From assembly GCA_000196815.1 (NCBI GenBank), contig FP929003.1, positions 2,875,501 to 2,939,500 on the forward strand: a stretch of 64,000 nt of DNA, read 5' to 3'. This document shows, in pieces, positions 1 to 64,000 of the stretch (positions are counted from its first letter, which is position 1; each line of letters begins with the position of its first letter). A model generated the notes under the pieces. The model was given only the letters and a program-made list of their open reading frames with translations, had not been told where the DNA came from and made no database searches. The stretch comes from Nitrospira defluvii. Its GTDB lineage: Bacteria; Nitrospirota; Nitrospiria; Nitrospirales; Nitrospiraceae. Position numbers and translations under genes: made by a program.

Positions 1-359
1 TCGAAATGTAGGGTTTCCAGTCCATCCCCATCCTTCCTGATACGACCATCACCATGGCACTCTGCAACTGTTCGCGCTCGGCAATTAAGGTACTACTGGC
101 GACCTTCGTTACCACGGCCTAAACGGCCGGCCAGGACCACCATTGAGGGCGGTGCTCACTCCACATCCACGACGTTCGCGCGCCGTGCCACCCACAAGCC
201 GAAGGTGTCGTATGAGATCGCACACGGGCGTCTGAGCCGTGCAATCCTGCCCCCTTCAGTCGCGTCTCATGTCCCGCTCCTGGACTGCCGCGGCAGACTC
301 TCGTCAGAACGGCGCGACTGCAGTACAATCCGATCCCTCACAGCAAGGAGGGATGTCCC
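1..359. other. Leading stretch without a recognised gene
   Basis: I see no convincing coding region, RNA gene or repeat here. Open frames on both strands lack ribosome binding sites and give arginine- and serine-rich translations typical of antisense frames in GC-rich DNA. The last 25 bases hold the ribosome binding site (AAGGAGGG) of the next gene. A promoter for that gene probably lies in the last 150 bases but I cannot single one out. Confidence 0.5.
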
Positions 360-1181
360 ATGACCATACGAACCTTTGCTCCGCGTGTCGGCCTGCTGGT
401 TGCGCTGAGTGCCGCACTGCTGCTGCCGGCCTCCACACCGTGGGCCGGGACGGGTGCCGTGCGGCCGGGAAGCGGCTACACCATCGCCGGCCATCCATTG
501 GATGACCGCGACCCGCAGTACACGGTGAACGACTATCGCACCTACGTCATCGCCGGGTGCGTGCCGAAATATCTGCCGATTAAGGGGCCCGTCGGTTCCG
601 TGTGGGTCGCCTGTAACGATCTGGATTACGCGAAGGACAAGGTAGTCGAAAGCCGGTTCGTATCCTGCCTGGAGATGTTTCCGGGCGGCGTGCTGCAAGG
701 GCTGTTCATCAAAGAGGTGAACAACCGCACGTGGGAATCGTTCCGGTTCTCCTGCCGGGAACTGCAGGCCGACGGCACGGTCGGGTCCCGTTGGGAGAAG
801 AGCCCGTTCCTCTTCAATTACGAAAAAGAGGGCACATTGTTCGAGACTACGGTGCCGACCAGCCGGCTCTCCATCGGCCTGTACGAGGTCTACAACAAGC
901 TGCAACTCCGGGAGAGTCTCCTGCAAGTGGGGCTGGAACATGCCACCGCGGAGGATATCCACGAGAACGGGGTAAAAGGACAAGATCCGCAATCCATTCA
1001 GGTCAGCCCCAGGGTGCCGGATGCGTTCGGACTGGGAGGCATAGCGGGCACACACAAATGGGAATGTCCTCCGGGGATGGTGGTGACCGGCGCCGCCATC
1101 GGCCACGTGCCCGATAAGAAGGGAAAACACACCCGCCCGGTCTATCTCCTCATGGAGTGCCGGAAACTCTTTCACGGATAG
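360..1181 (+). CDS. Secreted protein of unknown function
   Basis: This 273-residue protein begins with a classical signal peptide: basic residues, a hydrophobic run through about residue 25, and an Ala-rich cleavage zone near residues 28-30. The mature part contains several cysteines (in the contexts AGCVP, WVACND, VSCLEM, FSCREL, WECPPG and MECRKL), which suggests a disulphide-stabilised periplasmic or extracellular domain. The C-terminal stretch with WECPPGMVVTGAAIGHV resembles segments in which a cysteine precedes a Gly-rich beta strand. I recognise no catalytic motif or named family. The start is well supported by AAGGAGGG about eight bases before ATG. It stands alone: nothing in the flanking 350 bases on either side looks co-transcribed. 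Confidence 0.8.
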   Translation: MTIRTFAPRVGLLVALSAALLLPASTPWAGTGAVRPGSGYTIAGHPLDDRDPQYTVNDYRTYVIAGCVPKYLPIKGPVGSVWVACNDLDYAKDKVVESRFVSCLEMFPGGVLQGLFIKEVNNRTWESFRFSCRELQADGTVGSRWEKSPFLFNYEKEGTLFETTVPTSRLSIGLYEVYNKLQLRESLLQVGLEHATAEDIHENGVKGQDPQSIQVSPRVPDAFGLGGIAGTHKWECPPGMVVTGAAIGHVPDKKGKHTRPVYLLMECRKLFHG

Positions 1182-1208
1182 GGAAGAGTCGGAGATAGGC
1201 CGAGCTGA

Positions 1209-1602
1209 GGTCAGGTCTTTTTCTGTGCACGCCCTCCGGTCGCAGCGTTCGCCTTGAAGCGGCCTTGCAAGACATGGCCCACCCGCTCGTGACGGCGGTT
1301 AAAGGCTTGGGTATAGACGCCATTGAGCTAGCGCATGGCGGTGGAGAGATTGGCCTCGGGTGCTTCCACCAGCAGGTGAAAGTGGTTGCTCATCAGGCTG
1401 TAGGCATGCAGCACGAGATGACAGCGGGCGACGACCCGCTCCAGCACGCCCAAGAACCGCCGCCGATCCTCGTCGTCGAGGAAGATGTCTTGGCGGGCAT
1501 TGCCTCGAGCAGTAATGTGATAGAGCGCCCCGGCATATTCAAGGCGCAACGGTCGGGCCACGGGGGGCTACCCTATCAACCTGCACAGTTCAAGATCTGA
1601 CC
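1209..1602 (-). mobile_element. Decayed RAYT-type element with imperfect inverted ends
   Basis: An 11-base sequence at 1209-1219 (GGTCAGGTCTT) is repeated in inverted orientation at 1592-1602 (AAGATCTGACC), with one mismatch. The two ends enclose a broken REP-associated tyrosine transposase gene on the minus strand. Elements of this class are single transposase genes flanked by short palindromic or inverted sequences, so the geometry fits. The unit is about 394 bp, much shorter than an intact element, because the 3' half of the transposase has been lost. It is unlikely to be active. Confidence 0.6.
1211..1561 (-). pseudogene. Truncated REP-associated tyrosine transposase (Y1_Tnp) with amber codon
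   Basis: The first 77 codons encode the N-terminal half of a TnpA_REP/RAYT protein: an opening MARPLRLEYAGALYHITARG, an RRRFLGVL segment and the HUH-type metal-binding HFHLLVE. A TAG at 1328-1330 then interrupts the frame. Reading through it gives LNGVYTQAFNRRH followed by RVGHVLQGRFK, the expected continuation of the family, so the TAG probably replaced a glutamine CAG. After QGRFK the sequence diverges and stops at TGA 1211-1213. The catalytic tyrosine region is therefore missing. Family members usually run to 200 residues or more. Confidence 0.85.
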
Positions 1603-1696
1603 CTCTTGGCTCGGACGTTGTGACGCGGCGTCGCGGCGTGACCCAGCCTGCTTGATTTTCAAGACAGTTGCTGCCCCTTAGCGTCTGCCCTCACAG

Positions 1697-2176
1697 TTAG
1701 GCGAGCCGCCGCCCGCTGAGTAACCAGTAGCCACCGAGTACACATCCATAAAGCGCTACCCCGAGAACGACCAGTTCGAGCTGGCGCGACAAATCTGAGT
1801 CGAACACGCCGTAGCACCACGCAGTTACACCGAGGAAAAGAGCGATTGCTCCTCGATACCGAATACTACGAGCAGAGGGATTGGTTGACGTTTCGCCCAA
1901 CAATTGTTCTGGTGGGCGCGATGAGATACCATACACAATTGGGCCGGCCATGATCCACGCGGGAAAGCCGATTACGACTACGAGTGCGGTCCATATCCGG
2001 AGACGGGCATCGGGTATTAGGAAAATGGCGTAAAGGAGAGCTGCGTATCCGAAAAACGCCCCTATCACCACCGCAAACAAGCGCCAGCGCCCCGACGTCG
2101 CAAGACGCCACAGACCCAAAACGAATGCAAACGCGCTGACAATCAGAATCAAACCGGGAGATGATCGGTATGGCAT
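1697..2176 (-). CDS. Small membrane protein, probable integron cassette gene
   Basis: The 159-residue product has four strongly hydrophobic segments, roughly residues 7-27, 31-54, 61-84 and 108-155 (the last may be two helices), so it should be an inner-membrane protein. No family or catalytic motif is recognisable. Its stop codon overlaps GCCTAAC, a perfect match to the RYYYAAC core of an attC site. A CGTTTGGGC sequence about 10 bases upstream of the start resembles the partner core. Both are the positions expected when a gene sits in an integron cassette. It is co-oriented with the next three minus-strand genes. Base composition is lower in GC than the neighbouring polysaccharide and 22-kb regions. 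Confidence 0.65.
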   Translation of the reverse strand: MPYRSSPGLILIVSAFAFVLGLWRLATSGRWRLFAVVIGAFFGYAALLYAIFLIPDARLRIWTALVVVIGFPAWIMAGPIVYGISSRPPEQLLGETSTNPSARSIRYRGAIALFLGVTAWCYGVFDSDLSRQLELVVLGVALYGCVLGGYWLLSGRRLA

Positions 2177-2184
2177 ATTTGCTC

Positions 2185-2280
2185 GCCCAAACGTTGCGAC
2201 TAAGCGAGCGCCTGCGCGCGCAGCGCGACGGGAACCCTACAGCGTAACTGTTTGGCGCTCCGCTTAAGCCGCGAGTTATA
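2185..2280 (-). other. attC-like recombination site 1
   Basis: On the minus strand this runs from TATAAC, overlapping the stop codon of the 2276-2893 gene, to CGTTTGGGC just before the next gene start. Within it TAAGCGAGCGCC (2201-2212) pairs with GGCGCTCCGCTTA (2254-2266), leaving a single extrahelical base. Folded, bulge-containing stems of this kind are the hallmark of integron attC sites. The outer core boxes match RYYYAAC and GTTRRRY only approximately, so I rate this below site 2. Confidence 0.5.
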
Positions 2281-2893
2281 CTGCCCAGATACCGATGCCG
2301 AACGCTGCAAACTGTTGCTCCCATGCCTTTAGTGCTTCGTTTCCAAGCTCGTACAGATCGCCGAGAGGCGCACCGCTGCCGTCAACGACTGAACCGGTAA
2401 CAACAACCTGTGAGAATCCGCCCCCAGAGGCAATCTGCTTCGGCCCAGTGGCCGTAAACACGATTGCTATTCCCGATCCCGCGCCGGGACCAGCTGACAT
2501 CCTTAGAACACGCTTCACGTTCAGCAGCTTGGGCGATCTCTTAGAGTGACCACCATCCCGCGACGGATAACCATGCTTGTCGTTGTTGGAGAGATCAATA
2601 ATCATCTGTAGCGCCGCGCAACCGGCGATTGTTCTTTCAATATCTTTTTGATCTAGTCCATTCTTTCCAGCCCATCGGCGAAGATGATCTCGGAGGTTCG
2701 CGATGTTGTGGATCAGCGTATGCGCCAAGTTAGAGATCTGAGGCTCCGTAAGGCCATCAAGAAAATCCTGGTAGAGGCCGAACTGCTTCTCGTCAGCAAT
2801 AATCTTCGGTGGGAACTTGCTCAGGTCGCCTTCCACGGCGGCGTCAATGGCCGCGTAACAGCGATGAAGCCTATCAAGCAGCTCATCTTTCAC
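2276..2893 (-). CDS. Hypothetical protein, probable integron cassette gene
   Basis: A 205-residue soluble protein begins at a GTG (2891-2893) preceded by AGGTGA about eight bases upstream. The first 120 residues look helical (DRLHRCYAAIDAAV, NLAHTLIHNIANLRDHLRRW, CAALQMIIDLSNNDKHG). The second half is Gly-rich with beta-like alternation. The NNDKHG turn after a helical domain is reminiscent of HEPN-like or DUF4145-like proteins, but I cannot claim membership. The gene lies exactly between two attC-like sites (2185-2280 and 2936-3028), with the stop inside one and the start about 43 bases after the core of the other. That is standard cassette geometry. Confidence 0.65.
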   Translation of the reverse strand: MKDELLDRLHRCYAAIDAAVEGDLSKFPPKIIADEKQFGLYQDFLDGLTEPQISNLAHTLIHNIANLRDHLRRWAGKNGLDQKDIERTIAGCAALQMIIDLSNNDKHGYPSRDGGHSKRSPKLLNVKRVLRMSAGPGAGSGIAIVFTATGPKQIASGGGFSQVVVTGSVVDGSGAPLGDLYELGNEALKAWEQQFAAFGIGIWAV

Positions 2894-2935
2894 GATGCTT
2901 CACCTCGCTTGCAATGCAGCGGCGCCTCCTTCGAC

Positions 2936-3028
2936 ACCCAACGGCCAGCATCATCCGACGCCAAAACCGGCGCAAGTTCTCGGTGGCGTTCAAACTAACT
3001 CGCGGTCGGGTGCATGCCGTTGTTAGGC
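2936..3028 (-). other. attC-like recombination site 2 (best match)
   Basis: Read on the minus strand, the 93-bp site starts with GCCTAAC (perfect RYYYAAC, plus-strand 3022-3028) and ends with GTTGGGT (perfect GTTRRRY, plus-strand 2936-2942). The two arms are imperfectly complementary: AAC, GGC, GCA and CCGAC blocks pair in register with unpaired bases between them, and an inner GACGCC/GGCGTT stem follows. Length, core boxes and bulged-arm structure agree with attC sites of integron cassettes. It lies eight bases past the stop codon of the 3036-4148 gene, as expected if it is that gene's own site. Confidence 0.7.
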
Positions 3029-3035
3029 TGCAATG

Positions 3036-4148
3036 TCATGCCTGAACCTTGGTTTGAGCAGCCTGCAATTTCCAAAGGAAGTATCCCTTCTTGTCGCTGA
3101 TTTCGCCCTGGTCTTTGAGCTGTGCGACGCGGTCAGCAATCATGGCTGCTGCGCTCACTGCCACCCCAGTAGTAATTGTTGTAACCGGCACTCCCATGAA
3201 TGCAACTGCGTCCAGTCCGATTAAGCCTGTGAGAATACCCATCTTGCGAAGGACACTTGATTTCTCGATTCTTGTAAATGTCTTTTGCACATCATTCAGC
3301 GCGGCATCGATCTGGTTTCGTTGAATGCTTCGCACCTCTCTAGCAAACCCCTCAGTACCAACCGACGACTTAATGCCGTTCACTGAATCAAGAAGTGTCC
3401 GGCTAAACGCGCTAAAGGCGTCATAGTTGTCTTCCTTGACCTTTGAGATTGTTGTGATGTCAATCCCATCTAAGAATGGGACCTGCAGAGACAGCAACGC
3501 CTGAAGACGATCGTCTGTAAGCCATTCGTGCCGTTCATGAAACAGGGAATAAGAGCCGAACTCTTCTGGGAGGTTGACCTGATGCTTGAGAAACTCGAGC
3601 TCCATATTCAGGGGTGGGATGAACGGGGCGTAAATGATCTGGCCCGTTTTCATGTATTCGCGTCCGGGTCCTCCAATCCATTCCAAGAACTCAGACGGTA
3701 TGCTGTGATAAGACCAACCAGCATAGGCAACTTTCAGCCCGTTGTTCAGTATCTTTGATTTGTTTGTCCAAGCAAGCTTCGGGCGATAAAGGAGCGTGAA
3801 TGGAGAGGGCCGAAGATTCTGCAATTCGTCAAGTACTTCTGGAATGTAGCCCGGTCGATATTCATCGACGGGCATTGGAATGGATCGATAACTAGCATTG
3901 TCAGATGCCCAGTCTCGTGTATCGCGAAGGATCAGGGTGTCAGCAATCAGGAACACCTTCTTTGCAAGTGCTTCGAAGTTGCGGAATGACGTTACGTTGA
4001 GGATGAGATTGACCCCAGTGTGATCTGACAGGGCCGCAGACAGAGCTTCACTGTTTGCCCGATACCAGAACTCGACCAGACCACCGAAATCTTCCGGATC
4101 CCGATCGGTAAAGTCGAATAGGTCGCGCTGAATTCTAGCAAGAAGCAT
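3036..4148 (-). CDS. Hypothetical protein, probable integron cassette gene
   Basis: The 370-residue product has no family I recognise. The N-terminal two thirds look like a mixed globular domain (for example WYRANSEALSAALSDHTG, RPSPFTLLYRPKLAWTN). The last 70 residues hold an Ala/Val/Gly-rich hydrophobic segment around residues 305-340 that could be a membrane-associating hairpin, followed by a short charged tail. It starts at ATG 4146-4148 without a strong ribosome binding site, as is common in cassettes. A GTTGGGC core lies about 36 bases upstream and a well-formed attC-like site eight bases downstream. Confidence 0.6.
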   Translation of the reverse strand: MLLARIQRDLFDFTDRDPEDFGGLVEFWYRANSEALSAALSDHTGVNLILNVTSFRNFEALAKKVFLIADTLILRDTRDWASDNASYRSIPMPVDEYRPGYIPEVLDELQNLRPSPFTLLYRPKLAWTNKSKILNNGLKVAYAGWSYHSIPSEFLEWIGGPGREYMKTGQIIYAPFIPPLNMELEFLKHQVNLPEEFGSYSLFHERHEWLTDDRLQALLSLQVPFLDGIDITTISKVKEDNYDAFSAFSRTLLDSVNGIKSSVGTEGFAREVRSIQRNQIDAALNDVQKTFTRIEKSSVLRKMGILTGLIGLDAVAFMGVPVTTITTGVAVSAAAMIADRVAQLKDQGEISDKKGYFLWKLQAAQTKVQA

Positions 4149-4183
4149 CCACTCTCACCACGGACCAAGTTTTCGCGATTGCA

Positions 4184-4190
4184 GCCCAAC
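4184..4190 (-). other. Isolated attC R'-type core (GTTGGGC)
   Basis: GTTGGGC on the minus strand is a perfect GTTRRRY core and sits upstream of the 3036-4148 gene where a cassette junction is expected. The only partner I can offer is GACTAAC over the stop codon at 4388-4394. That would give a 211-bp site, longer than most attC sites, and I see no complementary arms. The site may be a remnant. Confidence 0.3.
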
Positions 4191-4388
4191 TATTGAGGAT
4201 ACTAGCCAGCACATGACCCACCCATAAAGCGTGAGATGGTGCGGGATTTTTGCGCACACTCAACAACTTGTCAATGGTTCTCCTGCTGTCCCACGGCATC
4301 GTATGTCCAAGGAAACAGTGCAAGGAATCACTGTGGCCATGAGCGGCGGCAGAACGGCGAAGCCATTCGGACTTCCACACGATGGAGG

Positions 4389-5141
4389 TTAGTCCACATT
4401 TCTGCAGTACTGCTCATCACTGGACTTTAACCAATCATCGAGTGCAGTAAGTGCTGCCTGCACGTCCGGCTTTAGCAACTCCGAAGCCTTTGCTTGGCCG
4501 TGTACCAGCTTGTTCCGCACGTTATGGACGTACCGGAACTGCTCGAACATCTGTGACGTCATCTTCTGCTCTTCTACAAGAATTCGAGCAGCAGCAAGTA
4601 CGTTGGGCGCTCGACCGTGGGTATCTGTGACAAACTCTGAGTAATTGATGAGCCCCTTCTCGAACCGTGCCCAATTGAACATGAAGGCACCAATGACTTG
4701 AGTCTCCGGGATATCAGGGACACCCAACTCTTCATCGAACAACCGTAAGAAGAGCAAGCGTGCCAGCTCGGCATAGACGCTTACTTTGTCTCGCTCGACC
4801 GTCAGGCCGTTACCTTGGTGGTAAAGCTGATTACGAAGACGGTGATACCACTCAATTTCGCCAAGTTCGATACCGTCGAGTTTGGTTGGAGAAAACTCTT
4901 CCAGCGCATCAAGCAGCTTGGGAAAGCTTTCGGATATCTCTTGATAACGCGCACGCGGTACGTGAATCCCTGTTAGTCGCTTCGGAAGGCCAAGGAAGGT
5001 TTTGATCGTGAGTTCGACTGCGTTGTCGATGACGATCATGGCTAAACGACGATCGGCTTCGCCTCCCTTTCGAAGCAGCTCAAGCCCATGACGCAGGAGT
5101 TCCCGTGGACCCGACGCCCAAGGCGAAGAGCAACGCGGCAT
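4389..5141 (-). CDS. HEPN-like protein with two Rx4H motifs
   Basis: I place the start at ATG 5139-5141 rather than the upstream GTG at 5165, because AAAGGA lies about 13 bases before the ATG. The 250-residue protein is mainly helical and contains two R-N-x3-H motifs: RNQLYH (about residues 103-108) and RNKLVH (about residues 209-214). This is the Rx4-6H signature of HEPN domains, many of which are RNases in toxin-antitoxin, abortive-infection or RNA-processing systems. Two copies in one chain suggest a tandem HEPN arrangement. No antitoxin-like partner is adjacent. It is the promoter-distal-most of the four co-oriented cassette-like genes in this window. Confidence 0.6.
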   Translation of the reverse strand: MPRCSSPWASGPRELLRHGLELLRKGGEADRRLAMIVIDNAVELTIKTFLGLPKRLTGIHVPRARYQEISESFPKLLDALEEFSPTKLDGIELGEIEWYHRLRNQLYHQGNGLTVERDKVSVYAELARLLFLRLFDEELGVPDIPETQVIGAFMFNWARFEKGLINYSEFVTDTHGRAPNVLAAARILVEEQKMTSQMFEQFRYVHNVRNKLVHGQAKASELLKPDVQAALTALDDWLKSSDEQYCRNVD

Positions 5142-5369
5142 GATCGATTCTTTATCCTTTCCCACGTGAACCGGAACGGAGGCTGCGGATTTTCCACCAA
5201 GCTTGCAGTCCTGTCAAATAAGTAACCGTGCAAGCTCTCTGACGACGTAAACTCCCATTTAAGCTGTTGCAAATTCGCCTCCCCAACTAGGGCTCCTCCT
5301 AGGGTCGGCCCTGGCATTCGATGTGGTACTTCATGTCTGTACACATCGGGCGAACCCAGGAGGCCTATC

Positions 5370-5849
5370 ATGATGACTAGACGCTTCGCACTGATTCCCG
5401 GATTATTGCTCACCCTTGGCGGATGTATGACAAATGCCACCGTCGAGCTGACGAAGGCGCCGTTCGACGCCACGACCCAACTCACCAACGGCACATCCGG
5501 GGCCACCAAAGAGTTTCTCGATCCGACGACCGAATTTACGTCGAGCACCACACCCGGCGCGCTCGCCGACGGCCGTCTGCTCAGGGCCAAACAAAAGGCC
5601 ACCGTCTTCGCGATGCATACGCACGAAAATCTCCGCGCGGACATCGCCCGCGGCCAGGGAGAATATCTTGCGTCGTTGGCAAGCCTCACCGGCGTCTCCA
5701 CCGATCAGTGGACGGACCTTCAGGACCGCATGAGAAATGCTTATCCCGATCTGTTCAATGAGCAGATCTCGCCGGCGCATTCCAGCGAGCGAATCGTCGA
5801 GATAGCCTGGGCACGCGGGTATGGCATGCAGGCGCCTGTTGATCGATGA
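5370..5849 (+). CDS. DUF3015-like lipoprotein
   Basis: A 159-residue protein starts ATG-ATG after AGGAGG (either methionine is possible) and carries a lipobox, LTLGGC, near residue 19. It is therefore probably a lipidated periplasmic or outer-membrane protein. After a Thr-rich linker (residues 22-65) comes a domain with HENLRADIARGQGEYLASLA and a following LTGV, which resembles the conserved core of DUF3015 proteins. No enzymatic role is known to me for that family. It is followed by 150 bases and then the promoter of the large 22-kb cluster, and is likely transcribed on its own. Confidence 0.7.
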   Translation: MMTRRFALIPGLLLTLGGCMTNATVELTKAPFDATTQLTNGTSGATKEFLDPTTEFTSSTTPGALADGRLLRAKQKATVFAMHTHENLRADIARGQGEYLASLASLTGVSTDQWTDLQDRMRNAYPDLFNEQISPAHSSERIVEIAWARGYGMQAPVDR

Positions 5850-5950
5850 GTGACTTGACGCCTGTTCCAGCGGGCTGACGCCTCCCCGAACCGTGCCATT
5901 GGGCTCGCTCCGGCCCGGACAAATACACGTATTCCCACGCGTGTCAGCGG

Positions 5951-5979
5951 TTGACAGGGTCGTGCGAGCGGCGTAGGTT
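5951..5979 (+). promoter_or_regulatory. Sigma70-like promoter of the 22-kb cluster
   Basis: A perfect TTGACA (5951-5956) is followed after 17 bases by TAGGTT (5974-5979), which matches TATAAT at three positions. The ATG of the first cluster gene is 20 bases further on. Spacing and position are right. The weak -10 leaves room for doubt or for an activator. Confidence 0.45.
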
Positions 5980-5999
5980 TCGGTCACCTGACGGAACCT

Positions 6000-8258
6000 A
6001 TGGCCAACATCAGCATCCATGGACGCGTCATCGATGAGCGGGGAGCCGGCATCGCCGGCTTGACCGTTCGCGCGCTCGACTTCGATCCGGTTTTTAGCGA
6101 AGACGATGTGCTGGGCGTCGGCAAGACGGAAGGCGACGGCACCTTTCTCATTTCCTACTCGCCGGACGCCTACCGCACCTGGAAGGTCGATCGGAATCCC
6201 GACCTCGTCGCCCAGATCTTCGGCCCCATCCACGCGGACCCGGCGCTCTTCGGCACCCGCCTCCTGCACGAAACCAAGGAAGCGAAAGATGTCACCGACT
6301 CGAACCACGAGGTCGGCACCATCACCATCCACCGCAACAACATCGAGGGCTGGCTCGTCACCCATACGACCTTGAACCCCGCAGTCGGAGAGCCCGTCGC
6401 GCTCTACCACCACAACCGCATCACGCACCTGATCGACGGGGCCAAGATGTTCCCCGAGGTGACCAGTGCCGCCGAAGGGGCCACCGAATCCATCAACCTG
6501 ATGACGCTCTTTTTCGACGTCGACAACGGCTTTCTCACCAAATTCAAAAGCAGCTTCGACCCGCTCAATCCTCCCGCCACCGGATGCAAGCAGGCGGCGG
6601 AGACCACACTCGAAGAGGTACTCAAGAACAAGGGCGGAAAGCCGGTGAACGTCCTGGTCACGAACCTGCCGCTGTCTGCGGAGGACACCGTGACCGAGGT
6701 GGCGGAATTTTTCGCACAGACACCGGGCGTGCGCACCAACGCCTATAACAAGGGATTCGCCCTGCTGCATGCCAAGGCCATCGTGGTGGATGGGGACCAC
6801 GCCATCCTCATGGGATCGCCGCTCAAACAGTACTACTTCAGCGATTCACGTCACGCCATCCGCGACGCGCGCCACAAGGGCTCGCTCATGCACGACGTCA
6901 ACACCGATCTCAAGGGCCCGGCGGTGTCACACATCGAGAAGACATTCGCGAGCATCTGGAATGCCACCGGCAAACCCATGCTGATTCCTCCACCGAAAAC
7001 CTTTCCCGACCTGCCCGTCACGCCGGACGGAGACGTGACCTCGGTGCAGGTCCTGCGTACACTGCCGGGCGGTTCGATCAAGCGCGTCAATCCCAGCGAC
7101 GAGGACCTGCCCTACGGTGAAACCGGCATCCTCGAAGCCTACGAGCGCGCCATCGCCAACGCGCAACGCTACATCTATATCGAGAACCAGTACTTCACGT
7201 CGCCCGAGATCGTCGATGCGCTCATCGCGAGGATGAAGGATCTGACCAAGCCGCGCCTGCAGATCATCCTGGTCCTGAACCTGCGGCCCGACCTGCCGGG
7301 GTACCCGGATCGCCAGATCGACAACGTCAACCAGCTCCGCCTCGCCGCGAAAACAGGAGGCCATCACCTGGGCGTCTACACGCTCTGGAGCCGATCGGAG
7401 AAAGCAGGCAGCGGCGGCGCGGGGAATCCGCGGCGCTACGACGTGATGCCGGTGTACGTCCACAGCAAATTGGCCATCATCGACGACGTATGGGCTACCG
7501 TAGGAAGCGCGAACCTCGACGGCACCTCCCTCAACTACCACGAGATCGGCCTGATCGTGGGCGGCGCTCTCCTCGACCGGCTCATCGACAAGGCGAAGCT
7601 CACGAACGATCCCGGCAAGTTTCTCTGGGAGTTGTTTTGGTATCTCTTTTTCTTCGTCTTCAAACAGATACTTTTCGATCTCAAGACGTTGGTCATCCTG
7701 CTCTTCGTCGCCTACAAACTGATTTTCGACTTCAAGGAAACGCTGGAGACCATCAGGGAGACGCTCGGCGACGTGGCGGACATTCCTCAACTCGTCAGGG
7801 ATATGTATACCCGCACGGCCCGGCACGCCGTCCCAAGCCGCTCACGTCAGCCGTCGCGCAGCGTGGAACTCAACCTGGTGATGTACAGCGGCATCGCCGG
7901 CCTGCCGGAAAACGGCGTCGTCCGATCTCTACGCGAAGCGCTCTGGCAAGAACACCTCGGGCTCGCCTCGCTGCCGGACAACCTCAAGACCATGCCGGCG
8001 GAACCTTCCCCCATGACCTGGGTCGCCGAATGGGAACACGCCGCCGCACACCATGTGGATGCGATCAAGAACGAACAGGCGCCGCCGGCCGACCATGCGC
8101 CGCACCTGCTGCCTTGGAAGCCGGAGACCGACCCGAAGGAATATTTGGTCGCCCTCAAGATTCGCACCTCAAGCCTGCGCAGCAAGGCGCAGAAGTTCGA
8201 TTTCGGCACCTGCAAGGTCGACGATAAGAAAAGCCTGCTCCCATGGCCGATCATCTAG
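6000..8258 (+). CDS. Phospholipase D-like protein with two HKD motifs
   Basis: The 752-residue protein opens with a transthyretin/carboxypeptidase-regulatory-like beta domain (residues 1-100, starting with ISIHGRVIDERG). Two phospholipase D catalytic motifs follow. HKD1 has H257, K259 and D264 (HAKAIVVD) and HKD2 has H488, K490 and D495 (HSKLAIID) with the usual downstream GSANLDG. Both are intact, so phosphodiesterase or phosphatidyltransferase activity on lipids or nucleic acid is plausible. A very hydrophobic stretch around residues 545-585, rich in Phe, Leu and Val, probably anchors or inserts into membrane. There is no N-terminal signal peptide. The gene overlaps the next one by 16 bases, implying coupled expression. 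Substrate is unknown. Confidence 0.85.
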   Translation: MANISIHGRVIDERGAGIAGLTVRALDFDPVFSEDDVLGVGKTEGDGTFLISYSPDAYRTWKVDRNPDLVAQIFGPIHADPALFGTRLLHETKEAKDVTDSNHEVGTITIHRNNIEGWLVTHTTLNPAVGEPVALYHHNRITHLIDGAKMFPEVTSAAEGATESINLMTLFFDVDNGFLTKFKSSFDPLNPPATGCKQAAETTLEEVLKNKGGKPVNVLVTNLPLSAEDTVTEVAEFFAQTPGVRTNAYNKGFALLHAKAIVVDGDHAILMGSPLKQYYFSDSRHAIRDARHKGSLMHDVNTDLKGPAVSHIEKTFASIWNATGKPMLIPPPKTFPDLPVTPDGDVTSVQVLRTLPGGSIKRVNPSDEDLPYGETGILEAYERAIANAQRYIYIENQYFTSPEIVDALIARMKDLTKPRLQIILVLNLRPDLPGYPDRQIDNVNQLRLAAKTGGHHLGVYTLWSRSEKAGSGGAGNPRRYDVMPVYVHSKLAIIDDVWATVGSANLDGTSLNYHEIGLIVGGALLDRLIDKAKLTNDPGKFLWELFWYLFFFVFKQILFDLKTLVILLFVAYKLIFDFKETLETIRETLGDVADIPQLVRDMYTRTARHAVPSRSRQPSRSVELNLVMYSGIAGLPENGVVRSLREALWQEHLGLASLPDNLKTMPAEPSPMTWVAEWEHAAAHHVDAIKNEQAPPADHAPHLLPWKPETDPKEYLVALKIRTSSLRSKAQKFDFGTCKVDDKKSLLPWPII

Positions 8259-11200
8259 TCCAGAACGCCACCGCAGGGATCGGGCGGCTCCTGTCGTACC
8301 TCGACGTCGTTCACGGCGATATCGAGGAGGCGCGCGCGTTTCTGAAACTACTGGGATGGGACCTGCCGCCCGGTCTCGACGACATCGGTCTGGCCGCCCT
8401 CGATCTCGGTGATTTCCTCACGAAGCTCGATGCGGTCATCGGCGCCTCCGACGCCGAATGGAACGACGAGGTGACCATGGCGGGCCGCATCGTCGACCTT
8501 GCCTTCGCCATCGAAGCGCTCGTCGCTCGGATTCACGATCTGGCTCACACCCTGCCCGCCAGACTGGCATCTTTCGGCGACTACGTGGACCGGACGCAGA
8601 TCCACAAGGAACTTCCCAGACGGCTGTTCGACTTCCTCGTGGCCAATTACCTGGCGCAGGCTTCGCCGCTCGCTTATGCCGTCCTCCACCTGATGAACAT
8701 CATCGACTATCCCTACTACGCCGCCGATCCGGCGACGTTTCAGGTGGAACACGTGCGCGCCACGGTGCACTATCATCTGTTCAAAGTGCTGGTCACGGAG
8801 CCGAACCGACTGTTCACCGAGGCCTATGGCTGGGATACACCGGACTTCCAGTCCACCCTCTTTCTCAACCGGGTCAGCCAGCTCTTCCAGACGCTCGGGC
8901 TACGTAGTCGCATCCAGCCGTTGAGTCCTCAGGCGGAAGAAGCCTGGGTGGGACGTACCGGAGCGGGTGTCGATCCGCCGTCGCAGTTGATCACCTTTTT
9001 ATATGAAGAGCGCGGCACGGCCTTCGGCGTACGACTTGGACTCTCCCTCTTCGGCGCAGCCCCCACGTCGGCAGGCGCGAACGATGCCGGCCTCGGCCTC
9101 GCGCCTCTGATCCAAGGCCGGGCGGAAGGGGCGGTGCCGTTTCACCGATTGGAAGACACACGCATCGAATGGTCCGGCAACGTGGAGGTGCTCAAGCGGC
9201 TCGCGGTGATTCTGCGACCCAACCGGGACCTCACCCTTCGCAAGGGAGCGGGACTCGGCGATGCCATCAACGGCCGCCTCACGTTGGGACTGCGGCATGG
9301 TCAACCGACCGGCGAGCCGCACCCGCTGGTGCGCCTGCCCGGTGGGTCGGCCCTGAGGTATCAGCAGTTCGCGGTCGCGGGCGGCATCGACGCCGCCTCG
9401 GCGACCAGCCCCGAGACATTCCTGGAGTTGGCGCTTCTGGGTCTTCGGTTCGACTTGTCGCTCGCCGAAGCCGATGGGTTCGTCCAGGGAACGCTGACTC
9501 GCGATCGCGTCGAAGCGCCGTTCGACCTCACACTCCGTTGGAGCAGCAAGACAGGACTCTCGCTCTCCGGCAGCGGCGGGCTCCACGTCTTTCTCACGTT
9601 GCAAAAATCCATCGGCCCATTACGGCTAGACGGCGTACACATCGGGATCGACGTGGGCGAGGAGGGCATCGAAACCGAAACCAGCCTGAACGGGCGCCTG
9701 ACACTCGGGCCGGTCACCGCTACCGTCGAGCGGCTCGGCATGACCGTCAACATCTCGTTCGGCGAAGGGAACCTCGGCCTCTTCGGGCTTTCACCAGGCT
9801 TCAAGCCACCGACAGGCCTGGGGCTGGCGATTGCCGCGCCGGGTGTGGTGGGCGGCGGGTATGTGGGCTTCGATCCCCAGCGGGCCGAATACAGCGGCAT
9901 GCTGCAGTTGGAGCTAGCCGACCGCATCGCGATTAAAGCCATTGGCCTGCTCACCACGCGCCTGCCCGACGGCAGCAAGGGCTACTCGCTGTTGATCCTG
10001 CTCACCGCCGAAGGGTTCACGCCCATTCCACTAGGCCTGGGCTTCACCCTCACCGGCATCGGTGGGCTGCTCGGCCTGCGTCGCACCGTCTCCACGTCCA
10101 CGCTCCGCGAGGGCCTCAAGACCGGCACGCTGAATGCCATTCTGTTCCCGGTGGATCCCCTGCGGAACGCGCCGCAACTGCTGAGCGATCTGCGCCGCGT
10201 GTTTCCCCCCACCGCCGGCCGCCATGTTTTTGGCCCCATGGTCCAATTGCGTTGGGGCACACCCACCCTGCTGACCCTTGAACTCGCCCTCCTGCTCGAA
10301 TTGCCGTCGCCCGTCCGGGTGATCGTCTTAGGCCGCCTCCAAGTCCTCTTGCCCAACCAGACCCACCCGCTCGTGCAGATCCGCATGGACGCCTTGGGGG
10401 TGCTCGATGTGTCGGCCGGCACCGTCTCGTTGGATGCCACGCTCTACGATTCCCGCATTCTGCAATTCACCCTGACCGGCGACATGGCGCTCCGGGCCGG
10501 CTGGGGGAGCCAGCCGCAGTTTATCCTGGCCATCGGCGGGTTCCATCCGCGGTTTGCCGCCCCGCCGGGGTTACCGGCGCTCAAACGCTTGGCCTTGAGT
10601 CTCGCCGACGGCGACACGTTGCAGCTGCGTTGCGCCGCCTATCTGGCCGTCACCTCCAATACGGTGCAGTTCGGCGCCCGGGTCGATCTCCATGCCGCGG
10701 GCGGCGGGTTCAGCTTCGACGGCATGCTGGGGTTCGATGCATTGATTCAGTTGGCGCCCCTGGCGTTTCAAGTGGACATCGGCGCCGCCTTGGCGCTGCG
10801 CTATCGCGGCCGGTTGCTGATGGGCATCTCCTTCAAGGGGAGCCTGGCGGGGCCCACGCCCTGGGAGGTGCAGGGCAAGGCCACGATCAAGATCCTGTTC
10901 TTCAAGGTCTCGGTGTCCTTCGAGCGGCAGTTCGGCACGAAGACCCCGCCGCCCCTGCCGGCGGCGGTGGATGTGGTGGCGCAGGTCGCGGCCGCCCTGG
11001 CCGACCGGCGCAATTGGAGCGGGACCCTGCCGCGGCGGGAGCCGCCGGTGGTGACGGTCCGTGATGGGGGGTCCACGACAGCCGGTCCGCTCCGGGTGCA
11101 TCCGCTGGCGGAGCTGACGGTGCGGGAGCGGATCGCGCCGCTCAACCGGCCGATCACGAAGCTGGGGACGGCGCCGCTGGTGGGCGGGCCGACGACGCTC

Positions 11201-11563
11201 ACGGTGACCGCGACGGGCAGCGGCCCGACGGCCCTCCCTTGGCGGACGACGCCGGTGCAGGAGCCCTTTGCCCTGGCGCAATTCGAAGATCTGCGGGAGG
11301 ACGAGCAGTTGGCGCGGCCTTCGTTCGAGGCGCTGGCGGCGGGGCTGACTTTTGCGCTGGACGAGGTGGCGGCGGAAGAGGACCCCGGACTGACGGCGCC
11401 GATTGCCTACGAGACCCTGCTGATCGATCCGACGCGGCCGCCCGAGCGGCCGAAACCCGGCTATGTGCTCTCGGCGGCGGTGCTGGCCCGGGTCGCGCCC
11501 TTCGGTGCCGCCGGGCAAGCCGCGATTCGCACACGCCGGCGCACTTCGACAGTTGTCGCCTGA
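8243..11563 (+). CDS. DUF6603-like giant protein, copy A
   Basis: The 1106-residue protein starts inside the end of the phospholipase D-like gene. Residues 1 to about 240 are helical and resemble the same region of copy B (LFDFLVANYLAQ against LFELLLTDYLAA; EAYGWDTPDF against KVYGWGSQEL). The rest is a long series of Gly-rich amphipathic beta strands with recurring LGLG and LTLGPV patterns, suggesting an extended beta-helix, beta-solenoid or barrel-like fold. Residues 519-1106 are encoded by DNA nearly identical to copy B. I assign DUF6603 from recall of the family's strand pattern, not a search. There is no signal peptide and no catalytic motif I can see. It may be a structural or carrier component. 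Confidence 0.7.
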   Translation: MADHLVQNATAGIGRLLSYLDVVHGDIEEARAFLKLLGWDLPPGLDDIGLAALDLGDFLTKLDAVIGASDAEWNDEVTMAGRIVDLAFAIEALVARIHDLAHTLPARLASFGDYVDRTQIHKELPRRLFDFLVANYLAQASPLAYAVLHLMNIIDYPYYAADPATFQVEHVRATVHYHLFKVLVTEPNRLFTEAYGWDTPDFQSTLFLNRVSQLFQTLGLRSRIQPLSPQAEEAWVGRTGAGVDPPSQLITFLYEERGTAFGVRLGLSLFGAAPTSAGANDAGLGLAPLIQGRAEGAVPFHRLEDTRIEWSGNVEVLKRLAVILRPNRDLTLRKGAGLGDAINGRLTLGLRHGQPTGEPHPLVRLPGGSALRYQQFAVAGGIDAASATSPETFLELALLGLRFDLSLAEADGFVQGTLTRDRVEAPFDLTLRWSSKTGLSLSGSGGLHVFLTLQKSIGPLRLDGVHIGIDVGEEGIETETSLNGRLTLGPVTATVERLGMTVNISFGEGNLGLFGLSPGFKPPTGLGLAIAAPGVVGGGYVGFDPQRAEYSGMLQLELADRIAIKAIGLLTTRLPDGSKGYSLLILLTAEGFTPIPLGLGFTLTGIGGLLGLRRTVSTSTLREGLKTGTLNAILFPVDPLRNAPQLLSDLRRVFPPTAGRHVFGPMVQLRWGTPTLLTLELALLLELPSPVRVIVLGRLQVLLPNQTHPLVQIRMDALGVLDVSAGTVSLDATLYDSRILQFTLTGDMALRAGWGSQPQFILAIGGFHPRFAAPPGLPALKRLALSLADGDTLQLRCAAYLAVTSNTVQFGARVDLHAAGGGFSFDGMLGFDALIQLAPLAFQVDIGAALALRYRGRLLMGISFKGSLAGPTPWEVQGKATIKILFFKVSVSFERQFGTKTPPPLPAAVDVVAQVAAALADRRNWSGTLPRREPPVVTVRDGGSTTAGPLRVHPLAELTVRERIAPLNRPITKLGTAPLVGGPTTLTVTATGSGPTALPWRTTPVQEPFALAQFEDLREDEQLARPSFEALAAGLTFALDEVAAEEDPGLTAPIAYETLLIDPTRPPERPKPGYVLSAAVLARVAPFGAAGQAAIRTRRRTSTVVA

Positions 11564-11568
11564 GATGA
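9797..11568. repeat. 1772-bp near-identical direct repeat, copy A
   Basis: This segment matches 15907-17678 base for base apart from seven substitutions by my count, about 99.6% identity. It begins inside copy A at codon 519 and extends eight bases past the reading frame through TGAGATGA. Before and after it the two loci show no comparable nucleotide identity. Only three substitutions change the protein (Gly/Ser, Arg/His and Arg/Gly). Confidence 0.95.
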
Positions 11569-11845
11569 CTACGTACCCTCGCAATCCGGCCCCTTCCACC
11601 ACGAGCACCTTCGTACAGCCTTACAGGCCTCGAACGGGCGGCGAAACGTGCGGACATTGATTGCGCTGCACCGCCATAATGCACGTATTTACCGCAGAGA
11701 TGCGTTTGACACTCCTTCACGAGCGGAGTACCTTTCGGTTCGTCCGATCGTAGACTTTCGTCGCCTGTTCGAGACGCTCGAGCGGACAGGATTGCTTCTT
11801 AACTTGTGTTAACCTCGGACGCCACAACGAACAGCTCAAGCCGTC
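11564..11845 (+). other. Gap inside the cluster, open in the upstream frame
   Basis: No confident gene lies here. In the same frame as the upstream DUF6603-like gene the sequence stays open past the TGA (11561-11563) to a TAA at 11810-11812. Its second half reads like protein (for example RAEYLSVRPIVDFRRLFETL). This could be a relic of a gene tail displaced when the repeat copy arrived, or chance openness at high GC. A short TTAAC-ttgt-GTTAA palindrome is at 11799-11812. I see no clear promoter or ribosome binding site for the next gene. Confidence 0.35.
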
Positions 11846-14419
11846 ATGCCGATCACCGGGATCAAATGGAAAACCAATCGGGAGTACGACATCCACCTGT
11901 TGCGTGGAAGAACCTTACCGGCCCTCCTCGATGCCGTCGATGTTCAGCTCCCTGACGGTACCACTCAAGATGCCGCGGCCTACCTGGCTGCCAATGCCGA
12001 CGTCACCATCAACTTCCAACCGTCGTTCAGAAACGTGCTCGACCTCACCGTCGCGCCGCCGACCTGCTCCGGCTTCGGGATCACGATCAACAATAACAAC
12101 GGAGAAACCCGGGTGCCTGCGCCTCCGAGCCCGGCGACAACCATTCATAATTTTCTCCTGCACGCCACGGCCGAAGATTCGAGTGACGACAAGGAATACC
12201 GCATCAGCGTCCGGATTCACCTGCATAACCGCGTGACCTCCGCCTGGTTGACGCCTTCGATCCTGACTCTTCGGCCGGACGGTCCGACCTTGCCGCAAAC
12301 CACCTTCAGGCGTTTCAGTGTGCGCGCGCAATTCGATGACAACACCGTCGGTGACCTCACCAATCAGTCCGGACTGACCTGGGGCCCCCTCGCCAACGTA
12401 GAACCATCAGGTCGATTGATCGTTTCGGTCGGGAATAGCCCGAGTGACCCGGCCGTGGAGATCACGGCCACGCTGCCGGCCGACCTACGGGATCCTGCGA
12501 ACCCCGCGCCACCGGAGATCGTGGCTCGCGGCCATATCCGGTTCGCAGCGGATTGGGCCTCGGAAAGCACCATTCGAACCGAGACCGTACAGATCCAGGA
12601 GACCTGGCCGGGCACGATCAACCCGGAACTCGTCCCTAATTTCCTGTTCCTGTGCGACGGCTACACCACCGACGACAAACCGCAGTTCGAATCCCAAATC
12701 AGATGCCTGCTGGGGCTCATGAAGAAAAGCCGGCTGACGCGCCCTTTCGATTTACTCTCCACATCAATGAATTATTTTCAGGCCTTCGTGCCCTCCAGCC
12801 ATCATGGCATTTCGGTGCTCTGCGAGGTTTTCCCGACACAGCGGAACAATGGGGACGTGCAAACCAATAGCGACGACACCGTGCACCTCTATTGCGTTCC
12901 CGATCCGGAGGATCCTTCCGCAGGGGAACGTTGGGATCTCCGCAACCTGCTATTCCGACTCGGGCTTCCCGTTCCCGGACAAGGGCTCGATCGGCCGATC
13001 AAGGAAATCCGTGATTACTGGGACAGCATCCTCGACGACGTGCCGCATGACAAAATCTCGAATGCGACGGTGCGTGAGTGGCAAATGTTATCCCGACGGA
13101 CATTCCTCGAAGAAGCCGATTCGACGTTCGGATTGGCCTACGGCGACTACCCCAACGTCACGAACGAAAGTAACAATAGCGAAATCGGGTTTCATTCGCG
13201 ACGAATGACGCGCGAGCAGTTGGACCCGATCTTGAACCGCCTGCACGACACCAATGGCAATCCCATAGGCCAGTTGTGGGCTGAACGGTCTGACGGCACA
13301 CAACCCAACAGCTACCCGTTGATTTTTCTCTTCTCTTCGCTCAGATGGGACCGTGGGGTGAACTACCGTCGCAGGTACATCGCCATGAATGTCGAGGGGC
13401 GGGAAACAATCCCGGCGAGACCCGTCTCGGGGAAACCGACGTATCGTATCGACCTCACCGGCCGCATCACCAACAAGATCTCCCATGGGCGCCTGATCCG
13501 CGGGTGTCATGAGGTGGCACATTCGTTCGGCCTGGGCGATGAGTACAGCGAAAAGGGAACCTTGCCTCAGAGCCGCGAGATCGATCAGTTTTACGGGAAT
13601 CTGCAGAAACACAGCGACCTGCTCGACTCGTTCGACGACATCGATGGCGATCTCATCAAATGGCGCTGGCATCGCATCCGCAAAGCCACCGTCGTCATGG
13701 GCGCTATCGGCCAAGCCACACCGGGCGTCTTCCGCATTCCGATTCCCTTGGGGCAGAGCCTGCAATTCAAACAAGGCAACACGGTGCTCCTGCGCGCTCG
13801 ACGCTACCCCAATCCCCTCCCGCGCAATCCGGACATCAGCGAGCACCTCCACATCGTCGGACTCGCAGACCCCGGCGGCGTGTTCGACCTTTCAAAACCG
13901 GAAGGCCCGGACAATCCTCTGGGCGCAGCCATCCTGGTCTCGCCCAAGGACGGGCACTCATTCACCGCAGCCGATGCCGCTCGATTCGGGGCCGGCTGCG
14001 TCCTCTACCTGCCCGTCGAAGCCAGCGAATCGGCCCGCTCGGAAGACTACCCCTTCGCCGAGTTGATCGCCCTGAACGTCAAGGATCACATCACGGACCG
14101 GGGCCGCGCGCTCAACCAGGACCCCGACAGCGACGAGATCTGCGTGCCGGACAAAAACGACGTGCAAAAGCCGAAGAAGCTCGACATCGATTTTCCCCGC
14201 TGCTTCAAACATAAGAACCGGATCGTCGGCCTGTTTACGGGCGGCAAAACGTTCCACTGCGGAATTTATCACCCCACGGGCAACTGCATCATGCGTAACT
14301 CGGACAGTGACGGCAAAGAGTTCTGCCCCGTGTGCCGTTACCTGCTGGTTGATATCATCGATCCCCACCAGCATTTTTCCATCGACTTGGACTACGGCGA
14401 GATTTATCCGCAGAAATGA
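11846..14419 (+). CDS. M64-like zinc metallopeptidase, large
   Basis: The 857-residue protein has an N-terminal half of beta-rich, Ig-like or jelly-roll-like segments (residues 1-260). A domain beginning FLFLCDGYTTDD (about residue 265) follows. The zinc-binding signature HEVAHSFGLGDEY has H555, E556 and H559 with D565 and E566, fitting the HExxHxxGLxDEY pattern of IgA-peptidase-like M64 enzymes. A late Cys-rich motif, CIMRNSDSDGKEFCPVC, also matches that family. There is no signal peptide, unusual for M64 enzymes, which are mostly secreted. The stop overlaps the next start as ATGA, so it is translationally coupled to DUF6603-like copy B. Confidence 0.75.
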   Translation: MPITGIKWKTNREYDIHLLRGRTLPALLDAVDVQLPDGTTQDAAAYLAANADVTINFQPSFRNVLDLTVAPPTCSGFGITINNNNGETRVPAPPSPATTIHNFLLHATAEDSSDDKEYRISVRIHLHNRVTSAWLTPSILTLRPDGPTLPQTTFRRFSVRAQFDDNTVGDLTNQSGLTWGPLANVEPSGRLIVSVGNSPSDPAVEITATLPADLRDPANPAPPEIVARGHIRFAADWASESTIRTETVQIQETWPGTINPELVPNFLFLCDGYTTDDKPQFESQIRCLLGLMKKSRLTRPFDLLSTSMNYFQAFVPSSHHGISVLCEVFPTQRNNGDVQTNSDDTVHLYCVPDPEDPSAGERWDLRNLLFRLGLPVPGQGLDRPIKEIRDYWDSILDDVPHDKISNATVREWQMLSRRTFLEEADSTFGLAYGDYPNVTNESNNSEIGFHSRRMTREQLDPILNRLHDTNGNPIGQLWAERSDGTQPNSYPLIFLFSSLRWDRGVNYRRRYIAMNVEGRETIPARPVSGKPTYRIDLTGRITNKISHGRLIRGCHEVAHSFGLGDEYSEKGTLPQSREIDQFYGNLQKHSDLLDSFDDIDGDLIKWRWHRIRKATVVMGAIGQATPGVFRIPIPLGQSLQFKQGNTVLLRARRYPNPLPRNPDISEHLHIVGLADPGGVFDLSKPEGPDNPLGAAILVSPKDGHSFTAADAARFGAGCVLYLPVEASESARSEDYPFAELIALNVKDHITDRGRALNQDPDSDEICVPDKNDVQKPKKLDIDFPRCFKHKNRIVGLFTGGKTFHCGIYHPTGNCIMRNSDSDGKEFCPVCRYLLVDIIDPHQHFSIDLDYGEIYPQK

Positions 14420-17400
14420 GCAACGCGGCCGGCACATTCGAACAGGTTGCACGCGCCATGATCGACGCGATGGCGCCGTTGCGCCGCGCCCTGAGCAGTC
14501 GCGATGCGTTCCGATCCTTCATGCTCCGCCTCGGCTGGGAAACCATCTCCGTTCCTCCGGCCTACACCGCACTGGGCACAACCATCAGCGAAGCCATGCA
14601 GGCAGTGGAGGCGCTTCGCGACGATCCGACAGCGGACGAGGTTCTGTCCCTGCTCAGGAAAGCGCAAGCCGCCTATCTCGCGATTCAACGGATCGATCAG
14701 GCGCCGGCGGGTGTCGATGCGGCCGCGTTTCTCAGTCAGATCGGCGAGCAGCTGTTCGAACTCCTGCTCACAGACTATCTCGCAGCCCACCAACCGGCTC
14801 TTTTCAATTGGCTCTCGATCCTCAATGTGATCGAGACGGTGGACATCCCTGCCACAGAACATCAGCGCGGCCATATCCGCACGCACTTCCATTGGGCCAT
14901 GATCCCGGCGATCGTTCGCGATCCCTTGTCCCTACCACAGAAGGTGTACGGCTGGGGCTCGCAGGAGTTGAAGTTTTCATTGCTACTCCAGCATCTCAGC
15001 GAACTGTTCTTCGCCTACGGTTTCCCGGTCTACCTCAGCAGAACAGAGACTTCACTGACGCGCGGGTATGACGATGGCGAGCGGAACCTCGAAGAACACT
15101 CCGCGTGGCTCAAGATCCCGTTCTACTACATTACGATCGCCGACCGGGAACTCGAGGCGGCCATCAGTGTGGTGGAACTCAAAGGCAGCGACACCTCCTT
15201 GCCCGGCCTCGCCATCCAACCACACATTCCCAATGAATTCCCGCTTACCCTGCGCCTGGCGCCGACCATCGATCTGCGGGTGCGCGCCGGCACCAATGCC
15301 GCAACACAACTCGGCATCGTGCTCCGCCCCGGCGAAGCGTCGATCAAATACCCCTTCCAACCAGGGACGACGCCTCCCTCGGCCGGCATCGGCATCGGGT
15401 TCGATTTCAAGCCCGCGTCGCCGACCCTGCTGTTCGGGGCACCGAACGCCACGCGTCTTGAGTTCCAAGGGGCGTCGGTCGACCTCGGAGCCTCCACAGT
15501 CGATAACGAACTGGATATTCAGCTGGCGGCTCAACTCAAGGGGCTGACCCTTGTCCTTCAGCCAGGCGAGGCCGACTCCTTTCTGCGCAACCTGCTCGGC
15601 GACAGCGAACGCCGGCTGACGATCCCGCTCGGCATTGAATGGACTCGGCGCAACGGGGTGCGCTTCGCAGGGAGCGAGGCATTCGAAACGTTCCTGCCTA
15701 CGAATCTCTCGATCGGCCCCATCACGGTCGAAGGCATTGCGCTGCAACTCTTTGCGCCCACCGACCATTCCGCGGATCTGACCCTGGCGGTCGGGGCACG
15801 GATCTCCGGAAAACTCGGCCCTGTCTCGTTTGCTGTGGAAGGAATGGGGTTCCACCTGCAAACGACCTTCGCCCAGGGCAATGTCGGTCCGTTCGATCTC
15901 GCCCTCGGCTTCAAGCCACCGACAGGCCTGGGGCTGGCGATTGCCGCGCCGAGTGTGGTGGGCGGCGGGTATGTGGGCTTCGATCCCCAGCGGGCCGAAT
16001 ACAGCGGCATGCTGCAGTTGGAGCTAGCCGACCGCATCGCGATTAAAGCCATTGGCCTGCTCACCACGCGCCTGCCCGACGGCAGCAAGGGCTACTCGCT
16101 GTTGATCCTGCTCACCGCCGAAGGGTTCACGCCCATTCCACTAGGCCTGGGCTTCACCCTCACCGGCATCGGCGGCCTGCTCGGCCTGCATCGCACCGTC
16201 TCCACCTCCACGCTCCGCGAGGGCCTCAAGACCGGCACGCTGAATGCCATTCTGTTCCCGGTGGATCCCCTGCGGAACGCGCCGCAACTGCTGAGCGATC
16301 TGCGCCGCGTGTTTCCCCCCACCGCCGGCCGCCATGTTTTTGGCCCCATGGTCCAATTGCGTTGGGGCACACCCACCCTGCTGACCCTTGAACTCGCCCT
16401 CCTGCTCGAATTGCCGTCGCCCGTCCGGGTGATCGTCTTAGGCCGCCTCCAAGTCCTCTTGCCCAACCAGACCCACCCGCTCGTGCAGATCCGCATGGAC
16501 GCCTTGGGGGTGCTCGATGTGTCGGCCGGCACCGTCTCGTTGGATGCCACGCTCTACGATTCCCGCATTCTGCAATTCACCCTGACCGGCGACATGGCGC
16601 TCCGGGCCGGCTGGGGGAGCCAGCCGCAGTTTATCCTGGCCATCGGCGGGTTCCATCCGCGGTTTGCCGCCCCGCCGGGGTTACCGGCGCTCAAACGCTT
16701 GGCCTTGAGTCTCGCCGACGGCGACACGTTGCAGCTGCGTTGCGCCGCCTATCTGGCCGTCACCTCCAATACGGTGCAGTTCGGCGCCCGGGTCGATCTC
16801 CATGCCGCGGGCGGCGGGTTCAGCTTCGACGGCATGCTGGGGTTCGATGCATTGATTCAGTTGGCGCCCCTGGCGTTTCAAGTGGACATCGGCGCCGCCT
16901 TGGCGCTGCGCTATCGCGGCCGGTTGCTGATGGGCATCTCCTTCAAGGGGAGCCTGGCGGGGCCCACGCCCTGGGAGGTGCAGGGCAAGGCCACGATCAA
17001 GATCCTGTTCTTCAAGGTCTCGGTGTCCTTCGAGCGGCAGTTCGGCACGAAGACCCCGCCGCCCCTGCCGGCGGCGGTGGATGTGGTGGCGCAGGTCGCG
17101 GCCGCCCTGGCCGACCGGCGCAATTGGAGCGGGACCCTGCCGCGGCGGGAGCCGCCGGTGGTGACGGTCCGTGATGGGGGGTCCACGACAGCCGGTCCGC
17201 TCCGGGTGCATCCGCTGGCGGAGCTGACGGTGCGGGAGCGGATCGCGCCGCTCAACCGGCCGATCACGAAGCTGGGGACGGCGCCGCTGGTGGGCGGGCC
17301 GACGACGCTCACGGTGACCGCGACGGGCAGCGGCCCGACGGCCCTCCCTTGGCGGACGACGCCGGTGCAGGAGCCCTTTGCCCTGGCGCAATTCGAAGAT

Positions 17401-17673
17401 CTGCGGGAGGACGAGCAGTTGGCGCGGCCTTCGTTCGAGGCGCTGGCGGCGGGGCTGACTTTTGCGCTGGACGAGGTGGCGGCGGAAGAGGACCCCGGAC
17501 TGACGGCGCCGATTGCCTACGAGACCCTGCTGATCGATCCGACGCGGCCGCCCGAGCGGCCGAAACCCGGCTATGTGCTCTCGGCGGCGGTGCTGGCCCG
17601 GGTCGCGCCCTTCGGTGCCGCCGGGCAAGCCGCGATTCGCACAGGCCGGCGCACCTCGACAGTTGTCGCCTGA
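14416..17673 (+). CDS. DUF6603-like giant protein, copy B
   Basis: The 1085-residue protein is a paralogue of the 1106-residue copy A. The first 240 residues are helical, with clear but low similarity to copy A. Residues 240-497 are beta-rich and diverged. Residues 498-1085 are almost identical to copy A residues 519-1106 because of the shared 1772-bp segment. Start is ATG in ATGA overlapping the peptidase stop. It has no signal peptide, membrane helix or catalytic motif. The pattern of variable front and fixed back suggests that the C-terminal part meets a constant partner, whereas the front half sets specificity. That is inference. Confidence 0.7.
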   Translation: MSNAAGTFEQVARAMIDAMAPLRRALSSRDAFRSFMLRLGWETISVPPAYTALGTTISEAMQAVEALRDDPTADEVLSLLRKAQAAYLAIQRIDQAPAGVDAAAFLSQIGEQLFELLLTDYLAAHQPALFNWLSILNVIETVDIPATEHQRGHIRTHFHWAMIPAIVRDPLSLPQKVYGWGSQELKFSLLLQHLSELFFAYGFPVYLSRTETSLTRGYDDGERNLEEHSAWLKIPFYYITIADRELEAAISVVELKGSDTSLPGLAIQPHIPNEFPLTLRLAPTIDLRVRAGTNAATQLGIVLRPGEASIKYPFQPGTTPPSAGIGIGFDFKPASPTLLFGAPNATRLEFQGASVDLGASTVDNELDIQLAAQLKGLTLVLQPGEADSFLRNLLGDSERRLTIPLGIEWTRRNGVRFAGSEAFETFLPTNLSIGPITVEGIALQLFAPTDHSADLTLAVGARISGKLGPVSFAVEGMGFHLQTTFAQGNVGPFDLALGFKPPTGLGLAIAAPSVVGGGYVGFDPQRAEYSGMLQLELADRIAIKAIGLLTTRLPDGSKGYSLLILLTAEGFTPIPLGLGFTLTGIGGLLGLHRTVSTSTLREGLKTGTLNAILFPVDPLRNAPQLLSDLRRVFPPTAGRHVFGPMVQLRWGTPTLLTLELALLLELPSPVRVIVLGRLQVLLPNQTHPLVQIRMDALGVLDVSAGTVSLDATLYDSRILQFTLTGDMALRAGWGSQPQFILAIGGFHPRFAAPPGLPALKRLALSLADGDTLQLRCAAYLAVTSNTVQFGARVDLHAAGGGFSFDGMLGFDALIQLAPLAFQVDIGAALALRYRGRLLMGISFKGSLAGPTPWEVQGKATIKILFFKVSVSFERQFGTKTPPPLPAAVDVVAQVAAALADRRNWSGTLPRREPPVVTVRDGGSTTAGPLRVHPLAELTVRERIAPLNRPITKLGTAPLVGGPTTLTVTATGSGPTALPWRTTPVQEPFALAQFEDLREDEQLARPSFEALAAGLTFALDEVAAEEDPGLTAPIAYETLLIDPTRPPERPKPGYVLSAAVLARVAPFGAAGQAAIRTGRRTSTVVA

Positions 17674-17678
17674 GATGA
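15907..17678. repeat. 1772-bp near-identical direct repeat, copy B
   Basis: This is the second copy of the segment at 9797-11568, offset by exactly 6110 bases and without any indel. It ends at TGAGATGA, just beyond the stop codon. Because nearly all changes expected from drift are missing even at third codon positions, the two copies were made identical recently, by duplication or gene conversion. Confidence 0.95.
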
Positions 17679-17693
17679 ATGGGATAAAGAACG

Positions 17694-20309
17694 ATGCCTG
17701 AACCAACTACTGCCAGCTACCGATTTTTCTCCTGGCTCCGTCAGGGACTGCTCGCGGGCCTGTCCAATCAGACCGGAGCCAGCCCTCCCCTGACAGGCGG
17801 CCATCTGGTGCTTCCGATCCGGCTGCGAGTCAACAGCGCCGCCCCCGTCGACGTCAACATCCAGCTCTACGGCCCGGGCGACATCACCGGCATCGATGCG
17901 CGCGAGGTCATCCGGACCGAGCCGCAGGCGCATATGACGGATTTCGAGCCGAACTACTTTCCCGCGATCGAGTTCGATCGCCCGGATTTTCCCTGGCTCT
18001 TCACCCCCGCCAAGGCCGATGCCGCCAGACGACTCCGCCCGTGGATCTGCTTGATCGTCGTACGCAAGGAGGGGGCCGCTCTCAGCACCGTTCCACGTCA
18101 GCCCTTGCCGGTCGTCACCTGCGGACGAGAAGAATTACCCGATCTCGACCAGGCCTGGGCCTGGGCCCATGCGCAGATCGTCTCCGGGCAGACTGCCGCT
18201 CCTGATCCGACGCTGCAACAGATTCTCAACGACCATCCGGACCGGACACTGTCGCGGCTACTCGGCGCGCGACGTCTCGATCCCAACACGGCCTATTATG
18301 CGTGTCTCGTGCCGACCTACGAGGTGGGACGCAAGGCCGGGCTGGGCGAACCGATCACCGCCGACGATGAGCAGGCGCTGAAGCCCGCTTGGTCGAAGGG
18401 GCCCGGCGCACCGACCGGCACCATCAGCCTGCCCGTCTATTTCCATTGGGAGTTTCGCACGGGGCTCGCCGGAGACTTTGAATCGCTGGCGCGCCGACTG
18501 GAACCCAAACAGCTCCCGACCACCGTCGGACTGCGCCCGATGGACATCAGTCAGCCGGGATGGGGCATGCCGGCACTCCCACCGAATGCGCCCGGCAACC
18601 TGCTGGACCTCGGCGGCGCACTCCGTACACCGGAAACCAATCCGCGGCCCTGGCCGGAAGCGGCACAGACCTCCTTCCAACAGTCACTCCGCACCATCTT
18701 GAATGAACCGGCCGCGCACACCGCACCGGACAACACGCCCGCGGTCCTCGGTCCTCCGTTATACGGACAGTGGTACACCGACCAGCAAACAATCCCCGCG
18801 GCCAATCAGCCGCCGCACTGGTTGCGGGAATTGAATCTGGACCCGCGTCATCGTGTGGCCGCCGGTGTCGGCACCCAGGTGATCCGATACGAGCAGGAAC
18901 CACTCATGGCCTCCGCCTGGGATCAGCTGGAACAACAGCGGCAGGACCATGCGCGTCTCAAACGGGCACAACTCGCGGAGACGGTCGGTGACTCGTTGTT
19001 CAACAAACATCTCTTGAATCTGCCCGCTACCAGGCTGGTGCAACTGGCCGGACCATCCCGGACTGCACTGACCGCGTCGGGAGCCGCCGGCGCCCCGGTG
19101 CCAGACCCCGCGCGCGTGCTGTTCGCGAATCCCGCCTCCACAGGAGCCTTTCGACGAATCACGCGGCCTCGCGGCCCTCTTGCGGCACGAATGGATCGGC
19201 TCAGCGCCGCGCACCCGACCGCGCCGGCCCTGACCGCCAATCCGCAAAGGCAGCCCGGCACGATGGCGCTGTTCACCGCCGCCACCGGCACAAAACGCGC
19301 GCCGACGGCCAATATCTGGTCGGCGGTGAAAACCGACCTCCTCCTACGCCTCAATCCGAAGCAGGCGGTGCTGGCCGCTGTTCGGCAGACCTTGCCGGCG
19401 GCCGAGAGCACGGATTTGATCCGCTTCTCACCCACGTTCCCGCAGCCGATGTACGAGGCGATGCGAGACTATTTCCCGAACATGCTGCTGCCGGGTATGG
19501 ACCAGGTACCGGCCAACAGCATTGCGCTCCTCAAAACGAATCCGGAGTTGATCGAGGCTTACATGGTCGGCCTGAATCACGAAATGAGTCGCGAGTTGCT
19601 CTGGCGCGGCTTTCCTACCGACCAGCGCGGCACCTACTTCCGGCAATTCTGGGATGCCGCCGGAGAACAGCCCCCGACCACGGAAGCGGAGCGGGAGTTG
19701 CGGCGCGACATCACGCCGATCGCCTCATGGACGGCGGACAGCCGGTTGGGTACGCATGGCGCCCGAGGCTCGGCGGTCGGACAGATGGTGCTCCTGGTCC
19801 GCGGCGATCTGCTCCGCCGGTACCCGCGCGCCATTGTCTACGCACTGGAAAGCGTGTGGTCGGCCGACGGCACGCGCCGCGAGTTGGGGACGACGGAGCG
19901 TTATCCCATCTTCCGCGCGACACAATCACCGGACATCACCATGCTCGGCTTTCCGCTGACCGAAACGGAGGTCCGCGGGGCCGACAACAAGGCCGCCGGA
20001 CATCCGGGGTGGTTCTTCGTCCTGCAGGAACAGCCGACCGAACCGCGTTTCGGCATGGACGTCGCAAAAACCTACGGCGGCACGCCCCAACATTGGAGCG
20101 ATCTGACCTGGGGGCACGTGGCGACGGACGAAGCGGGGCTCAAACAGATCGTGTACGTCCCGATCGACGGACTGCTGAAGAACGCGGTGGTCGATCAAAT
20201 TCCCTGGGGCAAGAATTCCGCGCACATGGCGTCCATCACCAGACAGCCGCCGTTTCGCGTCGCCGTCCATGCGAGAACCTGGCTGCGGGAACCGGGACCG
20301 CGACCGTAA
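17694..20309 (+). CDS. Uncharacterised 871-residue cluster protein
   Basis: I do not recognise the family. The protein has no signal peptide or membrane helix. Early residues (45-130) alternate as in beta sheets (HLVLPIRLRVNS, VDVNIQLYGPGDITGID). The middle is Pro/Ala-rich with QPPHWLRELNLDPRHRV. A late conserved-looking block contains NHEMSRELLWRGFPTDQRGT and FRQFWD, and the C-terminus holds WGHVATDEAGLKQIVYVPIDG. The strong Trp/Tyr/Phe content and lack of active-site signature suggest a structural or binding role. It begins 20 bases after copy B ends, preceded by a weak GGGATAAAG ribosome binding site, and is followed 27 bases later by the coiled-coil gene, so it should be part of the same operon. 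Confidence 0.7.
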   Translation: MPEPTTASYRFFSWLRQGLLAGLSNQTGASPPLTGGHLVLPIRLRVNSAAPVDVNIQLYGPGDITGIDAREVIRTEPQAHMTDFEPNYFPAIEFDRPDFPWLFTPAKADAARRLRPWICLIVVRKEGAALSTVPRQPLPVVTCGREELPDLDQAWAWAHAQIVSGQTAAPDPTLQQILNDHPDRTLSRLLGARRLDPNTAYYACLVPTYEVGRKAGLGEPITADDEQALKPAWSKGPGAPTGTISLPVYFHWEFRTGLAGDFESLARRLEPKQLPTTVGLRPMDISQPGWGMPALPPNAPGNLLDLGGALRTPETNPRPWPEAAQTSFQQSLRTILNEPAAHTAPDNTPAVLGPPLYGQWYTDQQTIPAANQPPHWLRELNLDPRHRVAAGVGTQVIRYEQEPLMASAWDQLEQQRQDHARLKRAQLAETVGDSLFNKHLLNLPATRLVQLAGPSRTALTASGAAGAPVPDPARVLFANPASTGAFRRITRPRGPLAARMDRLSAAHPTAPALTANPQRQPGTMALFTAATGTKRAPTANIWSAVKTDLLLRLNPKQAVLAAVRQTLPAAESTDLIRFSPTFPQPMYEAMRDYFPNMLLPGMDQVPANSIALLKTNPELIEAYMVGLNHEMSRELLWRGFPTDQRGTYFRQFWDAAGEQPPTTEAERELRRDITPIASWTADSRLGTHGARGSAVGQMVLLVRGDLLRRYPRAIVYALESVWSADGTRRELGTTERYPIFRATQSPDITMLGFPLTETEVRGADNKAAGHPGWFFVLQEQPTEPRFGMDVAKTYGGTPQHWSDLTWGHVATDEAGLKQIVYVPIDGLLKNAVVDQIPWGKNSAHMASITRQPPFRVAVHARTWLREPGPRP

Positions 20310-20336
20310 CTCAGACCGACGAGAAGAGAAGCCACC

Positions 20337-21146
20337 ATGCCCTACTTGCAACAAGACACGACTCGACTCCAGACCGAACTCCAGACCCTGATCGCGCAGC
20401 AGGCGCCGCTCAATGCGCAACTCGCGACACAGCAACAAGCCGTGACCGCGGCGCAGGCCCAACGGACGAACGCCGTCAACGCCGTGGCACAGGTCCAGGC
20501 GCGTGTTCCGCCGCTGCAGGCCGCCGCCGGTGCGGCAGACGCGCATGTGGCGGAGGTCGAACTGGAACTTCAGGATGCGGCCGAACCGCCGGCAGGAATT
20601 CCTCCTGTGAGCTGGAGAGTACGATTAACCGCTCTGCGTAAAAAACTCGCGCTCGCCAAGACTGCGGCGACCGCAGCCCATGCGAAGGTCGCCGAGGCGC
20701 AGCAGGGCGTGACGCAGGCCCAGGCGCAGGTGCAGGCGGCAGACCGTCAGGTGGCGGCGTTCTCCGCTGTGGTGCAGGCCACGCAGGCGGCGATCACGGC
20801 GCTCCAAACGCGCCAGCGCGACGTGCAACAACAGCTGGCTGTACTCGATCGCTGGGAGGCGGACATCGCGCGCGACCCGTTGACCAGGCCCTCGCTCGAA
20901 CGGACGGCCGCTGAACTGTCCGCAGAGGCAGCCAAGCTCGAAGATGCGCACCTCGCGGCACGGTTCGAGCTGGAGGATGCGGTGGCGCTGCTGGCAAGTT
21001 TAACGGCCCGACGCGACGAGCTCACGGCCAAACTCAACGCCGTGGTCGCCCAACTGCCGGAGGCGCAGGCGCAACAGGCTGCGGCCCAGCAAGCCCTCGC
21101 GGCCGCCGACGCGGAAATCGCGACGCATCTGCAAGACGGACCGTAG
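20337..21146 (+). CDS. Ala/Gln-rich coiled-coil protein
   Basis: The 269-residue product is almost entirely heptad-like helix built from Ala, Gln, Glu, Val and Leu, with one Pro/Gly interruption around residues 80-95 (AEPPAGIPPVSW). This predicts two long coiled-coil arms around a hinge. There is no signal peptide, cysteine or catalytic motif. Part of its pattern (AQAQVQAADRQVAA, QQAAAQQALAAADAEI) resembles the coiled-coil insertions inside the neighbouring 1772-residue protein, so the two may assemble together. A purine-rich ribosome binding site (GAAGAGAAG) precedes ATG. Confidence 0.75.
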   Translation: MPYLQQDTTRLQTELQTLIAQQAPLNAQLATQQQAVTAAQAQRTNAVNAVAQVQARVPPLQAAAGAADAHVAEVELELQDAAEPPAGIPPVSWRVRLTALRKKLALAKTAATAAHAKVAEAQQGVTQAQAQVQAADRQVAAFSAVVQATQAAITALQTRQRDVQQQLAVLDRWEADIARDPLTRPSLERTAAELSAEAAKLEDAHLAARFELEDAVALLASLTARRDELTAKLNAVVAQLPEAQAQQAAAQQALAAADAEIATHLQDGP

Positions 21147-21226
21147 GGGTGAGCCTTTGAACGAAGTGAGCACGAAGCTACAAGACTTGTTCACCATCCT
21201 GCCGACATGACGAAAGGAACGTCCGC

Positions 21227-24200
21227 GTGAGACCCATCAGTGAAGGACCGGAAATTCCGGAACGTGTCCCGCCCGCGCTGCTACGAGCCTGGGCCAACAC
21301 GCTCCGCCGACTGCAGGCCGAGCACGACCGCGCCGTGGCACGTGCGCAGGCAGCCAACAAACGCGCAAATTCGCTGGCAGCCCAGCAGAGGCTCTACCAG
21401 GCTGAACTCAGCCAATTGCAGCCCCGGATCCTGGCCGCCCAGGCCGCCGTCACCCGTGCCACTTCCAATCTCGCCGCGGTGACCGCCCGGCTCGGGGAAT
21501 ACCGGAGCGCCCGCGATGCGGCGACCGCCCGACTCCTCGGCACCGACCGCCTCGCCGGGACCGTCGCCACGAGCCATCCGTTGCTTTTGTTGCCGGTGCG
21601 ATTGGAAACCAGATTCGCCCCGCGCCGGACCGGAACGGGAACCGACCTCCTGCTGCGCGTCTACCCCGACGACATACATATCGACAGCCATGAACCGGGC
21701 GTGACCACGGAGGAGGAACGCTGGGGCGCCCAATTCTGGCAACAGGTCGCGGCCGTGCCTCCGGGGCCGGAGCAGCTGGAACGAAAACGACAGGCCTGGC
21801 AACAACTCACGGAGCGGTTCGGCGCCACACGCGCCGCCTGGATTGCCAATGCGCTCGATCCGGCGCGCAGTCAGGCCGTCACCCGACGCGACGACACCTG
21901 GACACGCGCGCCCTATACGCAGGTGTTGCCAGACCGCTGGGTCGCCATCGGCTATCGAGGAGACAGAGCGCACGTCACGGCCTGGGGCACACCCATTCCC
22001 GAGACAGTGGCCGTGGGGCCGGCGCCGCGCGGCACGACGCTCATCGAGGACAACGGTCTCCCGCCCATCGACGAAGGCATGCGCTGGCTCACCGACTTCG
22101 ACGCCGCCGAAGCCGTCGGCATGGGCCTCCGGATTCCCCTCAGCGACGAGGATGCGCAGGCCGGATTCGATCGCGTCGTCGTGCTCGGCACAAAAGCTTC
22201 GTGGGACGCGACCACGACGGCAACGCGCCTGGCCCAATTGTTCGATGCCCATCACTACACCGGCGGTCTCGCTTTCATCGGACAGAATGTGCCGACCAAT
22301 AACAGCGCGGAAGCGTCGTCCGGCTATCGCTCGACCGGGAGTCCTGCAGCGGAAACGCTGGAGATCGAGCTGGGAGCGCCACTCGCCCAGCCAGGGTCGG
22401 ACGGCGAGGTCACGGCCAAAGCCCTGGGCCTTCCCACGAGCATCTTTGCGCATGTGCAGGGAGCCGGGGGATCGGAACAACGCCACGCCGCCGCCATGAA
22501 TGCCGCCCTGCTCGCCCTCTGCGACAGCGCCTTGCTGCGGCAGCTCTCGGAAAAGACCGGCGCAGAATTTCTGCGCGCACATTTCGCGCAGTTCATGCGC
22601 GCCGCCGGGCCCCTTCCCGCGCTCCGGATCGATACCCAACCCTATGGCCTGCTCCCGGTCGCGGCACTCGACCGTTGGATGTCGAAGACGACTGCCGATG
22701 CGGAGTCGGCGTTGGCCGTCTGGTGGCAGGCGCAGCGCCGGCTTCTGCGTCACTATACCCGGCGTGCGCTCCATACGCTCACGGAGAACAACCCCGTCGT
22801 AATGTTGGCGCAGGAGGCCACGTCTTGCCGCTACACGATGCGTGAATTTCCTGAAGCCTCCATCACTCCGCCCGTGCCTCGCGCGCTCATTCCCGCTGCG
22901 TTGCGCAATCTGATATTGAACCGCGCACTGGCCGCGCCGCATGACCCGACGCTGGATGCGCTGCTCACGCTGCCTGAACCGACCCGTCAGGCGCTGCTCG
23001 CGGAATCGATTGACCTGGCCACCTTCCGCTTCGATGCCTGGGCCACCTCGCTGGCCACGAGACGACTGGCTGCGCTGCGTCACGCCGATTCCACCGGCGT
23101 CCGTCTGGGCGGGTACGGGTGGGTGGAACAGGTCCGGAGAGCGGCGCCGCTTGAAGCCGTGCCGACCCCACCGCCGGGAGTCTCCACTCCCCTCGCTCGT
23201 TCCGCGACCAACAAAGGCTATGTCCACACGCCCTCGCTGGGTCATGCGGCGGCGGCGGCGGTGCTCCGCAGCGGATACCTCTCGCAGGAACATGCGGCGG
23301 GCGAGAAACCGTTTGCCGTGGACCTCTCCTCCGAACGGGTGCATCGGGCCAAGTGGTTGCTCGACGGCGTCCGCCAGGGACAATCGTTGAGCGCCCTGCT
23401 CGGCTACCGGTTCGAGCGCGGACTCCACGACCGAGGGCTGGATCGATACATCCACCGCTTCCGCGCCCTCACCAGCCTGAAGGAGAACAAGCGCTTCGCA
23501 GACATTCACGAGAAACTCGGTCGCTCCGAACGCACGGCCCGGGAAGTCGCGGCTCTCTATGCGCAACGCGATCAGGCCGCAGGCCGGGCGGCGGATGCCC
23601 GCGCCTTGAAGGCCGAGCGGGAAGGCCGGGCGCAAACCTATCGCCTCGAACTCGACACCATTGCGCTGGTGGCCCAGCAGGCGCAGGCCGCGGATGCGCA
23701 GGTGGCGCAAGCCACGCAGGCGCTGACACAGCAACAGGCTGCCAAACCGCAAGGCAAGGTGATCCAGCCGTCGGTTCGACGCTACGCCGTCCAGCTACTC
23801 GAAGAACGCGACCTGGATCTGTGGGCCGATCGGGCCGACCAATTGATGCAGGCTCAATCGGTGGCGACAGCTCAGGCCGCCGTGGCGCATCAGGCCCTCA
23901 GCGCAAAAGCCGGCGCCCGCGCCATTGCGGAACGGGCCCAGGCGACGCTGCTCAATGCCAACGACCCGGGTTCGATTCCTTCGGCCCAAGCCGCCATCAC
24001 CCGGGAAGAAACCATGGTCGCGGAGTTCGATCGCCAGGCCCTCGCCAAGGAGGGTGGCCAACGCGGCAAGGCCGAAGCCGATCTTGCCGCCGCACGGGCG
24101 GAGCTGGCGGCGCGCCTGTCACAACAATGGAATGAGGCCCTCGAATCCCTGCCGGCCACGAATGTCGTCGATGGATTGGCGTTGCAGCGCCGCTGGAAAG

Positions 24201-26545
24201 CCAGTCAGCAACGGACGTCTCCGCAATCGCCATGGGACACCACCACCATCCCGTTCGGAAATACCACGCTGGGATTTCCTGCGCCCGGCACCAACGATTT
24301 CACCTCGCTGGTGGCCCAGTTACAGGCCCTGGATGACCTGGTGGATTCGGTGGGCGACAGCGTCGTGGCCGAGAGCGTCTACCAACTCGTGCAAGGAAAC
24401 CCGCTTCGTTCAGGGGCTACGCTGGACGCCATTGCCACCGGGGAGATGCCGCCGCCTGAATTGGACGTCATTCGCACACCACGGACCGGCATCGGGCTCA
24501 CTCATCGCCTGTGCGCCTTGTTTCCGATGAGCGCGGGTACGAGTCCTTCAACGTGGCCGACGCAGCAACCTTCGGCGCGCGCTCAAGCCGAACCGGTGCT
24601 GAATGCATGGGTCGCCACCCTCCTGCCGAACCCCGCGCTGGTTCGCTGCAAGGCCGAATATGTGAACCCTCAAGACGGCCAGGTGTACCAGGCGGTGGAA
24701 ACAGCGCTCACTGCGCTCGCCCTTGCTCCCCTCGATGCCGTCTACATGGCCGAGGCCACCGACCGGGCGCAGCGGGGGGAATTGGAACAGCGCTGGATCG
24801 CGCATCTGCATCGCACGAGGCCAGCCTCCGTGCCGGCGGAAGCGACCGTTCGCCTGCAGTTCGGACGCGCGCCCGGTTGGACGAATGACCTCGTCAGTAT
24901 CGGAGAATTCTGCGAAGTGACGAGAACGGTCCGCCGACTCTTGAGCAATGCCCGATCCATCGACGGCCGGGACCTGTCGCTTCCTGAGTCACCCGCTGCA
25001 TCGGGCCTTGATACCCAGGAGTTCACCGGCCGGGTGACGCAAGCAGGGCAATCGCTCACGGCTGCGCACCGGACACTGCAGAACCTGCTTCCGGCTGACC
25101 CGTCCACGGGTGACGGAGCACAACCGAATCTGGATGTCCTACGCACAGCCCTGTTCCATCTCGCATCATTCGGCATAGCCGGCGCCGTCCCCATCGACAT
25201 CGGCGGCACGGGAGCGGAAGCACGATCGGTCCTCCTGACGCAAGCGCGATCGGTGGCAGTGGAAGCAGGGCGACGGCTGGAGCGCATCGCTGAAGCCGAC
25301 CGCACGTTCGACGCCGCCGGCGCGACCCCGGAAGAACGGCGGGATCACGACCTGTCCAACCTGCGCATCGTCTTCGGCACAGACTTCCTGGCACTACCGC
25401 GCATGGTCGCAAGTAATGCGGCGCAGCTTAGCGAGGCCTTCGGAGCCAGCCTCTCGCTCCAGGCCAACGACCTCCTGGCTGCCACCACCTGGTTTCAGCG
25501 TGTGGCCTATGTCCGTCCGGGAGCCATGCGCATGCAGGCCGCGATGCTCTATGCGGAAACCATGGGCAATGGCGCAAGCCTGCAGTTTCAGGTGGGACAA
25601 CTCCCCTTTTCGTCGCAGGACCGATGGGTGGCGTTGCCCGGCGCGCCCGATCACACGATTCCCAGGGGGCGCCTCTCGCTCGTCGCGCAGATCACGACCG
25701 CGCAGCCGCTGCGATTCGATCAACCGTTCACGGGGCTGCTGATCGACGACTGGGTGGAAACCGTCCCGAGCCGGCGCGAGACGACCGGCGTGACTTTTCA
25801 CTTCGATCAACCGAACAGCGCGCCTCCGCAAGCGGTGCTCCTCGCCGTCCCCGCCGATCAACGAACGACCTGGGACCTGAACAGCCTGGAAGCGATCCTG
25901 CAGGAGACGATGGAACTCATCCGTCTGCGCGCCGTTTCGCCGGGCAGCCGCGCGGAAACGGTCTGGGTAGAGGATGGCTTGCCGGAAGGCGCCACTCCCT
26001 TCGGCGACGGCGAAGGCTGGACCTGGGTTCGGTCTCAGCCGGAACCCCTGTCGGGAACGCGAGCCCATCGCTCGGTCCTCGCCGCAGGCATGCACCAGCA
26101 CTATTTCCGGGGCGCCAAGACTCAGCTGCTGGTGAGTGTCGGAGACCGGCTGTTTGCGCATATCTACCTTAATCCTGCGCGCATGCCCCGCGAAGTCATG
26201 TTGCAATGGAACGACGGCACCTGGGAACACCGCGCCTATTGGGGAGAGAACCTCATCGCCTGGGGAACGGACGGCACCGTGAGCCGGCAATTCATGGGAC
26301 AGTTACCGCCGCCGGGACAATGGGTCCGTCTGGAGGTCCCTGCTTCCGCGGTCGGATTGGAAGGACGCCTGATCAACGGCATGGCGTTTACATTGTCAGA
26401 CGGCACGGCCACCTGGGATCGCGCCGGAACATTGTCCACGCAGCCAGAAGGGCTGGCGAGCACGGACCTTTCGGCACCGGCGCTCTTCTTCACCGGCGGA
26501 ACCATCGACTTCACCTCGGTCCTCGAACCATCGACGGGAGAATAG
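21227..26545 (+). CDS. Uncharacterised 1772-residue protein with coiled coils
   Basis: Translation most likely starts at GTG 21227, with GAAAGGAAC just upstream. Residues 10-110 are a coiled coil. A domain starting HPLLLLPVRLETRFA with YPDDIHID follows. Further helical/beta segments run to about residue 730, a second long coiled coil spans about 750-960, and a beta-rich C-terminal third ends with a Thr/Ser-rich tail. I recognise no named domain, signal peptide or enzyme signature. Its size and domain alternation suggest a scaffold. It follows the 269-residue coiled-coil gene by 80 bases and precedes the last cluster gene by three bases. Confidence 0.7.
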   Translation: MRPISEGPEIPERVPPALLRAWANTLRRLQAEHDRAVARAQAANKRANSLAAQQRLYQAELSQLQPRILAAQAAVTRATSNLAAVTARLGEYRSARDAATARLLGTDRLAGTVATSHPLLLLPVRLETRFAPRRTGTGTDLLLRVYPDDIHIDSHEPGVTTEEERWGAQFWQQVAAVPPGPEQLERKRQAWQQLTERFGATRAAWIANALDPARSQAVTRRDDTWTRAPYTQVLPDRWVAIGYRGDRAHVTAWGTPIPETVAVGPAPRGTTLIEDNGLPPIDEGMRWLTDFDAAEAVGMGLRIPLSDEDAQAGFDRVVVLGTKASWDATTTATRLAQLFDAHHYTGGLAFIGQNVPTNNSAEASSGYRSTGSPAAETLEIELGAPLAQPGSDGEVTAKALGLPTSIFAHVQGAGGSEQRHAAAMNAALLALCDSALLRQLSEKTGAEFLRAHFAQFMRAAGPLPALRIDTQPYGLLPVAALDRWMSKTTADAESALAVWWQAQRRLLRHYTRRALHTLTENNPVVMLAQEATSCRYTMREFPEASITPPVPRALIPAALRNLILNRALAAPHDPTLDALLTLPEPTRQALLAESIDLATFRFDAWATSLATRRLAALRHADSTGVRLGGYGWVEQVRRAAPLEAVPTPPPGVSTPLARSATNKGYVHTPSLGHAAAAAVLRSGYLSQEHAAGEKPFAVDLSSERVHRAKWLLDGVRQGQSLSALLGYRFERGLHDRGLDRYIHRFRALTSLKENKRFADIHEKLGRSERTAREVAALYAQRDQAAGRAADARALKAEREGRAQTYRLELDTIALVAQQAQAADAQVAQATQALTQQQAAKPQGKVIQPSVRRYAVQLLEERDLDLWADRADQLMQAQSVATAQAAVAHQALSAKAGARAIAERAQATLLNANDPGSIPSAQAAITREETMVAEFDRQALAKEGGQRGKAEADLAAARAELAARLSQQWNEALESLPATNVVDGLALQRRWKASQQRTSPQSPWDTTTIPFGNTTLGFPAPGTNDFTSLVAQLQALDDLVDSVGDSVVAESVYQLVQGNPLRSGATLDAIATGEMPPPELDVIRTPRTGIGLTHRLCALFPMSAGTSPSTWPTQQPSARAQAEPVLNAWVATLLPNPALVRCKAEYVNPQDGQVYQAVETALTALALAPLDAVYMAEATDRAQRGELEQRWIAHLHRTRPASVPAEATVRLQFGRAPGWTNDLVSIGEFCEVTRTVRRLLSNARSIDGRDLSLPESPAASGLDTQEFTGRVTQAGQSLTAAHRTLQNLLPADPSTGDGAQPNLDVLRTALFHLASFGIAGAVPIDIGGTGAEARSVLLTQARSVAVEAGRRLERIAEADRTFDAAGATPEERRDHDLSNLRIVFGTDFLALPRMVASNAAQLSEAFGASLSLQANDLLAATTWFQRVAYVRPGAMRMQAAMLYAETMGNGASLQFQVGQLPFSSQDRWVALPGAPDHTIPRGRLSLVAQITTAQPLRFDQPFTGLLIDDWVETVPSRRETTGVTFHFDQPNSAPPQAVLLAVPADQRTTWDLNSLEAILQETMELIRLRAVSPGSRAETVWVEDGLPEGATPFGDGEGWTWVRSQPEPLSGTRAHRSVLAAGMHQHYFRGAKTQLLVSVGDRLFAHIYLNPARMPREVMLQWNDGTWEHRAYWGENLIAWGTDGTVSRQFMGQLPPPGQWVRLEVPASAVGLEGRLINGMAFTLSDGTATWDRAGTLSTQPEGLASTDLSAPALFFTGGTIDFTSVLEPSTGE

Positions 26546-26548
26546 GGC

Positions 26549-28285
26549 ATGGCTTCACAGATCAGACTGGAACTCAGCACCACCAACCCCGATCTGCAGG
26601 ACGGGCTGCAGGCGCGCTTGCACGATCCCCTCTGGCTGTTGGCCCGCCAATGGCAATTCGGTGAATTCAACGGCGCGGACGCCGGGTCCCCTGCTGCCGC
26701 GCAGGTTGTGGTGGATACGACAACATTGAGCCGCTATCAGCCCGGCCCGCAATCGGCGGGCCATCCCGCTCGCCCCTACACACCGGAGGCGCTGGCGCTG
26801 GAAACCCTGGTCGAAAGCGAACCAGTCGGCACCGGCATTCGCCCCAACTGGAAACTCGCCGCCGAAGCCGGCAACCATCTGCTTCGTCTGCTGCAACAGA
26901 ACAACGCCGGACAGACCCGCGCGTTATGGCTGAACAGCGCCTATGTGCTTGCGGAGCCTACGCCGGAACAGGAACGGACCCTCGATGCCGCGAGCCTGCA
27001 ATTCATGCAGGTGATGAGCCGCCGCACGATCGACGGGCTTCGACTCGCGGCACACCTCCGCCCGCTCCAGGCCCGTAACGGCCTGACCGAACTGTTTCAG
27101 GAAACGCCGTTCGAACAGATCGCCACCGCCGACCGTCCCAAGGTGATCGCCGCGCTGACGGCCTGGCTGACATGGGCCGATACGTTCTTTCAACAGACTG
27201 CGCCGCCCGCCGCCTGGATGCCGGAACGTATGGAGTACGCCTTTGCCGTCTCGGGAAAAACTGCGTCGGGGGAAGTTGTCCTGGCTGCGCCGGAATATTT
27301 GGAGGGTCGCCTGGACTGGTTTTCGTTCGTGTCGAGTCCCGGACAGACACTGGGGGCCACTGCAAACGGCTCGTCGGTCAGCACGGCCTTCCTTCCCGCG
27401 CCGGTCACGTTTCGCGGCATGCCCTCCGCCCGCTTCTGGGAATTTGAGGACGGCGCCGTGAACTTCGCCCAGGTGGAAGCCGCGCCGCAGGATCTGGCCA
27501 GACTCCTCCTCGTGAAATTCGCGCTGGAATACAGCAACGACTGGTTCGTGCTTCCATTGGAACTGGCCGTGGGCACGCTGTGCCAGATTCGCGCGCTCGT
27601 CGTCACCAACACGTTCGGCGAACGGATGATGATTCCGCACACGAGCCAGGTGGACGGCGCCAACTCGCCCTGGCGCATGTTCAATCTGACCCGCGATACC
27701 CAACAGTTGTACTTCCTTCCTCCTGTGCTGGGCCCCGGTCTGGAGAGCCCTCCGGTGGAAGAGGTGCTGTTCCTGCGGGATGAAATGGCCAATGTAGCCT
27801 GGGGCGTGGAGAAGATCGTAGAGAGCGCAGCGGGTCGGCCGCTAGACCGCTACGAAGCCTACCAGGAGACGCGCCGACGACTGGAAGAAGCCAGCCCGCC
27901 GCAGACCCCCGAGGGAGACCAGACCCAGCCGCTCCCCTATCGCCTCGGTACCACCGTGCCGGACTACTGGATTCCGCTGCTACCCGTGACGGATGGAACG
28001 TCGCTCAAACTCAAGCGGGGTGCTATTCCCGATTTCAACGCCGGGGAAAGGCCGCGGCTGATCGAGCCGATGGGACGGATACTCGAACCAGGGCGCGAGT
28101 TACTACTGCAAGAAGAAGAGGTGCCGCGCGAAGGAGCCAGGGTCACACGTACCTATCAATACGCCAGATGGATCGACGGCTCGACCCATCTGTGGGTAGG
28201 CCGGCGCAAAGAGCCTGGCCGCGGCGAAGGCTCCAGCGGGCTGCAGTTCGACGTGGCGGAGAAGAGGGAAGAGGGGAATTCGTAA
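26549..28285 (+). CDS. Uncharacterised 578-residue cluster protein
   Basis: The protein opens with SQIRLELSTTNPDLQDGLQ followed by HDPLWLLARQWQFGEF, a striking Trp/Phe-rich start that I associate with a widespread but unnamed family. No signal peptide, transmembrane segment or catalytic residue set is visible. The middle contains DWFSFVSSPGQ and RFWEFEDGAVNF, and the last 150 residues are charged with repeated Glu/Arg pairs. It starts three bases after the 1772-residue gene stops, so the two are almost certainly co-translated. It is the last gene of the cluster: 14 bases later a tRNA-like fragment begins. Confidence 0.7.
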   Translation: MASQIRLELSTTNPDLQDGLQARLHDPLWLLARQWQFGEFNGADAGSPAAAQVVVDTTTLSRYQPGPQSAGHPARPYTPEALALETLVESEPVGTGIRPNWKLAAEAGNHLLRLLQQNNAGQTRALWLNSAYVLAEPTPEQERTLDAASLQFMQVMSRRTIDGLRLAAHLRPLQARNGLTELFQETPFEQIATADRPKVIAALTAWLTWADTFFQQTAPPAAWMPERMEYAFAVSGKTASGEVVLAAPEYLEGRLDWFSFVSSPGQTLGATANGSSVSTAFLPAPVTFRGMPSARFWEFEDGAVNFAQVEAAPQDLARLLLVKFALEYSNDWFVLPLELAVGTLCQIRALVVTNTFGERMMIPHTSQVDGANSPWRMFNLTRDTQQLYFLPPVLGPGLESPPVEEVLFLRDEMANVAWGVEKIVESAAGRPLDRYEAYQETRRRLEEASPPQTPEGDQTQPLPYRLGTTVPDYWIPLLPVTDGTSLKLKRGAIPDFNAGERPRLIEPMGRILEPGRELLLQEEEVPREGARVTRTYQYARWIDGSTHLWVGRRKEPGRGEGSSGLQFDVAEKREEGNS

Positions 28286-28298
28286 GTCTCCGGTGACC

Positions 28299-28340
28299 CT
28301 TAATCAGCGGGCCGTAGGTTCGCCCCCTACACGGCCTCAC
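28299..28340 (+). other. tRNA-Lys-like 3' fragment (possible attachment-site scar)
   Basis: The segment starts CTTAATCAGCGGGC, like the anticodon loop of a tRNA-Lys(CTT). It contains a well-formed T arm: GTAGG (28314-28318), loop TTCGCCC, CCTAC (28326-28330). It ends ACGGCCTCAC, like an acceptor 3' strand followed by a damaged CCA. No matching 5' half is upstream, so it cannot be a functional tRNA. Integrating elements commonly duplicate exactly this 3' portion of a tRNA gene. Confidence 0.55.
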
Positions 28341-28520
28341 AAAATCAACCACTTACAAACCGAAATTTTCTCCCCAGTCGCCGGTGTAGACACCGTGTAA
28401 ACGGATGGGAGTGAATTATTTTTCTGTCATTGTAGCTCGGATCCCTCGCCATCAGGATTTCCCCCTGTCTGAAAGAGCTCTTGCAAAGCTTTTTCACCTC
28501 TGAAAGAATAATACACTTTT

Positions 28521-28547
28521 CTTTCAAAGATAAAAACGCTTTGAAAG
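28521..28547. promoter_or_regulatory. Inverted repeat upstream of fic, candidate operator
   Basis: CTTTCAAAG (28521-28529) and CTTTGAAAG (28539-28547) form a perfect 9-bp inverted repeat with a nine-base spacer. Additional CTGAAAG half-sites lie at about 28469 and 28499. A -10-like TAATAC is at 28509-28514, so a repressor on the repeat would cover the start of transcription. The Fic protein encoded downstream carries a C-terminal winged-helix-like region and could be the regulator. Confidence 0.45.
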
Positions 28548-28574
28548 TCCCCTTACATTCAGGATTCCCACACT

Positions 28575-29729
28575 ATGAATCCAAAAGACTTCCGAGCCGC
28601 AAGCGCAGGTAAAGTCGTCCGGACGCCCATGGGCTATACCGCGTTCATTCCAGCCAAGCTGCCGCCCACGCTTACATACGATGACCGGTTTGTGCTGTCG
28701 CTGTCTCGGGCCGATGCAGCCCTCAGTGAACTCTCAGGATTAGGCCGACATCTCCCTAACCCGCACCTCTTGATCGCCCCCTATGTCCGACGCGAAGCGG
28801 TCTTGTCCTCCCGCATCGAGGGAACGAGAGCCAGCCTATCTGATCTGCTCATAGATGAGATGGAAGAGCCAAGAAAGCGTACTGAAGATCATGACGTTCA
28901 GGAGGTACGGAATTATGTCGCGGCGATGGAACATGGGCTCGAACGCTTACAGAAGCTCCCTCTTTCGCTCAGGCTCGTGCGGGAACTGCACGGGCGACTG
29001 ATGAAGGGAGTACGGGGCGAGCGAGCGACGCCCGGAGAGTTTCGCCGCAGTCAAAACTGGATTGGTCCATCAGGAAGCACCATCGAAACGGCTCCCTATG
29101 TCCCTCCGCCACCGGAATATTTAGACGGTTTGCTGGGAGATTGGGAACGTTTTCTCCACGAGCGGAATACACTCCCCGATCTCATCCAATGCGCCATCAT
29201 GCACGAGCAGTTTGAAGCGATTCACCCGTTTCTGGATGGCAATGGTCGACTGGGAAGACTCTTGATCACCCTCTTTCTCATCGAGCGGGGTCGGTTGCCG
29301 CAACCCCTTCTGTACATATCCTCTTACATCGAAGCCCATCGCCAAGATTACTATGACCTTCTGCAACGCGTGAGAACTCACGGAGACTGGATGAGCTGGC
29401 TTCGCTTCTTCATTGCCGGCGTCACAGAGATTGCTCTTGAAGCCGTGGGACAGGCTGGCCGCCTGATGGATCTTCGTGAAAAATTCCGTGCTCGTCTCCG
29501 CGACAAAGCAAAAGCATTGGCATTGTTGGACGAACTCTTCTTGAACCCCTACATGTCCGTTTCACGGGCTGAGCATGTCCTAAAGGTCTCCAACCCCACC
29601 GCAAGACAGGCCGTGATGCTTCTACAAAAAAAAGGAATGTTAGAAGAAATTACAGGGCGCACGTGGGGAAAACTCTACCTGGCAAGACCCATCATGGAAA
29701 CGATCGAGTTGACGGGGAAAGGCAAATAA
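28575..29729 (+). CDS. Fic family AMP-transferase with N-terminal inhibitory motif
   Basis: The 384-residue protein has the Fic motif HPFLDGNGRLGR starting at H217, which in this family transfers AMP from ATP to a target hydroxyl. Upstream, SSRIEG (residues 78-83) matches the class II inhibitory motif (S/T)xxxE(G/N), whose Glu82 would block ATP binding until released. The C-terminal 60 residues (SNPTARQAVMLLQKKG onward) look like a winged helix, as in Fic proteins that bind DNA. ATG is not preceded by a clear ribosome binding site. The flanks carry tRNA-like fragments and lower-GC DNA, pointing to acquisition by integration. No antitoxin gene is needed because inhibition is built in. Confidence 0.9.
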   Translation: MNPKDFRAASAGKVVRTPMGYTAFIPAKLPPTLTYDDRFVLSLSRADAALSELSGLGRHLPNPHLLIAPYVRREAVLSSRIEGTRASLSDLLIDEMEEPRKRTEDHDVQEVRNYVAAMEHGLERLQKLPLSLRLVRELHGRLMKGVRGERATPGEFRRSQNWIGPSGSTIETAPYVPPPPEYLDGLLGDWERFLHERNTLPDLIQCAIMHEQFEAIHPFLDGNGRLGRLLITLFLIERGRLPQPLLYISSYIEAHRQDYYDLLQRVRTHGDWMSWLRFFIAGVTEIALEAVGQAGRLMDLREKFRARLRDKAKALALLDELFLNPYMSVSRAEHVLKVSNPTARQAVMLLQKKGMLEEITGRTWGKLYLARPIMETIELTGKGK

Positions 29730-30204
29730 GCGCCCTGAGGGGTTGAAGCGCACTCCTCGAAATGGGCTCGGGTTCGTACCGGCCCACTTCTCTTAATCAG
29801 CGGGCTGCGAACGCAGGTTGATGGATGGGCAGAACCCTCTTTAATGTTCGCGACATGACATCACCCTTCCCATCGCGGCCTTTCTTTCCGTAGTTGAATA
29901 TCAACGTTTTTCTGCCGCCTGGGCTGTTTATCGCTCAGTGCTGATAACCTCTTCTATGGCATGATGCTCCGTGCCATCACGAATCCTCGCACGTTCTTGA
30001 GGATTGCTCTTGCTGACTTTGCCGAGGTGGATCTTCGAGAGAACTTTGAATCAGTGGTTGGTATTCTGGGTAGGGTTTTGCCGGGACTCCACATCACCGC
30101 ATCTGTTCTGCCACGGTCTCGCGATAAGTAATGGCCAAAATGTAGCCAGGAAGCGTTGAGGCCCTTGACCAACGACTCTTGACGCTACCCTATTTCTACT
30201 CGCG
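29730..30204. other. Non-coding stretch after fic with tRNA-like debris
   Basis: I see no secure gene in these 475 bases. The first 90 carry two tRNA-like fragments. A short plus-strand frame at 29961-30131 (56 aa, with LADFAEVDLRENFESVVGIL) has no ribosome binding site and stays doubtful. The region reads as decayed mobile-element DNA. Confidence 0.45.
29764..29805 (+). other. Two further tRNA-like fragments downstream of fic
   Basis: 29764-29787 (GGGCTCGGGTTCGTACC then GGCCCAC) looks like a shortened T arm plus acceptor end. 29792-29805 (CTTAATCAGCGGGC) repeats exactly the 14 bases that open the fragment at 28299. The fic gene thus lies between copies of the same tRNA-derived sequence 1.5 kb apart, as expected for an element inserted at a tRNA 3' end. 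Confidence 0.45.
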
Positions 30205-30696
30205 CTACCCCTGCAATCGTCCCCACAGCTTCTCCAGCGTTTTGACGAACGCCTTACATTCCTGCTCGCTCAGTTCTGAAAATAGTTCCGCCACCTGCTC
30301 TTTGTATTCCGTGCAGCGCGGGGAGAGCTGGGTCATGACTTTGTCCGAGAGTTCGATCACGGTGGCCCTGCGATCTGTGGGATGCCGTCTCCGGACGACT
30401 AATCCGTCCTTTTCCAGTGAATCGACGAGTGCCGTGACGTTCGTCGCCGTGACGCCGAGTTCCTTTTTGAGGTCGCTCATGATCCTGGGGCCACGCTCAT
30501 GAATGGAACCGAGAATGCGCAGCCGCTGAGGAGAGAGCCCTTTCTCCACCAACAGCGATTCCGACCAGCGCTGATAGGCCGGAGCAAAGCTCCACAAGAG
30601 TTCAACCAACCGGTGCCGTGGCAACGTCGAGATGCAGGGAGAGACGGATGAGGTCTCCTTAGCTTTGACTCGCGGAGCTGCTTTGGTACGTTTCAT
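30205..30696 (-). CDS. MarR family transcriptional regulator
   Basis: With the start at ATG 30694-30696 the protein has 163 residues. The winged helix-turn-helix is clear: LSPQRLRILGSIHERGPRIM leads into SDLKKELGVTATNVTALVDS as recognition helix, and KDGLVVRRRHPTDRRA forms the wing with the MarR-typical DRR. An upstream ATG at 30738 would add 14 residues, and no ribosome binding site decides between them. The gene is divergent from an RND efflux operon, the usual arrangement for a MarR repressor controlling a pump and itself. The inducer is unknown. Confidence 0.88.
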   Translation of the reverse strand: MKRTKAAPRVKAKETSSVSPCISTLPRHRLVELLWSFAPAYQRWSESLLVEKGLSPQRLRILGSIHERGPRIMSDLKKELGVTATNVTALVDSLEKDGLVVRRRHPTDRRATVIELSDKVMTQLSPRCTEYKEQVAELFSELSEQECKAFVKTLEKLWGRLQG

Positions 30697-30767
30697 CGTT
30701 CGGATACGGTACCTCAAAAAGCGACAACATTCAATCATCAATTATTCATAGCTGCATCATTCATATA

Positions 30768-30796
30768 TTGACTATGTTTTGCAGCATACCGGATAC
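30768..30796 (+). promoter_or_regulatory. Candidate promoter of the RND efflux operon
   Basis: TTGACT (30768-30773) and GGATAC (30791-30796) are 17 bases apart in the divergent MarR/RND intergenic region. Repeated TTCAT and ATGAAT half-sites lie just upstream at about 30744-30764 and could be the MarR operator. The match to consensus is moderate. Confidence 0.35.
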
Positions 30797-30878
30797 TGCA
30801 TTCCAGGACGTGCGGAAGACACATCGACGATCTTGATCTGACGTGATTGTTCACGACCACTATTCCAATAGGTACACC

Positions 30879-32048
30879 ATGCTCAATGTCCGATATACAC
30901 CATGGCTGCTTGCAGTGCTGCTGACGGCGGCCGGCTGCAATAACGAACAGGCCAGCAGCGGCGGTCAAGCGCCTCCGCCCCCTGAGGTTGGGGTCGCGCA
31001 GGTGGTCTCGAAGTCGGTGCAACAATGGGACGAATACACCGGTCGCATCAGCGCGATCGACACGGTGGAATTGCGACCGCGCGCCAGCGGCTATGTGCAA
31101 CGAGTGGCCTACAAAGAAGGCCAGGATGTGAAGCAGGGCGATTTGATGTTCCAGATCGATCCCCGTCCCTACCGCGCCGCGCTGGATAACGCCCTGGCTC
31201 AATTGGCACGCGCGCGCGTGGCGCAACGGCTGGAGACCATCCGCAACAAACGCGCCCAATCACTTATCGAGGATAACGCCATCTCGCATGAAGAGCTCGA
31301 CTTGCGTCGTGCCGCGCAAGCGCAGAGCGCGGCTGATGTGCAGGCCGCCGAGGCTGCTGTGGCCACCGCCAAGCTCAACCTGTCCTTCACCGAAGTCCGC
31401 GCCCCGGTCTCCGGACGGGCAAGCCGGGCCCTGTTGACGGTCGGCAATCTGGCGACCGCCGACGAAACCCTGCTGACCACGGTGGTGTCGCAAGATCCGA
31501 TGTACGTCTATTTCGATGCCGACGAAAACAGTTACCTGCGCTACAAGGAACAGGAGCGCAAGAGTGAGCGCACAGCGAAGGACAACGCCGTACACGTCGG
31601 CCTCGCCAACGAAACCGGCTATCCGCATACGGGGAAGGTCGACTTTCTCGACACCCAGGTGAATCCCACCCTCGGAACCGTGCGCGCTCGCGCCGTGCTC
31701 CCCAATCCCGACCGCATCTTTACCCCGGGGCTCTTCGCGCGCGTGCAGTTCGTCAGCGGCCAGAAGGCGCAGGCGCTCTTGATCGACGATAAGGCCATTC
31801 TCACGGATCAGGATCGAAAATACGTGTATGCGGTCGACAAGGACGGCAAGGCGCAACGCAGGGACATCGCGCCGGGTGGGATGGTCGATGGGTTACGCGT
31901 GGTCCAGTCCGGCCTCGTGCCGGACGACCGGATTGTCGTGGTCGGCCTGCAAAAAATCTTCTATCCCGGTATGCCGGTGATGCCCGCCGAGGTCCCGATG
32001 GACAAGCCGACGGCACCGGCTTCGCCGGCAGCCATGGCTGAGAAATAG
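30879..32048 (+). CDS. RND efflux periplasmic adaptor lipoprotein
   Basis: I start the gene at ATG 30879, which gives a lipoprotein signal ending LTAAGC, rather than at the earlier GTG 30843. The 389-residue mature-type architecture is that of AcrA/MexA adaptors: a barrel-sandwich half (ELRPRASGYVQRVAYKEGQD), an alpha-hairpin (about residues 95-165), the second lipoyl half (LSFTEVRAPVSGRASRALL), then beta-barrel and membrane-proximal domains. It would bridge the inner-membrane permease and an outer-membrane channel. The permease gene follows by 12 bases. No outer-membrane factor is encoded nearby. Confidence 0.92.
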   Translation: MLNVRYTPWLLAVLLTAAGCNNEQASSGGQAPPPPEVGVAQVVSKSVQQWDEYTGRISAIDTVELRPRASGYVQRVAYKEGQDVKQGDLMFQIDPRPYRAALDNALAQLARARVAQRLETIRNKRAQSLIEDNAISHEELDLRRAAQAQSAADVQAAEAAVATAKLNLSFTEVRAPVSGRASRALLTVGNLATADETLLTTVVSQDPMYVYFDADENSYLRYKEQERKSERTAKDNAVHVGLANETGYPHTGKVDFLDTQVNPTLGTVRARAVLPNPDRIFTPGLFARVQFVSGQKAQALLIDDKAILTDQDRKYVYAVDKDGKAQRRDIAPGGMVDGLRVVQSGLVPDDRIVVVGLQKIFYPGMPVMPAEVPMDKPTAPASPAAMAEK

Positions 32049-32060
32049 GGAGCCAAGGCT

Positions 32061-35000
32061 GTGGACTTTTCCAAGTTTTTCATCGACCGCCCGATCTTTG
32101 CCGCGGTGCTGTCGATCGTGATCTTCGCCGCCGGCTTGATCGCCATCCCGATCCTTCCGATCAGCGAATACCCGGAAGTGGTCCCGCCTGCTGTCATCGT
32201 GCGTGCGATTTACCCGGGTGCGAACCCCAAGGTGATTGCCGAAACGGTCTCGACGCCGCTCGAAGAACAGATCAACGGCGTCGAGAACATGATGTACATG
32301 AAGTCGGTCGCCGGTTCCGACGGCGTGTTGCAGATGACCATCACCTTCCGTCCAGGCACCGACCCTGACGCCGCTCAGGTGCAGGTACAGAACCGCGTCA
32401 GCCAGGCGCTGTCGCGGCTGCCGTCGGAAGTCGTCAGCCTGGGCGTGACGACGCAAAAACAGTCGCCGACCTTTCTGGTGATGGTCCAGCTCCTCTCGCC
32501 GGAGGGAAAATACGACGCGCTCTACCTGCGCAACTACGCCAATATCAAAATCAAGGATGAACTGGCTCGCCTGCCCGGTGTCGGCCAGGTGCAGATTTTC
32601 GGCAGCGGCGACTATGCGATGCGCATCTGGCTCAACCCCGACAAGATCGCGTCGCGCGGGTTGACCGCCGGCGACGTCGTCGCCGCCGTGCGGGAGCAAA
32701 ACATCCAAGTCTCGGCCGGGCAGCTTGGCGCGGAACCCATCGCGAAAGACACCGACTTTCTCATTTCCATCAATGCCCAAGGCCGCTTGCGTACGGCCCA
32801 GGAATTCGGCAACGTCGTGCTGAAGATCGGAGCCGGCGGCGAAGTCGTCCGCCTGTCCGACGTCGCCCGTATCGAACTCGGCGCCAACGACTATACGTTG
32901 CGCGGACAACTCGACAACCAGGATGCGCCGCCGATCGGCATCTTTCAGGCCCCCGGTGCGAACGCCCTGACCGTGCGCGATGCCGTGATCGCCAAGATGG
33001 AAGAATTGAAGACACGATTCCCGCCCGGCCTCACCTACCGCTCGGACTACGACACCACGGTGTTCGTGCGTGATTCGATCCAGGCGGTCGTGCAGACCCT
33101 GATGGAAGCGATTCTGCTCGTCGTGCTCGTCGTCATTTTGTTCCTTCAGACCTGGCGCGCGTCGATCATTCCGCTCATCGCCGTCCCGGTCTCGGTGGTG
33201 GGCACGTTCGCCGCGCTGTACCTCTTCGGTTTCTCCATCAATACGTTGACGCTCTTCGGCCTCGTCCTCGCAATCGGGATCGTGGTGGATGACGCAATCG
33301 TGGTGGTGGAAAACGTCGAACGCAACATTGAAGAGGGGCGGACCCCACTCCAGGCGGCGCACCAGGCCATGCAGGAAGTCTCAGGGCCAATTGTCGCGAT
33401 TGCGCTCGTGCTGTGCGCCGTGTTCGTGCCGATGGCGTTCTTGAGCGGCGTGACCGGCCAGTTCTACAAGCAGTTCGCGGTGACGATTGCCATCTCGACG
33501 GTGATCTCTGCGATCAATTCGCTGACCCTGTCGCCGGCCCTGGCGGCAAAACTGCTCAAAGGCCACGGCACACCGAAGGATGCCCTGTCTCGCTTGATCG
33601 AACGTCTGTTCGGTTGGGTGTTCCGGCCGTTCAACCGTTTCTTCAAGGCCAGCTCAGACCGCTATCAAGGCACCGTCTCGCGAACCTTACAACATCGCGG
33701 TTCCGTCTTCGCCGTGTATGCGCTGCTGTTGCTCGCAACCGGGCTCATGTTCCAAACGGTACCGCGCGGCTTCATCCCGACTCAGGACAAGCTGTTCCTC
33801 ATGGCCGGGGTGAAACTGCCGGAAGGCGCCTCGCTCGAGCGCACGGATGCGGTTCTACGCCAGGTCGTCGCGATCAGTAAAACGGTGGATGGCATCGCCC
33901 ACGTCGTAGCGATGACGGGTTTGAATCCCTTGCAATTCACGAATACGCCAAATTACGGCATCGCCTTCCTGATCTTGAAACCGTTCGACGAGCGTCACCG
34001 CAGCGCCAAGGAAATCAGCGTGGAGATGAATCAAAAGATCTCCGCCATCAAGGAGGGTATCACCTTCGTATTGATGCCCCCGCCGATTCTCGGACTCGGC
34101 AACGGCGCGGGGTATGGGCTCTTCGTGGAGGACCGGGCGGGACTGGGCTTCGGGGCGCTGCAAAATGCGGTCGGCGCCCTGCAGGGAGCGGTCATGCAAA
34201 CGCCGGGTATGGGCTACCCGATTTCTGGTTATCAGGCGAATGTGCCGCAGCTCGACGCCGAGGTGGACCGCGTCAAGACCAAGACACAGGGCATTGCGTT
34301 GACGGATCTCTTCGCCACCATGCAGATCTACCTCGGTTCGGCCTATGTGAACGACTTCAACCTGTTCGGCCGCACCTGGCGCGTGTATGCGCAAGCCGAC
34401 GGCGATTTTCGCGGGAAGGTTGAGGACATTGCAAACCTCAAAACGCGGAATGACCGCGGCGAAATGGTCCCAATCGGCTCGATGGTGAAATTCAGCCAAA
34501 CGTACGGCCCCGATCCGGTGCTGCGCTACAACGGTTATCCTGCCGCCGATTTCATGGGAGAGGCAGACCCGACGAAGTTCTCGTCGGCACAGGCGATGGA
34601 CAATATTCGCGACATCGCCGCGAAGGTGCTGCCCAACGGCATGACCATCGAATGGACCGACCTGAGCTTTCAGGAGGCCTCGCAGGGCAAGGCGGCGTTG
34701 CTGGTATTTCCGGTAGCCATCCTGCTGGCCTTCCTCGTCCTCGCCGCACTGTACGAGTCCTGGACCCTGCCGCTGGCGGTGATCCTGATCGTGCCGATGT
34801 GCATGCTCTGCGCGCTTGCCGGCGTCAAGCTCACCGGGGGTGACAATAATACCTTCGTGCAGGTGGGCCTGGTCGTGCTGATGGGACTGGCTTGCAAGAA
34901 TGCCATCCTGATCGTCGAATTTGCGCGTGAGTTGGAACTGCAAGGCAAGGAAATCGTCGAAGCGGCACTCGAAGCCTGCCGCCTCCGATTGCGCCCCATC

Positions 35001-35258
35001 GTGATGACCTCGGTCGCCTTCATCGCCGGCACGGTTCCGCTCGTGCTCTCACATGGCGCCGGTGCGGAAGTGCGTTCCGCCACAGGCATCACCGTGTTCG
35101 CCGGCATGATCGGCGTGACCCTGTTTGGCCTATTTCTGACCCCGGTGTTTTATGTCGGCCTGCGCATGCTTTCGGGACGCAAGCTGGTCAGACACGATGA
35201 ATCGCTGGGGCACGAATCGTTGGCGGACGCATCTAGGCGGGTCGATGGTCCGCATTGA
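32061..35258 (+). CDS. RND efflux permease, HAE1/AcrB type
   Basis: A 1065-residue protein starts at GTG with FSKFFIDRPIFAAVLSIVIF, the standard N-terminus and first membrane helix of hydrophobe/amphiphile RND pumps. The two large periplasmic loops and the TM4-like GLVLAIGIVVDDAIVVVENV, whose paired aspartates carry the proton relay, are present. So are the second-half motif LVVLMGLACKNAILIVEFA and a C-terminal VFYVGLRML. Length matches AcrB/MexB. Substrates are likely drugs, solvents or bile-like compounds. Proton motive force drives transport. Control is presumably by the divergent MarR protein. Confidence 0.93.
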   Translation: MDFSKFFIDRPIFAAVLSIVIFAAGLIAIPILPISEYPEVVPPAVIVRAIYPGANPKVIAETVSTPLEEQINGVENMMYMKSVAGSDGVLQMTITFRPGTDPDAAQVQVQNRVSQALSRLPSEVVSLGVTTQKQSPTFLVMVQLLSPEGKYDALYLRNYANIKIKDELARLPGVGQVQIFGSGDYAMRIWLNPDKIASRGLTAGDVVAAVREQNIQVSAGQLGAEPIAKDTDFLISINAQGRLRTAQEFGNVVLKIGAGGEVVRLSDVARIELGANDYTLRGQLDNQDAPPIGIFQAPGANALTVRDAVIAKMEELKTRFPPGLTYRSDYDTTVFVRDSIQAVVQTLMEAILLVVLVVILFLQTWRASIIPLIAVPVSVVGTFAALYLFGFSINTLTLFGLVLAIGIVVDDAIVVVENVERNIEEGRTPLQAAHQAMQEVSGPIVAIALVLCAVFVPMAFLSGVTGQFYKQFAVTIAISTVISAINSLTLSPALAAKLLKGHGTPKDALSRLIERLFGWVFRPFNRFFKASSDRYQGTVSRTLQHRGSVFAVYALLLLATGLMFQTVPRGFIPTQDKLFLMAGVKLPEGASLERTDAVLRQVVAISKTVDGIAHVVAMTGLNPLQFTNTPNYGIAFLILKPFDERHRSAKEISVEMNQKISAIKEGITFVLMPPPILGLGNGAGYGLFVEDRAGLGFGALQNAVGALQGAVMQTPGMGYPISGYQANVPQLDAEVDRVKTKTQGIALTDLFATMQIYLGSAYVNDFNLFGRTWRVYAQADGDFRGKVEDIANLKTRNDRGEMVPIGSMVKFSQTYGPDPVLRYNGYPAADFMGEADPTKFSSAQAMDNIRDIAAKVLPNGMTIEWTDLSFQEASQGKAALLVFPVAILLAFLVLAALYESWTLPLAVILIVPMCMLCALAGVKLTGGDNNTFVQVGLVVLMGLACKNAILIVEFARELELQGKEIVEAALEACRLRLRPIVMTSVAFIAGTVPLVLSHGAGAEVRSATGITVFAGMIGVTLFGLFLTPVFYVGLRMLSGRKLVRHDESLGHESLADASRRVDGPH

Positions 35259-35345
35259 GTGCCCCGTGATGACTCACGGACACCCTGTATCTCTTCGCAC
35301 TGCGGATCTCAGAGATATCGGCCATAAGCGACCAGCTCTGCTACT

Positions 35346-35807
35346 TTACTGCGACCGGAAGTGAATCCGCACGGTGAGTTCGCCGTCGACAGGATCATCG
35401 CCTTTGAGTTGCGGGGCGAAGGTCCATTTGTTGAGCGCGATGATGCCGGCCACAGTGAGCTCACGATGTTTGGCCGGTTCCAGCACGACCACGGTCACCT
35501 GCGAGTCCTTCGACACCAGCAGCCGCGCCTTCATCCAGTCATCGAGCGGCTTGCCGTCCAACGAGGCGGGAATGGCCGGCCAGGGCGTGGACTTCGGTAC
35601 CGGCCCCGCCTGTTGATCCTTGTTCAGCGGCAAACCGTGCACATGCACTTCCGGCAATTCGATGATGTCCGCATCCAACGCATGGTCCGCCTCATGCGTC
35701 GCCTCATCCCCTGTCGCGGCCAAGAGGGTTACAGGCACTAGACACAGCATCCAGAGGGCTACCATGGGCACTGTCAGCGGTCGAATTCTATCGATGAGGT
35801 TTGTCAT
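35346..35807 (-). CDS. Exported TonB C-terminus-like protein
   Basis: The ATG at 35805-35807 has GGAAGG seven bases upstream and is preferred over the upstream TTG. The 153-residue product has a signal peptide or anchor (residues 5-30) and a short acidic linker with PEVHVHGL. Its C-terminal domain ends ALNKWTFAPQLKGDDPVDGE and then a beta strand, like the end of TonB energy-transducer domains. The long Pro-rich spacer of true TonB is missing, so it may be a periplasmic TonB-like domain rather than a full transducer. It lies downstream of the TonB-dependent receptor in the same direction, which supports a functional link. Confidence 0.6.
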   Translation of the reverse strand: MTNLIDRIRPLTVPMVALWMLCLVPVTLLAATGDEATHEADHALDADIIELPEVHVHGLPLNKDQQAGPVPKSTPWPAIPASLDGKPLDDWMKARLLVSKDSQVTVVVLEPAKHRELTVAGIIALNKWTFAPQLKGDDPVDGELTVRIHFRSQ

Positions 35808-35967
35808 ATCGCCTTCCAAGCAATTGCAGCATGATGATGCTCAACCGGGCCATCCGGCAATGCCGCAGTGTAGCAGCTTCTAATTCGCGCTTATACCTTC
35901 CGGTACTTCTGAGCAAGTTGCACTAACAGGCCATCCAACAAGGCGGTATTTTCCCCCTGTCGGAGGC

Positions 35968-36088
35968 AGATGCCTAACAAGGTTGTCCAGCAAGGCCGCA
36001 GGGAACTCGGCGACTGAGGCGTACCCTTGCGGTACGTCGCAGGGAGGCGAGTGACTGAGAACGCCGCTGGCAACCTTGTTCGGCATCT
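35968..36088. repeat. 121-bp imperfect palindrome after the TonB receptor gene
   Basis: AGATGCCTAACAAGGTTG at the left end pairs with CAACCTTGTTCGGCATCT at the right end with one mismatch. Further arms (CCAGC/GCTGG, GACTGAG-type blocks) lead to an inner CGTACC-cttgc-GGTACG hairpin. The element begins three bases after the receptor stop codon. It looks like a REP or MITE-like dispersed palindrome. It could also act as a transcription terminator or mRNA-stabilising hairpin. Confidence 0.75.
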
Positions 36089-36091
36089 GAC

Positions 36092-38530
36092 CTAGAAGAA
36101 CCATTGGCCGCGGAAGAAGAACGATCTCGGCATCCCCGCGTGCGACACTCCCAACCCGATGCTCCCCTCTCCCTGATTGATGTAGTACCGTTGATCGAAC
36201 AGGTTGACGATATCGAAGCCGAGCAGGAATTTCTGCCCTTCCCATGGCAACGGAAACACATGGGCAATCGAAAGATTGTAGATCGTGTAAGACGGGCTGT
36301 GGCTGGAATTCGTCTTGGCGTCCTCGTTCTCCAAGGTGCGCAGCCCTGAGGCAAACAACATCTGCCCCGTAAACGTCGTGCGCTCCAGCAGCCGGTAACT
36401 CACAATCGCCGAACTCGTCAGGGTCTGCATATGATCGCAGAACACCCCGCCCTGCGAATTGATGTCCGCAATCTCCTTGGCCTCCAGCAGGAAATGCCCG
36501 GACTGCAATCCGTAGCCTTTGCACTGCCCCCAGGCCACGTTGCCGCGCGCCGTGAGATTCTCGGTCAGTTGCAGTTTCAAGGCCCCGTCGATGCCCCGCT
36601 GCCAGCCGCGCTCGAACGCAAAATAGTTCAGCAACGGGGTCGTGCCGAACTGCCCGGCATCGGACAGGAAGTTGCTGAGCTTGTACCAGCCCGTGAATTG
36701 CAATGTGGCATAGCGGTTCAACGCATGGTAACTGCCGACCTCGAAGTAGTGCGCCCGCTCGGCGCGTACCGTGTTGTTGGTCACATCTTCCGGTTGCGCC
36801 CTGGTCCCGAGCGTATTGAGCTTGGCGAAGGAAATGGCTTCCAAATTCGGCGGCGTGAACATACGGCCGTAAAACACGTGGAACACGTTCGACGGATTGT
36901 ACTTGTAGCTCACGCCGATGCGGGGGCTGACCTGGCCCTCGTTGCGTTGATATTGCACGATGTCCCCGCGAAGCCCGAGATTGAACGTCCACTGGTCGTT
37001 GGGGCTCCACTGATCCTGAATCCAGAACTCCTGACGATAGCCGATCTGGCGGTTGTCGGCATTGAGGCTCAACAGGTCGCCGGTCGGATTTCCGGCCCCG
37101 TCGTCCAAGAACGTGAACAGCCTGGTCTTGTTCACCGACTGGGTGCGATCGAGCTGGAACCCGGCTTTGATGAGGTGTTGTTTGCTGTGCACGTAGGTGT
37201 AGTCGAAGCGTACACCCGTGGAATAGGCATTACGATCCTGATCGGATGCCGAAAACGGCTCGGCCGGATCGGCCGTGTAGGCCAGCAGGTTCAACGGATC
37301 GGTCTTGAACGTGGCACGCGTGTGTCGCATGTAACCCGACAGGCTGAAGAAGTTGTTGGCGTTCACATCGTGCCGCCAAACCATGTGGCCGTATTGGTTG
37401 TTCTCCTTCTGGAATTCGTCGATCGCCTGCGAGGCGACGGGCGAAAACCCGGGCCGACTCCCTTGCAACAGCGGCAACATCTGCCCGCTCGGATCCAGTT
37501 CGCCGCCCGGCGCCGTGGGGATCTGATACTTGGCCACCGAATTCAGAAACAACCAGGTAAAGTTGTTTCTGTTGTCGTGCTGATAGTCGCCGCGGATGAA
37601 GGTTTGATTGCGTTCGCTCTGCCCGTGATAGACGGATCGGCCCAACGTCGGCGGCTCGATGCCCCGATTCGTGGCCGTGTGGCTGTTCAAAATATAGAAC
37701 CGGAACTTTTCGCCGATCGTGCCGCCGTATTCGAAGGACGGATTGATGGTCTTGTTCGAACCGCCCATCATCTGCACCGACCCGAATGACGGCTTCGTGC
37801 CGCTCTTGGTCGTGATATCCAGCACCGCCGCCGCTTTGTTCCCGTATTGCGCTTCCATGCCGCCCAGGATGATGTCCGCCCGTTCCCAGGCCCGGGGACT
37901 GATCACATCCGAAAAAGTGGACGACACCGTGTCCGGAATCGGTACGCCGTCGATGCGGAGTTGCAGATTGGCATGGTCCTGGCGAATGTGCACTTGCTTG
38001 AGCGACCCGTAGACCGCACTCGGAATCGTGAGGAGCACATCGTGGAGTTCATTGTTATTCCCGCGCGGCAGGGCCTCGATCTCCTTACGGCTGAGCGCAT
38101 AGGTTTCGCTGGAGGCTTTGTATTGAATGGGCGCCAAGGGAGACACGACTTCGAGCGCGATCTCCTGGGTCTTCGAGAGGGTCAAGGTCACCGGAGCGAC
38201 CGGCCCGGCTCCGAGCTTCATAATGGCATATTCGCTGCGATACGTATCCTGAACCGCGCTCACCGAATACGTTCCCTCGGACGGCAGATCGACGGAGAAT
38301 TCTCCGGCCTCGTTCGCGACCGCCGCGCCCACCACCGTCCCTTCCTGGTCCTTCACCTCCACCGAGGCCTGGGGCACCCGCCGAAGGTCCTGGTTTTGCA
38401 CCATCCCGGTAATCGTTCGCCCTTTGGCAACCGCCGGCTCCTGCGCGAACACCGGCGAAAGACCGGGCGCAAGAGCCATCAACAACAATCCAAGACACAG
38501 TTGAGACACACGTCGAACCGACGACAGCAT
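36092..38530 (-). CDS. TonB-dependent outer membrane receptor with CarboxypepD-like plug extension
   Basis: Start at ATG 38528-38530 follows GGGGGAGG, giving 812 residues. A signal peptide ends near PVFAQ. A carboxypeptidase-regulatory-like domain (GRTITGMVQNQDLRRVPQAS) precedes a plug (ALPRGNNNELHDVLLTIPSA, QLRIDGVPIP) and a long beta barrel ending in a C-terminal WFF, the aromatic end needed for barrel assembly. Such receptors import metal chelates, cobalamin or oligomers with TonB energy. The substrate is not evident. An upstream His-rich protein and a downstream TonB-like protein share its orientation, which would suit metal uptake. Confidence 0.88.
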   Translation of the reverse strand: MLSSVRRVSQLCLGLLLMALAPGLSPVFAQEPAVAKGRTITGMVQNQDLRRVPQASVEVKDQEGTVVGAAVANEAGEFSVDLPSEGTYSVSAVQDTYRSEYAIMKLGAGPVAPVTLTLSKTQEIALEVVSPLAPIQYKASSETYALSRKEIEALPRGNNNELHDVLLTIPSAVYGSLKQVHIRQDHANLQLRIDGVPIPDTVSSTFSDVISPRAWERADIILGGMEAQYGNKAAAVLDITTKSGTKPSFGSVQMMGGSNKTINPSFEYGGTIGEKFRFYILNSHTATNRGIEPPTLGRSVYHGQSERNQTFIRGDYQHDNRNNFTWLFLNSVAKYQIPTAPGGELDPSGQMLPLLQGSRPGFSPVASQAIDEFQKENNQYGHMVWRHDVNANNFFSLSGYMRHTRATFKTDPLNLLAYTADPAEPFSASDQDRNAYSTGVRFDYTYVHSKQHLIKAGFQLDRTQSVNKTRLFTFLDDGAGNPTGDLLSLNADNRQIGYRQEFWIQDQWSPNDQWTFNLGLRGDIVQYQRNEGQVSPRIGVSYKYNPSNVFHVFYGRMFTPPNLEAISFAKLNTLGTRAQPEDVTNNTVRAERAHYFEVGSYHALNRYATLQFTGWYKLSNFLSDAGQFGTTPLLNYFAFERGWQRGIDGALKLQLTENLTARGNVAWGQCKGYGLQSGHFLLEAKEIADINSQGGVFCDHMQTLTSSAIVSYRLLERTTFTGQMLFASGLRTLENEDAKTNSSHSPSYTIYNLSIAHVFPLPWEGQKFLLGFDIVNLFDQRYYINQGEGSIGLGVSHAGMPRSFFFRGQWFF

Positions 38531-38634
38531 GCGAACCTCCCCCACAATAATTCCGCACAGGTCAGAGCCCGACACAACGCCGTGGCTGAGACGAAGCGGT
38601 GAAAGCCAAAATAAACGTAGCGATGGCGTTGAGG

Positions 38635-38955
38635 TTAGGTCAGGGGCGGCGCACGCGAGGTTCTGGTGGTCGCGAGAGACTGAGAACTGAGGATCGATCG
38701 ATAGACAGGAGGTGGCGGAGCTTCCTCCAGGAACGAGCAGGGCGGCGGTGCGTCACCCACCAGCGAATGGCCGGTGTGATATTGCACCCACTGGCAGAGG
38801 TCGGTATCGGAATGCTCATGCCCGTCGTGGTCCGCTGCCGCCAGCTCGTGATGAATCTCCAACGCCGCGGCAAACGGCGCCATCGCGAGCAGCATGCAGG
38901 CGAGGAACAGCGCGACGACCGAGCTGGATTTTCTCTGGGCGAAATGACGAAACAT
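38635..38955 (-). CDS. Small exported His-rich protein
   Basis: The 106-residue product starts MFRHFAQRKSSS, then a signal peptide to about residue 31. It continues with a His/Asp-rich stretch (EIHHELAAADHDGHEHSD) and two cysteines (DLCQW, PPCSF), ending in a Pro-rich tail. The histidines suggest metal binding in the periplasm. It lies 105 bases upstream of the TonB-dependent receptor in the same direction. Longer reading frames that extend far upstream run antisense to the DAHP synthase gene and are not real, so I use this internal start. A family name (DUF2946-like) is possible but unproven. Confidence 0.6.
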   Translation of the reverse strand: MFRHFAQRKSSSVVALFLACMLLAMAPFAAALEIHHELAAADHDGHEHSDTDLCQWVQYHTGHSLVGDAPPPCSFLEEAPPPPVYRSILSSQSLATTRTSRAPPLT

Positions 38956-39129
38956 GACCGTTCGGGCCGACAGATTCGTGAGCCGTGAGTTGTAACAAAG
39001 GGACCCTATGAATGCAAGCCGATCCTCCACACAACCGTCCACACTGGACTTTATCCCATAAAATTCGATATGTTGTTGGGCAATCCTGAATCGACGCGTG
39101 AACTCGCCAGACCTTTCAAAGGAACAAGT

Positions 39130-40188
39130 ATGAACAGGCCAATCGATAATCAACATGTCATAGAGATAAAACCGCTCCCCTCGCCCCGCGATGTCAAAAC
39201 GCGGCTGCCGATCAGCGACGAGGTGTCCGAGCTGGTCTTCCAGACGCGACAGGCGATCCGGAACATCCTGCACGGCCGTGACATGGACCGGCTCATCGTG
39301 ATTGTCGGCCCCTGCTCGATTCATGATCCCGATGCCGCCTATGAATATGCCGACCGCCTCAAGCCAGTGGCCGACGCCGTCCGCGATAAACTCCTGATCG
39401 TGATGCGCACCTATTTTGAGAAGCCCCGCACCACGGTGGGCTGGAAGGGCCTGATCAACGACCCCCATCTGGACGGCACCTGCGACATTGCCCAAGGCAT
39501 TCAGCTGGCCCGGACCATTCTCCTGAACATCAACGGCAAGGGCCTCCCCTGCGCGACGGAACTGCTCGACCCGGTCACCCCGCAATACATTGCCGACCTG
39601 TTGAGCTGGACCGCGATCGGCGCGCGCACGACCGAGAGCCAGATCCATCGCGAAATGGCGAGTGGCCTCTCGATGCCGGTTGGATTCAAGAACGGGACGG
39701 AAGGCAGCCTGCAGGTGGCCATCAATGCCATGATCACCAGCCGCAGCCCGCACCATTTTGTCGGCGTCAACGCCGATGGCATCACCTCTATCATCAAGAC
39801 CACCGGTAACCCCGATCATCACATCGTGCTGCGCGGCGGCGGCGGACGCACCAACTACAGTGTCGAAGATATCGCCCGCGCGGAAGCGGCCGTCGCCAGC
39901 GAGGGCCTGGCCCGCGGCGTGATGGTGGATTGTTCGCACGACAATTCCGGCAAGAACCATCAACGTCAAGTGGAAGTCGCCGGAGAAGTCCTCAAGCAGT
40001 TCCAGCAGGGGCGCCGTTCCATCATGGGCCTCATGTTGGAGAGCCACCTGCAAGGTGGCCGGCAAAGCTGGGATCCGAACAAGGCGTTGACTTACGGCAT
40101 GTCCATCACCGATTCCTGCCTGGGCTGGAGCGACACCGAAGCGTTGCTCTATGGCATGGCCGAGTCCTTGACGACCCGCCCCGTCTAG
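39130..40188 (+). CDS. aroG: 3-deoxy-7-phosphoheptulonate synthase, class I
   Basis: The ATG at 39130 has AAAGGAA upstream and yields 352 residues, the standard length of AroG/AroF/AroH. Diagnostic segments include IVIVGPCSIHD, MRTYFEKPRTTVGWKG, LPCATELLDP, GARTTESQIHR, GFKNGT and the metal-binding VDCSHDNSGKNH. The enzyme condenses phosphoenolpyruvate and erythrose 4-phosphate, the first step of aromatic amino acid synthesis. It is preceded by 174 bases of intergenic DNA shared with the divergent His-rich protein gene. Which aromatic amino acid inhibits it cannot be read from sequence. Confidence 0.95.
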   Translation: MNRPIDNQHVIEIKPLPSPRDVKTRLPISDEVSELVFQTRQAIRNILHGRDMDRLIVIVGPCSIHDPDAAYEYADRLKPVADAVRDKLLIVMRTYFEKPRTTVGWKGLINDPHLDGTCDIAQGIQLARTILLNINGKGLPCATELLDPVTPQYIADLLSWTAIGARTTESQIHREMASGLSMPVGFKNGTEGSLQVAINAMITSRSPHHFVGVNADGITSIIKTTGNPDHHIVLRGGGGRTNYSVEDIARAEAAVASEGLARGVMVDCSHDNSGKNHQRQVEVAGEVLKQFQQGRRSIMGLMLESHLQGGRQSWDPNKALTYGMSITDSCLGWSDTEALLYGMAESLTTRPV

Positions 40189-40280
40189 TCCTTCTCCGCG
40201 ATTCCCGCCTATGCGGGTGCTGCCCCGGGCCGGTTCTGGATGCTACCTTCGCGCAACGTGAACTCCTTAAGGACAGCCCC

Positions 40281-41060
40281 ATGCTGATCGATACCCATAC
40301 CCATCTCGATGATGCGCGTTACGAATCCGACCGCGAGGCCATGATCGCCCGTGCGCGTGAGGCCGGCGTAGAATCGATGATCACCATCGGCTGCGACCTC
40401 GCCACCAGCCGATCGGCGGTCGCGCTCGCCGACCAGTACCCCTTCGTCTATGCCTCAATCGGGGTTCATCCCCACGAAGTCAAACACGTGGAGGACAGTT
40501 GGTACGATGAGTTCCGGAAGCTGGCGCGAGATAAGAAGGTCGTGGCCTACGGCGAGATCGGCCTCGATTACCACTACAATCATTCGGATCCGGAATTGCA
40601 GCGCAGGCGTTTTCGCGAACAGATTCAGCTGGCGCGTGAGTTGAGCCTCCCGGTCATCATCCACACCAGGGAAGCGCAGGACGATACCATTCGCATTCTG
40701 AAGGAAGAGCGAGCCTCAGAAATCGGCGGGGTGTTTCACTGTTTTTCAGGAGATGCCTGGCTGGCGAAGGATGCGATCGAGTTGGGATTTTATCTGTCAT
40801 TCTCCGGCATCCTGACCTTTCAGAACGCCACCATGCTGCGCGAGATCGCCAAGACGGTTCCGGCGGATCGGCTGCTCATTGAAACCGATTGCCCCTATCT
40901 CACGCCGGTCCCGCATCGCGGCAAACGCAACGAACCGGCCTTTGTGAAATATGTGGCCGAACTCCTGGCAACGATCACCGCCGACAACGCCCCCCTGACC
41001 GCTGAAGACGTGGGCCGCCGCACCAGCGAGAACGCCCGCCGCCTGTTCAGAATTCCCTAA
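40281..41060 (+). CDS. tatD: TatD family metal-dependent hydrolase
   Basis: I start at ATG 40281, preceded by TTAAGGA, giving 259 residues. The longer open frame reading out of the DAHP synthase gene is spurious. All TatD features are present: DTHTHLD at residues 4-10, GVHPHE, GEIGLDYHY, PVIIHTREA, FHCFSG and IETDCPYLTP. These metal-dependent hydrolases act as 3'-5' DNases/RNases and on D-aminoacyl-tRNA in some species. The end overlaps the convergent NYN-domain gene by 14 bases. Confidence 0.93.
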   Translation: MLIDTHTHLDDARYESDREAMIARAREAGVESMITIGCDLATSRSAVALADQYPFVYASIGVHPHEVKHVEDSWYDEFRKLARDKKVVAYGEIGLDYHYNHSDPELQRRRFREQIQLARELSLPVIIHTREAQDDTIRILKEERASEIGGVFHCFSGDAWLAKDAIELGFYLSFSGILTFQNATMLREIAKTVPADRLLIETDCPYLTPVPHRGKRNEPAFVKYVAELLATITADNAPLTAEDVGRRTSENARRLFRIP

Positions 41061-41580
41061 GCTGATGGTTTCGTTTACGTTGTGACTTCGGCAGCTTGCG
41101 GGGATTCCCGCCCTTGGCTTTGGATCGCTTCAGGTGATCGAGATCGCCGCGATCCAGCTCTTTAAAGGCGACGGTCGACAAGCTGGACGACCTATCTTTT
41201 AGTTTGGCGCGAAACTCCGCCGCCCCGATGACGAAGGCACCGGCCGCCCGGGCGGAATTGACCACTTCATGATCCGAGGACACCACCGCACAGTCCCTGC
41301 CATAGAGTCGGGCGAGGCGTTGAATGACCTGATCGGCGCGTTCGCCTCGTTTTGAATAGACGACTTCGACGCCGGATTGAAATTCACGCTGTTCCGCACC
41401 ATGCCCGCCCTGCCAACCGTCGAAGACCACGGTAATCGCATGGCCTTTTCTCTGACGGTACCCGGCCAGGTTCTTCAGAAGCGTCTCGCGCGCCCCCTCC
41501 AGACGGCCGGAACCAGCCGGGAGAGCCATTCCGGCGCTGCCCACAAGGTTATACCCATCGACAAGAAGATGTGTTGCCAT
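41047..41580 (-). CDS. NYN domain RNase-like protein (YacP type)
   Basis: The 177-residue protein opens HLLVDGYNLV with the metal-binding Asp of the NYN/PIN fold and continues with ITVVFDGWQGG, VYSKRGERADQVI and VVSSDHEV. This is the YacP/Rae1-like arrangement of acidic residues. Bacillus Rae1 cleaves mRNA on the ribosome; the role here is inferred only from the fold. The C-terminus is strongly basic (KSQRKRNHQ), fitting RNA binding. It is convergent with tatD and their last codons overlap by 14 bases. Confidence 0.85.
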   Translation of the reverse strand: MATHLLVDGYNLVGSAGMALPAGSGRLEGARETLLKNLAGYRQRKGHAITVVFDGWQGGHGAEQREFQSGVEVVYSKRGERADQVIQRLARLYGRDCAVVSSDHEVVNSARAAGAFVIGAAEFRAKLKDRSSSLSTVAFKELDRGDLDHLKRSKAKGGNPRKLPKSQRKRNHQLREF

Positions 41581-41598
41581 CTACAATTATGTGGTTTG

Positions 41599-41641
41599 AG
41601 GCCTTTTGTTGACATTACCATAAACATCTGAGAAAAGGCCT
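41599..41641. promoter_or_regulatory. Inverted repeat in the yacP-like/amidase divergent region
   Basis: AGGCCTTTT (41599-41607) and AAAAGGCCT (41633-41641) form a perfect nine-base inverted repeat around a 25-base loop that contains TTGACA (41609-41614). A -10 box at the right distance is not clear. It may be an operator or promoter for either divergent gene. Confidence 0.3.
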
Positions 41642-41673
41642 AGAGGGTATCCTATCGAGAGGAGTTCCGGTTC

Positions 41674-43002
41674 GTGTCCCATGTCGTCTCCTTGGTCCGT
41701 CACTTTCTGACGCTCGCGTTCGCCTGCGTCCTGTTGGGCGCGGGAACCTCATCGGGTGGCGAGATCCAAACCGAGCCCTCCTGGCCGACGGTTCCCCAGG
41801 TTGCCGCGGAAGAGCCCTCCCCACGTTTCCTCCTGGTCAAGCAAGAGCGCGCCGAGGCATCCCGTTATCCGATCATCGTCCGCGACTTGCGCACCTGGTC
41901 CACCGCCGATGGCACACGCCTCGTACTCGACCTGAATCACAAGACGTCCTTCTCCGAAACGCATTTACGCAACCCCGACCGGGTGCTCATTGAGGTCAAC
42001 AACGCGATCCTCGGAAAATCCTCACGGCAGCGCGTCTCGGGGGGGACGATTCCGCAATCGTTTCAAATAGCCCAAAGCCGCCCGCGCGTCGTCAGCATCA
42101 CGCTGACGCGTCACCAACACTCCCGTTACAAGGTGTTCTCGCTCGACAATCCTGACCGCCTCGTCATCGATATTACGCAGCGTCCAAAAGATCAGATCCG
42201 GCAGATCGGCGAGACCTCGGCGACATCGCCACAGGCCCCGGCCGTCTCCTTGCCGACTCCGCCGGCGATTCCAAGCCCCACCGTCACGGAACCGGCTCGC
42301 CCGGTTGCGCCCAAGCCGGCAAACCCGGTCCAGACGATCGTCATCGATCCCGGGCACGGAGGCAAAGATCCCGGCACCATCGGACACCATGGCACGACGG
42401 AAAAAGAAGTGACCCTGAAGGTCGGCCTGCTGCTGAAATCCTTGCTCGGCACCTTGCCGAATACACGTGTCCTGATGACCCGCGAACACGACGCCTTTAT
42501 CGAGCTGGAGGACCGGGCCAAATTTGCGAACGGCAAAGACGCGGATCTATTCATCTCGATCCACGTTAATTCACACCCGCACAAGGGCGTCCGTGGTCTG
42601 GAGATCTACCATTTCGGCGAAGCGAAGGATCAGCGCGCGCTGGAAGTGGCCGCGCGAGAAAACGGCACGCCGTTGAACAATACCGGAGTGGGCTGGGAAT
42701 ACATCGTCGCCGACCTCCTGACATCCAAGAAAATCGAGCACTCCCAGGAACTCGCTTGGACCGCCAAGCAGGCGATGGTCACGAATCTCAACGGTCGTTA
42801 CAGCACCATCGATCACGGAGTGAAGACCGCGCCATTTTACGTGCTCCGCTTCACCACCATGCCCAGCATTCTCGCCGAGATCGCCTTCATGTCGAATCCC
42901 GCCGAGGAAGAGCAGATGCGGTCACAGCCCTTCCTGGCACACATTGCGGAGTCGATTTTCGAAGGGGTCAAGACCTACCTCCACACCAATCCCCCCAGAT
43001 GA
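41674..43002 (+). CDS. amiC: N-acetylmuramoyl-L-alanine amidase with AMIN domain
   Basis: Translation most likely begins at GTG 41674 with AGGAG nine bases upstream. A signal peptide (residues 5-27) is followed by an AMIN domain (about 60-170: TRLVLDLNHKTSF, PDRVLIEVNN), which targets septal peptidoglycan. A Pro-rich linker and an Amidase_3 domain follow, with IVIDPGHGGKDPGTIG (zinc His and Glu region), DLFISIHVNSH and ILAEIAFMSN. The enzyme cleaves the amide between MurNAc and the stem peptide during cell separation. The symbol is by analogy with AmiC architecture. Confidence 0.9.
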   Translation: MSHVVSLVRHFLTLAFACVLLGAGTSSGGEIQTEPSWPTVPQVAAEEPSPRFLLVKQERAEASRYPIIVRDLRTWSTADGTRLVLDLNHKTSFSETHLRNPDRVLIEVNNAILGKSSRQRVSGGTIPQSFQIAQSRPRVVSITLTRHQHSRYKVFSLDNPDRLVIDITQRPKDQIRQIGETSATSPQAPAVSLPTPPAIPSPTVTEPARPVAPKPANPVQTIVIDPGHGGKDPGTIGHHGTTEKEVTLKVGLLLKSLLGTLPNTRVLMTREHDAFIELEDRAKFANGKDADLFISIHVNSHPHKGVRGLEIYHFGEAKDQRALEVAARENGTPLNNTGVGWEYIVADLLTSKKIEHSQELAWTAKQAMVTNLNGRYSTIDHGVKTAPFYVLRFTTMPSILAEIAFMSNPAEEEQMRSQPFLAHIAESIFEGVKTYLHTNPPR

Positions 43003-43049
43003 CAGGCGCCTGCCGGTTGGGCTAGAGTTCTTTCTTTCCATTCCACCTT

Positions 43050-43811
43050 ATGACCACCTTTAAACTCGTGCTCGAGTACGACGGAACCCAGTACGCCGGG
43101 TGGCAGCGCCAGCCGAACGCGCCGACTATCCAGGCGGCGGTGGAGGAGGCCCTCGCAGCAATCGCCCAAACCAGGCTCACGATCATCGGCGCAGGCCGGA
43201 CCGATGCCGGGGTTCATGCCTTCGGGCAGGTCGCCAGCTTCAGGACCGATCGCGGGCTCTCGCAACGAGAGTGGCTTCGCGCGTTAAACGCTCACCTCCC
43301 CGCCGATATCAGCGCCCTTTCGGTCAAAGCCGTGCCGGATCATTTTCATGCCCGCTACTCGGCCAATGGGAAGCTCTACGAATATCATCTGATGAATCGG
43401 TCTGAGCGAGCGCCCCTGCTCCGTGAGCGCGCCTGGATGCTTTATAAACCGCTCGACTTCGCGGCCATGACGGAAGCCGCCGCCTACCTGACCGGCTCGC
43501 ACGATTTCTCCTCCTTCGAAACGGCGCCGACCGACAACGAGAATCCGCAATGCCGTTTGCAGCGGGCGGATCTGCGCCGCCAGGGAGATCTCATCATTCT
43601 CTCCTTCTATGCCGACCGGTTCCTTAAACAGATGGTCCGCTCCATGGTGGGCACCCTGGTGGAAGTGGGACAGGGCAAGCGTACCGCCGCGGACATGCGC
43701 ACCGTCCTTGCCGCGCGGGCGAGAGCCGCAGCAGGAAGAACCGCACCCGCTCACGGGCTCTATCTCGTCAGAGTGGACTATACCGACGGGAGCATCCCTT
43801 CTCTCCCTTAA
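43050..43811 (+). CDS. truA: tRNA pseudouridine synthase A
   Basis: The 253-residue protein begins with LVLEYDGTQYAGWQRQP and has the catalytic aspartate D52 in GRTDAGVHA. The later segment FLKQMVRSMVGTLVEVGQGK is also characteristic of TruA. The enzyme isomerises uridines 38-40 in the anticodon arm of tRNAs. The gene starts 47 bases after the amidase and could be co-transcribed. Confidence 0.95.
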   Translation: MTTFKLVLEYDGTQYAGWQRQPNAPTIQAAVEEALAAIAQTRLTIIGAGRTDAGVHAFGQVASFRTDRGLSQREWLRALNAHLPADISALSVKAVPDHFHARYSANGKLYEYHLMNRSERAPLLRERAWMLYKPLDFAAMTEAAAYLTGSHDFSSFETAPTDNENPQCRLQRADLRRQGDLIILSFYADRFLKQMVRSMVGTLVEVGQGKRTAADMRTVLAARARAAAGRTAPAHGLYLVRVDYTDGSIPSLP

Positions 43812-43892
43812 GGAACTCCCCCGCGAGACAGGTCGGGCGCCGTTTGTTATAGTTCCGCACACAACCCACGTTCATCTCGAAAGGAGCCCGCC

Positions 43893-44210
43893 ATGAAACA
43901 GCTCTGTACGACCTTGTCCGTTCTCATGTTGGCAGCCGTACTCGCCACGCCGCAGCTCAGCTACGCCGGCGCGCAGCAGAACAAAATGAAAACCTGCAAT
44001 GCCGATGCGAATGCCAAGGGACTCACCGGGGAAGGCAAGGGTGACGCGCGAAAGGCATTCATGAAGGAATGTCTCTCCGCCAAACCGGAGAAAGCCGCTG
44101 CCGGCGCGACGCAACAGAACAAGATGACGACCTGTAACAAGGATGCCAAGGCCAAGAAACTGGCCGGCGATGAGCGCAAGAAGTTTATGAAAGAGTGCCT
44201 GTCCAACTAG
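43893..44210 (+). CDS. PsiF repeat family protein
   Basis: The 105-residue protein has a signal peptide (to about residue 26, SYAGA) and two tandem PsiF-type repeats, QQNKMKTCNADANAKGLTGE and QQNKMTTCNKDAKAKKLAGD. Each ends AFMKECLS or KFMKECLS, giving two conserved cysteines per repeat. PsiF is a phosphate-starvation-inducible periplasmic protein of unknown function in E. coli. AAAGGAG precedes ATG. A GC-rich hairpin follows the stop codon. Confidence 0.9.
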   Translation: MKQLCTTLSVLMLAAVLATPQLSYAGAQQNKMKTCNADANAKGLTGEGKGDARKAFMKECLSAKPEKAAAGATQQNKMTTCNKDAKAKKLAGDERKKFMKECLSN

Positions 44211-44215
44211 TCGCA

Positions 44216-44252
44216 GCGCCCCCGGCTGGACGACAGGGTTCAGCCGGGGCGC
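44216..44252 (+). terminator. GC-rich hairpin after the PsiF-like gene
   Basis: GCGCCCCCGGCTG and CAGCCGGGGCGC form a 12-bp stem with one bulged C and a 12-base loop. It starts six bases after the stop codon. No T tract follows, so this could be a rho-assisted or bidirectional terminator between convergent genes. Confidence 0.5.
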
Positions 44253-44346
44253 GATACGCCTCAGGGAATAGACCCGCCCTGCACCAGTCGCAACGACTGT
44301 CAGTTTCGGGAAGGAATGGGGTGATCAGAGGAGGAGTGAGGGGAGG

Positions 44347-44997
44347 CTACCGCGGGCTGTTGGCATCTCGATTCTCGAGCTTTTTTCGTAACTCGATCAG
44401 TTCCAGTTCGAGCGCGGCAAATCGATCGGCGGTCGGATCCGGCATATTGGTGTGGTCCATAGTCGCATCGGGAAGCCGCTCCCCTTGCGACTTGATGATC
44501 CTGGCCGGTACCCCGATCACCGTCGAATTGGGGGGAACCGACTTCAGGACGACGGAGTTCGCGCCGATTTTCACGTTATCGCCGATCGTAATCCCGCCAA
44601 GGATCTTCGCCCCTGCCCCGACGACCACATGGCTGCCGAGCGTGGGATGACGCTTGCCGCGCTCCTTCCCCGTTCCACCAAGCGTCACGCCCTGAAACAG
44701 GGTGACGTTGTCTCCGACTTCAGCCGTTTCGCCGATCACCACACCCATGCCGTGATCGATAAAAAATCGCTCCCCGATCTTGGCGGACGGATGGATCTCG
44801 ATTCCCGTCAACCAGCGGGCCAATTGGGAAATCGCGCGGGGCAGAAACGGCACACGCTGTCCCTTCAACCAATGCGCGAGCCGATAGGCCAAGAGAGCAT
44901 GAAATCCCGCATAGGTCAAAATGACTTCGAGCCTGCTGGTGGCGGCAGGATCCCGGTCAAAAATCGCTTGGAGGTCCTGAGAAACGGTCTTGAACAT
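44347..44997 (-). CDS. cysE: Serine O-acetyltransferase
   Basis: From ATG 44995-44997 the protein has 216 residues. The N-terminal helical part ([20 protein letters not shown]) leads to a left-handed beta-helix with hexapeptide repeats: [40 protein letters not shown] and [20 protein letters not shown]. The HG and GGTGK segments are characteristic. It makes O-acetylserine for cysteine synthesis and resembles the short EpsC-type enzymes. A GTG eight codons upstream is an alternative start. It is the last gene of a minus-strand series after ispF. Confidence 0.92.
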
Positions 44998-45036
44998 AGG
45001 TGGTACCAGCCCCGTGAGCACGCCGGCGGAGAGGCT

Positions 45037-45519
45037 CTAGCCTCGCTCGATCAGGCAGACCGCCTGCGCCGCAATCGCTTCTTCACGCCCGACCGCATCC
45101 AATCCTTCGCCGCTTTTCACTTTGACATTCACCAGATCCGGATCCACTTGCAGCACCCCGGCAATCATCTTCTGCATGGCCGCCAGATGCCCGCTCAACC
45201 GGGGTGCCTGCGCAATGATCGTGCTGTCCACATTGGCCAGCCGATACCCCTTGGCGTGCAGCTTCTGAACGACGTCTTCGAGTAACGTGAGACTCGAAAT
45301 ATTCTTGAACCGCTGATCCGAGCTCGGGTAGTGACGCCCGAGATCTCCTTCTCCCATCGCACCGAGCAGCGCATCGCAAATGGCATGGACTAACGCATCG
45401 GAATCGGAATGCCCTTGCAGCCCCTTGTGGTGTGGAATTTCGAGTCCACCCAGAATTAATTTGCGTCCCGGCACCATCGGATGAATATCCCATCCACATC
45501 CCACGCGTACAGCCGTCAT
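45037..45519 (-). CDS. ispF: 2-C-methyl-D-erythritol 2,4-cyclodiphosphate synthase
   Basis: The 160-residue protein has the metal-binding DIHPM near residue 11, LGGLEIPHHKGLQGHSDSD, the DALLGAMGEGDLGRHYP segment and the C-terminal KSGEGLDAVGREEAIAAQA. It makes the cyclic diphosphate intermediate of the MEP isoprenoid pathway. Its start overlaps the ispD stop by four bases, a common bacterial pairing in which the two enzymes act two steps apart. Confidence 0.95.
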   Translation of the reverse strand: MTAVRVGCGWDIHPMVPGRKLILGGLEIPHHKGLQGHSDSDALVHAICDALLGAMGEGDLGRHYPSSDQRFKNISSLTLLEDVVQKLHAKGYRLANVDSTIIAQAPRLSGHLAAMQKMIAGVLQVDPDLVNVKVKSGEGLDAVGREEAIAAQAVCLIERG

Positions 45520-46298
45520 TCCGCACTCCTTGCCGCCGTTCGTGAGTTGAGAATCGCTTCTCCGATCACGAGATCTTCCGGCCTCGTCACCTTGATATTT
45601 TCTCCGCTCCCCTCGACCACCACGACCGGTTTCCCGATCAATTCCACGAGGTGCGCGTCATCCGTCGCCTGCACACCGGCCAACAAGGCCTTGTGATGCC
45701 CCTCCTCCAACCAGTCACGACGAAACGCCTGCGGCGTCTGTGCCAACCAGAGAGGGCGTCGATCGACGGTCCGTTCGATCACCCCGCCGGCCCCCACATA
45801 CTTCACCGTGTCGCGCATCGGCAGTGCGATGATGGCCGCCCCATGCTCTACCGCCGCGGCCACGACTCTGCGAATCATGTCCTCAGTAAGAAACGGCCGC
45901 ACCGCATCATGAACCAGAACAATCTCGGTTTCCTGACTCACTTCGGCCAAGGCATGACGCACCGAATCTTGCCGCTGCACTCCCCCCGGCACAACCTTGG
46001 TTACCTTACTGAACTCACCCGTCGCCACGATATGGTCCAGACAATACTGACGTTCCGACTGGGGCACCGCCAGAATGATCTCGTGAATGAGCGGGGAAGC
46101 TTGGAGCACAAGGAGGGATTGCGCGAGAATCGGCCGCCCTCCCAACGCAAGAAACTGCTTGGGGATATGGCCGCCCATGCGAAGCCCGCGACCGGCGGCC
46201 GGAACGAGGGCCACCGTGCGCGGCCCTGCCGGCGACGGCTTCGCGTTACGAGCAGACACCGGCACACTCACGTGAGCAGCAACGGGGCAAGGCCGCAC
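45516..46298 (-). CDS. ispD: 2-C-methyl-D-erythritol 4-phosphate cytidylyltransferase
   Basis: The nucleotide-binding opening VALVPAAGRGLRMGGHIPKQ begins at about residue 28, and HDAVRPFL, DTVKYV and RPLWLAQTPQAFRRD follow. This is the IspD set. The first 27 residues before it are unusual, so translation may start at one of the GTG codons around residues 11-15 instead of the GTG at 46298. The enzyme couples CTP to methylerythritol phosphate in the MEP pathway. ispF overlaps its 3' end. Confidence 0.93.
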   Translation of the reverse strand: MRPCPVAAHVSVPVSARNAKPSPAGPRTVALVPAAGRGLRMGGHIPKQFLALGGRPILAQSLLVLQASPLIHEIILAVPQSERQYCLDHIVATGEFSKVTKVVPGGVQRQDSVRHALAEVSQETEIVLVHDAVRPFLTEDMIRRVVAAAVEHGAAIIALPMRDTVKYVGAGGVIERTVDRRPLWLAQTPQAFRRDWLEEGHHKALLAGVQATDDAHLVELIGKPVVVVEGSGENIKVTRPEDLVIGEAILNSRTAARSAE

Positions 46299-46378
46299 CG
46301 AAACAATCGCCTGAACTCGATACGCCTCCCCGGCGGACGAAGGATTCCGTTGGGCTACCGCACGTTCGTCTCGCCGAA

Positions 46379-47404
46379 CTACCCACGCGCAACCTGGTAC
46401 TCTTCCCGCTCAGACTCCTCCTTCAAGCGGGTGAAGATCATACGCCCCGCCGTCGTCTGAAGCACACTGGTCACGGTCACATCCACATTGCGGCCGATAC
46501 AGCGTCGCGCATTGTCCACGACAATCATCGTGCCGTCATCCAGGTAGGCGACGCCCTGGCCCGCCTCTTTGCCTTCCTTCAAGACGAAGACCCGAATGGT
46601 TTCACCCGGCAACACGACCGGACGCAGCGCATTACAGAGTTCATTGATGTTCAACACTCGCACGCCCTGCAATTCAGCGACTTTGTTCAAGTTCAAGTCA
46701 TTCGTGACGATGCGTCCCCCGACTTTCTTCGCCAGGACCACGAGCTTGGCATCCACTTCCTTTACATGGGGGAAATCTTCTTCGATGATCCGGACATCGA
46801 TGCCCGGCATTTTCTGAATCTTGTTGAGAATATCCAACCCGCGACGCCCGCGCGCGCGCTTGAGAGAATCGGAAGAGTCTGCAATGTGCTGCAATTCATT
46901 CAAGATGAAATGGGGAACCAGAAACGGCCCTTCTAGAAACCCTGTCTCACAGAGGTCGGCCACACGGCCGTCGATGATGACGCTCGTATCCAATACTTTC
47001 AGACTGGCATGGGACGCCCCGCCTGCCGTCGGCCCCTGATCCAGACCGGGAAACTGTTCATTGCCGAACCGCGCACCCATGGCCAACCCCAGATAGGGCA
47101 ACCCTAAGAGAAATACCAATCCACCGATATGAAACAGGAAGGTCTCCACATCGAAGACCGCGCTTCCGACCCACTCGACCAAACCTGTCAGAATGAGACC
47201 TCCGGCGAGCCCCACGGCACCGCCGACAATAATGCCGAATGAAAGCCTGCGGAGCGCATACTCGCCGGCCAGAATGAGTCCACCGGCCACCGCCCCCATT
47301 CCCAATCCCGCCAACAAAAACTCGCGACTTGGATCCTGGGCCCGAAGAAACAAGGCCATGCCGGCAAGAGCGCTGAGAAGAACAAATATGGCCCGTGTTA
47401 CCAT
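46379..47404 (-). CDS. PIN/TRAM domain membrane protein (YacL-like)
   Basis: AGGAGG before ATG 47402-47404 sets the start, giving 341 residues. Four hydrophobic helices (about residues 1-125) precede a PIN domain with VLDTSVIIDGRVADL, LNELQHIADSSD, RGRRGLDIL and KVGGRIVTNDLNLN. A C-terminal TRAM domain (GQGVAYLDDGTMIVV) follows. The acidic residues for metal-dependent RNase activity appear intact. Members sit next to ispD in many bacteria, as here. Its physiological substrate is unknown. Confidence 0.9.
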   Translation of the reverse strand: MVTRAIFVLLSALAGMALFLRAQDPSREFLLAGLGMGAVAGGLILAGEYALRRLSFGIIVGGAVGLAGGLILTGLVEWVGSAVFDVETFLFHIGGLVFLLGLPYLGLAMGARFGNEQFPGLDQGPTAGGASHASLKVLDTSVIIDGRVADLCETGFLEGPFLVPHFILNELQHIADSSDSLKRARGRRGLDILNKIQKMPGIDVRIIEEDFPHVKEVDAKLVVLAKKVGGRIVTNDLNLNKVAELQGVRVLNINELCNALRPVVLPGETIRVFVLKEGKEAGQGVAYLDDGTMIVVDNARRCIGRNVDVTVTSVLQTTAGRMIFTRLKEESEREEYQVARG

Positions 47405-47454
47405 ACTGTTTGCCTCCTCTCTGTGACCTACCCCGGACGGACGATCCGGTACGG

Positions 47455-48999
47455 TCACGGCCTCAGCGTCAGATAAATGGCTCGCCCCTGCCGTCTCAAC
47501 AGGAGCAAGACCGCCTGGTCTTTCGGCAAATTCGCGGCGACATGTTCATACGCCTTTATCGTCCCCACGGCTTTGCGATTCACCTCCAATAGGAGATCAC
47601 CTTCACGCACACCAGCTTCTTCCGCGGGACTCCCCGACTTCACCCGCACGACCACCACACCGCGATCGCTCGACTTCAAACCATACCGGCCGGCCAGCTC
47701 CGTGTTCAACTCCCGCACCTCGATGTCCGAAAGTAAGCCCGCGGGAGCCGCCGATTCTCCGCCCTCTTCAACCCCGGCTTGCGCCAGATTCTTCGGCTGC
47801 TCGGCAATCGTGAGCTCGATGGACTTGGACTTCTTTTCACGAATGAGCTTGACCGTCACCTTCTTCCCCACCACCGTCTGAGCCACCGCATTCCGCAAGT
47901 GAGCCGGGGAATCCATCGGTTTCCCGTCGTATTCGACGATCACATCGCCGCGCTCGAAACCCGCCTTCTTCGCCGGACTGTCGTCCATGATGTCGCTGAC
48001 GAGGACACCCTTCACGTCTTTCGGCACGCCGAACTGCGAAGACAATTCCGGCGTCAGCTCCTGAATCGAGACCCCCAACCAGCCGCGCACGACTTTGCCA
48101 TGCTGCACCAGCTGCTCCATGATGGAATGAGCCATGTTACTCGGAACGGCAAAGCCGATTCCCATGTTTCCGCCGCTCTGGCTATAGATGGCCGTGTTGA
48201 TGCCGACCAGTTCGCCGCGCACATTCACCAGGGCCCCCCCGGAGTTACCGGGGTTGATCGCCGCATCGGTCTGAATGAAGTCTTCATATTCGGCAATGCC
48301 GGCCGCGCGACCGAGCGCACTCACGATTCCCAGCGTCACTGTCTGCGTCAACCCGAACGGGTTGCCCACCGCCAGGACAAACTCTCCGACCTCCAGCCTG
48401 TCGGAATCGGCCCAGGCCACGGTCGGTAGTCCGCTCGCTTCAATTTTCAGCACGGCGACATCGGTCTTGGCATCCGTGCCGATCAGTTTCGCCTTGAACT
48501 CGCGCTTGTCGGAGAGAAAAACCTTGATCTCGTCGGCCTTGTTGACCACATGATTGTTGGTGATGATGAGGCCGTTCGGATCGACGATGACTCCGGATCC
48601 CAATCCTCGTTCCTTGCGTTCCTTCGGTGCCTCGAACCGCTTCATCCACTCTTCGCCGAAGAACCGGCGGAAAAACGGATCCTCAAACGGAGTGCCCTTC
48701 CCCTCCTCGCTCGATCCGTTCCGCGTCGCAAAAATATTCACGACAGCCGGCTTCACGACTTTGGCGACATCGACGAAACTCTGCCCCCCTGCGCCGGGCA
48801 GCGTGGGCTGCACCGCCGTAGAGACCGGCGTCGCGGCCGGAGGAGCGGCCGGTTCAGGAACCGCATGGCCCGTCGGCAACCAGCCAAAATCGGAGGTCAG
48901 AATGACCCCGATAATTACCCCCGCAATCAACAGGAGTGCGGGAAATATCCAGGAGCGCCTCGGGGACTGCTGCTCCGTTGGGATCTGAAAGTCGCTCAT
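47455..48999 (-). CDS. Do family serine protease (HtrA/DegP)
   Basis: This 514-residue protein has a membrane anchor or signal (residues 16-35). Its trypsin-like domain carries the triad H150 (TNNHVV), D180 (KTDVAV) and S253 (GNSGGAL). Two PDZ domains follow at about residues 310-400 and 420-510. It should degrade or refold misfolded envelope proteins. There is no sign of a cytoplasmic fusion. It is followed 50 bases later by the PIN/TRAM gene and preceded by the aldolase gene with 27 bases between, so co-transcription of part of this series is possible. Confidence 0.93.
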   Translation of the reverse strand: MSDFQIPTEQQSPRRSWIFPALLLIAGVIIGVILTSDFGWLPTGHAVPEPAAPPAATPVSTAVQPTLPGAGGQSFVDVAKVVKPAVVNIFATRNGSSEEGKGTPFEDPFFRRFFGEEWMKRFEAPKERKERGLGSGVIVDPNGLIITNNHVVNKADEIKVFLSDKREFKAKLIGTDAKTDVAVLKIEASGLPTVAWADSDRLEVGEFVLAVGNPFGLTQTVTLGIVSALGRAAGIAEYEDFIQTDAAINPGNSGGALVNVRGELVGINTAIYSQSGGNMGIGFAVPSNMAHSIMEQLVQHGKVVRGWLGVSIQELTPELSSQFGVPKDVKGVLVSDIMDDSPAKKAGFERGDVIVEYDGKPMDSPAHLRNAVAQTVVGKKVTVKLIREKKSKSIELTIAEQPKNLAQAGVEEGGESAAPAGLLSDIEVRELNTELAGRYGLKSSDRGVVVVRVKSGSPAEEAGVREGDLLLEVNRKAVGTIKAYEHVAANLPKDQAVLLLLRRQGRAIYLTLRP

Positions 49000-49026
49000 T
49001 GTGATCCGTGCGGACGGAGGCGCCGG

Positions 49027-49950
49027 TTAAGGCTTCTCTCCCGCATACAGGCCCATGATAGTGTTCAAGAACTTGACGGCCTCGGCTTTGGGACGCTGGA
49101 AGGAGTTCCGGCCGATGATGGAGCCGAATCCCCCGCCGTCACGAATCGCACGGACTTCATCGAACACCGTTTTTTCGTCGCTCTTCGCGCCGCCGGAGAA
49201 GATCACGATCCGGCGCCCATCGAACGAACTCTGCACGATATGTTTGACCCGTTCCGCCAGCGTTGAGATGGGTACCTTTTCAGCTTCATAGACCTTCTTG
49301 GCAGCCGCCTGTTCAAGATGGGCCGTGGGCAACTTCACCTTGATGATATGGGCGCCCAACTGCGCCGCAATCTGAGCGGCATAGGCCACGACGTCCAGCG
49401 CGGTCTCGCCTTCCTTACTCAATCCTGATCCGCGCGGGTAGGACCAGACCACGACGGCCAATCCGCAACTCTTGGCTTCCTCCGCAATCGCCCGCAACTG
49501 CTCATACATCGCATTGCAGTGGGACGAGCCCGGATAAATCGTGAATCCCACCGCCGAACAACCCAATCGCAAGGCATCCCGCACGCTGCCGGTCACCGAG
49601 GGCATCGGGTCCTTCTCATCATGGAGCGTATCGTGGCTGTTGAGCTTGAGGATGAGTGGGATTTGCCCGGCGAAATGGCCGGCGCCGGCCTCGATGAATC
49701 CGAGCGGAGCCGCATAGGCGTTGCACCCGGCATCGAGCCCCAGCTGGAAATGGTAATGCGGATTGTAACCGCCGGCATTGGGCGCAAAACTTCTGGCCGG
49801 ACCGTGCTCGAACCCCTGGTCCACCGGCAGGATCACCAATTTCCCCGTGCCCGCCAGCTTGCCGTGATTCAGCAGCCGCGCAATGTTCGTCTTCGTTCCC
49901 GCATTGTCACTCTCGTACCAGCTCAAAATTTCCTGGACCCGATTGCTCAT
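49027..49950 (-). CDS. Class I fructose-bisphosphate aldolase (FbaB/DhnA type)
   Basis: GGGAGGATGATT precedes ATG 49948-49950, giving 307 residues. KLVILPVDQGFEHGPARSFA, GFTIYPGSSHCNAMYEQL and VVVWSYPRGSGL match the archaeal-type class I aldolase family, which uses a Schiff-base lysine and no zinc. The later segment RRIVIFSGGAKSDEKTVFDE carries a conserved phosphate-binding GGAK. The enzyme interconverts fructose bisphosphate with triose phosphates. Its neighbour fbp suggests use in gluconeogenesis or carbon fixation. Confidence 0.92.
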   Translation of the reverse strand: MSNRVQEILSWYESDNAGTKTNIARLLNHGKLAGTGKLVILPVDQGFEHGPARSFAPNAGGYNPHYHFQLGLDAGCNAYAAPLGFIEAGAGHFAGQIPLILKLNSHDTLHDEKDPMPSVTGSVRDALRLGCSAVGFTIYPGSSHCNAMYEQLRAIAEEAKSCGLAVVVWSYPRGSGLSKEGETALDVVAYAAQIAAQLGAHIIKVKLPTAHLEQAAAKKVYEAEKVPISTLAERVKHIVQSSFDGRRIVIFSGGAKSDEKTVFDEVRAIRDGGGFGSIIGRNSFQRPKAEAVKFLNTIMGLYAGEKP

Positions 49951-49986
49951 AATCATCCTCCCAACCAACCTCAGTCACATGAGTCG

Positions 49987-50985
49987 TTACGCACGTCCTT
50001 GAATATAGGCTTCCGCCTGGCTCACATCCTCAGCGCTCCCGATGATCAACGGCACTCTCTGATGGAGGGCCTTCGGTTCGACATCGAGAATACGCATCGT
50101 CCCCGTGGTCGCCTTTCCTCCGGCCTGCTCCACGACCATCGCAAGCGGATTTCCCTCATACATCAATCGCAGTTTTCCTTCCGGCTTGTCGTTCTCCCCG
50201 GGATACAAATAGATGCCGCCACCCAGGAGGATGCGATGAACATCCGCGACCAGACACCCGCTGTATCGGCCGCTATAGGGACGCCCGGTCGCCTTGTCCT
50301 GCACTTTTAGCGAATCGAGATATTTCTGTGTACCGGACGGCCAACGATGGTAGTTGCCCTCATTGACCGAATACACCTTGCCCTTCGAAGGAATTCGAAT
50401 GTTCTCGTTGGACAAAAGATATTCACCGATAGACGGCTCGAGGGTGAACCCATGCACACCCTGACCGACGGTGAACACCAGCATGGTGCTCGCCCCATAC
50501 AACACGTACCCTGCGGCGATCTGTTCGGTCCCCCGTTGCAGCAACTCGTCCTCCACAGGCTGCCGCTGCCCCAGCTTGGATCTGCGGATGGAGAAAATAG
50601 CCCCCAACGGCATATTCACATCGGTATTGGAGGATCCGTCCAGCGGATCGACCAGGAGCATATACTTGGCTCCTTCATGCACCATTTTCAGGGGTTTTTC
50701 CATCTCTTCAGAAGCCAAGACACACACGAGACCGCTGTGCTCGAACACACGCACGAAGGTATCATTGGCAATCTGATCGAGCTTCTTGACCACCTCGCCT
50801 TGAATATTGGTCTCGCCGGTGGTGCCAAGAATCTTGTTCAAACCGGCTCTGCGCAAATCATGCGCAATCATTTTTCCGACGAGGCCGATTTGGGTCAGCA
50901 GAACAGAGAATTCGCCGGTTGCTTCCGGATGCGCGGCCTGTTGTTCAATAATAAAGCGGCTCAATGTAATGGGAAATTTCGCCAT
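49987..50985 (-). CDS. fbp: Class 1 fructose-1,6-bisphosphatase
   Basis: The 332-residue protein carries the class 1 metal and substrate motifs: LASEEMEKP, LLVDPLDGSSNTDVNMPLGA (the DPLDGSS core), SVNEGNYHRW and YPGENDKPEGKLRLMYEGNP. It removes the 1-phosphate of fructose bisphosphate. It is 36 bases upstream of the aldolase gene in the same direction, so the two likely form one gluconeogenic transcription unit. A terminator-like hairpin stands between it and the upstream DUF3108 gene. Confidence 0.95.
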   Translation of the reverse strand: MAKFPITLSRFIIEQQAAHPEATGEFSVLLTQIGLVGKMIAHDLRRAGLNKILGTTGETNIQGEVVKKLDQIANDTFVRVFEHSGLVCVLASEEMEKPLKMVHEGAKYMLLVDPLDGSSNTDVNMPLGAIFSIRRSKLGQRQPVEDELLQRGTEQIAAGYVLYGASTMLVFTVGQGVHGFTLEPSIGEYLLSNENIRIPSKGKVYSVNEGNYHRWPSGTQKYLDSLKVQDKATGRPYSGRYSGCLVADVHRILLGGGIYLYPGENDKPEGKLRLMYEGNPLAMVVEQAGGKATTGTMRILDVEPKALHQRVPLIIGSAEDVSQAEAYIQGRA

Positions 50986-51029
50986 GCTCAGGGTTCCTCG
51001 TGGATCAAACGACGAACGGTCGACATGAA

Positions 51030-51057
51030 GAGGGCTTCGGACAGAGCCGAAGCCCTC
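51030..51057 (-). terminator. Hairpin between the DUF3108 gene and fbp
   Basis: GAGGGCTTCGG and CCGAAGCCCTC form a perfect 11-bp stem with a six-base loop. On the minus strand it follows the DUF3108 gene and precedes fbp. The trailing sequence is TTCATGT rather than a long T run, so termination may be incomplete. Confidence 0.6.
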
Positions 51058-51118
51058 CCCACGAACTCGGCGTGATTATAGCGGTTTCCGTCCGGACGAG
51101 CAAACCAAGGCAGGCATG

Positions 51119-51931
51119 TTACGGCTGTGAGGTGGCGGCGTACCCCTCGGTCAATTCGGCCACGATCGACCCCACGACAACCTTGGCCTTCATTCTGACG
51201 GGGACACGGTGCTCATCGGTTGTGAACCAGACGCGAATATTGCCCTCGTTCAGGAAAATGCCCTGAAACGGCATGATGACGACCACCCGCGCGGTCTGTC
51301 GCTTCCCCCACACCCCCTCCACCGTTTCAAGGGCTTCGACCCGCACCTCCATCTTGTAGTTCTTTTTGTCGTGATGCACCGTCATCGCCAGCGACGCCCC
51401 CGGGACGAAGGGCAGCACCTTACGCACATAATAGAGGCACGACATGGCGTCCTGCGCATCGGGAGGGATCGGCAATTCGTCGCGTTTCCCGTCTTTCACG
51501 GCCTTGACCAGGCCTTCGGTGTGGCGGAACGTATAGTCGAAATCGTTGAACCGCTTGCCCTCCCTCCTGGCAAACGTCATGTGCCGGGGCAGGAAGGATT
51601 CGAGATCCACAATGGAAACCCCTCGGTTATCGACAGGGTAAAACTTGGTGACAGTCGGGCTCGATCGAGCCGTCATCGAAAAGGTGAGCTGCGGCTTGGC
51701 CCCCTCGACTGGGCCCTCCTGAACGACCATGGTCGCGATTCCCGCGCGCATGCCCAGCCAGGTCACGTCGTAGGACAATCGCTCGCCGTTTGCAAATGGA
51801 AGCGCGGCAGGAGCGGCAGCCTGCCCATCCGTTGTGGCGTAAGAGAGCGACGGGGCGGACGCCACGATTGTCGCCAGAACCGCGATGGCTAGGAAGAGGT
51901 TGAAACGGAGGAAGTAAGAGGAGAACGGCAC
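51119..51931 (-). CDS. DUF3108 domain periplasmic protein
   Basis: I favour GTG 51929-51931, which starts just after the upstream stop codon and yields 270 residues with a signal peptide ending near SLSYA. A TTG start at 51976 would overlap the mutase gene by 44 bases. The mature part (FANGERLSYDVTWLGMRAGI, VDNRGVSIVDLE, DAMSCLYYVRKV, WFTTDEHRVPVRMKAKVVVG) matches DUF3108, a beta-rich periplasmic family of unknown function. In many genomes it accompanies envelope or polysaccharide genes. Confidence 0.85.
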   Translation of the reverse strand: MPFSSYFLRFNLFLAIAVLATIVASAPSLSYATTDGQAAAPAALPFANGERLSYDVTWLGMRAGIATMVVQEGPVEGAKPQLTFSMTARSSPTVTKFYPVDNRGVSIVDLESFLPRHMTFARREGKRFNDFDYTFRHTEGLVKAVKDGKRDELPIPPDAQDAMSCLYYVRKVLPFVPGASLAMTVHHDKKNYKMEVRVEALETVEGVWGKRQTARVVVIMPFQGIFLNEGNIRVWFTTDEHRVPVRMKAKVVVGSIVAELTEGYAATSQP

Positions 51932-51932
51932 A

Positions 51933-53333
51933 CTACGCCGACAACACACGTCGTGCCTGCGCGAGCTCGGTTTCAATCGTCGCGCGAATGATATCCAGCC
52001 GGGCCGGCGACGGGGCCTCGAAGCGGAGCACCAGCGCAGGTTGAGTATTGGAGGCTCGAATCAAGCCCCACCCGTCCTCGAAAATCGCCCGCACCCCGTC
52101 GATCGTCACCAGCTCCCGCATGCGAAGATTCGAGGCGCCGACGGGTTTGCCGTCCGTGAGATAGGCGGCTAGTTGTGTGCGGACCTGATCGACCAGTTGA
52201 AACTTCAGCGTATCCGGGCAGTCGACCCGGATCTCCGGCGTCACCGTGGTCTGGGGCAGGTCGGCGACCAACGTGGAGAGCGACTGCTTGGTTTTCGCGA
52301 GAATCTCAACCAACCGGCAGGAGGCATAGATGGCATCGTCGAACCCGAAATAGCGATCGGCAAAAAACATATGGCCGGACATTTCGCCGGCCAGGACCGC
52401 GGACTCGGCTTTCAGCTTGGCCTTCATCAAGGAATGACCGGTTTTCCACATGATCGGACGCCCGCCTTTGGCGGCAATATCGTCGTACAGGCATTGCGAC
52501 GCCTTGACCTCGGAGATAAAGGTGGTGCCCGGGCGCTGGGTCAGGATATCCCGAGCGTAGACGATCATGAGGCGATCGCCCCAAAGGATCTCTCCCCGCT
52601 CGTCGATCGCGCCGATCCGATCGGCATCGCCGTCGTAGCCGATGCCGACATCCGCCTTTTTCTCACGCACCGTCGCAATGAGATCCTGCAGATTTTCCAC
52701 GACGGTGGGATCGGGATGGTGGTTGGGGAATCGCCCGTCCAACTCGTCGTACAGGCCCGTTACCCGACACCCCATCTGTTCAAGCGCCTGCTTGGCGACC
52801 AACGACGCCGCGCCATTCCCGCAATCGATCACGACATGGAGATGGTCCGCCCGCACGCCGGAAAAACTCGTTTTGAGATGCTGCAAGTAGTCGGCAATGA
52901 TGGGATGAGAAGAGAGTCGCCCGGAACCGGCGGCGAATCGACCGGCTTCCATGAGCCGCCGCAACCGCTGAATCTCTTCCCCGTGAATCGCTTCTTTCCC
53001 GACGCAGATCTTAAAACCATTGTATTCAGCGGCATTGTGGCTGCCGGTAATCATGATGCCGCCGTCGACCGGCAGGGTAAATAAGGAGAAGTACAGGAGC
53101 GGCGAGGCACAGAGCCCCAGATCGACTACATCGAGCCCTCCGGCCAGCAGGCCGCGAAGCAAGGCCTCACGCAAACCAGGAGAACTCAGCCGGCCGTCCC
53201 GTCCAAGGCTGATACGCGAGGCACCCTGTTCCCGTGCCATGGTGGCGTACGCGCGCCCCACCTGTTCGGCGATGGCTTCCGTGAGTTCTTCTCCGACAAT
53301 GCCCCTTAAATCATATTCGCGAAACAACGCCAT
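51933..53333 (-). CDS. Phosphomannomutase/phosphoglucomutase
   Basis: The 466-residue protein has the four domains of alpha-D-phosphohexomutases of the AlgC type. Visible landmarks are LGRDGRLSS, the phosphoserine loop ITGSHNAAEYNG (S98), the metal-binding YDGDADRIG, the sugar-specificity loop GEMSGHMF and the C-terminal phosphate loop RASNTQPALVLR. It converts mannose 6-phosphate to mannose 1-phosphate, the substrate of the neighbouring ManC, and glucose 6-phosphate likewise. It begins nine bases after the manC stop. Confidence 0.93.
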   Translation of the reverse strand: MALFREYDLRGIVGEELTEAIAEQVGRAYATMAREQGASRISLGRDGRLSSPGLREALLRGLLAGGLDVVDLGLCASPLLYFSLFTLPVDGGIMITGSHNAAEYNGFKICVGKEAIHGEEIQRLRRLMEAGRFAAGSGRLSSHPIIADYLQHLKTSFSGVRADHLHVVIDCGNGAASLVAKQALEQMGCRVTGLYDELDGRFPNHHPDPTVVENLQDLIATVREKKADVGIGYDGDADRIGAIDERGEILWGDRLMIVYARDILTQRPGTTFISEVKASQCLYDDIAAKGGRPIMWKTGHSLMKAKLKAESAVLAGEMSGHMFFADRYFGFDDAIYASCRLVEILAKTKQSLSTLVADLPQTTVTPEIRVDCPDTLKFQLVDQVRTQLAAYLTDGKPVGASNLRMRELVTIDGVRAIFEDGWGLIRASNTQPALVLRFEAPSPARLDIIRATIETELAQARRVLSA

Positions 53334-53342
53334 CTGGATCTC

Positions 53343-54797
53343 CTATCGCGCCCGGTTCAGGCGGCCATAGTCATCTTGAAGCCGCACGATGTCGTCTTCG
53401 CCCAGATAAGGCCCGTTCTGCACCTCGATAATGTGCAGCGTCTCGGTGCCGAGATTTTCAAGGCGATGCGGCGTCTCGACCGGGATCGCCGTGCTCTGCC
53501 CGACTCGCAGATCCAGAAGCTCTTCACCTCTCGTGACCCGCGCCGTCCCGGCAATGACGACCCAATGCTCGCTCCGTTTATGATGAAGTTGCAGCGACAG
53601 GCGTCCTCCGGGATTCACCGTCACGCGCTTCACCTTATATCCGGGCCCTTCCTCCAAGACGGTGTAGGATCCCCAGGGACGAAATACGGTCACGTGCTCC
53701 AAGTGTTCAGGAGCTCCCTGCCGTTTAAGGATCTCGACCATCTGCTTCACATCTTGTGAGCGCGACTTCGGACAGATCAACGTGGCATCCGGCGTGTCCA
53801 CGACCACCATATCGGAAAGCCCGATGGTTGCGACGACACGGCGATCGGCATAAAGCACGGAATTGGTGCTATCCATATCAATGACGCGCCCGCTGACGAC
53901 GTTGCCGGACTTGTCGCGCGGGGCCACCTCCTCGAGGCTGCTCCAATTCCCCACGTCCGACCATCCGAATCCGACTGGAATCATCGCTGCATTGGCCGAC
54001 TGTTCCATGACCCCGTTATCGATCGATACCGAGGGCACCTTCTTATAGGCTGCTTCGATAAGTCCCAGGTCAGCACCCGAGGCCATGAGCGCATGGACCC
54101 GCTGAATCGCCTTCGCCAGTTGCGGCTGGTGCTGCTGAATTTCTTCGAGAATAGCGGCAGCCTTCCAGAGAAACATCCCGCTGTTCCAATAGAAATGACC
54201 GTTCTTTAAATATTGCGCCGCCTTGGCCCGGTTCGGCTTCTCGACAAATCGCGCGACCGGATGGCCAGTCAGCCGTCCTTTCTTGCCCAGAGACTTCCGT
54301 CGATCGGGCTGAATATACCCATACCCCGTTTCCGGCCTGGTCGGCTTGATCCCGAACGTCACCAGATGTCCCTGTTCGGCCAGTTGCACGCCCAGCTCGA
54401 CCGCCGCCTTGAACGCTTTCTCCCCCGTCACCACGTGATCCGCAGGCAAGACCAGCATCATCGCATGAGGATCGCGCAGCAGGAGCTCGGCAGCCACCAG
54501 CGCAATGGCGGGAGCCGTATTGCGACCGACCGGCTCGACGACGTAATTATCTTTCAACGCGGCCTTCCATTCCCCCAATTGCACGCGAATCGAATCGGCC
54601 TGGCCGGGATTCGTGGAGATGATGACCTGTTCGGGATTCGCGCAGGAAAGGACGCGCCGCATCGTCTGTTGAATGAGCGTCTCGTCGCCGATGATCCGTA
54701 ACAATTGCTTCGGATAGAGATGACGGCTTAACGGCCAAAACCGCGTTCCGCTGCCGCCGGCTAGAATAACCGGATAGAGATGCCTCATCGAATCCAT
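53343..54797 (-). CDS. manC: Mannose-1-phosphate guanylyltransferase/mannose-6-phosphate isomerase
   Basis: I use ATG 54795-54797, preceded by GTGAAGG, giving 484 residues as is normal for ManC/AlgA. The nucleotidyltransferase half starts VILAGGSGTRFWPLSR and includes VLPADHV, ETGYGYIQ and FVEKPN. The cupin isomerase half has RPWGSYTVLEEG and LQLHHKRSEHWVV. The bifunctional enzyme makes GDP-mannose from mannose 1-phosphate. Its neighbours supply mannose 1-phosphate and use GDP-mannose in glycan synthesis. Confidence 0.94.
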   Translation of the reverse strand: MDSMRHLYPVILAGGSGTRFWPLSRHLYPKQLLRIIGDETLIQQTMRRVLSCANPEQVIISTNPGQADSIRVQLGEWKAALKDNYVVEPVGRNTAPAIALVAAELLLRDPHAMMLVLPADHVVTGEKAFKAAVELGVQLAEQGHLVTFGIKPTRPETGYGYIQPDRRKSLGKKGRLTGHPVARFVEKPNRAKAAQYLKNGHFYWNSGMFLWKAAAILEEIQQHQPQLAKAIQRVHALMASGADLGLIEAAYKKVPSVSIDNGVMEQSANAAMIPVGFGWSDVGNWSSLEEVAPRDKSGNVVSGRVIDMDSTNSVLYADRRVVATIGLSDMVVVDTPDATLICPKSRSQDVKQMVEILKRQGAPEHLEHVTVFRPWGSYTVLEEGPGYKVKRVTVNPGGRLSLQLHHKRSEHWVVIAGTARVTRGEELLDLRVGQSTAIPVETPHRLENLGTETLHIIEVQNGPYLGEDDIVRLQDDYGRLNRAR

Positions 54798-54838
54798 GGA
54801 GTGCCCTTCACTGTGACAATTACGTGCTCGAGAGGAGC

Positions 54839-55378
54839 TCAGCGTGGCTGCCGAGCCGCCAGAATGAGATCGGCCACTTCCCGCACCGCGCCCTCGCCGC
54901 CCTTTTTCTTGCACACATATCGAACCGTCTTCAGCACCGGCGGCATCCCGTCGGCCGGGGCGGCTGAAAAGCCGACTGCACCCAGGGCCTGGAGGTCGTT
55001 CACGTCGTCACCGATGTAGGCTACCTGATCCATTGAGAGCCCGTGCCGTGCGATCAACTCTTTGAGCACGGCGAGCTTGTCATACACTCCCTGGTGCACC
55101 TCTGGAATCGTCAGTTTTTGCGCGCGACGCATCACGATCTTCGTCGACTCCTGGGTAATGATCGCGGTCAGAATCCCGGCCTTTTGCAGGAGCTTGATCC
55201 CCATCCCGTCGTGCGTGTTGAACTTTTTCCATTCGTCGCCGGATTCGGAGTAATACATGCCGGCGTCCGTCAAGACCCCATCGACATCCGTCGCGAACAA
55301 TCGAATCCCTCGGAGAGTTCCTTGTAGGGAAAAGCGAGGCTTCGCGGGAGTTGCTGTTCGGCGTTTTGTGCTGGGCAT
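54839..55378 (-). CDS. kdsC: 3-deoxy-D-manno-octulosonate 8-phosphate phosphatase
   Basis: Starting at ATG 55376-55378 gives 179 residues. The haloacid-dehalogenase motifs are FATDVDGVLTD with the nucleophile aspartate, the conserved KKFNTHDGMGIKLL, ITQEST and YIGDDVNDLQAL. This pattern identifies KdsC, a cap-less phosphatase that acts as a tetramer in KDO synthesis for LPS. No KdsA, KdsB or KdsD gene is in the window. It precedes manC by 41 bases. Confidence 0.9.
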   Translation of the reverse strand: MPSTKRRTATPAKPRFSLQGTLRGIRLFATDVDGVLTDAGMYYSESGDEWKKFNTHDGMGIKLLQKAGILTAIITQESTKIVMRRAQKLTIPEVHQGVYDKLAVLKELIARHGLSMDQVAYIGDDVNDLQALGAVGFSAAPADGMPPVLKTVRYVCKKKGGEGAVREVADLILAARQPR

Positions 55379-55515
55379 GCGAGGGCTTTCGACTGAGGCC
55401 GATGTTAACAAGCCATCGCGAGAAACTCAAGAAAACTCGGCCATGTCGGAGCATCCAGCGCCACTCGCGACAGGTCTGGTCGGGCACGGTCGGTTACGGA
55501 CGGCGGCACGAAACA

Positions 55516-56916
55516 TCAATACGCATGCCGGTGGATAAATCCTCGCCAGGCCGTGAGGAGCATGATCTTGAAGTCGAACCAGATCGACCAGTGCTCGATG
55601 TAATACAGATCATGCTCGATCCGTCGTTCCAGCGACGTATTGCCGCGCCAGCCGTTGATCTGCGCCCACCCGGTGATCCCGGCTTTCATCTTGTGCCGCA
55701 ACATGTACTGCGGAAGCGTTTCCCGAAACCGGGCAATGAACTCGGGCCGTTCGGGCCTGGGACCGACGATGCTCATCTCCCCGCGCAGCACGTTCCAGAA
55801 TTGCGGCAACTCGTCCAAACTCGTTCGCCGCAAAAACGCGCCGATCGGCGTCCGGCGATCGTCGTTGGGTTGCGTCCAGACCGGGCCGGTTTCCGACTCC
55901 GCATCGAGTTTCATGGAACGGAACTTCAACATTTCGAACGCCTGCCCGTCCAATCCCATACGGAGTTGACGGAAAAAGACCGGACCGGGGGACGTCAGTT
56001 TCACCAAGGCCGCGATTGCGCATAACACCGGGGCGAATACAACCAATGCGACCGATGCGCCGACCACATCCAGCACCCGTTTGATGACCAGATTCCAACC
56101 GTACAACGGCGATCCCTGCAAGGTGATGAGCGGAAGGCCCTCGAACATCTCGGCCTCCGCGCGCAGGCTCACAAATTCGCACATCGCGGGCAAGGCCTTC
56201 ACTTCGACCATCGTCGTGGCCAAACAGGCAAACATTTTTTCAGCCCACTGCTCGTCCTCCGGAGGCAGGCAGACAAAGACGATATCGACACCTGACTGAA
56301 CACGTTCCTGCAGGTCATCATACCGCCCGATCACCGGCACCCCGTTGATCCGCTCACCCACCTTCCGGGAATCGGCGCTCAAGAACCCATGCACTTTCAC
56401 CCCTAGTTCCGGATGCTGAGCGAGCGCATCCACCACCCGGCGTCCCAGCCGGCTGGTGCCGATGACCAGCGCATGGCGTTGATTGTATCCGTGCCGACGC
56501 AGGAACCGAAGCGCCTCCCGGAACAGCACCCGCGAAAAGCCCAGGGTGATGAGGTTCAACAGCCAGAAATAGAGGAGCACCAGTCGGGAATATTCGTACT
56601 GCCGGAAGAAGAAGGTCAACGCCACCAGAATCAGCACGGAGAGGGTATTGGCTTTCGCCACGTCGAGAAACTCCGACAACCGCGTGCCCATCCGTCGCGG
56701 GCGGTAGAGGTCGAAGGCCTGGAACGACATGCCCCAGACTGCAATGATCGGCACCAGCAACAACAGATAGATCCGGATCGGAGGAATGCCCTTGGTGGCC
56801 GGTTCCACGATCTCCGAAAAACGAAGGTAGTAGGCGCCGACCCAGCAGGCGCAGATCAGCCCGAGATCGATACAGAACAGCAGACTTTTGAGAAATTGGG
56901 AGTGGCGTTTAAGCAT
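55516..56916 (-). CDS. Undecaprenyl-phosphate sugar phosphotransferase (WcaJ type)
   Basis: The 466-residue protein has four N-terminal helices (residues 10-125) and a CoA-binding-like Rossmann part (HALVIGTSRLGRRVVDAL). A further membrane hairpin (about 285-305) and the catalytic C-terminal domain follow, with FKRPVL-like RVLDVVGASVALVVFAP, KFRSMKLDAE, RRTSLDELPQFWNVLRGEMS and GPRPERPEF. This is the polyisoprenyl-phosphate hexose-1-phosphate transferase family. It loads the first sugar, often glucose or galactose, onto the lipid carrier to start capsule or exopolysaccharide repeat units. Confidence 0.93.
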   Translation of the reverse strand: MLKRHSQFLKSLLFCIDLGLICACWVGAYYLRFSEIVEPATKGIPPIRIYLLLLVPIIAVWGMSFQAFDLYRPRRMGTRLSEFLDVAKANTLSVLILVALTFFFRQYEYSRLVLLYFWLLNLITLGFSRVLFREALRFLRRHGYNQRHALVIGTSRLGRRVVDALAQHPELGVKVHGFLSADSRKVGERINGVPVIGRYDDLQERVQSGVDIVFVCLPPEDEQWAEKMFACLATTMVEVKALPAMCEFVSLRAEAEMFEGLPLITLQGSPLYGWNLVIKRVLDVVGASVALVVFAPVLCAIAALVKLTSPGPVFFRQLRMGLDGQAFEMLKFRSMKLDAESETGPVWTQPNDDRRTPIGAFLRRTSLDELPQFWNVLRGEMSIVGPRPERPEFIARFRETLPQYMLRHKMKAGITGWAQINGWRGNTSLERRIEHDLYYIEHWSIWFDFKIMLLTAWRGFIHRHAY

Positions 56917-56923
56917 GCTCCCT

Positions 56924-58108
56924 CTATGAAGCCGTACCGGTCAATGCCCCCATCGCGAAGGCTTTCATGCGCTCCTTGAACAGCCGGCGGTCGAAGGCGG
57001 CCACATGGTTACGAATGGCATGTGGATCAAACTCCGTTCGGCGACGCTCGAAAGACTCCATCGCCTCGACAACGGATTCGACCGACTGTGTGAAGAAAAA
57101 CACTCCCGTGGCAACGTTCCCCCCGACGGTCACTGAACCGGTTCCCTCTCGCGCAGGTGCGCCCTCGGCGGATCCGGCACCCGTCAACGGCACCACGGTC
57201 TCCAGCGCTCCCCCGCGCCCGAAGGCAAGCACAGGCTTGCCGCAGGCCATCGCTTCCAATGGGACGATACCAAAATCTTCCTCGCCTGGAAAGAGCAACG
57301 CCCGACAGCGCGCATAGTGATCCCTGACCACATCGTCCGGCTGCCAGCCCAAAAATTCGACCGTCGGACCGGCGAGTTTGCGCAACCGCGCCTCCTCTTG
57401 CCCCTTGCCGATGATCTTCAGTCGTCGTTTCATAACATTGCACGCTTGAATGGCCAGATCAACCCGTTTATACGGCGCAAAGGCCGTGACCATAAAATAG
57501 AAGTCTTCCGATTGTTCCGCGGCTTGAAATGTCTGCCAATCGACCGGTGGATGCAGCACGGCCGCCGGCCGGTTGTAATACCGTTGCACCTTCCCGGCGA
57601 TGTTCCGGGAATTGGCCACGAATTGATCCACCCGAGCGGCGGAGGCCACATCCCAGGCCTGCAGACGCTTCCGGAACAGTTCCATACCCAATCTCGCCAC
57701 GACTCCCGATCGCCCGCCGTGCGCATAGTTGTCGAACTGATCCCACACATACCGCATGGGCGCATGGATATAGCACAGGTGTTTCGCTCTCGCCGGCGGG
57801 CGAATGCCCTTAGCCACACAATGGCTCGAACTTAAGACCAGGTCGTAGGACGGGAGGCGAACATGCTCGATCGCAGCAGGAAATACGGGCAAATAATACC
57901 GATAGTACCGCGCGGCCAGCGGGAAGGATTGAACGAAACTGGTCGTGATCCGGTGACGCTCGATCATGGGCGACACCGTCCCTTTGATGTGCAGCAGGGT
58001 GTAGAGATCGGCATCGGGGAATAGCTCGCAGAACGCCTCCAGACAGCGCTCGCCGCCCCGCATCCCGGTCAGCCAATCATGGACGATCGCAACTCGTAAC
58101 GACTTCAT
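56924..58108 (-). CDS. Glycosyltransferase family 4, WbaZ-like
   Basis: The 394-residue protein has the GT-B fold. Its N-terminus VAIVHDWLTGMRGGERCLEA and the LCYIHAPMRYVWDQ segment are typical of mannosyltransferases near undecaprenyl-linked glycans. The donor site EEDFGIVPLEAMACGKP contains the E-x7-E motif. It likely transfers a sugar from a nucleotide donor to the growing lipid-linked repeat. Mannose is plausible given manC nearby, but donor and linkage cannot be read. It ends seven bases before the WcaJ-type gene. Confidence 0.85.
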   Translation of the reverse strand: MKSLRVAIVHDWLTGMRGGERCLEAFCELFPDADLYTLLHIKGTVSPMIERHRITTSFVQSFPLAARYYRYYLPVFPAAIEHVRLPSYDLVLSSSHCVAKGIRPPARAKHLCYIHAPMRYVWDQFDNYAHGGRSGVVARLGMELFRKRLQAWDVASAARVDQFVANSRNIAGKVQRYYNRPAAVLHPPVDWQTFQAAEQSEDFYFMVTAFAPYKRVDLAIQACNVMKRRLKIIGKGQEEARLRKLAGPTVEFLGWQPDDVVRDHYARCRALLFPGEEDFGIVPLEAMACGKPVLAFGRGGALETVVPLTGAGSAEGAPAREGTGSVTVGGNVATGVFFFTQSVESVVEAMESFERRRTEFDPHAIRNHVAAFDRRLFKERMKAFAMGALTGTAS

Positions 58109-58236
58109 TCAGCGACGCGATTTCATTTCGTATAGCCACCCATTCCGCCGGAGGTCCTCGTCACCAGCGCAGGGCCTGCTTGACTGGATACGTAGAAAAA
58201 CAACAGCACGAGCACCAGGCATGGCTCATCATAGGA

Positions 58237-59337
58237 TCAAGACACCCGAAGGGCGCACACGACGGCAGCGAGCTTTTCTGCCGTTGTGTCCCAATCGTAC
58301 TGCGTGGCCACAGCCTGCCCGGCAGTGAGGTACCGTTCTCGCACCCCGCGATCACTCACCATCAGTCGGATGCGCTCCGCAATATCGGACGGGTCGTACG
58401 GATCACAGTACATGGCGCCTTCTCCATACACCTCGGGCAACCCCGCGACGCGGGAGACGATGACCGGACAGCCGGACGCCAGCGCCTCCAATGCCGGAAG
58501 GCCGAAACTCTCATAGAGCGAAGGCATCACCAGAACATCCGCGTATCGATAGAACCGACGGAGCAGTTCATCTCCATGCTCCAACTCACCGACACAGATC
58601 ACTCGATCACTCATGGCGGAGGCCATCGCCATCGCCGACGCGTCGCCGGTAATGAGGCCATCCCGGCGACCGATGATCACCAGGTCATGCGGAATGTGCG
58701 TCTGCAGCAGGGCAAACGCCTCCAGCAGACGGGACAGGTTCTTGTGCGGCTTGACGCTTCCGACGAAGAGTATATAGGGTTTCCCGTGTGGCGGCCCGCC
58801 AGGCACCGGCGCGAACCATGAGGCATCCACTCCGTTATGCACCACCGTGACGTCCTGCCGTCCTTCGGGAACGAACTGCAGCAGTTGGTCCCTGGCAAAT
58901 CGAGAGACACACACAATGGCGGCTGCTTTGGCCCGCACGGCTCGAAACATCAGACGCGCATAGGCCCGTCGATGCCACCCCTCCACAAATTGCGGCATCG
59001 CCAGATGAAAGGTGTCATGCACCGTCACCAAGAGAGGCCCCCGGTACCACAATGGAATATTGTAGTGAGGGGACCAATAGAGGGTGGTATCGCGGGGAAT
59101 CCGCATCGGAAGCTCAACCTGCTCGCGTAGCGAATAGATCCCCGCCCGGCAATCGATGATCCTGATATTCGGATGCTGAGCCCAGCTGAAACCGCGGAGG
59201 AGGTCGGCCCGACCGAGCAGACAAAAGGCCGGCTGGGACAAAACCTTGAACAACCGCGGAACCAGTTCTTGCAGGTATGTCCCGATGCCCGCCGACTGCA
59301 CCATTCGCATGTCAATGGTGATGGGTCCTCGTTGAAT
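58237..59337 (-). CDS. Glycosyltransferase family 4
   Basis: A GT-B protein of about 366 residues has PSLYESFGLPALEALASGCP as donor-site E-x7-E and VHDTFHLAMP in its N-terminal half. The first ATG (59310) would start at MRMVQSAGIGTYL, but the preceding in-frame codons read ITID. Family members normally have ITID-like residues before RMV-x-SGIGTY. No ATG, GTG or TTG lies between those codons and the previous stop, while AGGAG sits eight bases before an in-frame ATT at 59335-59337. I therefore propose the rare ATT start and list the gene from there. Starting at 59310 gives 357 residues. Confidence 0.8.
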   Translation of the reverse strand: MQRGPITIDMRMVQSAGIGTYLQELVPRLFKVLSQPAFCLLGRADLLRGFSWAQHPNIRIIDCRAGIYSLREQVELPMRIPRDTTLYWSPHYNIPLWYRGPLLVTVHDTFHLAMPQFVEGWHRRAYARLMFRAVRAKAAAIVCVSRFARDQLLQFVPEGRQDVTVVHNGVDASWFAPVPGGPPHGKPYILFVGSVKPHKNLSRLLEAFALLQTHIPHDLVIIGRRDGLITGDASAMAMASAMSDRVICVGELEHGDELLRRFYRYADVLVMPSLYESFGLPALEALASGCPVIVSRVAGLPEVYGEGAMYCDPYDPSDIAERIRLMVSDRGVRERYLTAGQAVATQYDWDTTAEKLAAVVCALRVS

Positions 59338-59355
59338 AGGCCACTCTCCTCTCGG

Positions 59356-60531
59356 TCAACCGGATTGCGCCAACTGCAGCAACCGCGAGACACGGTGTTT
59401 CCAATCGGCTTGTTCCGCATACGCGCGGTAGAGCTCCCGCTGAGGCTCGCGAGTGACGCAGCTTTCGATCGCCGTCACAAACTGTTCGGCGGATTCACAC
59501 AGCATCGCCGGGCTCTGCAGCCGCTCCAGTTCCCGCCAACGGGTGGCGACGACAGGCAGTCCTGCCGCAAGATATTCATAGAGCTTCAAGGGATGGATGC
59601 TATGAACCAACGTCGGATGATTCTGCACGTCGAACGGAATGAGCCCCACATCCGCAGACCGCAAATATTCCGGCAACCGTGAAAACGGCCGCGGCCCGAG
59701 CAAATGCAAATTGGCCGCCGGCGCAAACCTGGCATGGGCATGGGGAGTTCCCCCGATAAGGACGAACGAGACGTCCGGCAAGGCCGCCACCACATGATTC
59801 AACAGCGCGTAGTCGAACCAGGCGTCCATATAGCCTGCATAGACCGCAATAGGCCGGCGGATCGAGGCATACTCGGACGGAACGGGCACATCAGGCCTCG
59901 CAAAGTGGGAGAAATTGACGCCGTTCGGCAAATGGGCCATGCGACGAGGCTTCAGGCCTTCCACATACTCCTTCAAGGTCTCCGCACTGTACACCACCAG
60001 GTCGGCAGCGGCAGCCAGTTCATGCTCAGCTGCCCGGGCGGCGGGCGTCGTGCGTCCGAATCCGGACGTGTTGTCGGCCACTCGAAACACCGTTCGCGCA
60101 CGGGCGATCTGAGAGAGCCAGGACAGATGCTTGGGGCTATCGCAGTACAGGAGATCGACTTCGCCGAAGCCATGGTTCCGTACCACCCCGCCGACCGAAG
60201 GCCAGGTCAGATGGGCCCATCCACGCTCAAGCGCGAGACTGCGAAGCAGGGGCTCATTCCGCGGAGTGGCCAATGCCGCCGGAACGTAGGCCCAGAGTTT
60301 CTTGTCGAGATCCCACACGCCACCCTGTCGGTACAGCCGAAACCTGCTTGCCAGCTCTTTCCGCACATGACCCAGGAGATGCAGCGGAGAAATGGGATCC
60401 GACACGAACCCAACCGTCCATCCTGCATTCACGAAACCGCGCGCCAGATGGTGGCTTCCCACTTGGAACGGAGTCGTCCAGTAATTGGCGCAGGCCATCA
60501 AAATCTTCTGTGTCGAATGCCCTTGCTCCAC
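59356..60531 (-). CDS. Glycosyltransferase (GT4-like, TuaH/GumH-type)
   Basis: The 391-residue protein starts GTG directly after the stop of the upstream methyltransferase. GT-B features include SHHLARGFVNAGWTVGFV near the N-terminus, LPNGVNFSHF and LKLYEYLAAGLPVVATRW. Many of its central residues (DLLYCDSPKHLSWLSQI) are typical of glycosyltransferases that lack a strong retaining signature. It would add a sugar to the locus' polysaccharide. Donor and acceptor are unknown. Confidence 0.82.
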   Translation of the reverse strand: MEQGHSTQKILMACANYWTTPFQVGSHHLARGFVNAGWTVGFVSDPISPLHLLGHVRKELASRFRLYRQGGVWDLDKKLWAYVPAALATPRNEPLLRSLALERGWAHLTWPSVGGVVRNHGFGEVDLLYCDSPKHLSWLSQIARARTVFRVADNTSGFGRTTPAARAAEHELAAAADLVVYSAETLKEYVEGLKPRRMAHLPNGVNFSHFARPDVPVPSEYASIRRPIAVYAGYMDAWFDYALLNHVVAALPDVSFVLIGGTPHAHARFAPAANLHLLGPRPFSRLPEYLRSADVGLIPFDVQNHPTLVHSIHPLKLYEYLAAGLPVVATRWRELERLQSPAMLCESAEQFVTAIESCVTREPQRELYRAYAEQADWKHRVSRLLQLAQSG

Positions 60532-61338
60532 TTACTTGACCGCATGAATGCAGATGAACCACCCCCATCGGGCAGGCAGCCACTGCGTCAGCCAGGCCGG
60601 GAGCCGCAGCCGGTCATAGGGCGTCACCACCGGAGTGGCGGTCACCTGAGAGAACTGCGCATACAACTCCCGCACCTCACGAATCGTATAGGCCTTCGTG
60701 CCCGGGCTCTCCATATGGTGAGCGACCACATCCGCCAGCGTTCTGTCAGGACGCCCGCGGAGCAGGCCATACTTTACCCACAACTTCAGGGCGACCAGTG
60801 AATGTCTCCCGTACAACATGCCGATGAACAGGCCATTCGGTTTCAACACGCGTCGAACTTCCGCAATGATGCGCTCGGGATGCTCCGCATGGTGAATGAC
60901 GCCCCAGGAATAGACCAGATCAAAGGACTGATCGGGGAAGGGAAGAATTTCGGCATCGATCCGTCGCAGATGGCTGGTCAATCCGTACAACGCTAAACGC
61001 GCGCGTGTGACCTCGATGGCCCGTTCGGTCAGATCGACCCCGTGGCAGTCTAAGCCGGCTCGCGCCCATTGCAGGTGATCAGTCCCGGCACCGACCCCGA
61101 TCTCCAGCATACGTTGACCGTGGTGACGGGTAAATTGCGCGACCGAGTGGATGAAGGGCTCCAGCTCATATCGGTAGGATTCGATCCGCTCGAACCACTC
61201 GCGACTGAGTTCCGGTACCTCACCCACGATGGGGCGGGCGGTGCCGCAGGCCTCCTGGTTCCAATACCGGCGGACGTCTTCGTTATCCTCTTGCACTGAT
61301 GATCGCCGCATAGTTTCTTTTGAGCCTTCCCCGCTCAT
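60532..61338 (-). CDS. Class I SAM-dependent methyltransferase
   Basis: Start is uncertain: ATG 61336-61338 (268 residues) or ATG 61309-61311 with GGAAGG upstream (259 residues). The longest frame from 61485 would run into the next gene's 3' end and is unlikely. The SAM fold is clear: MLEIGVGAGTDHLQWARAG (motif I), CHGVDLTERAIEVTRARL, FDLVYSWGVIHHAEHPERI (motif II region) and LKPNGLFIGMLYGRHSL. A role in methylating a sugar or a glycan precursor is inferred from its neighbours. Confidence 0.85.
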   Translation of the reverse strand: MSGEGSKETMRRSSVQEDNEDVRRYWNQEACGTARPIVGEVPELSREWFERIESYRYELEPFIHSVAQFTRHHGQRMLEIGVGAGTDHLQWARAGLDCHGVDLTERAIEVTRARLALYGLTSHLRRIDAEILPFPDQSFDLVYSWGVIHHAEHPERIIAEVRRVLKPNGLFIGMLYGRHSLVALKLWVKYGLLRGRPDRTLADVVAHHMESPGTKAYTIREVRELYAQFSQVTATPVVTPYDRLRLPAWLTQWLPARWGWFICIHAVK

Positions 61339-61442
61339 ACCTCTACCTACAGCCGATTCATGACGACCGCCCCCGCGCAAGGAGTCCCGGGGTGAGCCGA
61401 TGACATTCCCCGCGACATTGCCACAGAGATCGCGGGCCGCCG

Positions 61443-62753
61443 CTAGGCACCTCTCTGTCGAGACGCCTCGCAGAGGGCCGTCCAAAAGGCAGCCTTGACC
61501 ACCGACGCATCATGCCGTGCCACGGCGACCTCACGGGCACGTCGGCCGAGTTGCTCGCGAAGCGATGGCTGCTGCATGAGCGTTCGAACAGCCGACATGA
61601 CGGCTTCTTCACCGCGAGTGGCCACGACATGCCCCCACCCTTCCCGTGTCGCATAACGCGCTGTCGCCACGTCGCCGGGAGCATACACTAGAATCGGCGT
61701 TCCTGAAATCATATACGCCGGCGCCTTCGTCGGAAGGGAGAGCCGGATGTACCGGGCACTTCGCGCATCGAAGTTGTACGGCAGGACCAACAGATCCGTT
61801 CCGGCCAGCAGCCGCGCGATCGACTTCGGATCGGGCGGACCTTCGATTCGAACGGCCGGAGAGGACAGGTCGCGAAGATAGGCGGACTCGTGGGCCGGTG
61901 AATGAATCCGAAGCTGCACGTCGATGCCGTCGGCCGACAATCGGGCCACGGCGCGAGCGATGTCTCTCAGACTTTCACGCTGTCCGTCCGGCACGATCGA
62001 TCCCACATACCGCAGGACAAACGGTGTGCCTGCCGTCCAATCGGTTCGAGAATCCGGCAACCACCGTTCCACATCCAGAGCGTTCTGAAACGGCAGAAAA
62101 GGATACCCGTAGCGCTGCTGATATTCTTCGCACATGTGCTCGCAGATGGCGAACCGCCCCACCGCCTCACGGAGCGTCGCCTTCAGTTCACGACGCAACA
62201 TGGGTCCCACGACCGGCCCCAATAAGCCGCCGGTGTGCAGCACCGCCGGCCAGTCATCCATCATATGCACCACCAGGGGAATCGCCCATCGCTTCGCAAG
62301 CTGCCGAGTGAGATCCACCTGCTCCAGAGAACCCAGAAATCCGTAGAGCAGCGTCGGCTGAAATTCATTCACCCACGCCGTCAGTTCACTCGTGAGGTGG
62401 GCGCGCTTGGGCACACTATCACCGATGACTCGTCGGGCCAACTCGATGGAGGACGTGCCTGCGGACACACCTTGGGCACCGGCGGACTCCGGCGTCCCGG
62501 CGGAGCGGCGTTTGAAGTGCCCGTACGATCGTCTGACCAGCGAGAAGGGCCAGACCCAGCGGATTTCCTGCTCTGTCAGACGATAAAAATTCCGGCAGAC
62601 CGTCCGGTCCACCGGAGTCGCATCATCGTGCAGATTGGCAAGTCGATCAGCCGGCCAGCCTCGGAACAGATTGGTCAGCGTGATGCCGCCGCCGGTCACG
62701 AGATTGAAATTATTCCCCGTCACCACCAGAATTCGAGGGTAGTCCTGCGTCAC
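61443..62753 (-). CDS. Glycosyltransferase
   Basis: The 436-residue protein begins ILVVTGNNFNLVTGGGITLT and has GT-B segments including PLVVHMMDDWPAVLHTGG, RYVGSIVPDGQRES, LLVLPYNFDARSARYIRLSL and a C-terminal AREVAVARHDASVV. The second-domain donor site is less canonical than in the neighbouring GT4 enzymes. It overlaps the upstream methyltransferase by four bases. Function in polysaccharide assembly is inferred from context. Confidence 0.78.
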   Translation of the reverse strand: MTQDYPRILVVTGNNFNLVTGGGITLTNLFRGWPADRLANLHDDATPVDRTVCRNFYRLTEQEIRWVWPFSLVRRSYGHFKRRSAGTPESAGAQGVSAGTSSIELARRVIGDSVPKRAHLTSELTAWVNEFQPTLLYGFLGSLEQVDLTRQLAKRWAIPLVVHMMDDWPAVLHTGGLLGPVVGPMLRRELKATLREAVGRFAICEHMCEEYQQRYGYPFLPFQNALDVERWLPDSRTDWTAGTPFVLRYVGSIVPDGQRESLRDIARAVARLSADGIDVQLRIHSPAHESAYLRDLSSPAVRIEGPPDPKSIARLLAGTDLLVLPYNFDARSARYIRLSLPTKAPAYMISGTPILVYAPGDVATARYATREGWGHVVATRGEEAVMSAVRTLMQQPSLREQLGRRAREVAVARHDASVVKAAFWTALCEASRQRGA

Positions 62754-63595
62754 CCGGTACTCTTTTCAGTTGGCTCAAGGAGAAACATCCAGTCGGCGGA
62801 CCACGAAAACGGCAGCAGGTCGGCCACGCGATTGTTCATTCCATAGAGCGCCTGTCGAAACGGCGGCAGCCGGAGCAGCACATCGATGTACGGCCCGCAA
62901 AGGAAGGTTCTGGCCCGCCGTTCCGTCACGCGGAACCCGCCGGCAGCGAATACGTCCAGGAGACGCCGCACCCGGAAAAACTGCACATGGCCGGATTCGA
63001 AATTCAAGAATCCGACCGGCTCCTGTTGGAACGAAGTCTGCACCGGCGCCGCCGCCTCGACGGATCGGGCTTGCATCGCCCGCCGCGCATGCACCAGGCG
63101 ACGAACTACCTGATCGATCCCTATTCTGGTCAGACCTCGTTGCAGGCGGCAGAACATTTCATACGATCCATAGCCGTTGGGGGTGGTAATGATGAGCGCC
63201 CCGTTCGGCTTCAGCAGACGCCTCAGGAGGCTCAGACAGTCGAGTGGCTGCTGGAGGTGTTCGAGGACTTCCGAACAAATAATCAGATCGGCGGCCACCC
63301 CTTCCTGGATCAACGACTCGAGCCGGGCGGTTCGAAACAGCAGATTCGGCAGCGGATATCTGCGTTGCGCTTCCTGAATAGACGGCTCATGCATGTCCAC
63401 CCCCAGCACGCGATGGCCCAGACAAGCCAGGGGATAGGTCACATGATCGCCCGTGCCGCATCCAAAATCGAGAATCGAGAGCGATGGAGCGCCCAGTCGC
63501 TGCGCAATTCCGGCCGTCCAGGCCTCGATCGTCTGCAGCCGTTTCACGATACCGTAGGAGGTTTCAGGGAAATTCCAGGCCCGGCTATCGGCCAT
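62750..63595 (-). CDS. Class I SAM-dependent methyltransferase
   Basis: A 281-residue protein has motif I LSILDFGCGTGDHVTYPL, the acidic RVLGVDMHEPSIQEA, ADLIICSEVLEHLQQPLD and LLKPNGALIITTPNGYG. This places it among type-11/12-like SAM methyltransferases. The C-terminal 90 residues are unusual and may set substrate. It overlaps both neighbours, at 63585-63595 with the upstream glycosyltransferase and at 62750-62753 with the downstream one, so the three are coupled. Confidence 0.87.
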   Translation of the reverse strand: MADSRAWNFPETSYGIVKRLQTIEAWTAGIAQRLGAPSLSILDFGCGTGDHVTYPLACLGHRVLGVDMHEPSIQEAQRRYPLPNLLFRTARLESLIQEGVAADLIICSEVLEHLQQPLDCLSLLRRLLKPNGALIITTPNGYGSYEMFCRLQRGLTRIGIDQVVRRLVHARRAMQARSVEAAAPVQTSFQQEPVGFLNFESGHVQFFRVRRLLDVFAAGGFRVTERRARTFLCGPYIDVLLRLPPFRQALYGMNNRVADLLPFSWSADWMFLLEPTEKSTG

Positions 63596-64000
63596 GGATC
63601 ACCGTCTCATACAACTCCTCGAACCGTTGTGTTTGCAATGCCATATCGTATTCGGCTTCCGCAACTTCGCGGCACCGTGCGCGCAGTCGTCGCCGCAGAT
63701 CGGGATCGTCCAGGAGGCACTTGATGCCTTCCGACAGGTCGCCGGCATCCTTGTCGCGCGCCAGGTAGCCGGTCTCCATCGGCCGTACGGCTTCCCCTAC
63801 ACCGCCCACGTCGAAGGCCACCACCGGAGTGCCACAGGCCAGACTTTCCAGCACACCGTTCGGCAGGTTATCCGCCAGGGCGGGATGGACGAACAGATCC
63901 GCCGCCGAGTAGAGAATCGCCAACAGATGGTCGTCCTTCACGGTCTCGATGGCCGTCACGGGCACCGTCACGGCTGTCTCCCATTCACTGGCGCGGTTCC
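63585..64000 (-). CDS. Glycosyltransferase family 4, C-terminal part (runs off the window)
   Basis: The frame is open to the window edge, so the N-terminal portion is missing and no start can be given. The visible 138 residues contain the GT4 donor site ADLFVHPALADNLPNGVLES followed by LACGTPVVAFDVGG, with the E-x7-type acidic residue in VLES. They end FEELYETVIHGR. It is the most upstream gene seen in the polysaccharide operon. Confidence 0.85.
   Translation of the reverse strand, partial: NRASEWETAVTVPVTAIETVKDDHLLAILYSAADLFVHPALADNLPNGVLESLACGTPVVAFDVGGVGEAVRPMETGYLARDKDAGDLSEGIKCLLDDPDLRRRLRARCREVAEAEYDMALQTQRFEELYETVIHGR

Follow-up and report, generated by a model that had tools for sequence, protein, structure and literature searches.

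An M64-related metallopeptidase of Nitrospira without a signal peptide occupies an exchangeable enzyme slot upstream of a DUF6603 gene

Introduction

The closest described relatives of the peptidase studied here are the M64 igalysins. In the structures of IgAse/ThomasA, the catalytic zinc motif is HExxHxxxGxxD, the Met-turn reads CIMR, and the structural zinc is bound by the Glu that follows the Asp together with three Cys (PMC12237041, PMC12402451). The extended motif HExxHxxxGxxD is stated to be retained across the clusters of the M64 family (PMC12402451), and metzincins are defined by the consensus HExxHxxG/NxxH/D plus a Met-turn (PMC12237041).

DUF6603 is a family without a described function, of which no mention was found in the literature searched; the mosaic of its N- and C-halves and its pairing with enzymes are newly described here. 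We analyzed a stretch of 64,000 nucleotides of Nitrospira defluvii (the window; positions 2,875,501-2,939,500 of a single 4,317,083-bp contig), for which the original prediction had named an M64-like peptidase without a signal peptide, coupled to a DUF6603-like gene and perhaps carried as cargo of the cluster's own machinery.

Results

The peptidase gene and its cluster

The predicted open reading frame was real and matched Peptidase_M64 in Pfam (PF09471, E 1.2e-10; 41.5 bits, cut-off 26). The nearest named relative, a MAG of Nitrospira defluvii, had an M64 protein of 91% identity. One backbone set accompanied two enzyme-DUF6603 modules in the window genome (Table 1). The neighbor predicted to be DUF6603-like was confirmed as a member of that family (PF20248, E 1e-134), the two partner genes scoring 454 and 450 bits with a Pfam cut-off of 27. 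The phospholipase D (PLD)-like slot enzyme contained a strongly hydrophobic internal segment (residues 552-580), as did some PhoD-like slot proteins. Immediately past the 3' end of the cluster, in the same orientation, lay a Fic/DOC family gene (28575-29729).

Table 1. Coordinates of the cluster genes and sequence features in the window
Feature	Coordinates	Strand	Remarks
PLD-like enzyme, slot-1 enzyme	6000..8258	+	two HKD motifs; PF13091 E 4.9e-14
DUF6603 copy A, partner of the PLD-like enzyme	8243..11563	+	PF20248 E 7.7e-136
C-half block of DUF6603 copy A, 1772 bp	9797..11568	+	blastn, 99.6% identical to 15907-17678
In-frame TAA stop upstream of the M64 start	11810..11812	+	rules out a longer N-terminus
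M64-related metzincin metallopeptidase, slot-2 enzyme	11846..14419	+	857 aa; PF09471 E 1.2e-10
Catalytic zinc motif HEVAHSFGLGDEY, residues 555-567	13508..13546	+	H555, E556, H559, D565, plus E566 of the structural zinc site (putative roles)
KWRW motif, residues 605-608	13658..13669	+	also after the zinc helix in canonical M64
Met-turn CIMR (C814-R817) and FCPVC (C827, C830), putative structural zinc ligands	14285..14335	+	by analogy with ThomasA C606/C616/C619
ATGA stop/start overlap, M64 and DUF6603 copy B	14416..14419	+	
DUF6603 copy B, M64 partner	14416..17673	+	PF20248 E 1.1e-134; residues 1-~495 M64-type, ~498-1085 common with copy A
C-half block of DUF6603 copy B, homogenized counterpart	15907..17678	+	blastn
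Backbone protein P871, conserved, no known domain	17694..20309	+	no Pfam match
Coiled-coil protein, 269 aa	20337..21146	+	weak coiled-coil family matches only; orthologues at the same place
Backbone protein P1772, conserved, no known domain	21227..26545	+	orthologues downstream of P871 in many loci
Backbone protein P578, conserved, no known domain	26549..28285	+	

A missed start that would add a signal peptide to the peptidase was ruled out, because the in-frame TAA upstream is followed by 11 codons free of ATG, GTG, and TTG. The N-terminus, MPITGIKWKTNREYDIHLLRG, had no hydrophobic stretch, and its maximum mean KD over 10 residues was 1.48; a signal-peptide gene of the window reached 2.78. 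The first residues were MPITG in the five closest M64 copies and MPI in all six. The non-hydrophobic, signal-less start described in the original prediction was thus upheld, but it was not peculiar to this enzyme: no signal peptide or hydrophobic N-terminus was found on any protein of the cluster, where the neighboring signal-peptide gene scored clearly, and canonical M64 paralogues had none either. As predicted, the stop codon of the M64 gene overlapped the start of DUF6603 copy B (ATGA). This arrangement was kept in 5 of 6 orthologues, a count that includes two whose DUF6603 frame is broken by a contig end. A promoter scan of the gap between DUF6603 copy A and the M64 gene returned one site, no excess over the chance expectation.

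Catalytic domain and zinc sites

Judged from sequence, both zinc sites of the peptidase look complete, with H555, H559, and D565 plus E556 at the catalytic site and E566, C814, C827, and C830 at the structural site; these roles were assigned by analogy with IgAse/ThomasA (PMC12237041, PMC12402451). All of these residues were invariant in the six orthologues, down to 35% identity. The third zinc ligand, whose absence would have spoken against the prediction, was present as D565, and the late CIMR...FCPVC motif was located at residues 814-830. The metzincin consensus was found at H555-D565 with M816, and the Met-turn CIMR, the Glu after the Asp, and the three Cys of M64 all had apparent counterparts. 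The zinc loop, however, read HEVAHSFGLGD (HExxHxxGxxD) in all 6 orthologues, one residue shorter than the extended M64 motif. Because this loop has the generic metzincin spacing and not the M64 signature, we named the protein M64-related and not a canonical member. The predicted M64 identity therefore held for the Pfam match, the ligands, and CIMR, but not for the hallmark loop, and the peptidase is a variant of the known family M64.

Similarity to canonical M64 of the same bacterial family was confined to residues 256-321 and 793-842 (E 1.2e-12), the two ends of the catalytic domain. KW[RN]W was present in all 6 orthologues and also in canonical M64 sequences; from this motif to the Met-turn, the window protein had about 155 extra residues. 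The region before residue 256, an N-terminal extension of about 250 residues, had no Pfam match, with a weak Ig-like match at residues ~90-235 (E 0.5). A single-sequence AlphaFold model reached a pLDDT of 33, too low to be read for a metzincin fold or its zinc sites.

Compared with the M64 igalysins (IgAse/ThomasA of Thomasclavelia ramosa and BF3526 of Bacteroides fragilis), the window protein had in common the Pfam M64 match, HExxH with Asp as third ligand, CIMR, and the Glu plus three Cys; it differed in the shorter zinc loop, the missing signal peptide, the N-terminal extension, the ~155-residue insert, and the pairing with DUF6603. Canonical Nitrospiraceae M64 proteins with a lectin-like propeller (L033, L036, L038) likewise had an M64 catalytic domain and no signal peptide, but they carried HExxHxxxGLADE and a C-terminal propeller and had no DUF6603 neighbor. 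At two loci (L033:6633-10417 (-) and L038:9525-13191 (+)), canonical M64 and a subtilase-like neighbor formed a second signal-less protease pair of Nitrospiraceae.

An exchangeable enzyme slot upstream of DUF6603

We surveyed 40 regions, fetched mostly around DUF6603 genes, and read the gene immediately upstream of each DUF6603. Of 147 Nitrospiraceae genomes, 40 had DUF6603. In this family, exchangeable signal-less enzymes fill the position directly ahead of it: the occupants were PLD-like, subtilase (S8), PhoD-like phosphatase, M64, or Amidase_2 enzymes, or a protein without a family. Trypsin-like enzymes were also found as slot occupants. Across 395 Nitrospirota genomes, all 6 long-form M64 genes occupied the slot immediately upstream of DUF6603, which places the predicted coupling of the two above chance. 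PLD, PhoD, or U939 was in the first slot and a protease in the second in 12/12 tandem loci, which are related and hence do not represent 12 independent events. A domain common to all slot enzyme classes, sought as a docking domain, was not found.

U939, a slot-1 protein of 939-970 aa with a hydrophobic segment and no Pfam match (L034:17179-19998 (-) and L080:2626-5538 (-)), represents another slot enzyme class. A peptidoglycan amidase domain was present at L076:5447-7735 (-) and a peptidoglycan-binding domain in a Streptomyces slot protein (L054:6229-10788 (+)); these domains hint at bacterial envelopes as possible targets.

DUF6603 N-halves track the enzyme and C-halves track the genome

DUF6603 copies A and B were 99.6% identical in DNA over the 1772-bp block, whereas their N-halves were about 20% identical in protein. 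The 12 paired genomes all showed the same division between their paralogues, with 16-38% identity in the N-half and 89-100% in the C-half. On the N-half tree, the enzyme label changed 4 times, which is the minimum with 5 labels; 300 shuffles averaged 17.6 changes and never went below 13. On the C-half tree it changed 19 times, against 17.7 when shuffled. The DUF6603 N-half thus tracks the enzyme class and the C-half tracks the genome. Hydrophobicity alternated in DUF6603 residues 160-920 (z 3.7-4.1) but not in P871, P1772, or P578, which suggests that this region may form a large amphipathic beta structure. Contigs of some relatives ended inside DUF6603 genes (e.g. G089:C19 and G095:C13), an assembly outcome to be expected of a near-identical repeat.

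Profiles of the N-half classes were built from close copies and then scored on distant DUF6603 copies. With the full N-half, the profiles named the upstream class correctly in 8 of 10 distant scorable cases, and with the last 150 residues removed they did so in 9 of 10, including one haloarchaeal and one Streptomyces PhoD pair. Class assignment was weaker in very distant copies: three PhoD cases (L045, L048, L069) changed class with the N-half length used, L078 was not scorable, and the DUF6603 copy of an amidase slot scored as PhoD. Two slots without a prior family (L047 and L060) were called S8-type by their N-halves, and their enzymes were trypsin-like proteases, in which a C-terminal domain of ~110 residues was the only part common to subtilases (E 1e-9 to 1e-11). 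The same picture was obtained for a Paraburkholderia plasmid locus (L058), whose S8 label came from that domain. Since trypsin-like proteases with S8-type N-halves share this accessory domain, the partner type follows the accessory domain and not the catalytic fold. A 132-aa open reading frame (L047:15168-15566 (-)) consisted almost solely of the accessory C-terminal domain of slot subtilases and trypsin-like proteases.

The association of N-half and enzyme could stem from gene linkage and not from protein contact: the enzyme and the N-half would travel as neighbors, gene conversion would homogenize the C-half, and no contact between the proteins would be needed. The homogenized block is a clean 1772-bp stretch that ends at the gene end, as from gene conversion, and the N-halves are too diverged for conversion. 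The S8-type N-halves next to trypsin-like proteases that have only the accessory domain in common with subtilases would, however, be unexpected from linkage within one lineage, and so would the extension of the association to other phyla and an archaeon. We therefore regard linkage by itself as an unlikely account.

Backbone genes and hints of location

Of the 40 Nitrospiraceae genomes with DUF6603, 37 encoded P871 and 38 encoded P578. DUF6603 and large, similarly placed genes were also found on plasmids of Streptomyces, Nocardia, Rhizobium, and haloarchaea, where slot or backbone homologues contained peptidoglycan-binding, FG-GAP, and lamin-tail domains, a hint of a location outside the cell. 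Five cluster proteins scanned against PHROGs gave no match, PADLOC returned only a DrmC-like PLD and weak coiled-coil matches in the cluster, and Pfam scans of the cluster revealed no contractile-system family. No recognized secretion apparatus, channel, or ATPase was found in the cluster. Profiles of DUF6603, P871, and P578 gave nothing convincing against solved structures. A prophage origin was not supported, as viral contigs and phage records yielded no relatives in the searches.

These results bear on a second explanation, that the cluster encodes a cytoplasmic hydrolase complex, an organelle-like or turnover assembly in which the M64-related enzyme degrades internal substrates. It would fit a cluster in which no protein has a signal peptide and no channel or known secretion gene occurs, and a cytoplasmic role is possible given that canonical M64 paralogues are signal-less without any DUF6603. 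Against it, the slot enzymes (phospholipase, PhoD, amidase, subtilase) are of types that are usually extracellular, homologues carry peptidoglycan-binding and lamin-tail domains, and a cytosol with unconfined subtilase, M64, and phospholipase would put the producing cell at risk. We consider this explanation about as improbable as linkage. Less probable still is that DUF6603 acts as a specific inhibitor or maturation chaperone (foldase) of its enzyme with an unrelated role for the backbone, since one DUF6603 per enzyme, the class-matched N-half, and translational coupling would also fit, but the conserved, homogenized C-half and the near-perfect co-occurrence with one backbone set point to a common docking role.

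Discussion

The reading that we prefer, with a probability of roughly 0.55, treats the M64-related peptidase as a catalytically complete, exchangeable protease cargo for non-Sec delivery outside the cell: it would bind the N-half of its cognate DUF6603, and the C-half of that partner would link the pair to a shared backbone. The peptidase would be made without a Sec signal and translated together with DUF6603 copy B via the ATGA coupling. It would then dock on the N-half of copy B, predicted to have a helical start followed by amphipathic beta structure, and the homogenized C-half would fix the loaded pair to the backbone of P871, the coiled-coil protein, P1772, and P578. The same backbone would also take the PLD-like enzyme via copy A. 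Such an assembly would most likely deliver or display its hydrolases outside the producer by a non-Sec route, the protease presumably acting on external protein and the PLD on external lipid. The original suggestion that the peptidase is cargo of the cluster's own machinery thus gained indirect support from the exchangeable slot and from the match between the occupant class and the adjacent DUF6603 N-half. The genetic matching is what the data show, and we infer contact, activity, export, and substrates.

More tentatively, bacteria and archaea may have an undescribed system for cargo loading and non-Sec delivery that is defined by DUF6603, with enzyme accessory domains and N-halves acting as a matching code and one delivery body serving several hydrolases (here a protease and a phospholipase). 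Our reading offers the first function hypothesis for DUF6603 and for three large unnamed protein families that co-occur in nitrite-oxidizing Nitrospira. The enzyme-partner matching amounts to a specific prediction, testable by a simple binding assay. Should the assembly prove to export its enzymes, it would constitute a new signal-peptide-free route of protein delivery in an environmentally important nitrifier.

The effector-adaptor logic of type VI secretion and encapsulated toxins is similar, in that exchangeable hydrolases pair with class-specific partners that share a docking part. Among the cluster genes scanned, no phage-tail-like component, VgrG, PAAR, or Rhs was recognized, and the likeness between those systems and the enzyme-DUF6603 modules is one of logic alone.

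What the first reader, a model, noticed from the sequence alone, without database searches (positions are those of the whole stretch)
28299..29805. fic gene bracketed by repeated tRNA-Lys-like 3' fragments
CTTAATCAGCGGGC occurs exactly at 28299-28312 and 29792-29805, and the first copy continues into a perfect T arm. A third fragment resembling a T arm and acceptor end is at 29764-29787. No complete tRNA is present. The fic gene lies between, so it was probably carried in by an element using a tRNA-Lys end, with several rounds of insertion.
Basis: partly seen in the sequence, partly recalled or inferred. Interest (0 to 1): 0.5.

Follow-up and report, generated by a model that had tools for sequence, protein, structure and literature searches.

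The report
Mobile fic gene in tRNA-Lys cassette site
A phage-defence-type gene sits in a small insert bounded by tRNA-lysine fragments, and related bacteria carry other single genes in the same spot and in similar tandem arrays, which suggests a gene-cassette system that works from a tRNA-derived site instead of the usual integron site.

Summary
The repeats are real. CTTAATCAGCGGGC occurs three times in the whole genome: twice around fic and once in an intact tRNA-Lys(CTT) 1.1 Mb away. Copy 1 matches the whole 3' part of that tRNA. Relatives show a fic-free site (G004), differently filled sites (G016, G020) and an exact empty/filled pair (G013/G004), all at one hotspot behind a conserved 578-aa gene. 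Right of fic lies a decayed second cassette whose 98-bp end matches a conserved 143-position end (E 2e-14). That end occurs in 52 of 175 family genomes, often in same-strand tandem arrays of small segments, mostly finishing in the tRNA-Lys anticodon core. Cargo is shuffled between sites. One element (G072) joins this end to a tyrosine integrase with matching arm repeats at tRNA-Lys. I read fic as an integrase-less, tRNA-Lys-targeted mini-element beside a fossil cassette of that family. Mobilisation in trans is inferred, and fic's own right end is not the conserved one. tRNA-repeat-delimited additive islands are known; this is a new, integron-like variant.

The parts
26549..28285 (+). Conserved 578-aa gene whose 3' flank is the insertion site (no Pfam or PADLOC family at E 0.001)
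   Evidence: a relative in 24 of 29 genus genomes, own genome included
28294..28355 (+). Copy 1: core CTTAATCAGCGGGC (28299-28312, 13 bases behind the stop codon) plus the rest of the tRNA-Lys(CTT) 3' part and part of its downstream flank; left junction
28383..28404 (+). Arm-like direct repeat GGTGTAGACACCGTGTAAACGG at the place where arm-like repeats lie behind tRNA-Lys in relatives (G005: GGTGTTAATACCGTGTTAGCGG)
   Evidence: resemblance read by eye (17 of 22), no statistic
28575..29729 (+). fic, 384 aa, Fic_N + Fic domains, best PADLOC model SoFic (2.2e-119); open frame intact
29759..29790 (+).
   Evidence: hairpins also lie before the right core of the tRNA-Lys islands of G005 and G015
29790..29805 (+). 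Copy 2: CTCTTAATCAGCGGGC, right junction of the fic segment and left junction of the next one
29806..30057 (+). Decayed cassette 2, related to the cassette in G004 (29854-29949 aligns, score 65 against a maximum of 27 in 500 shuffles)
29960..30057 (+). Decayed copy of the conserved cassette right end, finishing in the core-like ACTTTGAATCAGTGG
   Evidence: model R1 positions 44-141, 49.2 bits, E 2.1e-14
30058..30097 (+). Possible second partial right end (weak, E 0.13)
30205..30741 (-). MarR regulator that starts the MarR/RND-efflux genes on the far side of the hotspot

Best explanation
The locus is an attachment-site hotspot that holds small site-specific inserts. SHOWN: a tRNA-Lys-like core lies 13 bases behind the stop of a conserved gene; fic lies between two direct copies of this core, 1.49 kb apart; a second, decayed insert follows; relatives have the same core with other small inserts or without one; many family members carry a conserved right end closing in the same core, often in tandem; one 11.6-kb element carries that right end together with a tyrosine integrase with matching arm repeats, at tRNA-Lys itself. 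INFERRED: the crossover is inside the anticodon-loop part ACTCTTAATCAG; a tRNA-Lys tyrosine integrase supplied in trans by phage- or satellite-like elements excises and inserts the small segments, which carry a core and an end but no integrase; fic came from a tRNA-Lys-resident element (as in G022) and was inserted at this secondary site. The fic product probably works as a SoFic-type AMPylating defence protein (by family only).
For: Genome-wide uniqueness of the core; tRNA match; core at the same distance behind the gene in several genomes; G013/G004 exact empty/filled pair; G016 and G020 different inserts between the same cores; fic remnant behind intact tRNA-Lys in G022; conserved right end at E 2.1e-14 in the window, a copy not used to build the model, and in 52 of 175 family genomes, 8 of which supplied the model; in 46 loci outside the window 16 further cores on the strand of the sites, 0 on the other strand, 0 of the reversed pattern, about 0.25 expected per strand; same cargo before different downstream DNA and the reverse; integrase, arms and right end joined in G072; 5 of 5 genomes with an integrase frame of 409 codons or more have right ends against 47 of the other 170, p 0.002, and 3 of 3 against 41 of 164, p 0.017, without the 8 model-source genomes.
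Against: fic's own right end is a hairpin, not the conserved right end, and its arm-like repeat resembles another class (GTGTTA, G005), so the integrase linked to the R1 family need not be the one that moved fic. In this genome the integrase peptide had 0 matches, and the other integrase beside its tRNA-Lys is a relic: only about the last 100 residues remain, in pieces with a stop. No genome that differs only in fic was found; G004 and G013 are other species. Of five intact integrases only one lies beside tRNA-Lys within 1.5 kb. The co-occurrence tests ignore phylogeny. No excision, circle or transfer was observed.
Confidence: 0.72

Rival explanations
1. Remnants of ordinary tRNA-Lys islands: full-size elements inserted one after another and then lost most of their DNA by deletion, leaving single cargo genes between att copies. 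No trans mobilisation is needed.
For: Larger tRNA-Lys islands with two cores exist in G005 (about 13 kb, with a 422-codon integrase-like frame behind the tRNA) and G015 (about 7.5 kb, integrase end degraded); relic integrase ends lie at tRNA-Lys in several genomes; the G135 array begins with an integrase relic; G072 has its TauE cargo gene right beside the right end.
Against: Random deletion would not leave cores bounding small segments in many genomes nor the same cargo-plus-end block in front of different downstream DNA.
Confidence: 0.2
2. Homologous or microhomology exchange between tRNA-Lys copies: DNA from a tRNA-Lys locus was copied into this site by general recombination through the 14-base identity.
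For: fic lies behind tRNA-Lys in G022 and behind a tRNA-Lys fragment here, with part of the tRNA's downstream flank included.
Against: 14-16 bases are short for homologous recombination; the exact core boundary in G013/G004 and the constant strand of the cores fit site-specific recombination better.
Confidence: 0.06
3. A true integron or integron-derived array (attC sites, IntI).
For: Tandem arrays of small units with a conserved downstream site and varied cargo.
Against: The site ends in a tRNA anticodon core, and its single strand folds no better than shuffles in 4 of 4 tested. The linked integrase matches phage integrase families. IntI itself was not searched for.
Confidence: 0.02

Closest known systems
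Additive flexible genomic islands with a tRNA as cassette target (Alteromonas, PMC4119200, passages seen; Methylophilaceae fGI-2 with repeats of the end of tRNA-Lys(ctt), PMC10872708, first part of section 13 read)
   Same: Gene sets added at a tRNA, marked by repeated tRNA-Lys pieces, variable between strains, down to very small units
   Different: Here the repeat is the anticodon part, many units share a conserved 143-position right end, an element with a matching integrase is identified, and a second hotspot lies behind a protein gene
tRNA-targeted genomic islands with tyrosine integrase (Islander, PMC4383910, start of abstract in the listing)
   Same: A displaced tRNA fragment marks the far end; the tRNA is intact on the integrase side (G072)
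   Different: The small units here hold no integrase
Integrons and their gene cassettes (as described in PMC4119200 passages)
   Same: Tandem small units, conserved downstream site, shuffled cargo of unrelated functions
   Different: Site is tRNA-derived with paired arm repeats; phage-type integrase; no attC-like fold found
SoFic defence protein (PMC12249575, abstract and outline seen)
   Same: fic matches the PADLOC SoFic model over residues 20-377
   Different: No room for a downstream antitoxin gene inside the segment: about 60 bp between fic and copy 2
Tycheposons (as described in PMC10872708)
   Same: tRNA-bounded, tyrosine recombinase, metabolic cargo
   Different: They are given as 4-200 kb; the units measured here are 0.5-3.9 kb and lack the recombinase

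Membership tests
tRNA-integrating element (tyrosine integrase type) | Direct repeat identical to part of a tRNA gene at both ends | tested here: met
tRNA-integrating element (tyrosine integrase type) | Integrase gene inside the element | tested here: not met
   fic is the only ORF of 70 aa or more kept between the cores; met for the G072 element
tRNA-integrating element (tyrosine integrase type) | Located at the tRNA gene | tested here: not met
   tRNA-Lys is 1.1 Mb away; met for the G022 fic remnant
Conserved-right-end cassette family described here (model R1) | R1 right end before the right core | tested here: not met
   not at fic's own right core; met, decayed, for the neighbouring cassette 2
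Additive flexible genomic island at a tRNA-derived site | Same location in relatives with presence or absence of different gene units | tested here: met
Integron | attC site able to fold as a single strand | tested here: not met
   z 0.03, -0.59, -0.45, 0.93 in the 4 ends tested
Integron | IntI integrase with attI | not tested
   no search for IntI was made; the linked integrases match Phage_integrase and PHROG integrases
SoFic defence protein | Fic domain with SoFic-like whole length | tested here: met
SoFic defence protein | Protection against phage by AMPylation | not testable with these tools
   needs an assay

The most novel reading that the evidence does not exclude
Nitrospiraceae possess an integron-like gene-capture system independent of integrons: small cassettes ending in a conserved attachment site derived from the anticodon arm of tRNA-Lys, collected in tandem at tRNA-Lys and at a decoy tRNA-Lys-like site behind a conserved gene, and moved in trans by the tyrosine integrase of small phage-satellite-like elements. 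The cargo includes defence (Fic), P-II, ferredoxin, metal-binding and hydrolase genes.
Probability: 0.4. Interest if true: 0.8.

Novelty: new variant of a known kind. Interest (0 to 1): 0.62.

Why it matters
If mobilisation in trans holds, single genes, defence genes included, can move between genomes of a major nitrifier lineage without carrying their own recombinase and without integrons. It would explain how additive islands with tRNA repeats can grow, and it gives a searchable sequence signature (R1) for them.

Tried and rejected
Third tRNA fragment at 29764-29787: compared with the 37 loci then held (loci for 30 of the 44 tRNA genes, plus L001-L007); no match above background; explained as a hairpin. 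Integron attC reading: set aside on folding. Viral and phage collections: no exact right end in viral contigs with two patterns, no blastn match in 'phages'. fic homologues elsewhere in the genus: 13 loci from 10 genomes (two overlap others), no core with 2 or fewer mismatches. A DNA search with the G020 right end found it only in G016 and G020 of 29 genomes; the profile found more. Integrases lying against tRNA-His (L261) and tRNA-Glu (L274) were set aside as belonging to those tRNAs. Dropped rows: pairs from one locus whose windows overlap, and pairs under 400 bp, were not counted as shuffling; for two loci of the counted pairs (L259, L263) only 281 and 659 bp of downstream DNA were available. 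Of the 21 segments, two (L267 first, L286) have a decayed right core and were kept; spans in L262 and the outer span in L270 were not counted.

Full report
Observation. They are not chance: the whole 4.3-Mb genome has the 14-mer three times and the reversed pattern none. The third is inside an intact tRNA-Lys(CTT). Copy 1 runs from the anticodon stem to the tRNA 3' end with few changes and shares 11 more bases (TCAACCACTTA) of downstream flank. Copy 2 is 16 bases.

The third fragment. 29764-29787 aligns to none of the loci held above background (14 of 44 tRNA genes were not among them). It is part of a hairpin directly before copy 2. The tRNA-Lys islands of G005 and G015 also have a hairpin before their right core, so I read it as the right end of an element.

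The site. A relative of the upstream 578-aa gene is found in 24 of 29 genus genomes, and of the 157-aa gene beyond the MarR/RND-efflux genes in 27 of 29, own genome included in both. From the 578 stop to the far end of the 157-aa gene it is about 2 to 27 kb in the 18 genomes where I could read it through; in G016 only the end of the 578 gene is left there. A short distance behind the stop (13 bases in G000), G000, G016, G020 and G017 have the core with 0-1 mismatches, G013 and the duplicated gene end of G004 with 2, and G015 a more degenerate form. G010 and G024 have TTGACTCAAAATCAG there, by recall like a tRNA-Leu(CAA) anticodon arm. In the other genomes printed I saw no core at that place.

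Empty and filled versions. G013 and G004 match on both sides (578-gene end on the left; on the right a region with a 160-175-aa gene, hemerythrin-like by eye, not searched), and G004 has about 1.14 kb more, exactly inside the core. G016 has a 456-aa gene and G020 a 102-aa gene (Imm32, just over the cut-off) between two cores. In G000 the DNA right of copy 2 is a decayed relative of the G004 insert: score 65 against a maximum of 27 in 500 shuffles; the alignment starts 48 bases right of copy 2. So G004 is a fic-free version of the G000 junction, in another species. G022 has sequence 72% identical to window 28294-28657, including the start of fic, directly behind its intact tRNA-Lys; its fic is broken (no match at E 1e-20).

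The conserved right end. The G004, G016 and G020 inserts end alike. A pattern scan of genome contigs gave 10 stretches: 9 in records titled Nitrospira, Nitrospiraceae or Nitrospirae and 1 titled Actinomycetota; several have contig lengths equal to G genomes used here, so they are not all independent. An alignment of 10 ends gave model R1, sequence only. In the window it hits 29960-30057 at E 2.1e-14, with one weak further hit, E 0.13; this copy did not help build the model. In the family it hits 52 of 175 genomes at E 0.001 or better, in 8 of 22 genera, up to 13 per genome, under stricter filters; 8 of the 52 supplied the model. In the 52 sources read there are 57 hits at E 0.05 or better. Most finish in ACTCTTAATCAGCGGG or ACTCTTCATCAGCGGG or close to it; some are decayed, and one in L262 ends in a different, tRNA-Thr-like core.

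Arrays. Leaving the window out, 46 loci (471 kb) have 42 cores with up to 2 mismatches at R1 sites, 16 more on the same strand, 0 on the other strand and 0 of the reversed pattern; about 0.25 per strand are expected with uniform bases. Core-to-core segments run from 466 to 3885 bp. In the 21 segments examined most hold one or two longer ORFs. Families found: Lcl_C, Imm32, DUF1264, carbonic anhydrase, 5'-nucleotidase, sulfatase, MerR with YnfA, P-II, ferredoxin, small metal-binding protein (twice), GDSL lipase, Fic, and FRG below its cut-off; others have none. Of ten proteins tested, two matched PADLOC: a second SoFic-like Fic (5e-40) and PDC-S15.

Shuffling. Up to 1.5 kb before each right end were compared with each other, and up to 1 kb after it. 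Eight pairs from different genomes share at least 400 bp before the end. In 7 of 8 the DNA after the core has no match at that sensitivity (for example G135/G148, 92.5% over 1150 bp, where only 281 bp of downstream DNA existed on one side; G149/G150, 90.9% over 560 bp); G104/G129 match on both sides. The reverse, same downstream DNA and different cargo, is seen among G136, G144 and G148.

The recombinase. Behind tRNA-Lys some genomes have relic integrase 3' ends with TTGGTGCCAA-type repeats, the motif of the right end. A peptide from such an end matched 14 of 175 genomes. Five have an open frame of 409-451 codons, and all five have right ends, against 47 of the other 170 (p 0.002); any match, 9 of 14 against 43 of 161 (p 0.006). 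Two of the five (G072, G136) supplied model sequences; without the 8 model-source genomes it is 3 of 3 against 41 of 164 (p 0.017). Phylogeny is not corrected. All five integrases carry the paired repeat at their 3' end. In G072 the integrase lies against an intact tRNA-Lys; the same contig has primase-like and terminase-like genes, a TauE gene beside R1, then the core and the tRNA-Lys 3' end, about 11.6 kb in all. It is the one element found that links integrase, right end and tRNA-Lys. In the other four no tRNA was found within 1.5 kb of the match.

What this says about fic. Its 1.49-kb segment has no integrase. Its left end is a tRNA-Lys 3' end followed by a repeat like the one at the end of the G005 integrase-like frame (422 codons behind tRNA-Lys); its right end is a hairpin plus core, not R1. 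So fic is best read as an integrase-less insert of the tRNA-Lys class, perhaps served by another integrase than the R1 family, at a site also used by R1 cassettes. Its neighbour on the right is a fossil R1 cassette. This genome's own tRNA-Lys integrase is a relic. Movement in trans, the crossover point and the order of events are inferences.

Known or new. Additive islands with a tRNA as target for gene cassettes, also with repeated tRNA-Lys(ctt) pieces, are in print (PMC4119200, passages; PMC10872708, section 13 first part). Five searches of the held library with terms for Nitrospira, islands, tRNA, integrase, trans action and cassettes listed no paper whose title or shown abstract start describes this system; I opened only PMC10872708, PMC4119200 and PMC12249575 (abstract and outline). 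I therefore call it a new variant of a known kind.

Noticed in passing
window 8243-11563 and 14416-17673: Two large proteins of unknown function (1106 and 1085 aa) left of the hotspot are 63% identical overall, and their C-terminal halves look nearly identical by eye, so recent duplication or gene conversion.
   Followed up: partly
L160:8881-9222 and L157:12093-12257: In G004 and G028 the 3' end of the 578-aa gene is duplicated (aa 465-578 and 522-576) beside the full gene, as if inserts had carried a copy of the gene end.
   Followed up: partly
L262 about 5791; L267 about 7012; before the right ends in L213 and L219: A second core-like sequence, ATTCGTAAACCGCAG or close to it (tRNA-Thr(CGT)-like, name by recall), appears at or before right ends, so a sister class may use another tRNA.
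   Followed up: no
L152 and L171, just behind the 578-aa gene: G010 and G024 have TTGACTCAAAATCAG, by recall like a tRNA-Leu(CAA) anticodon arm, where others have the Lys core.
   Followed up: no
L213 and L294: Two other Fic-type genes (200 aa, by motif only; 214 aa, Pfam and PADLOC) lie before the same kind of right end, so Fic genes recur as cargo.
   Followed up: partly
L316 with L291 (G072 contig C199): The 11.6-kb element has integrase, primase-like and terminase-like genes; whether it is a phage satellite or a reduced prophage was not settled.
   Followed up: partly
L211 ORFs 92-472 and 1653-2543 (- strand): Two ORFs in G016 on either side of a right end contain the same peptide MRSTHPT, hinting at a further repeat; unexplained.
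   Followed up: no
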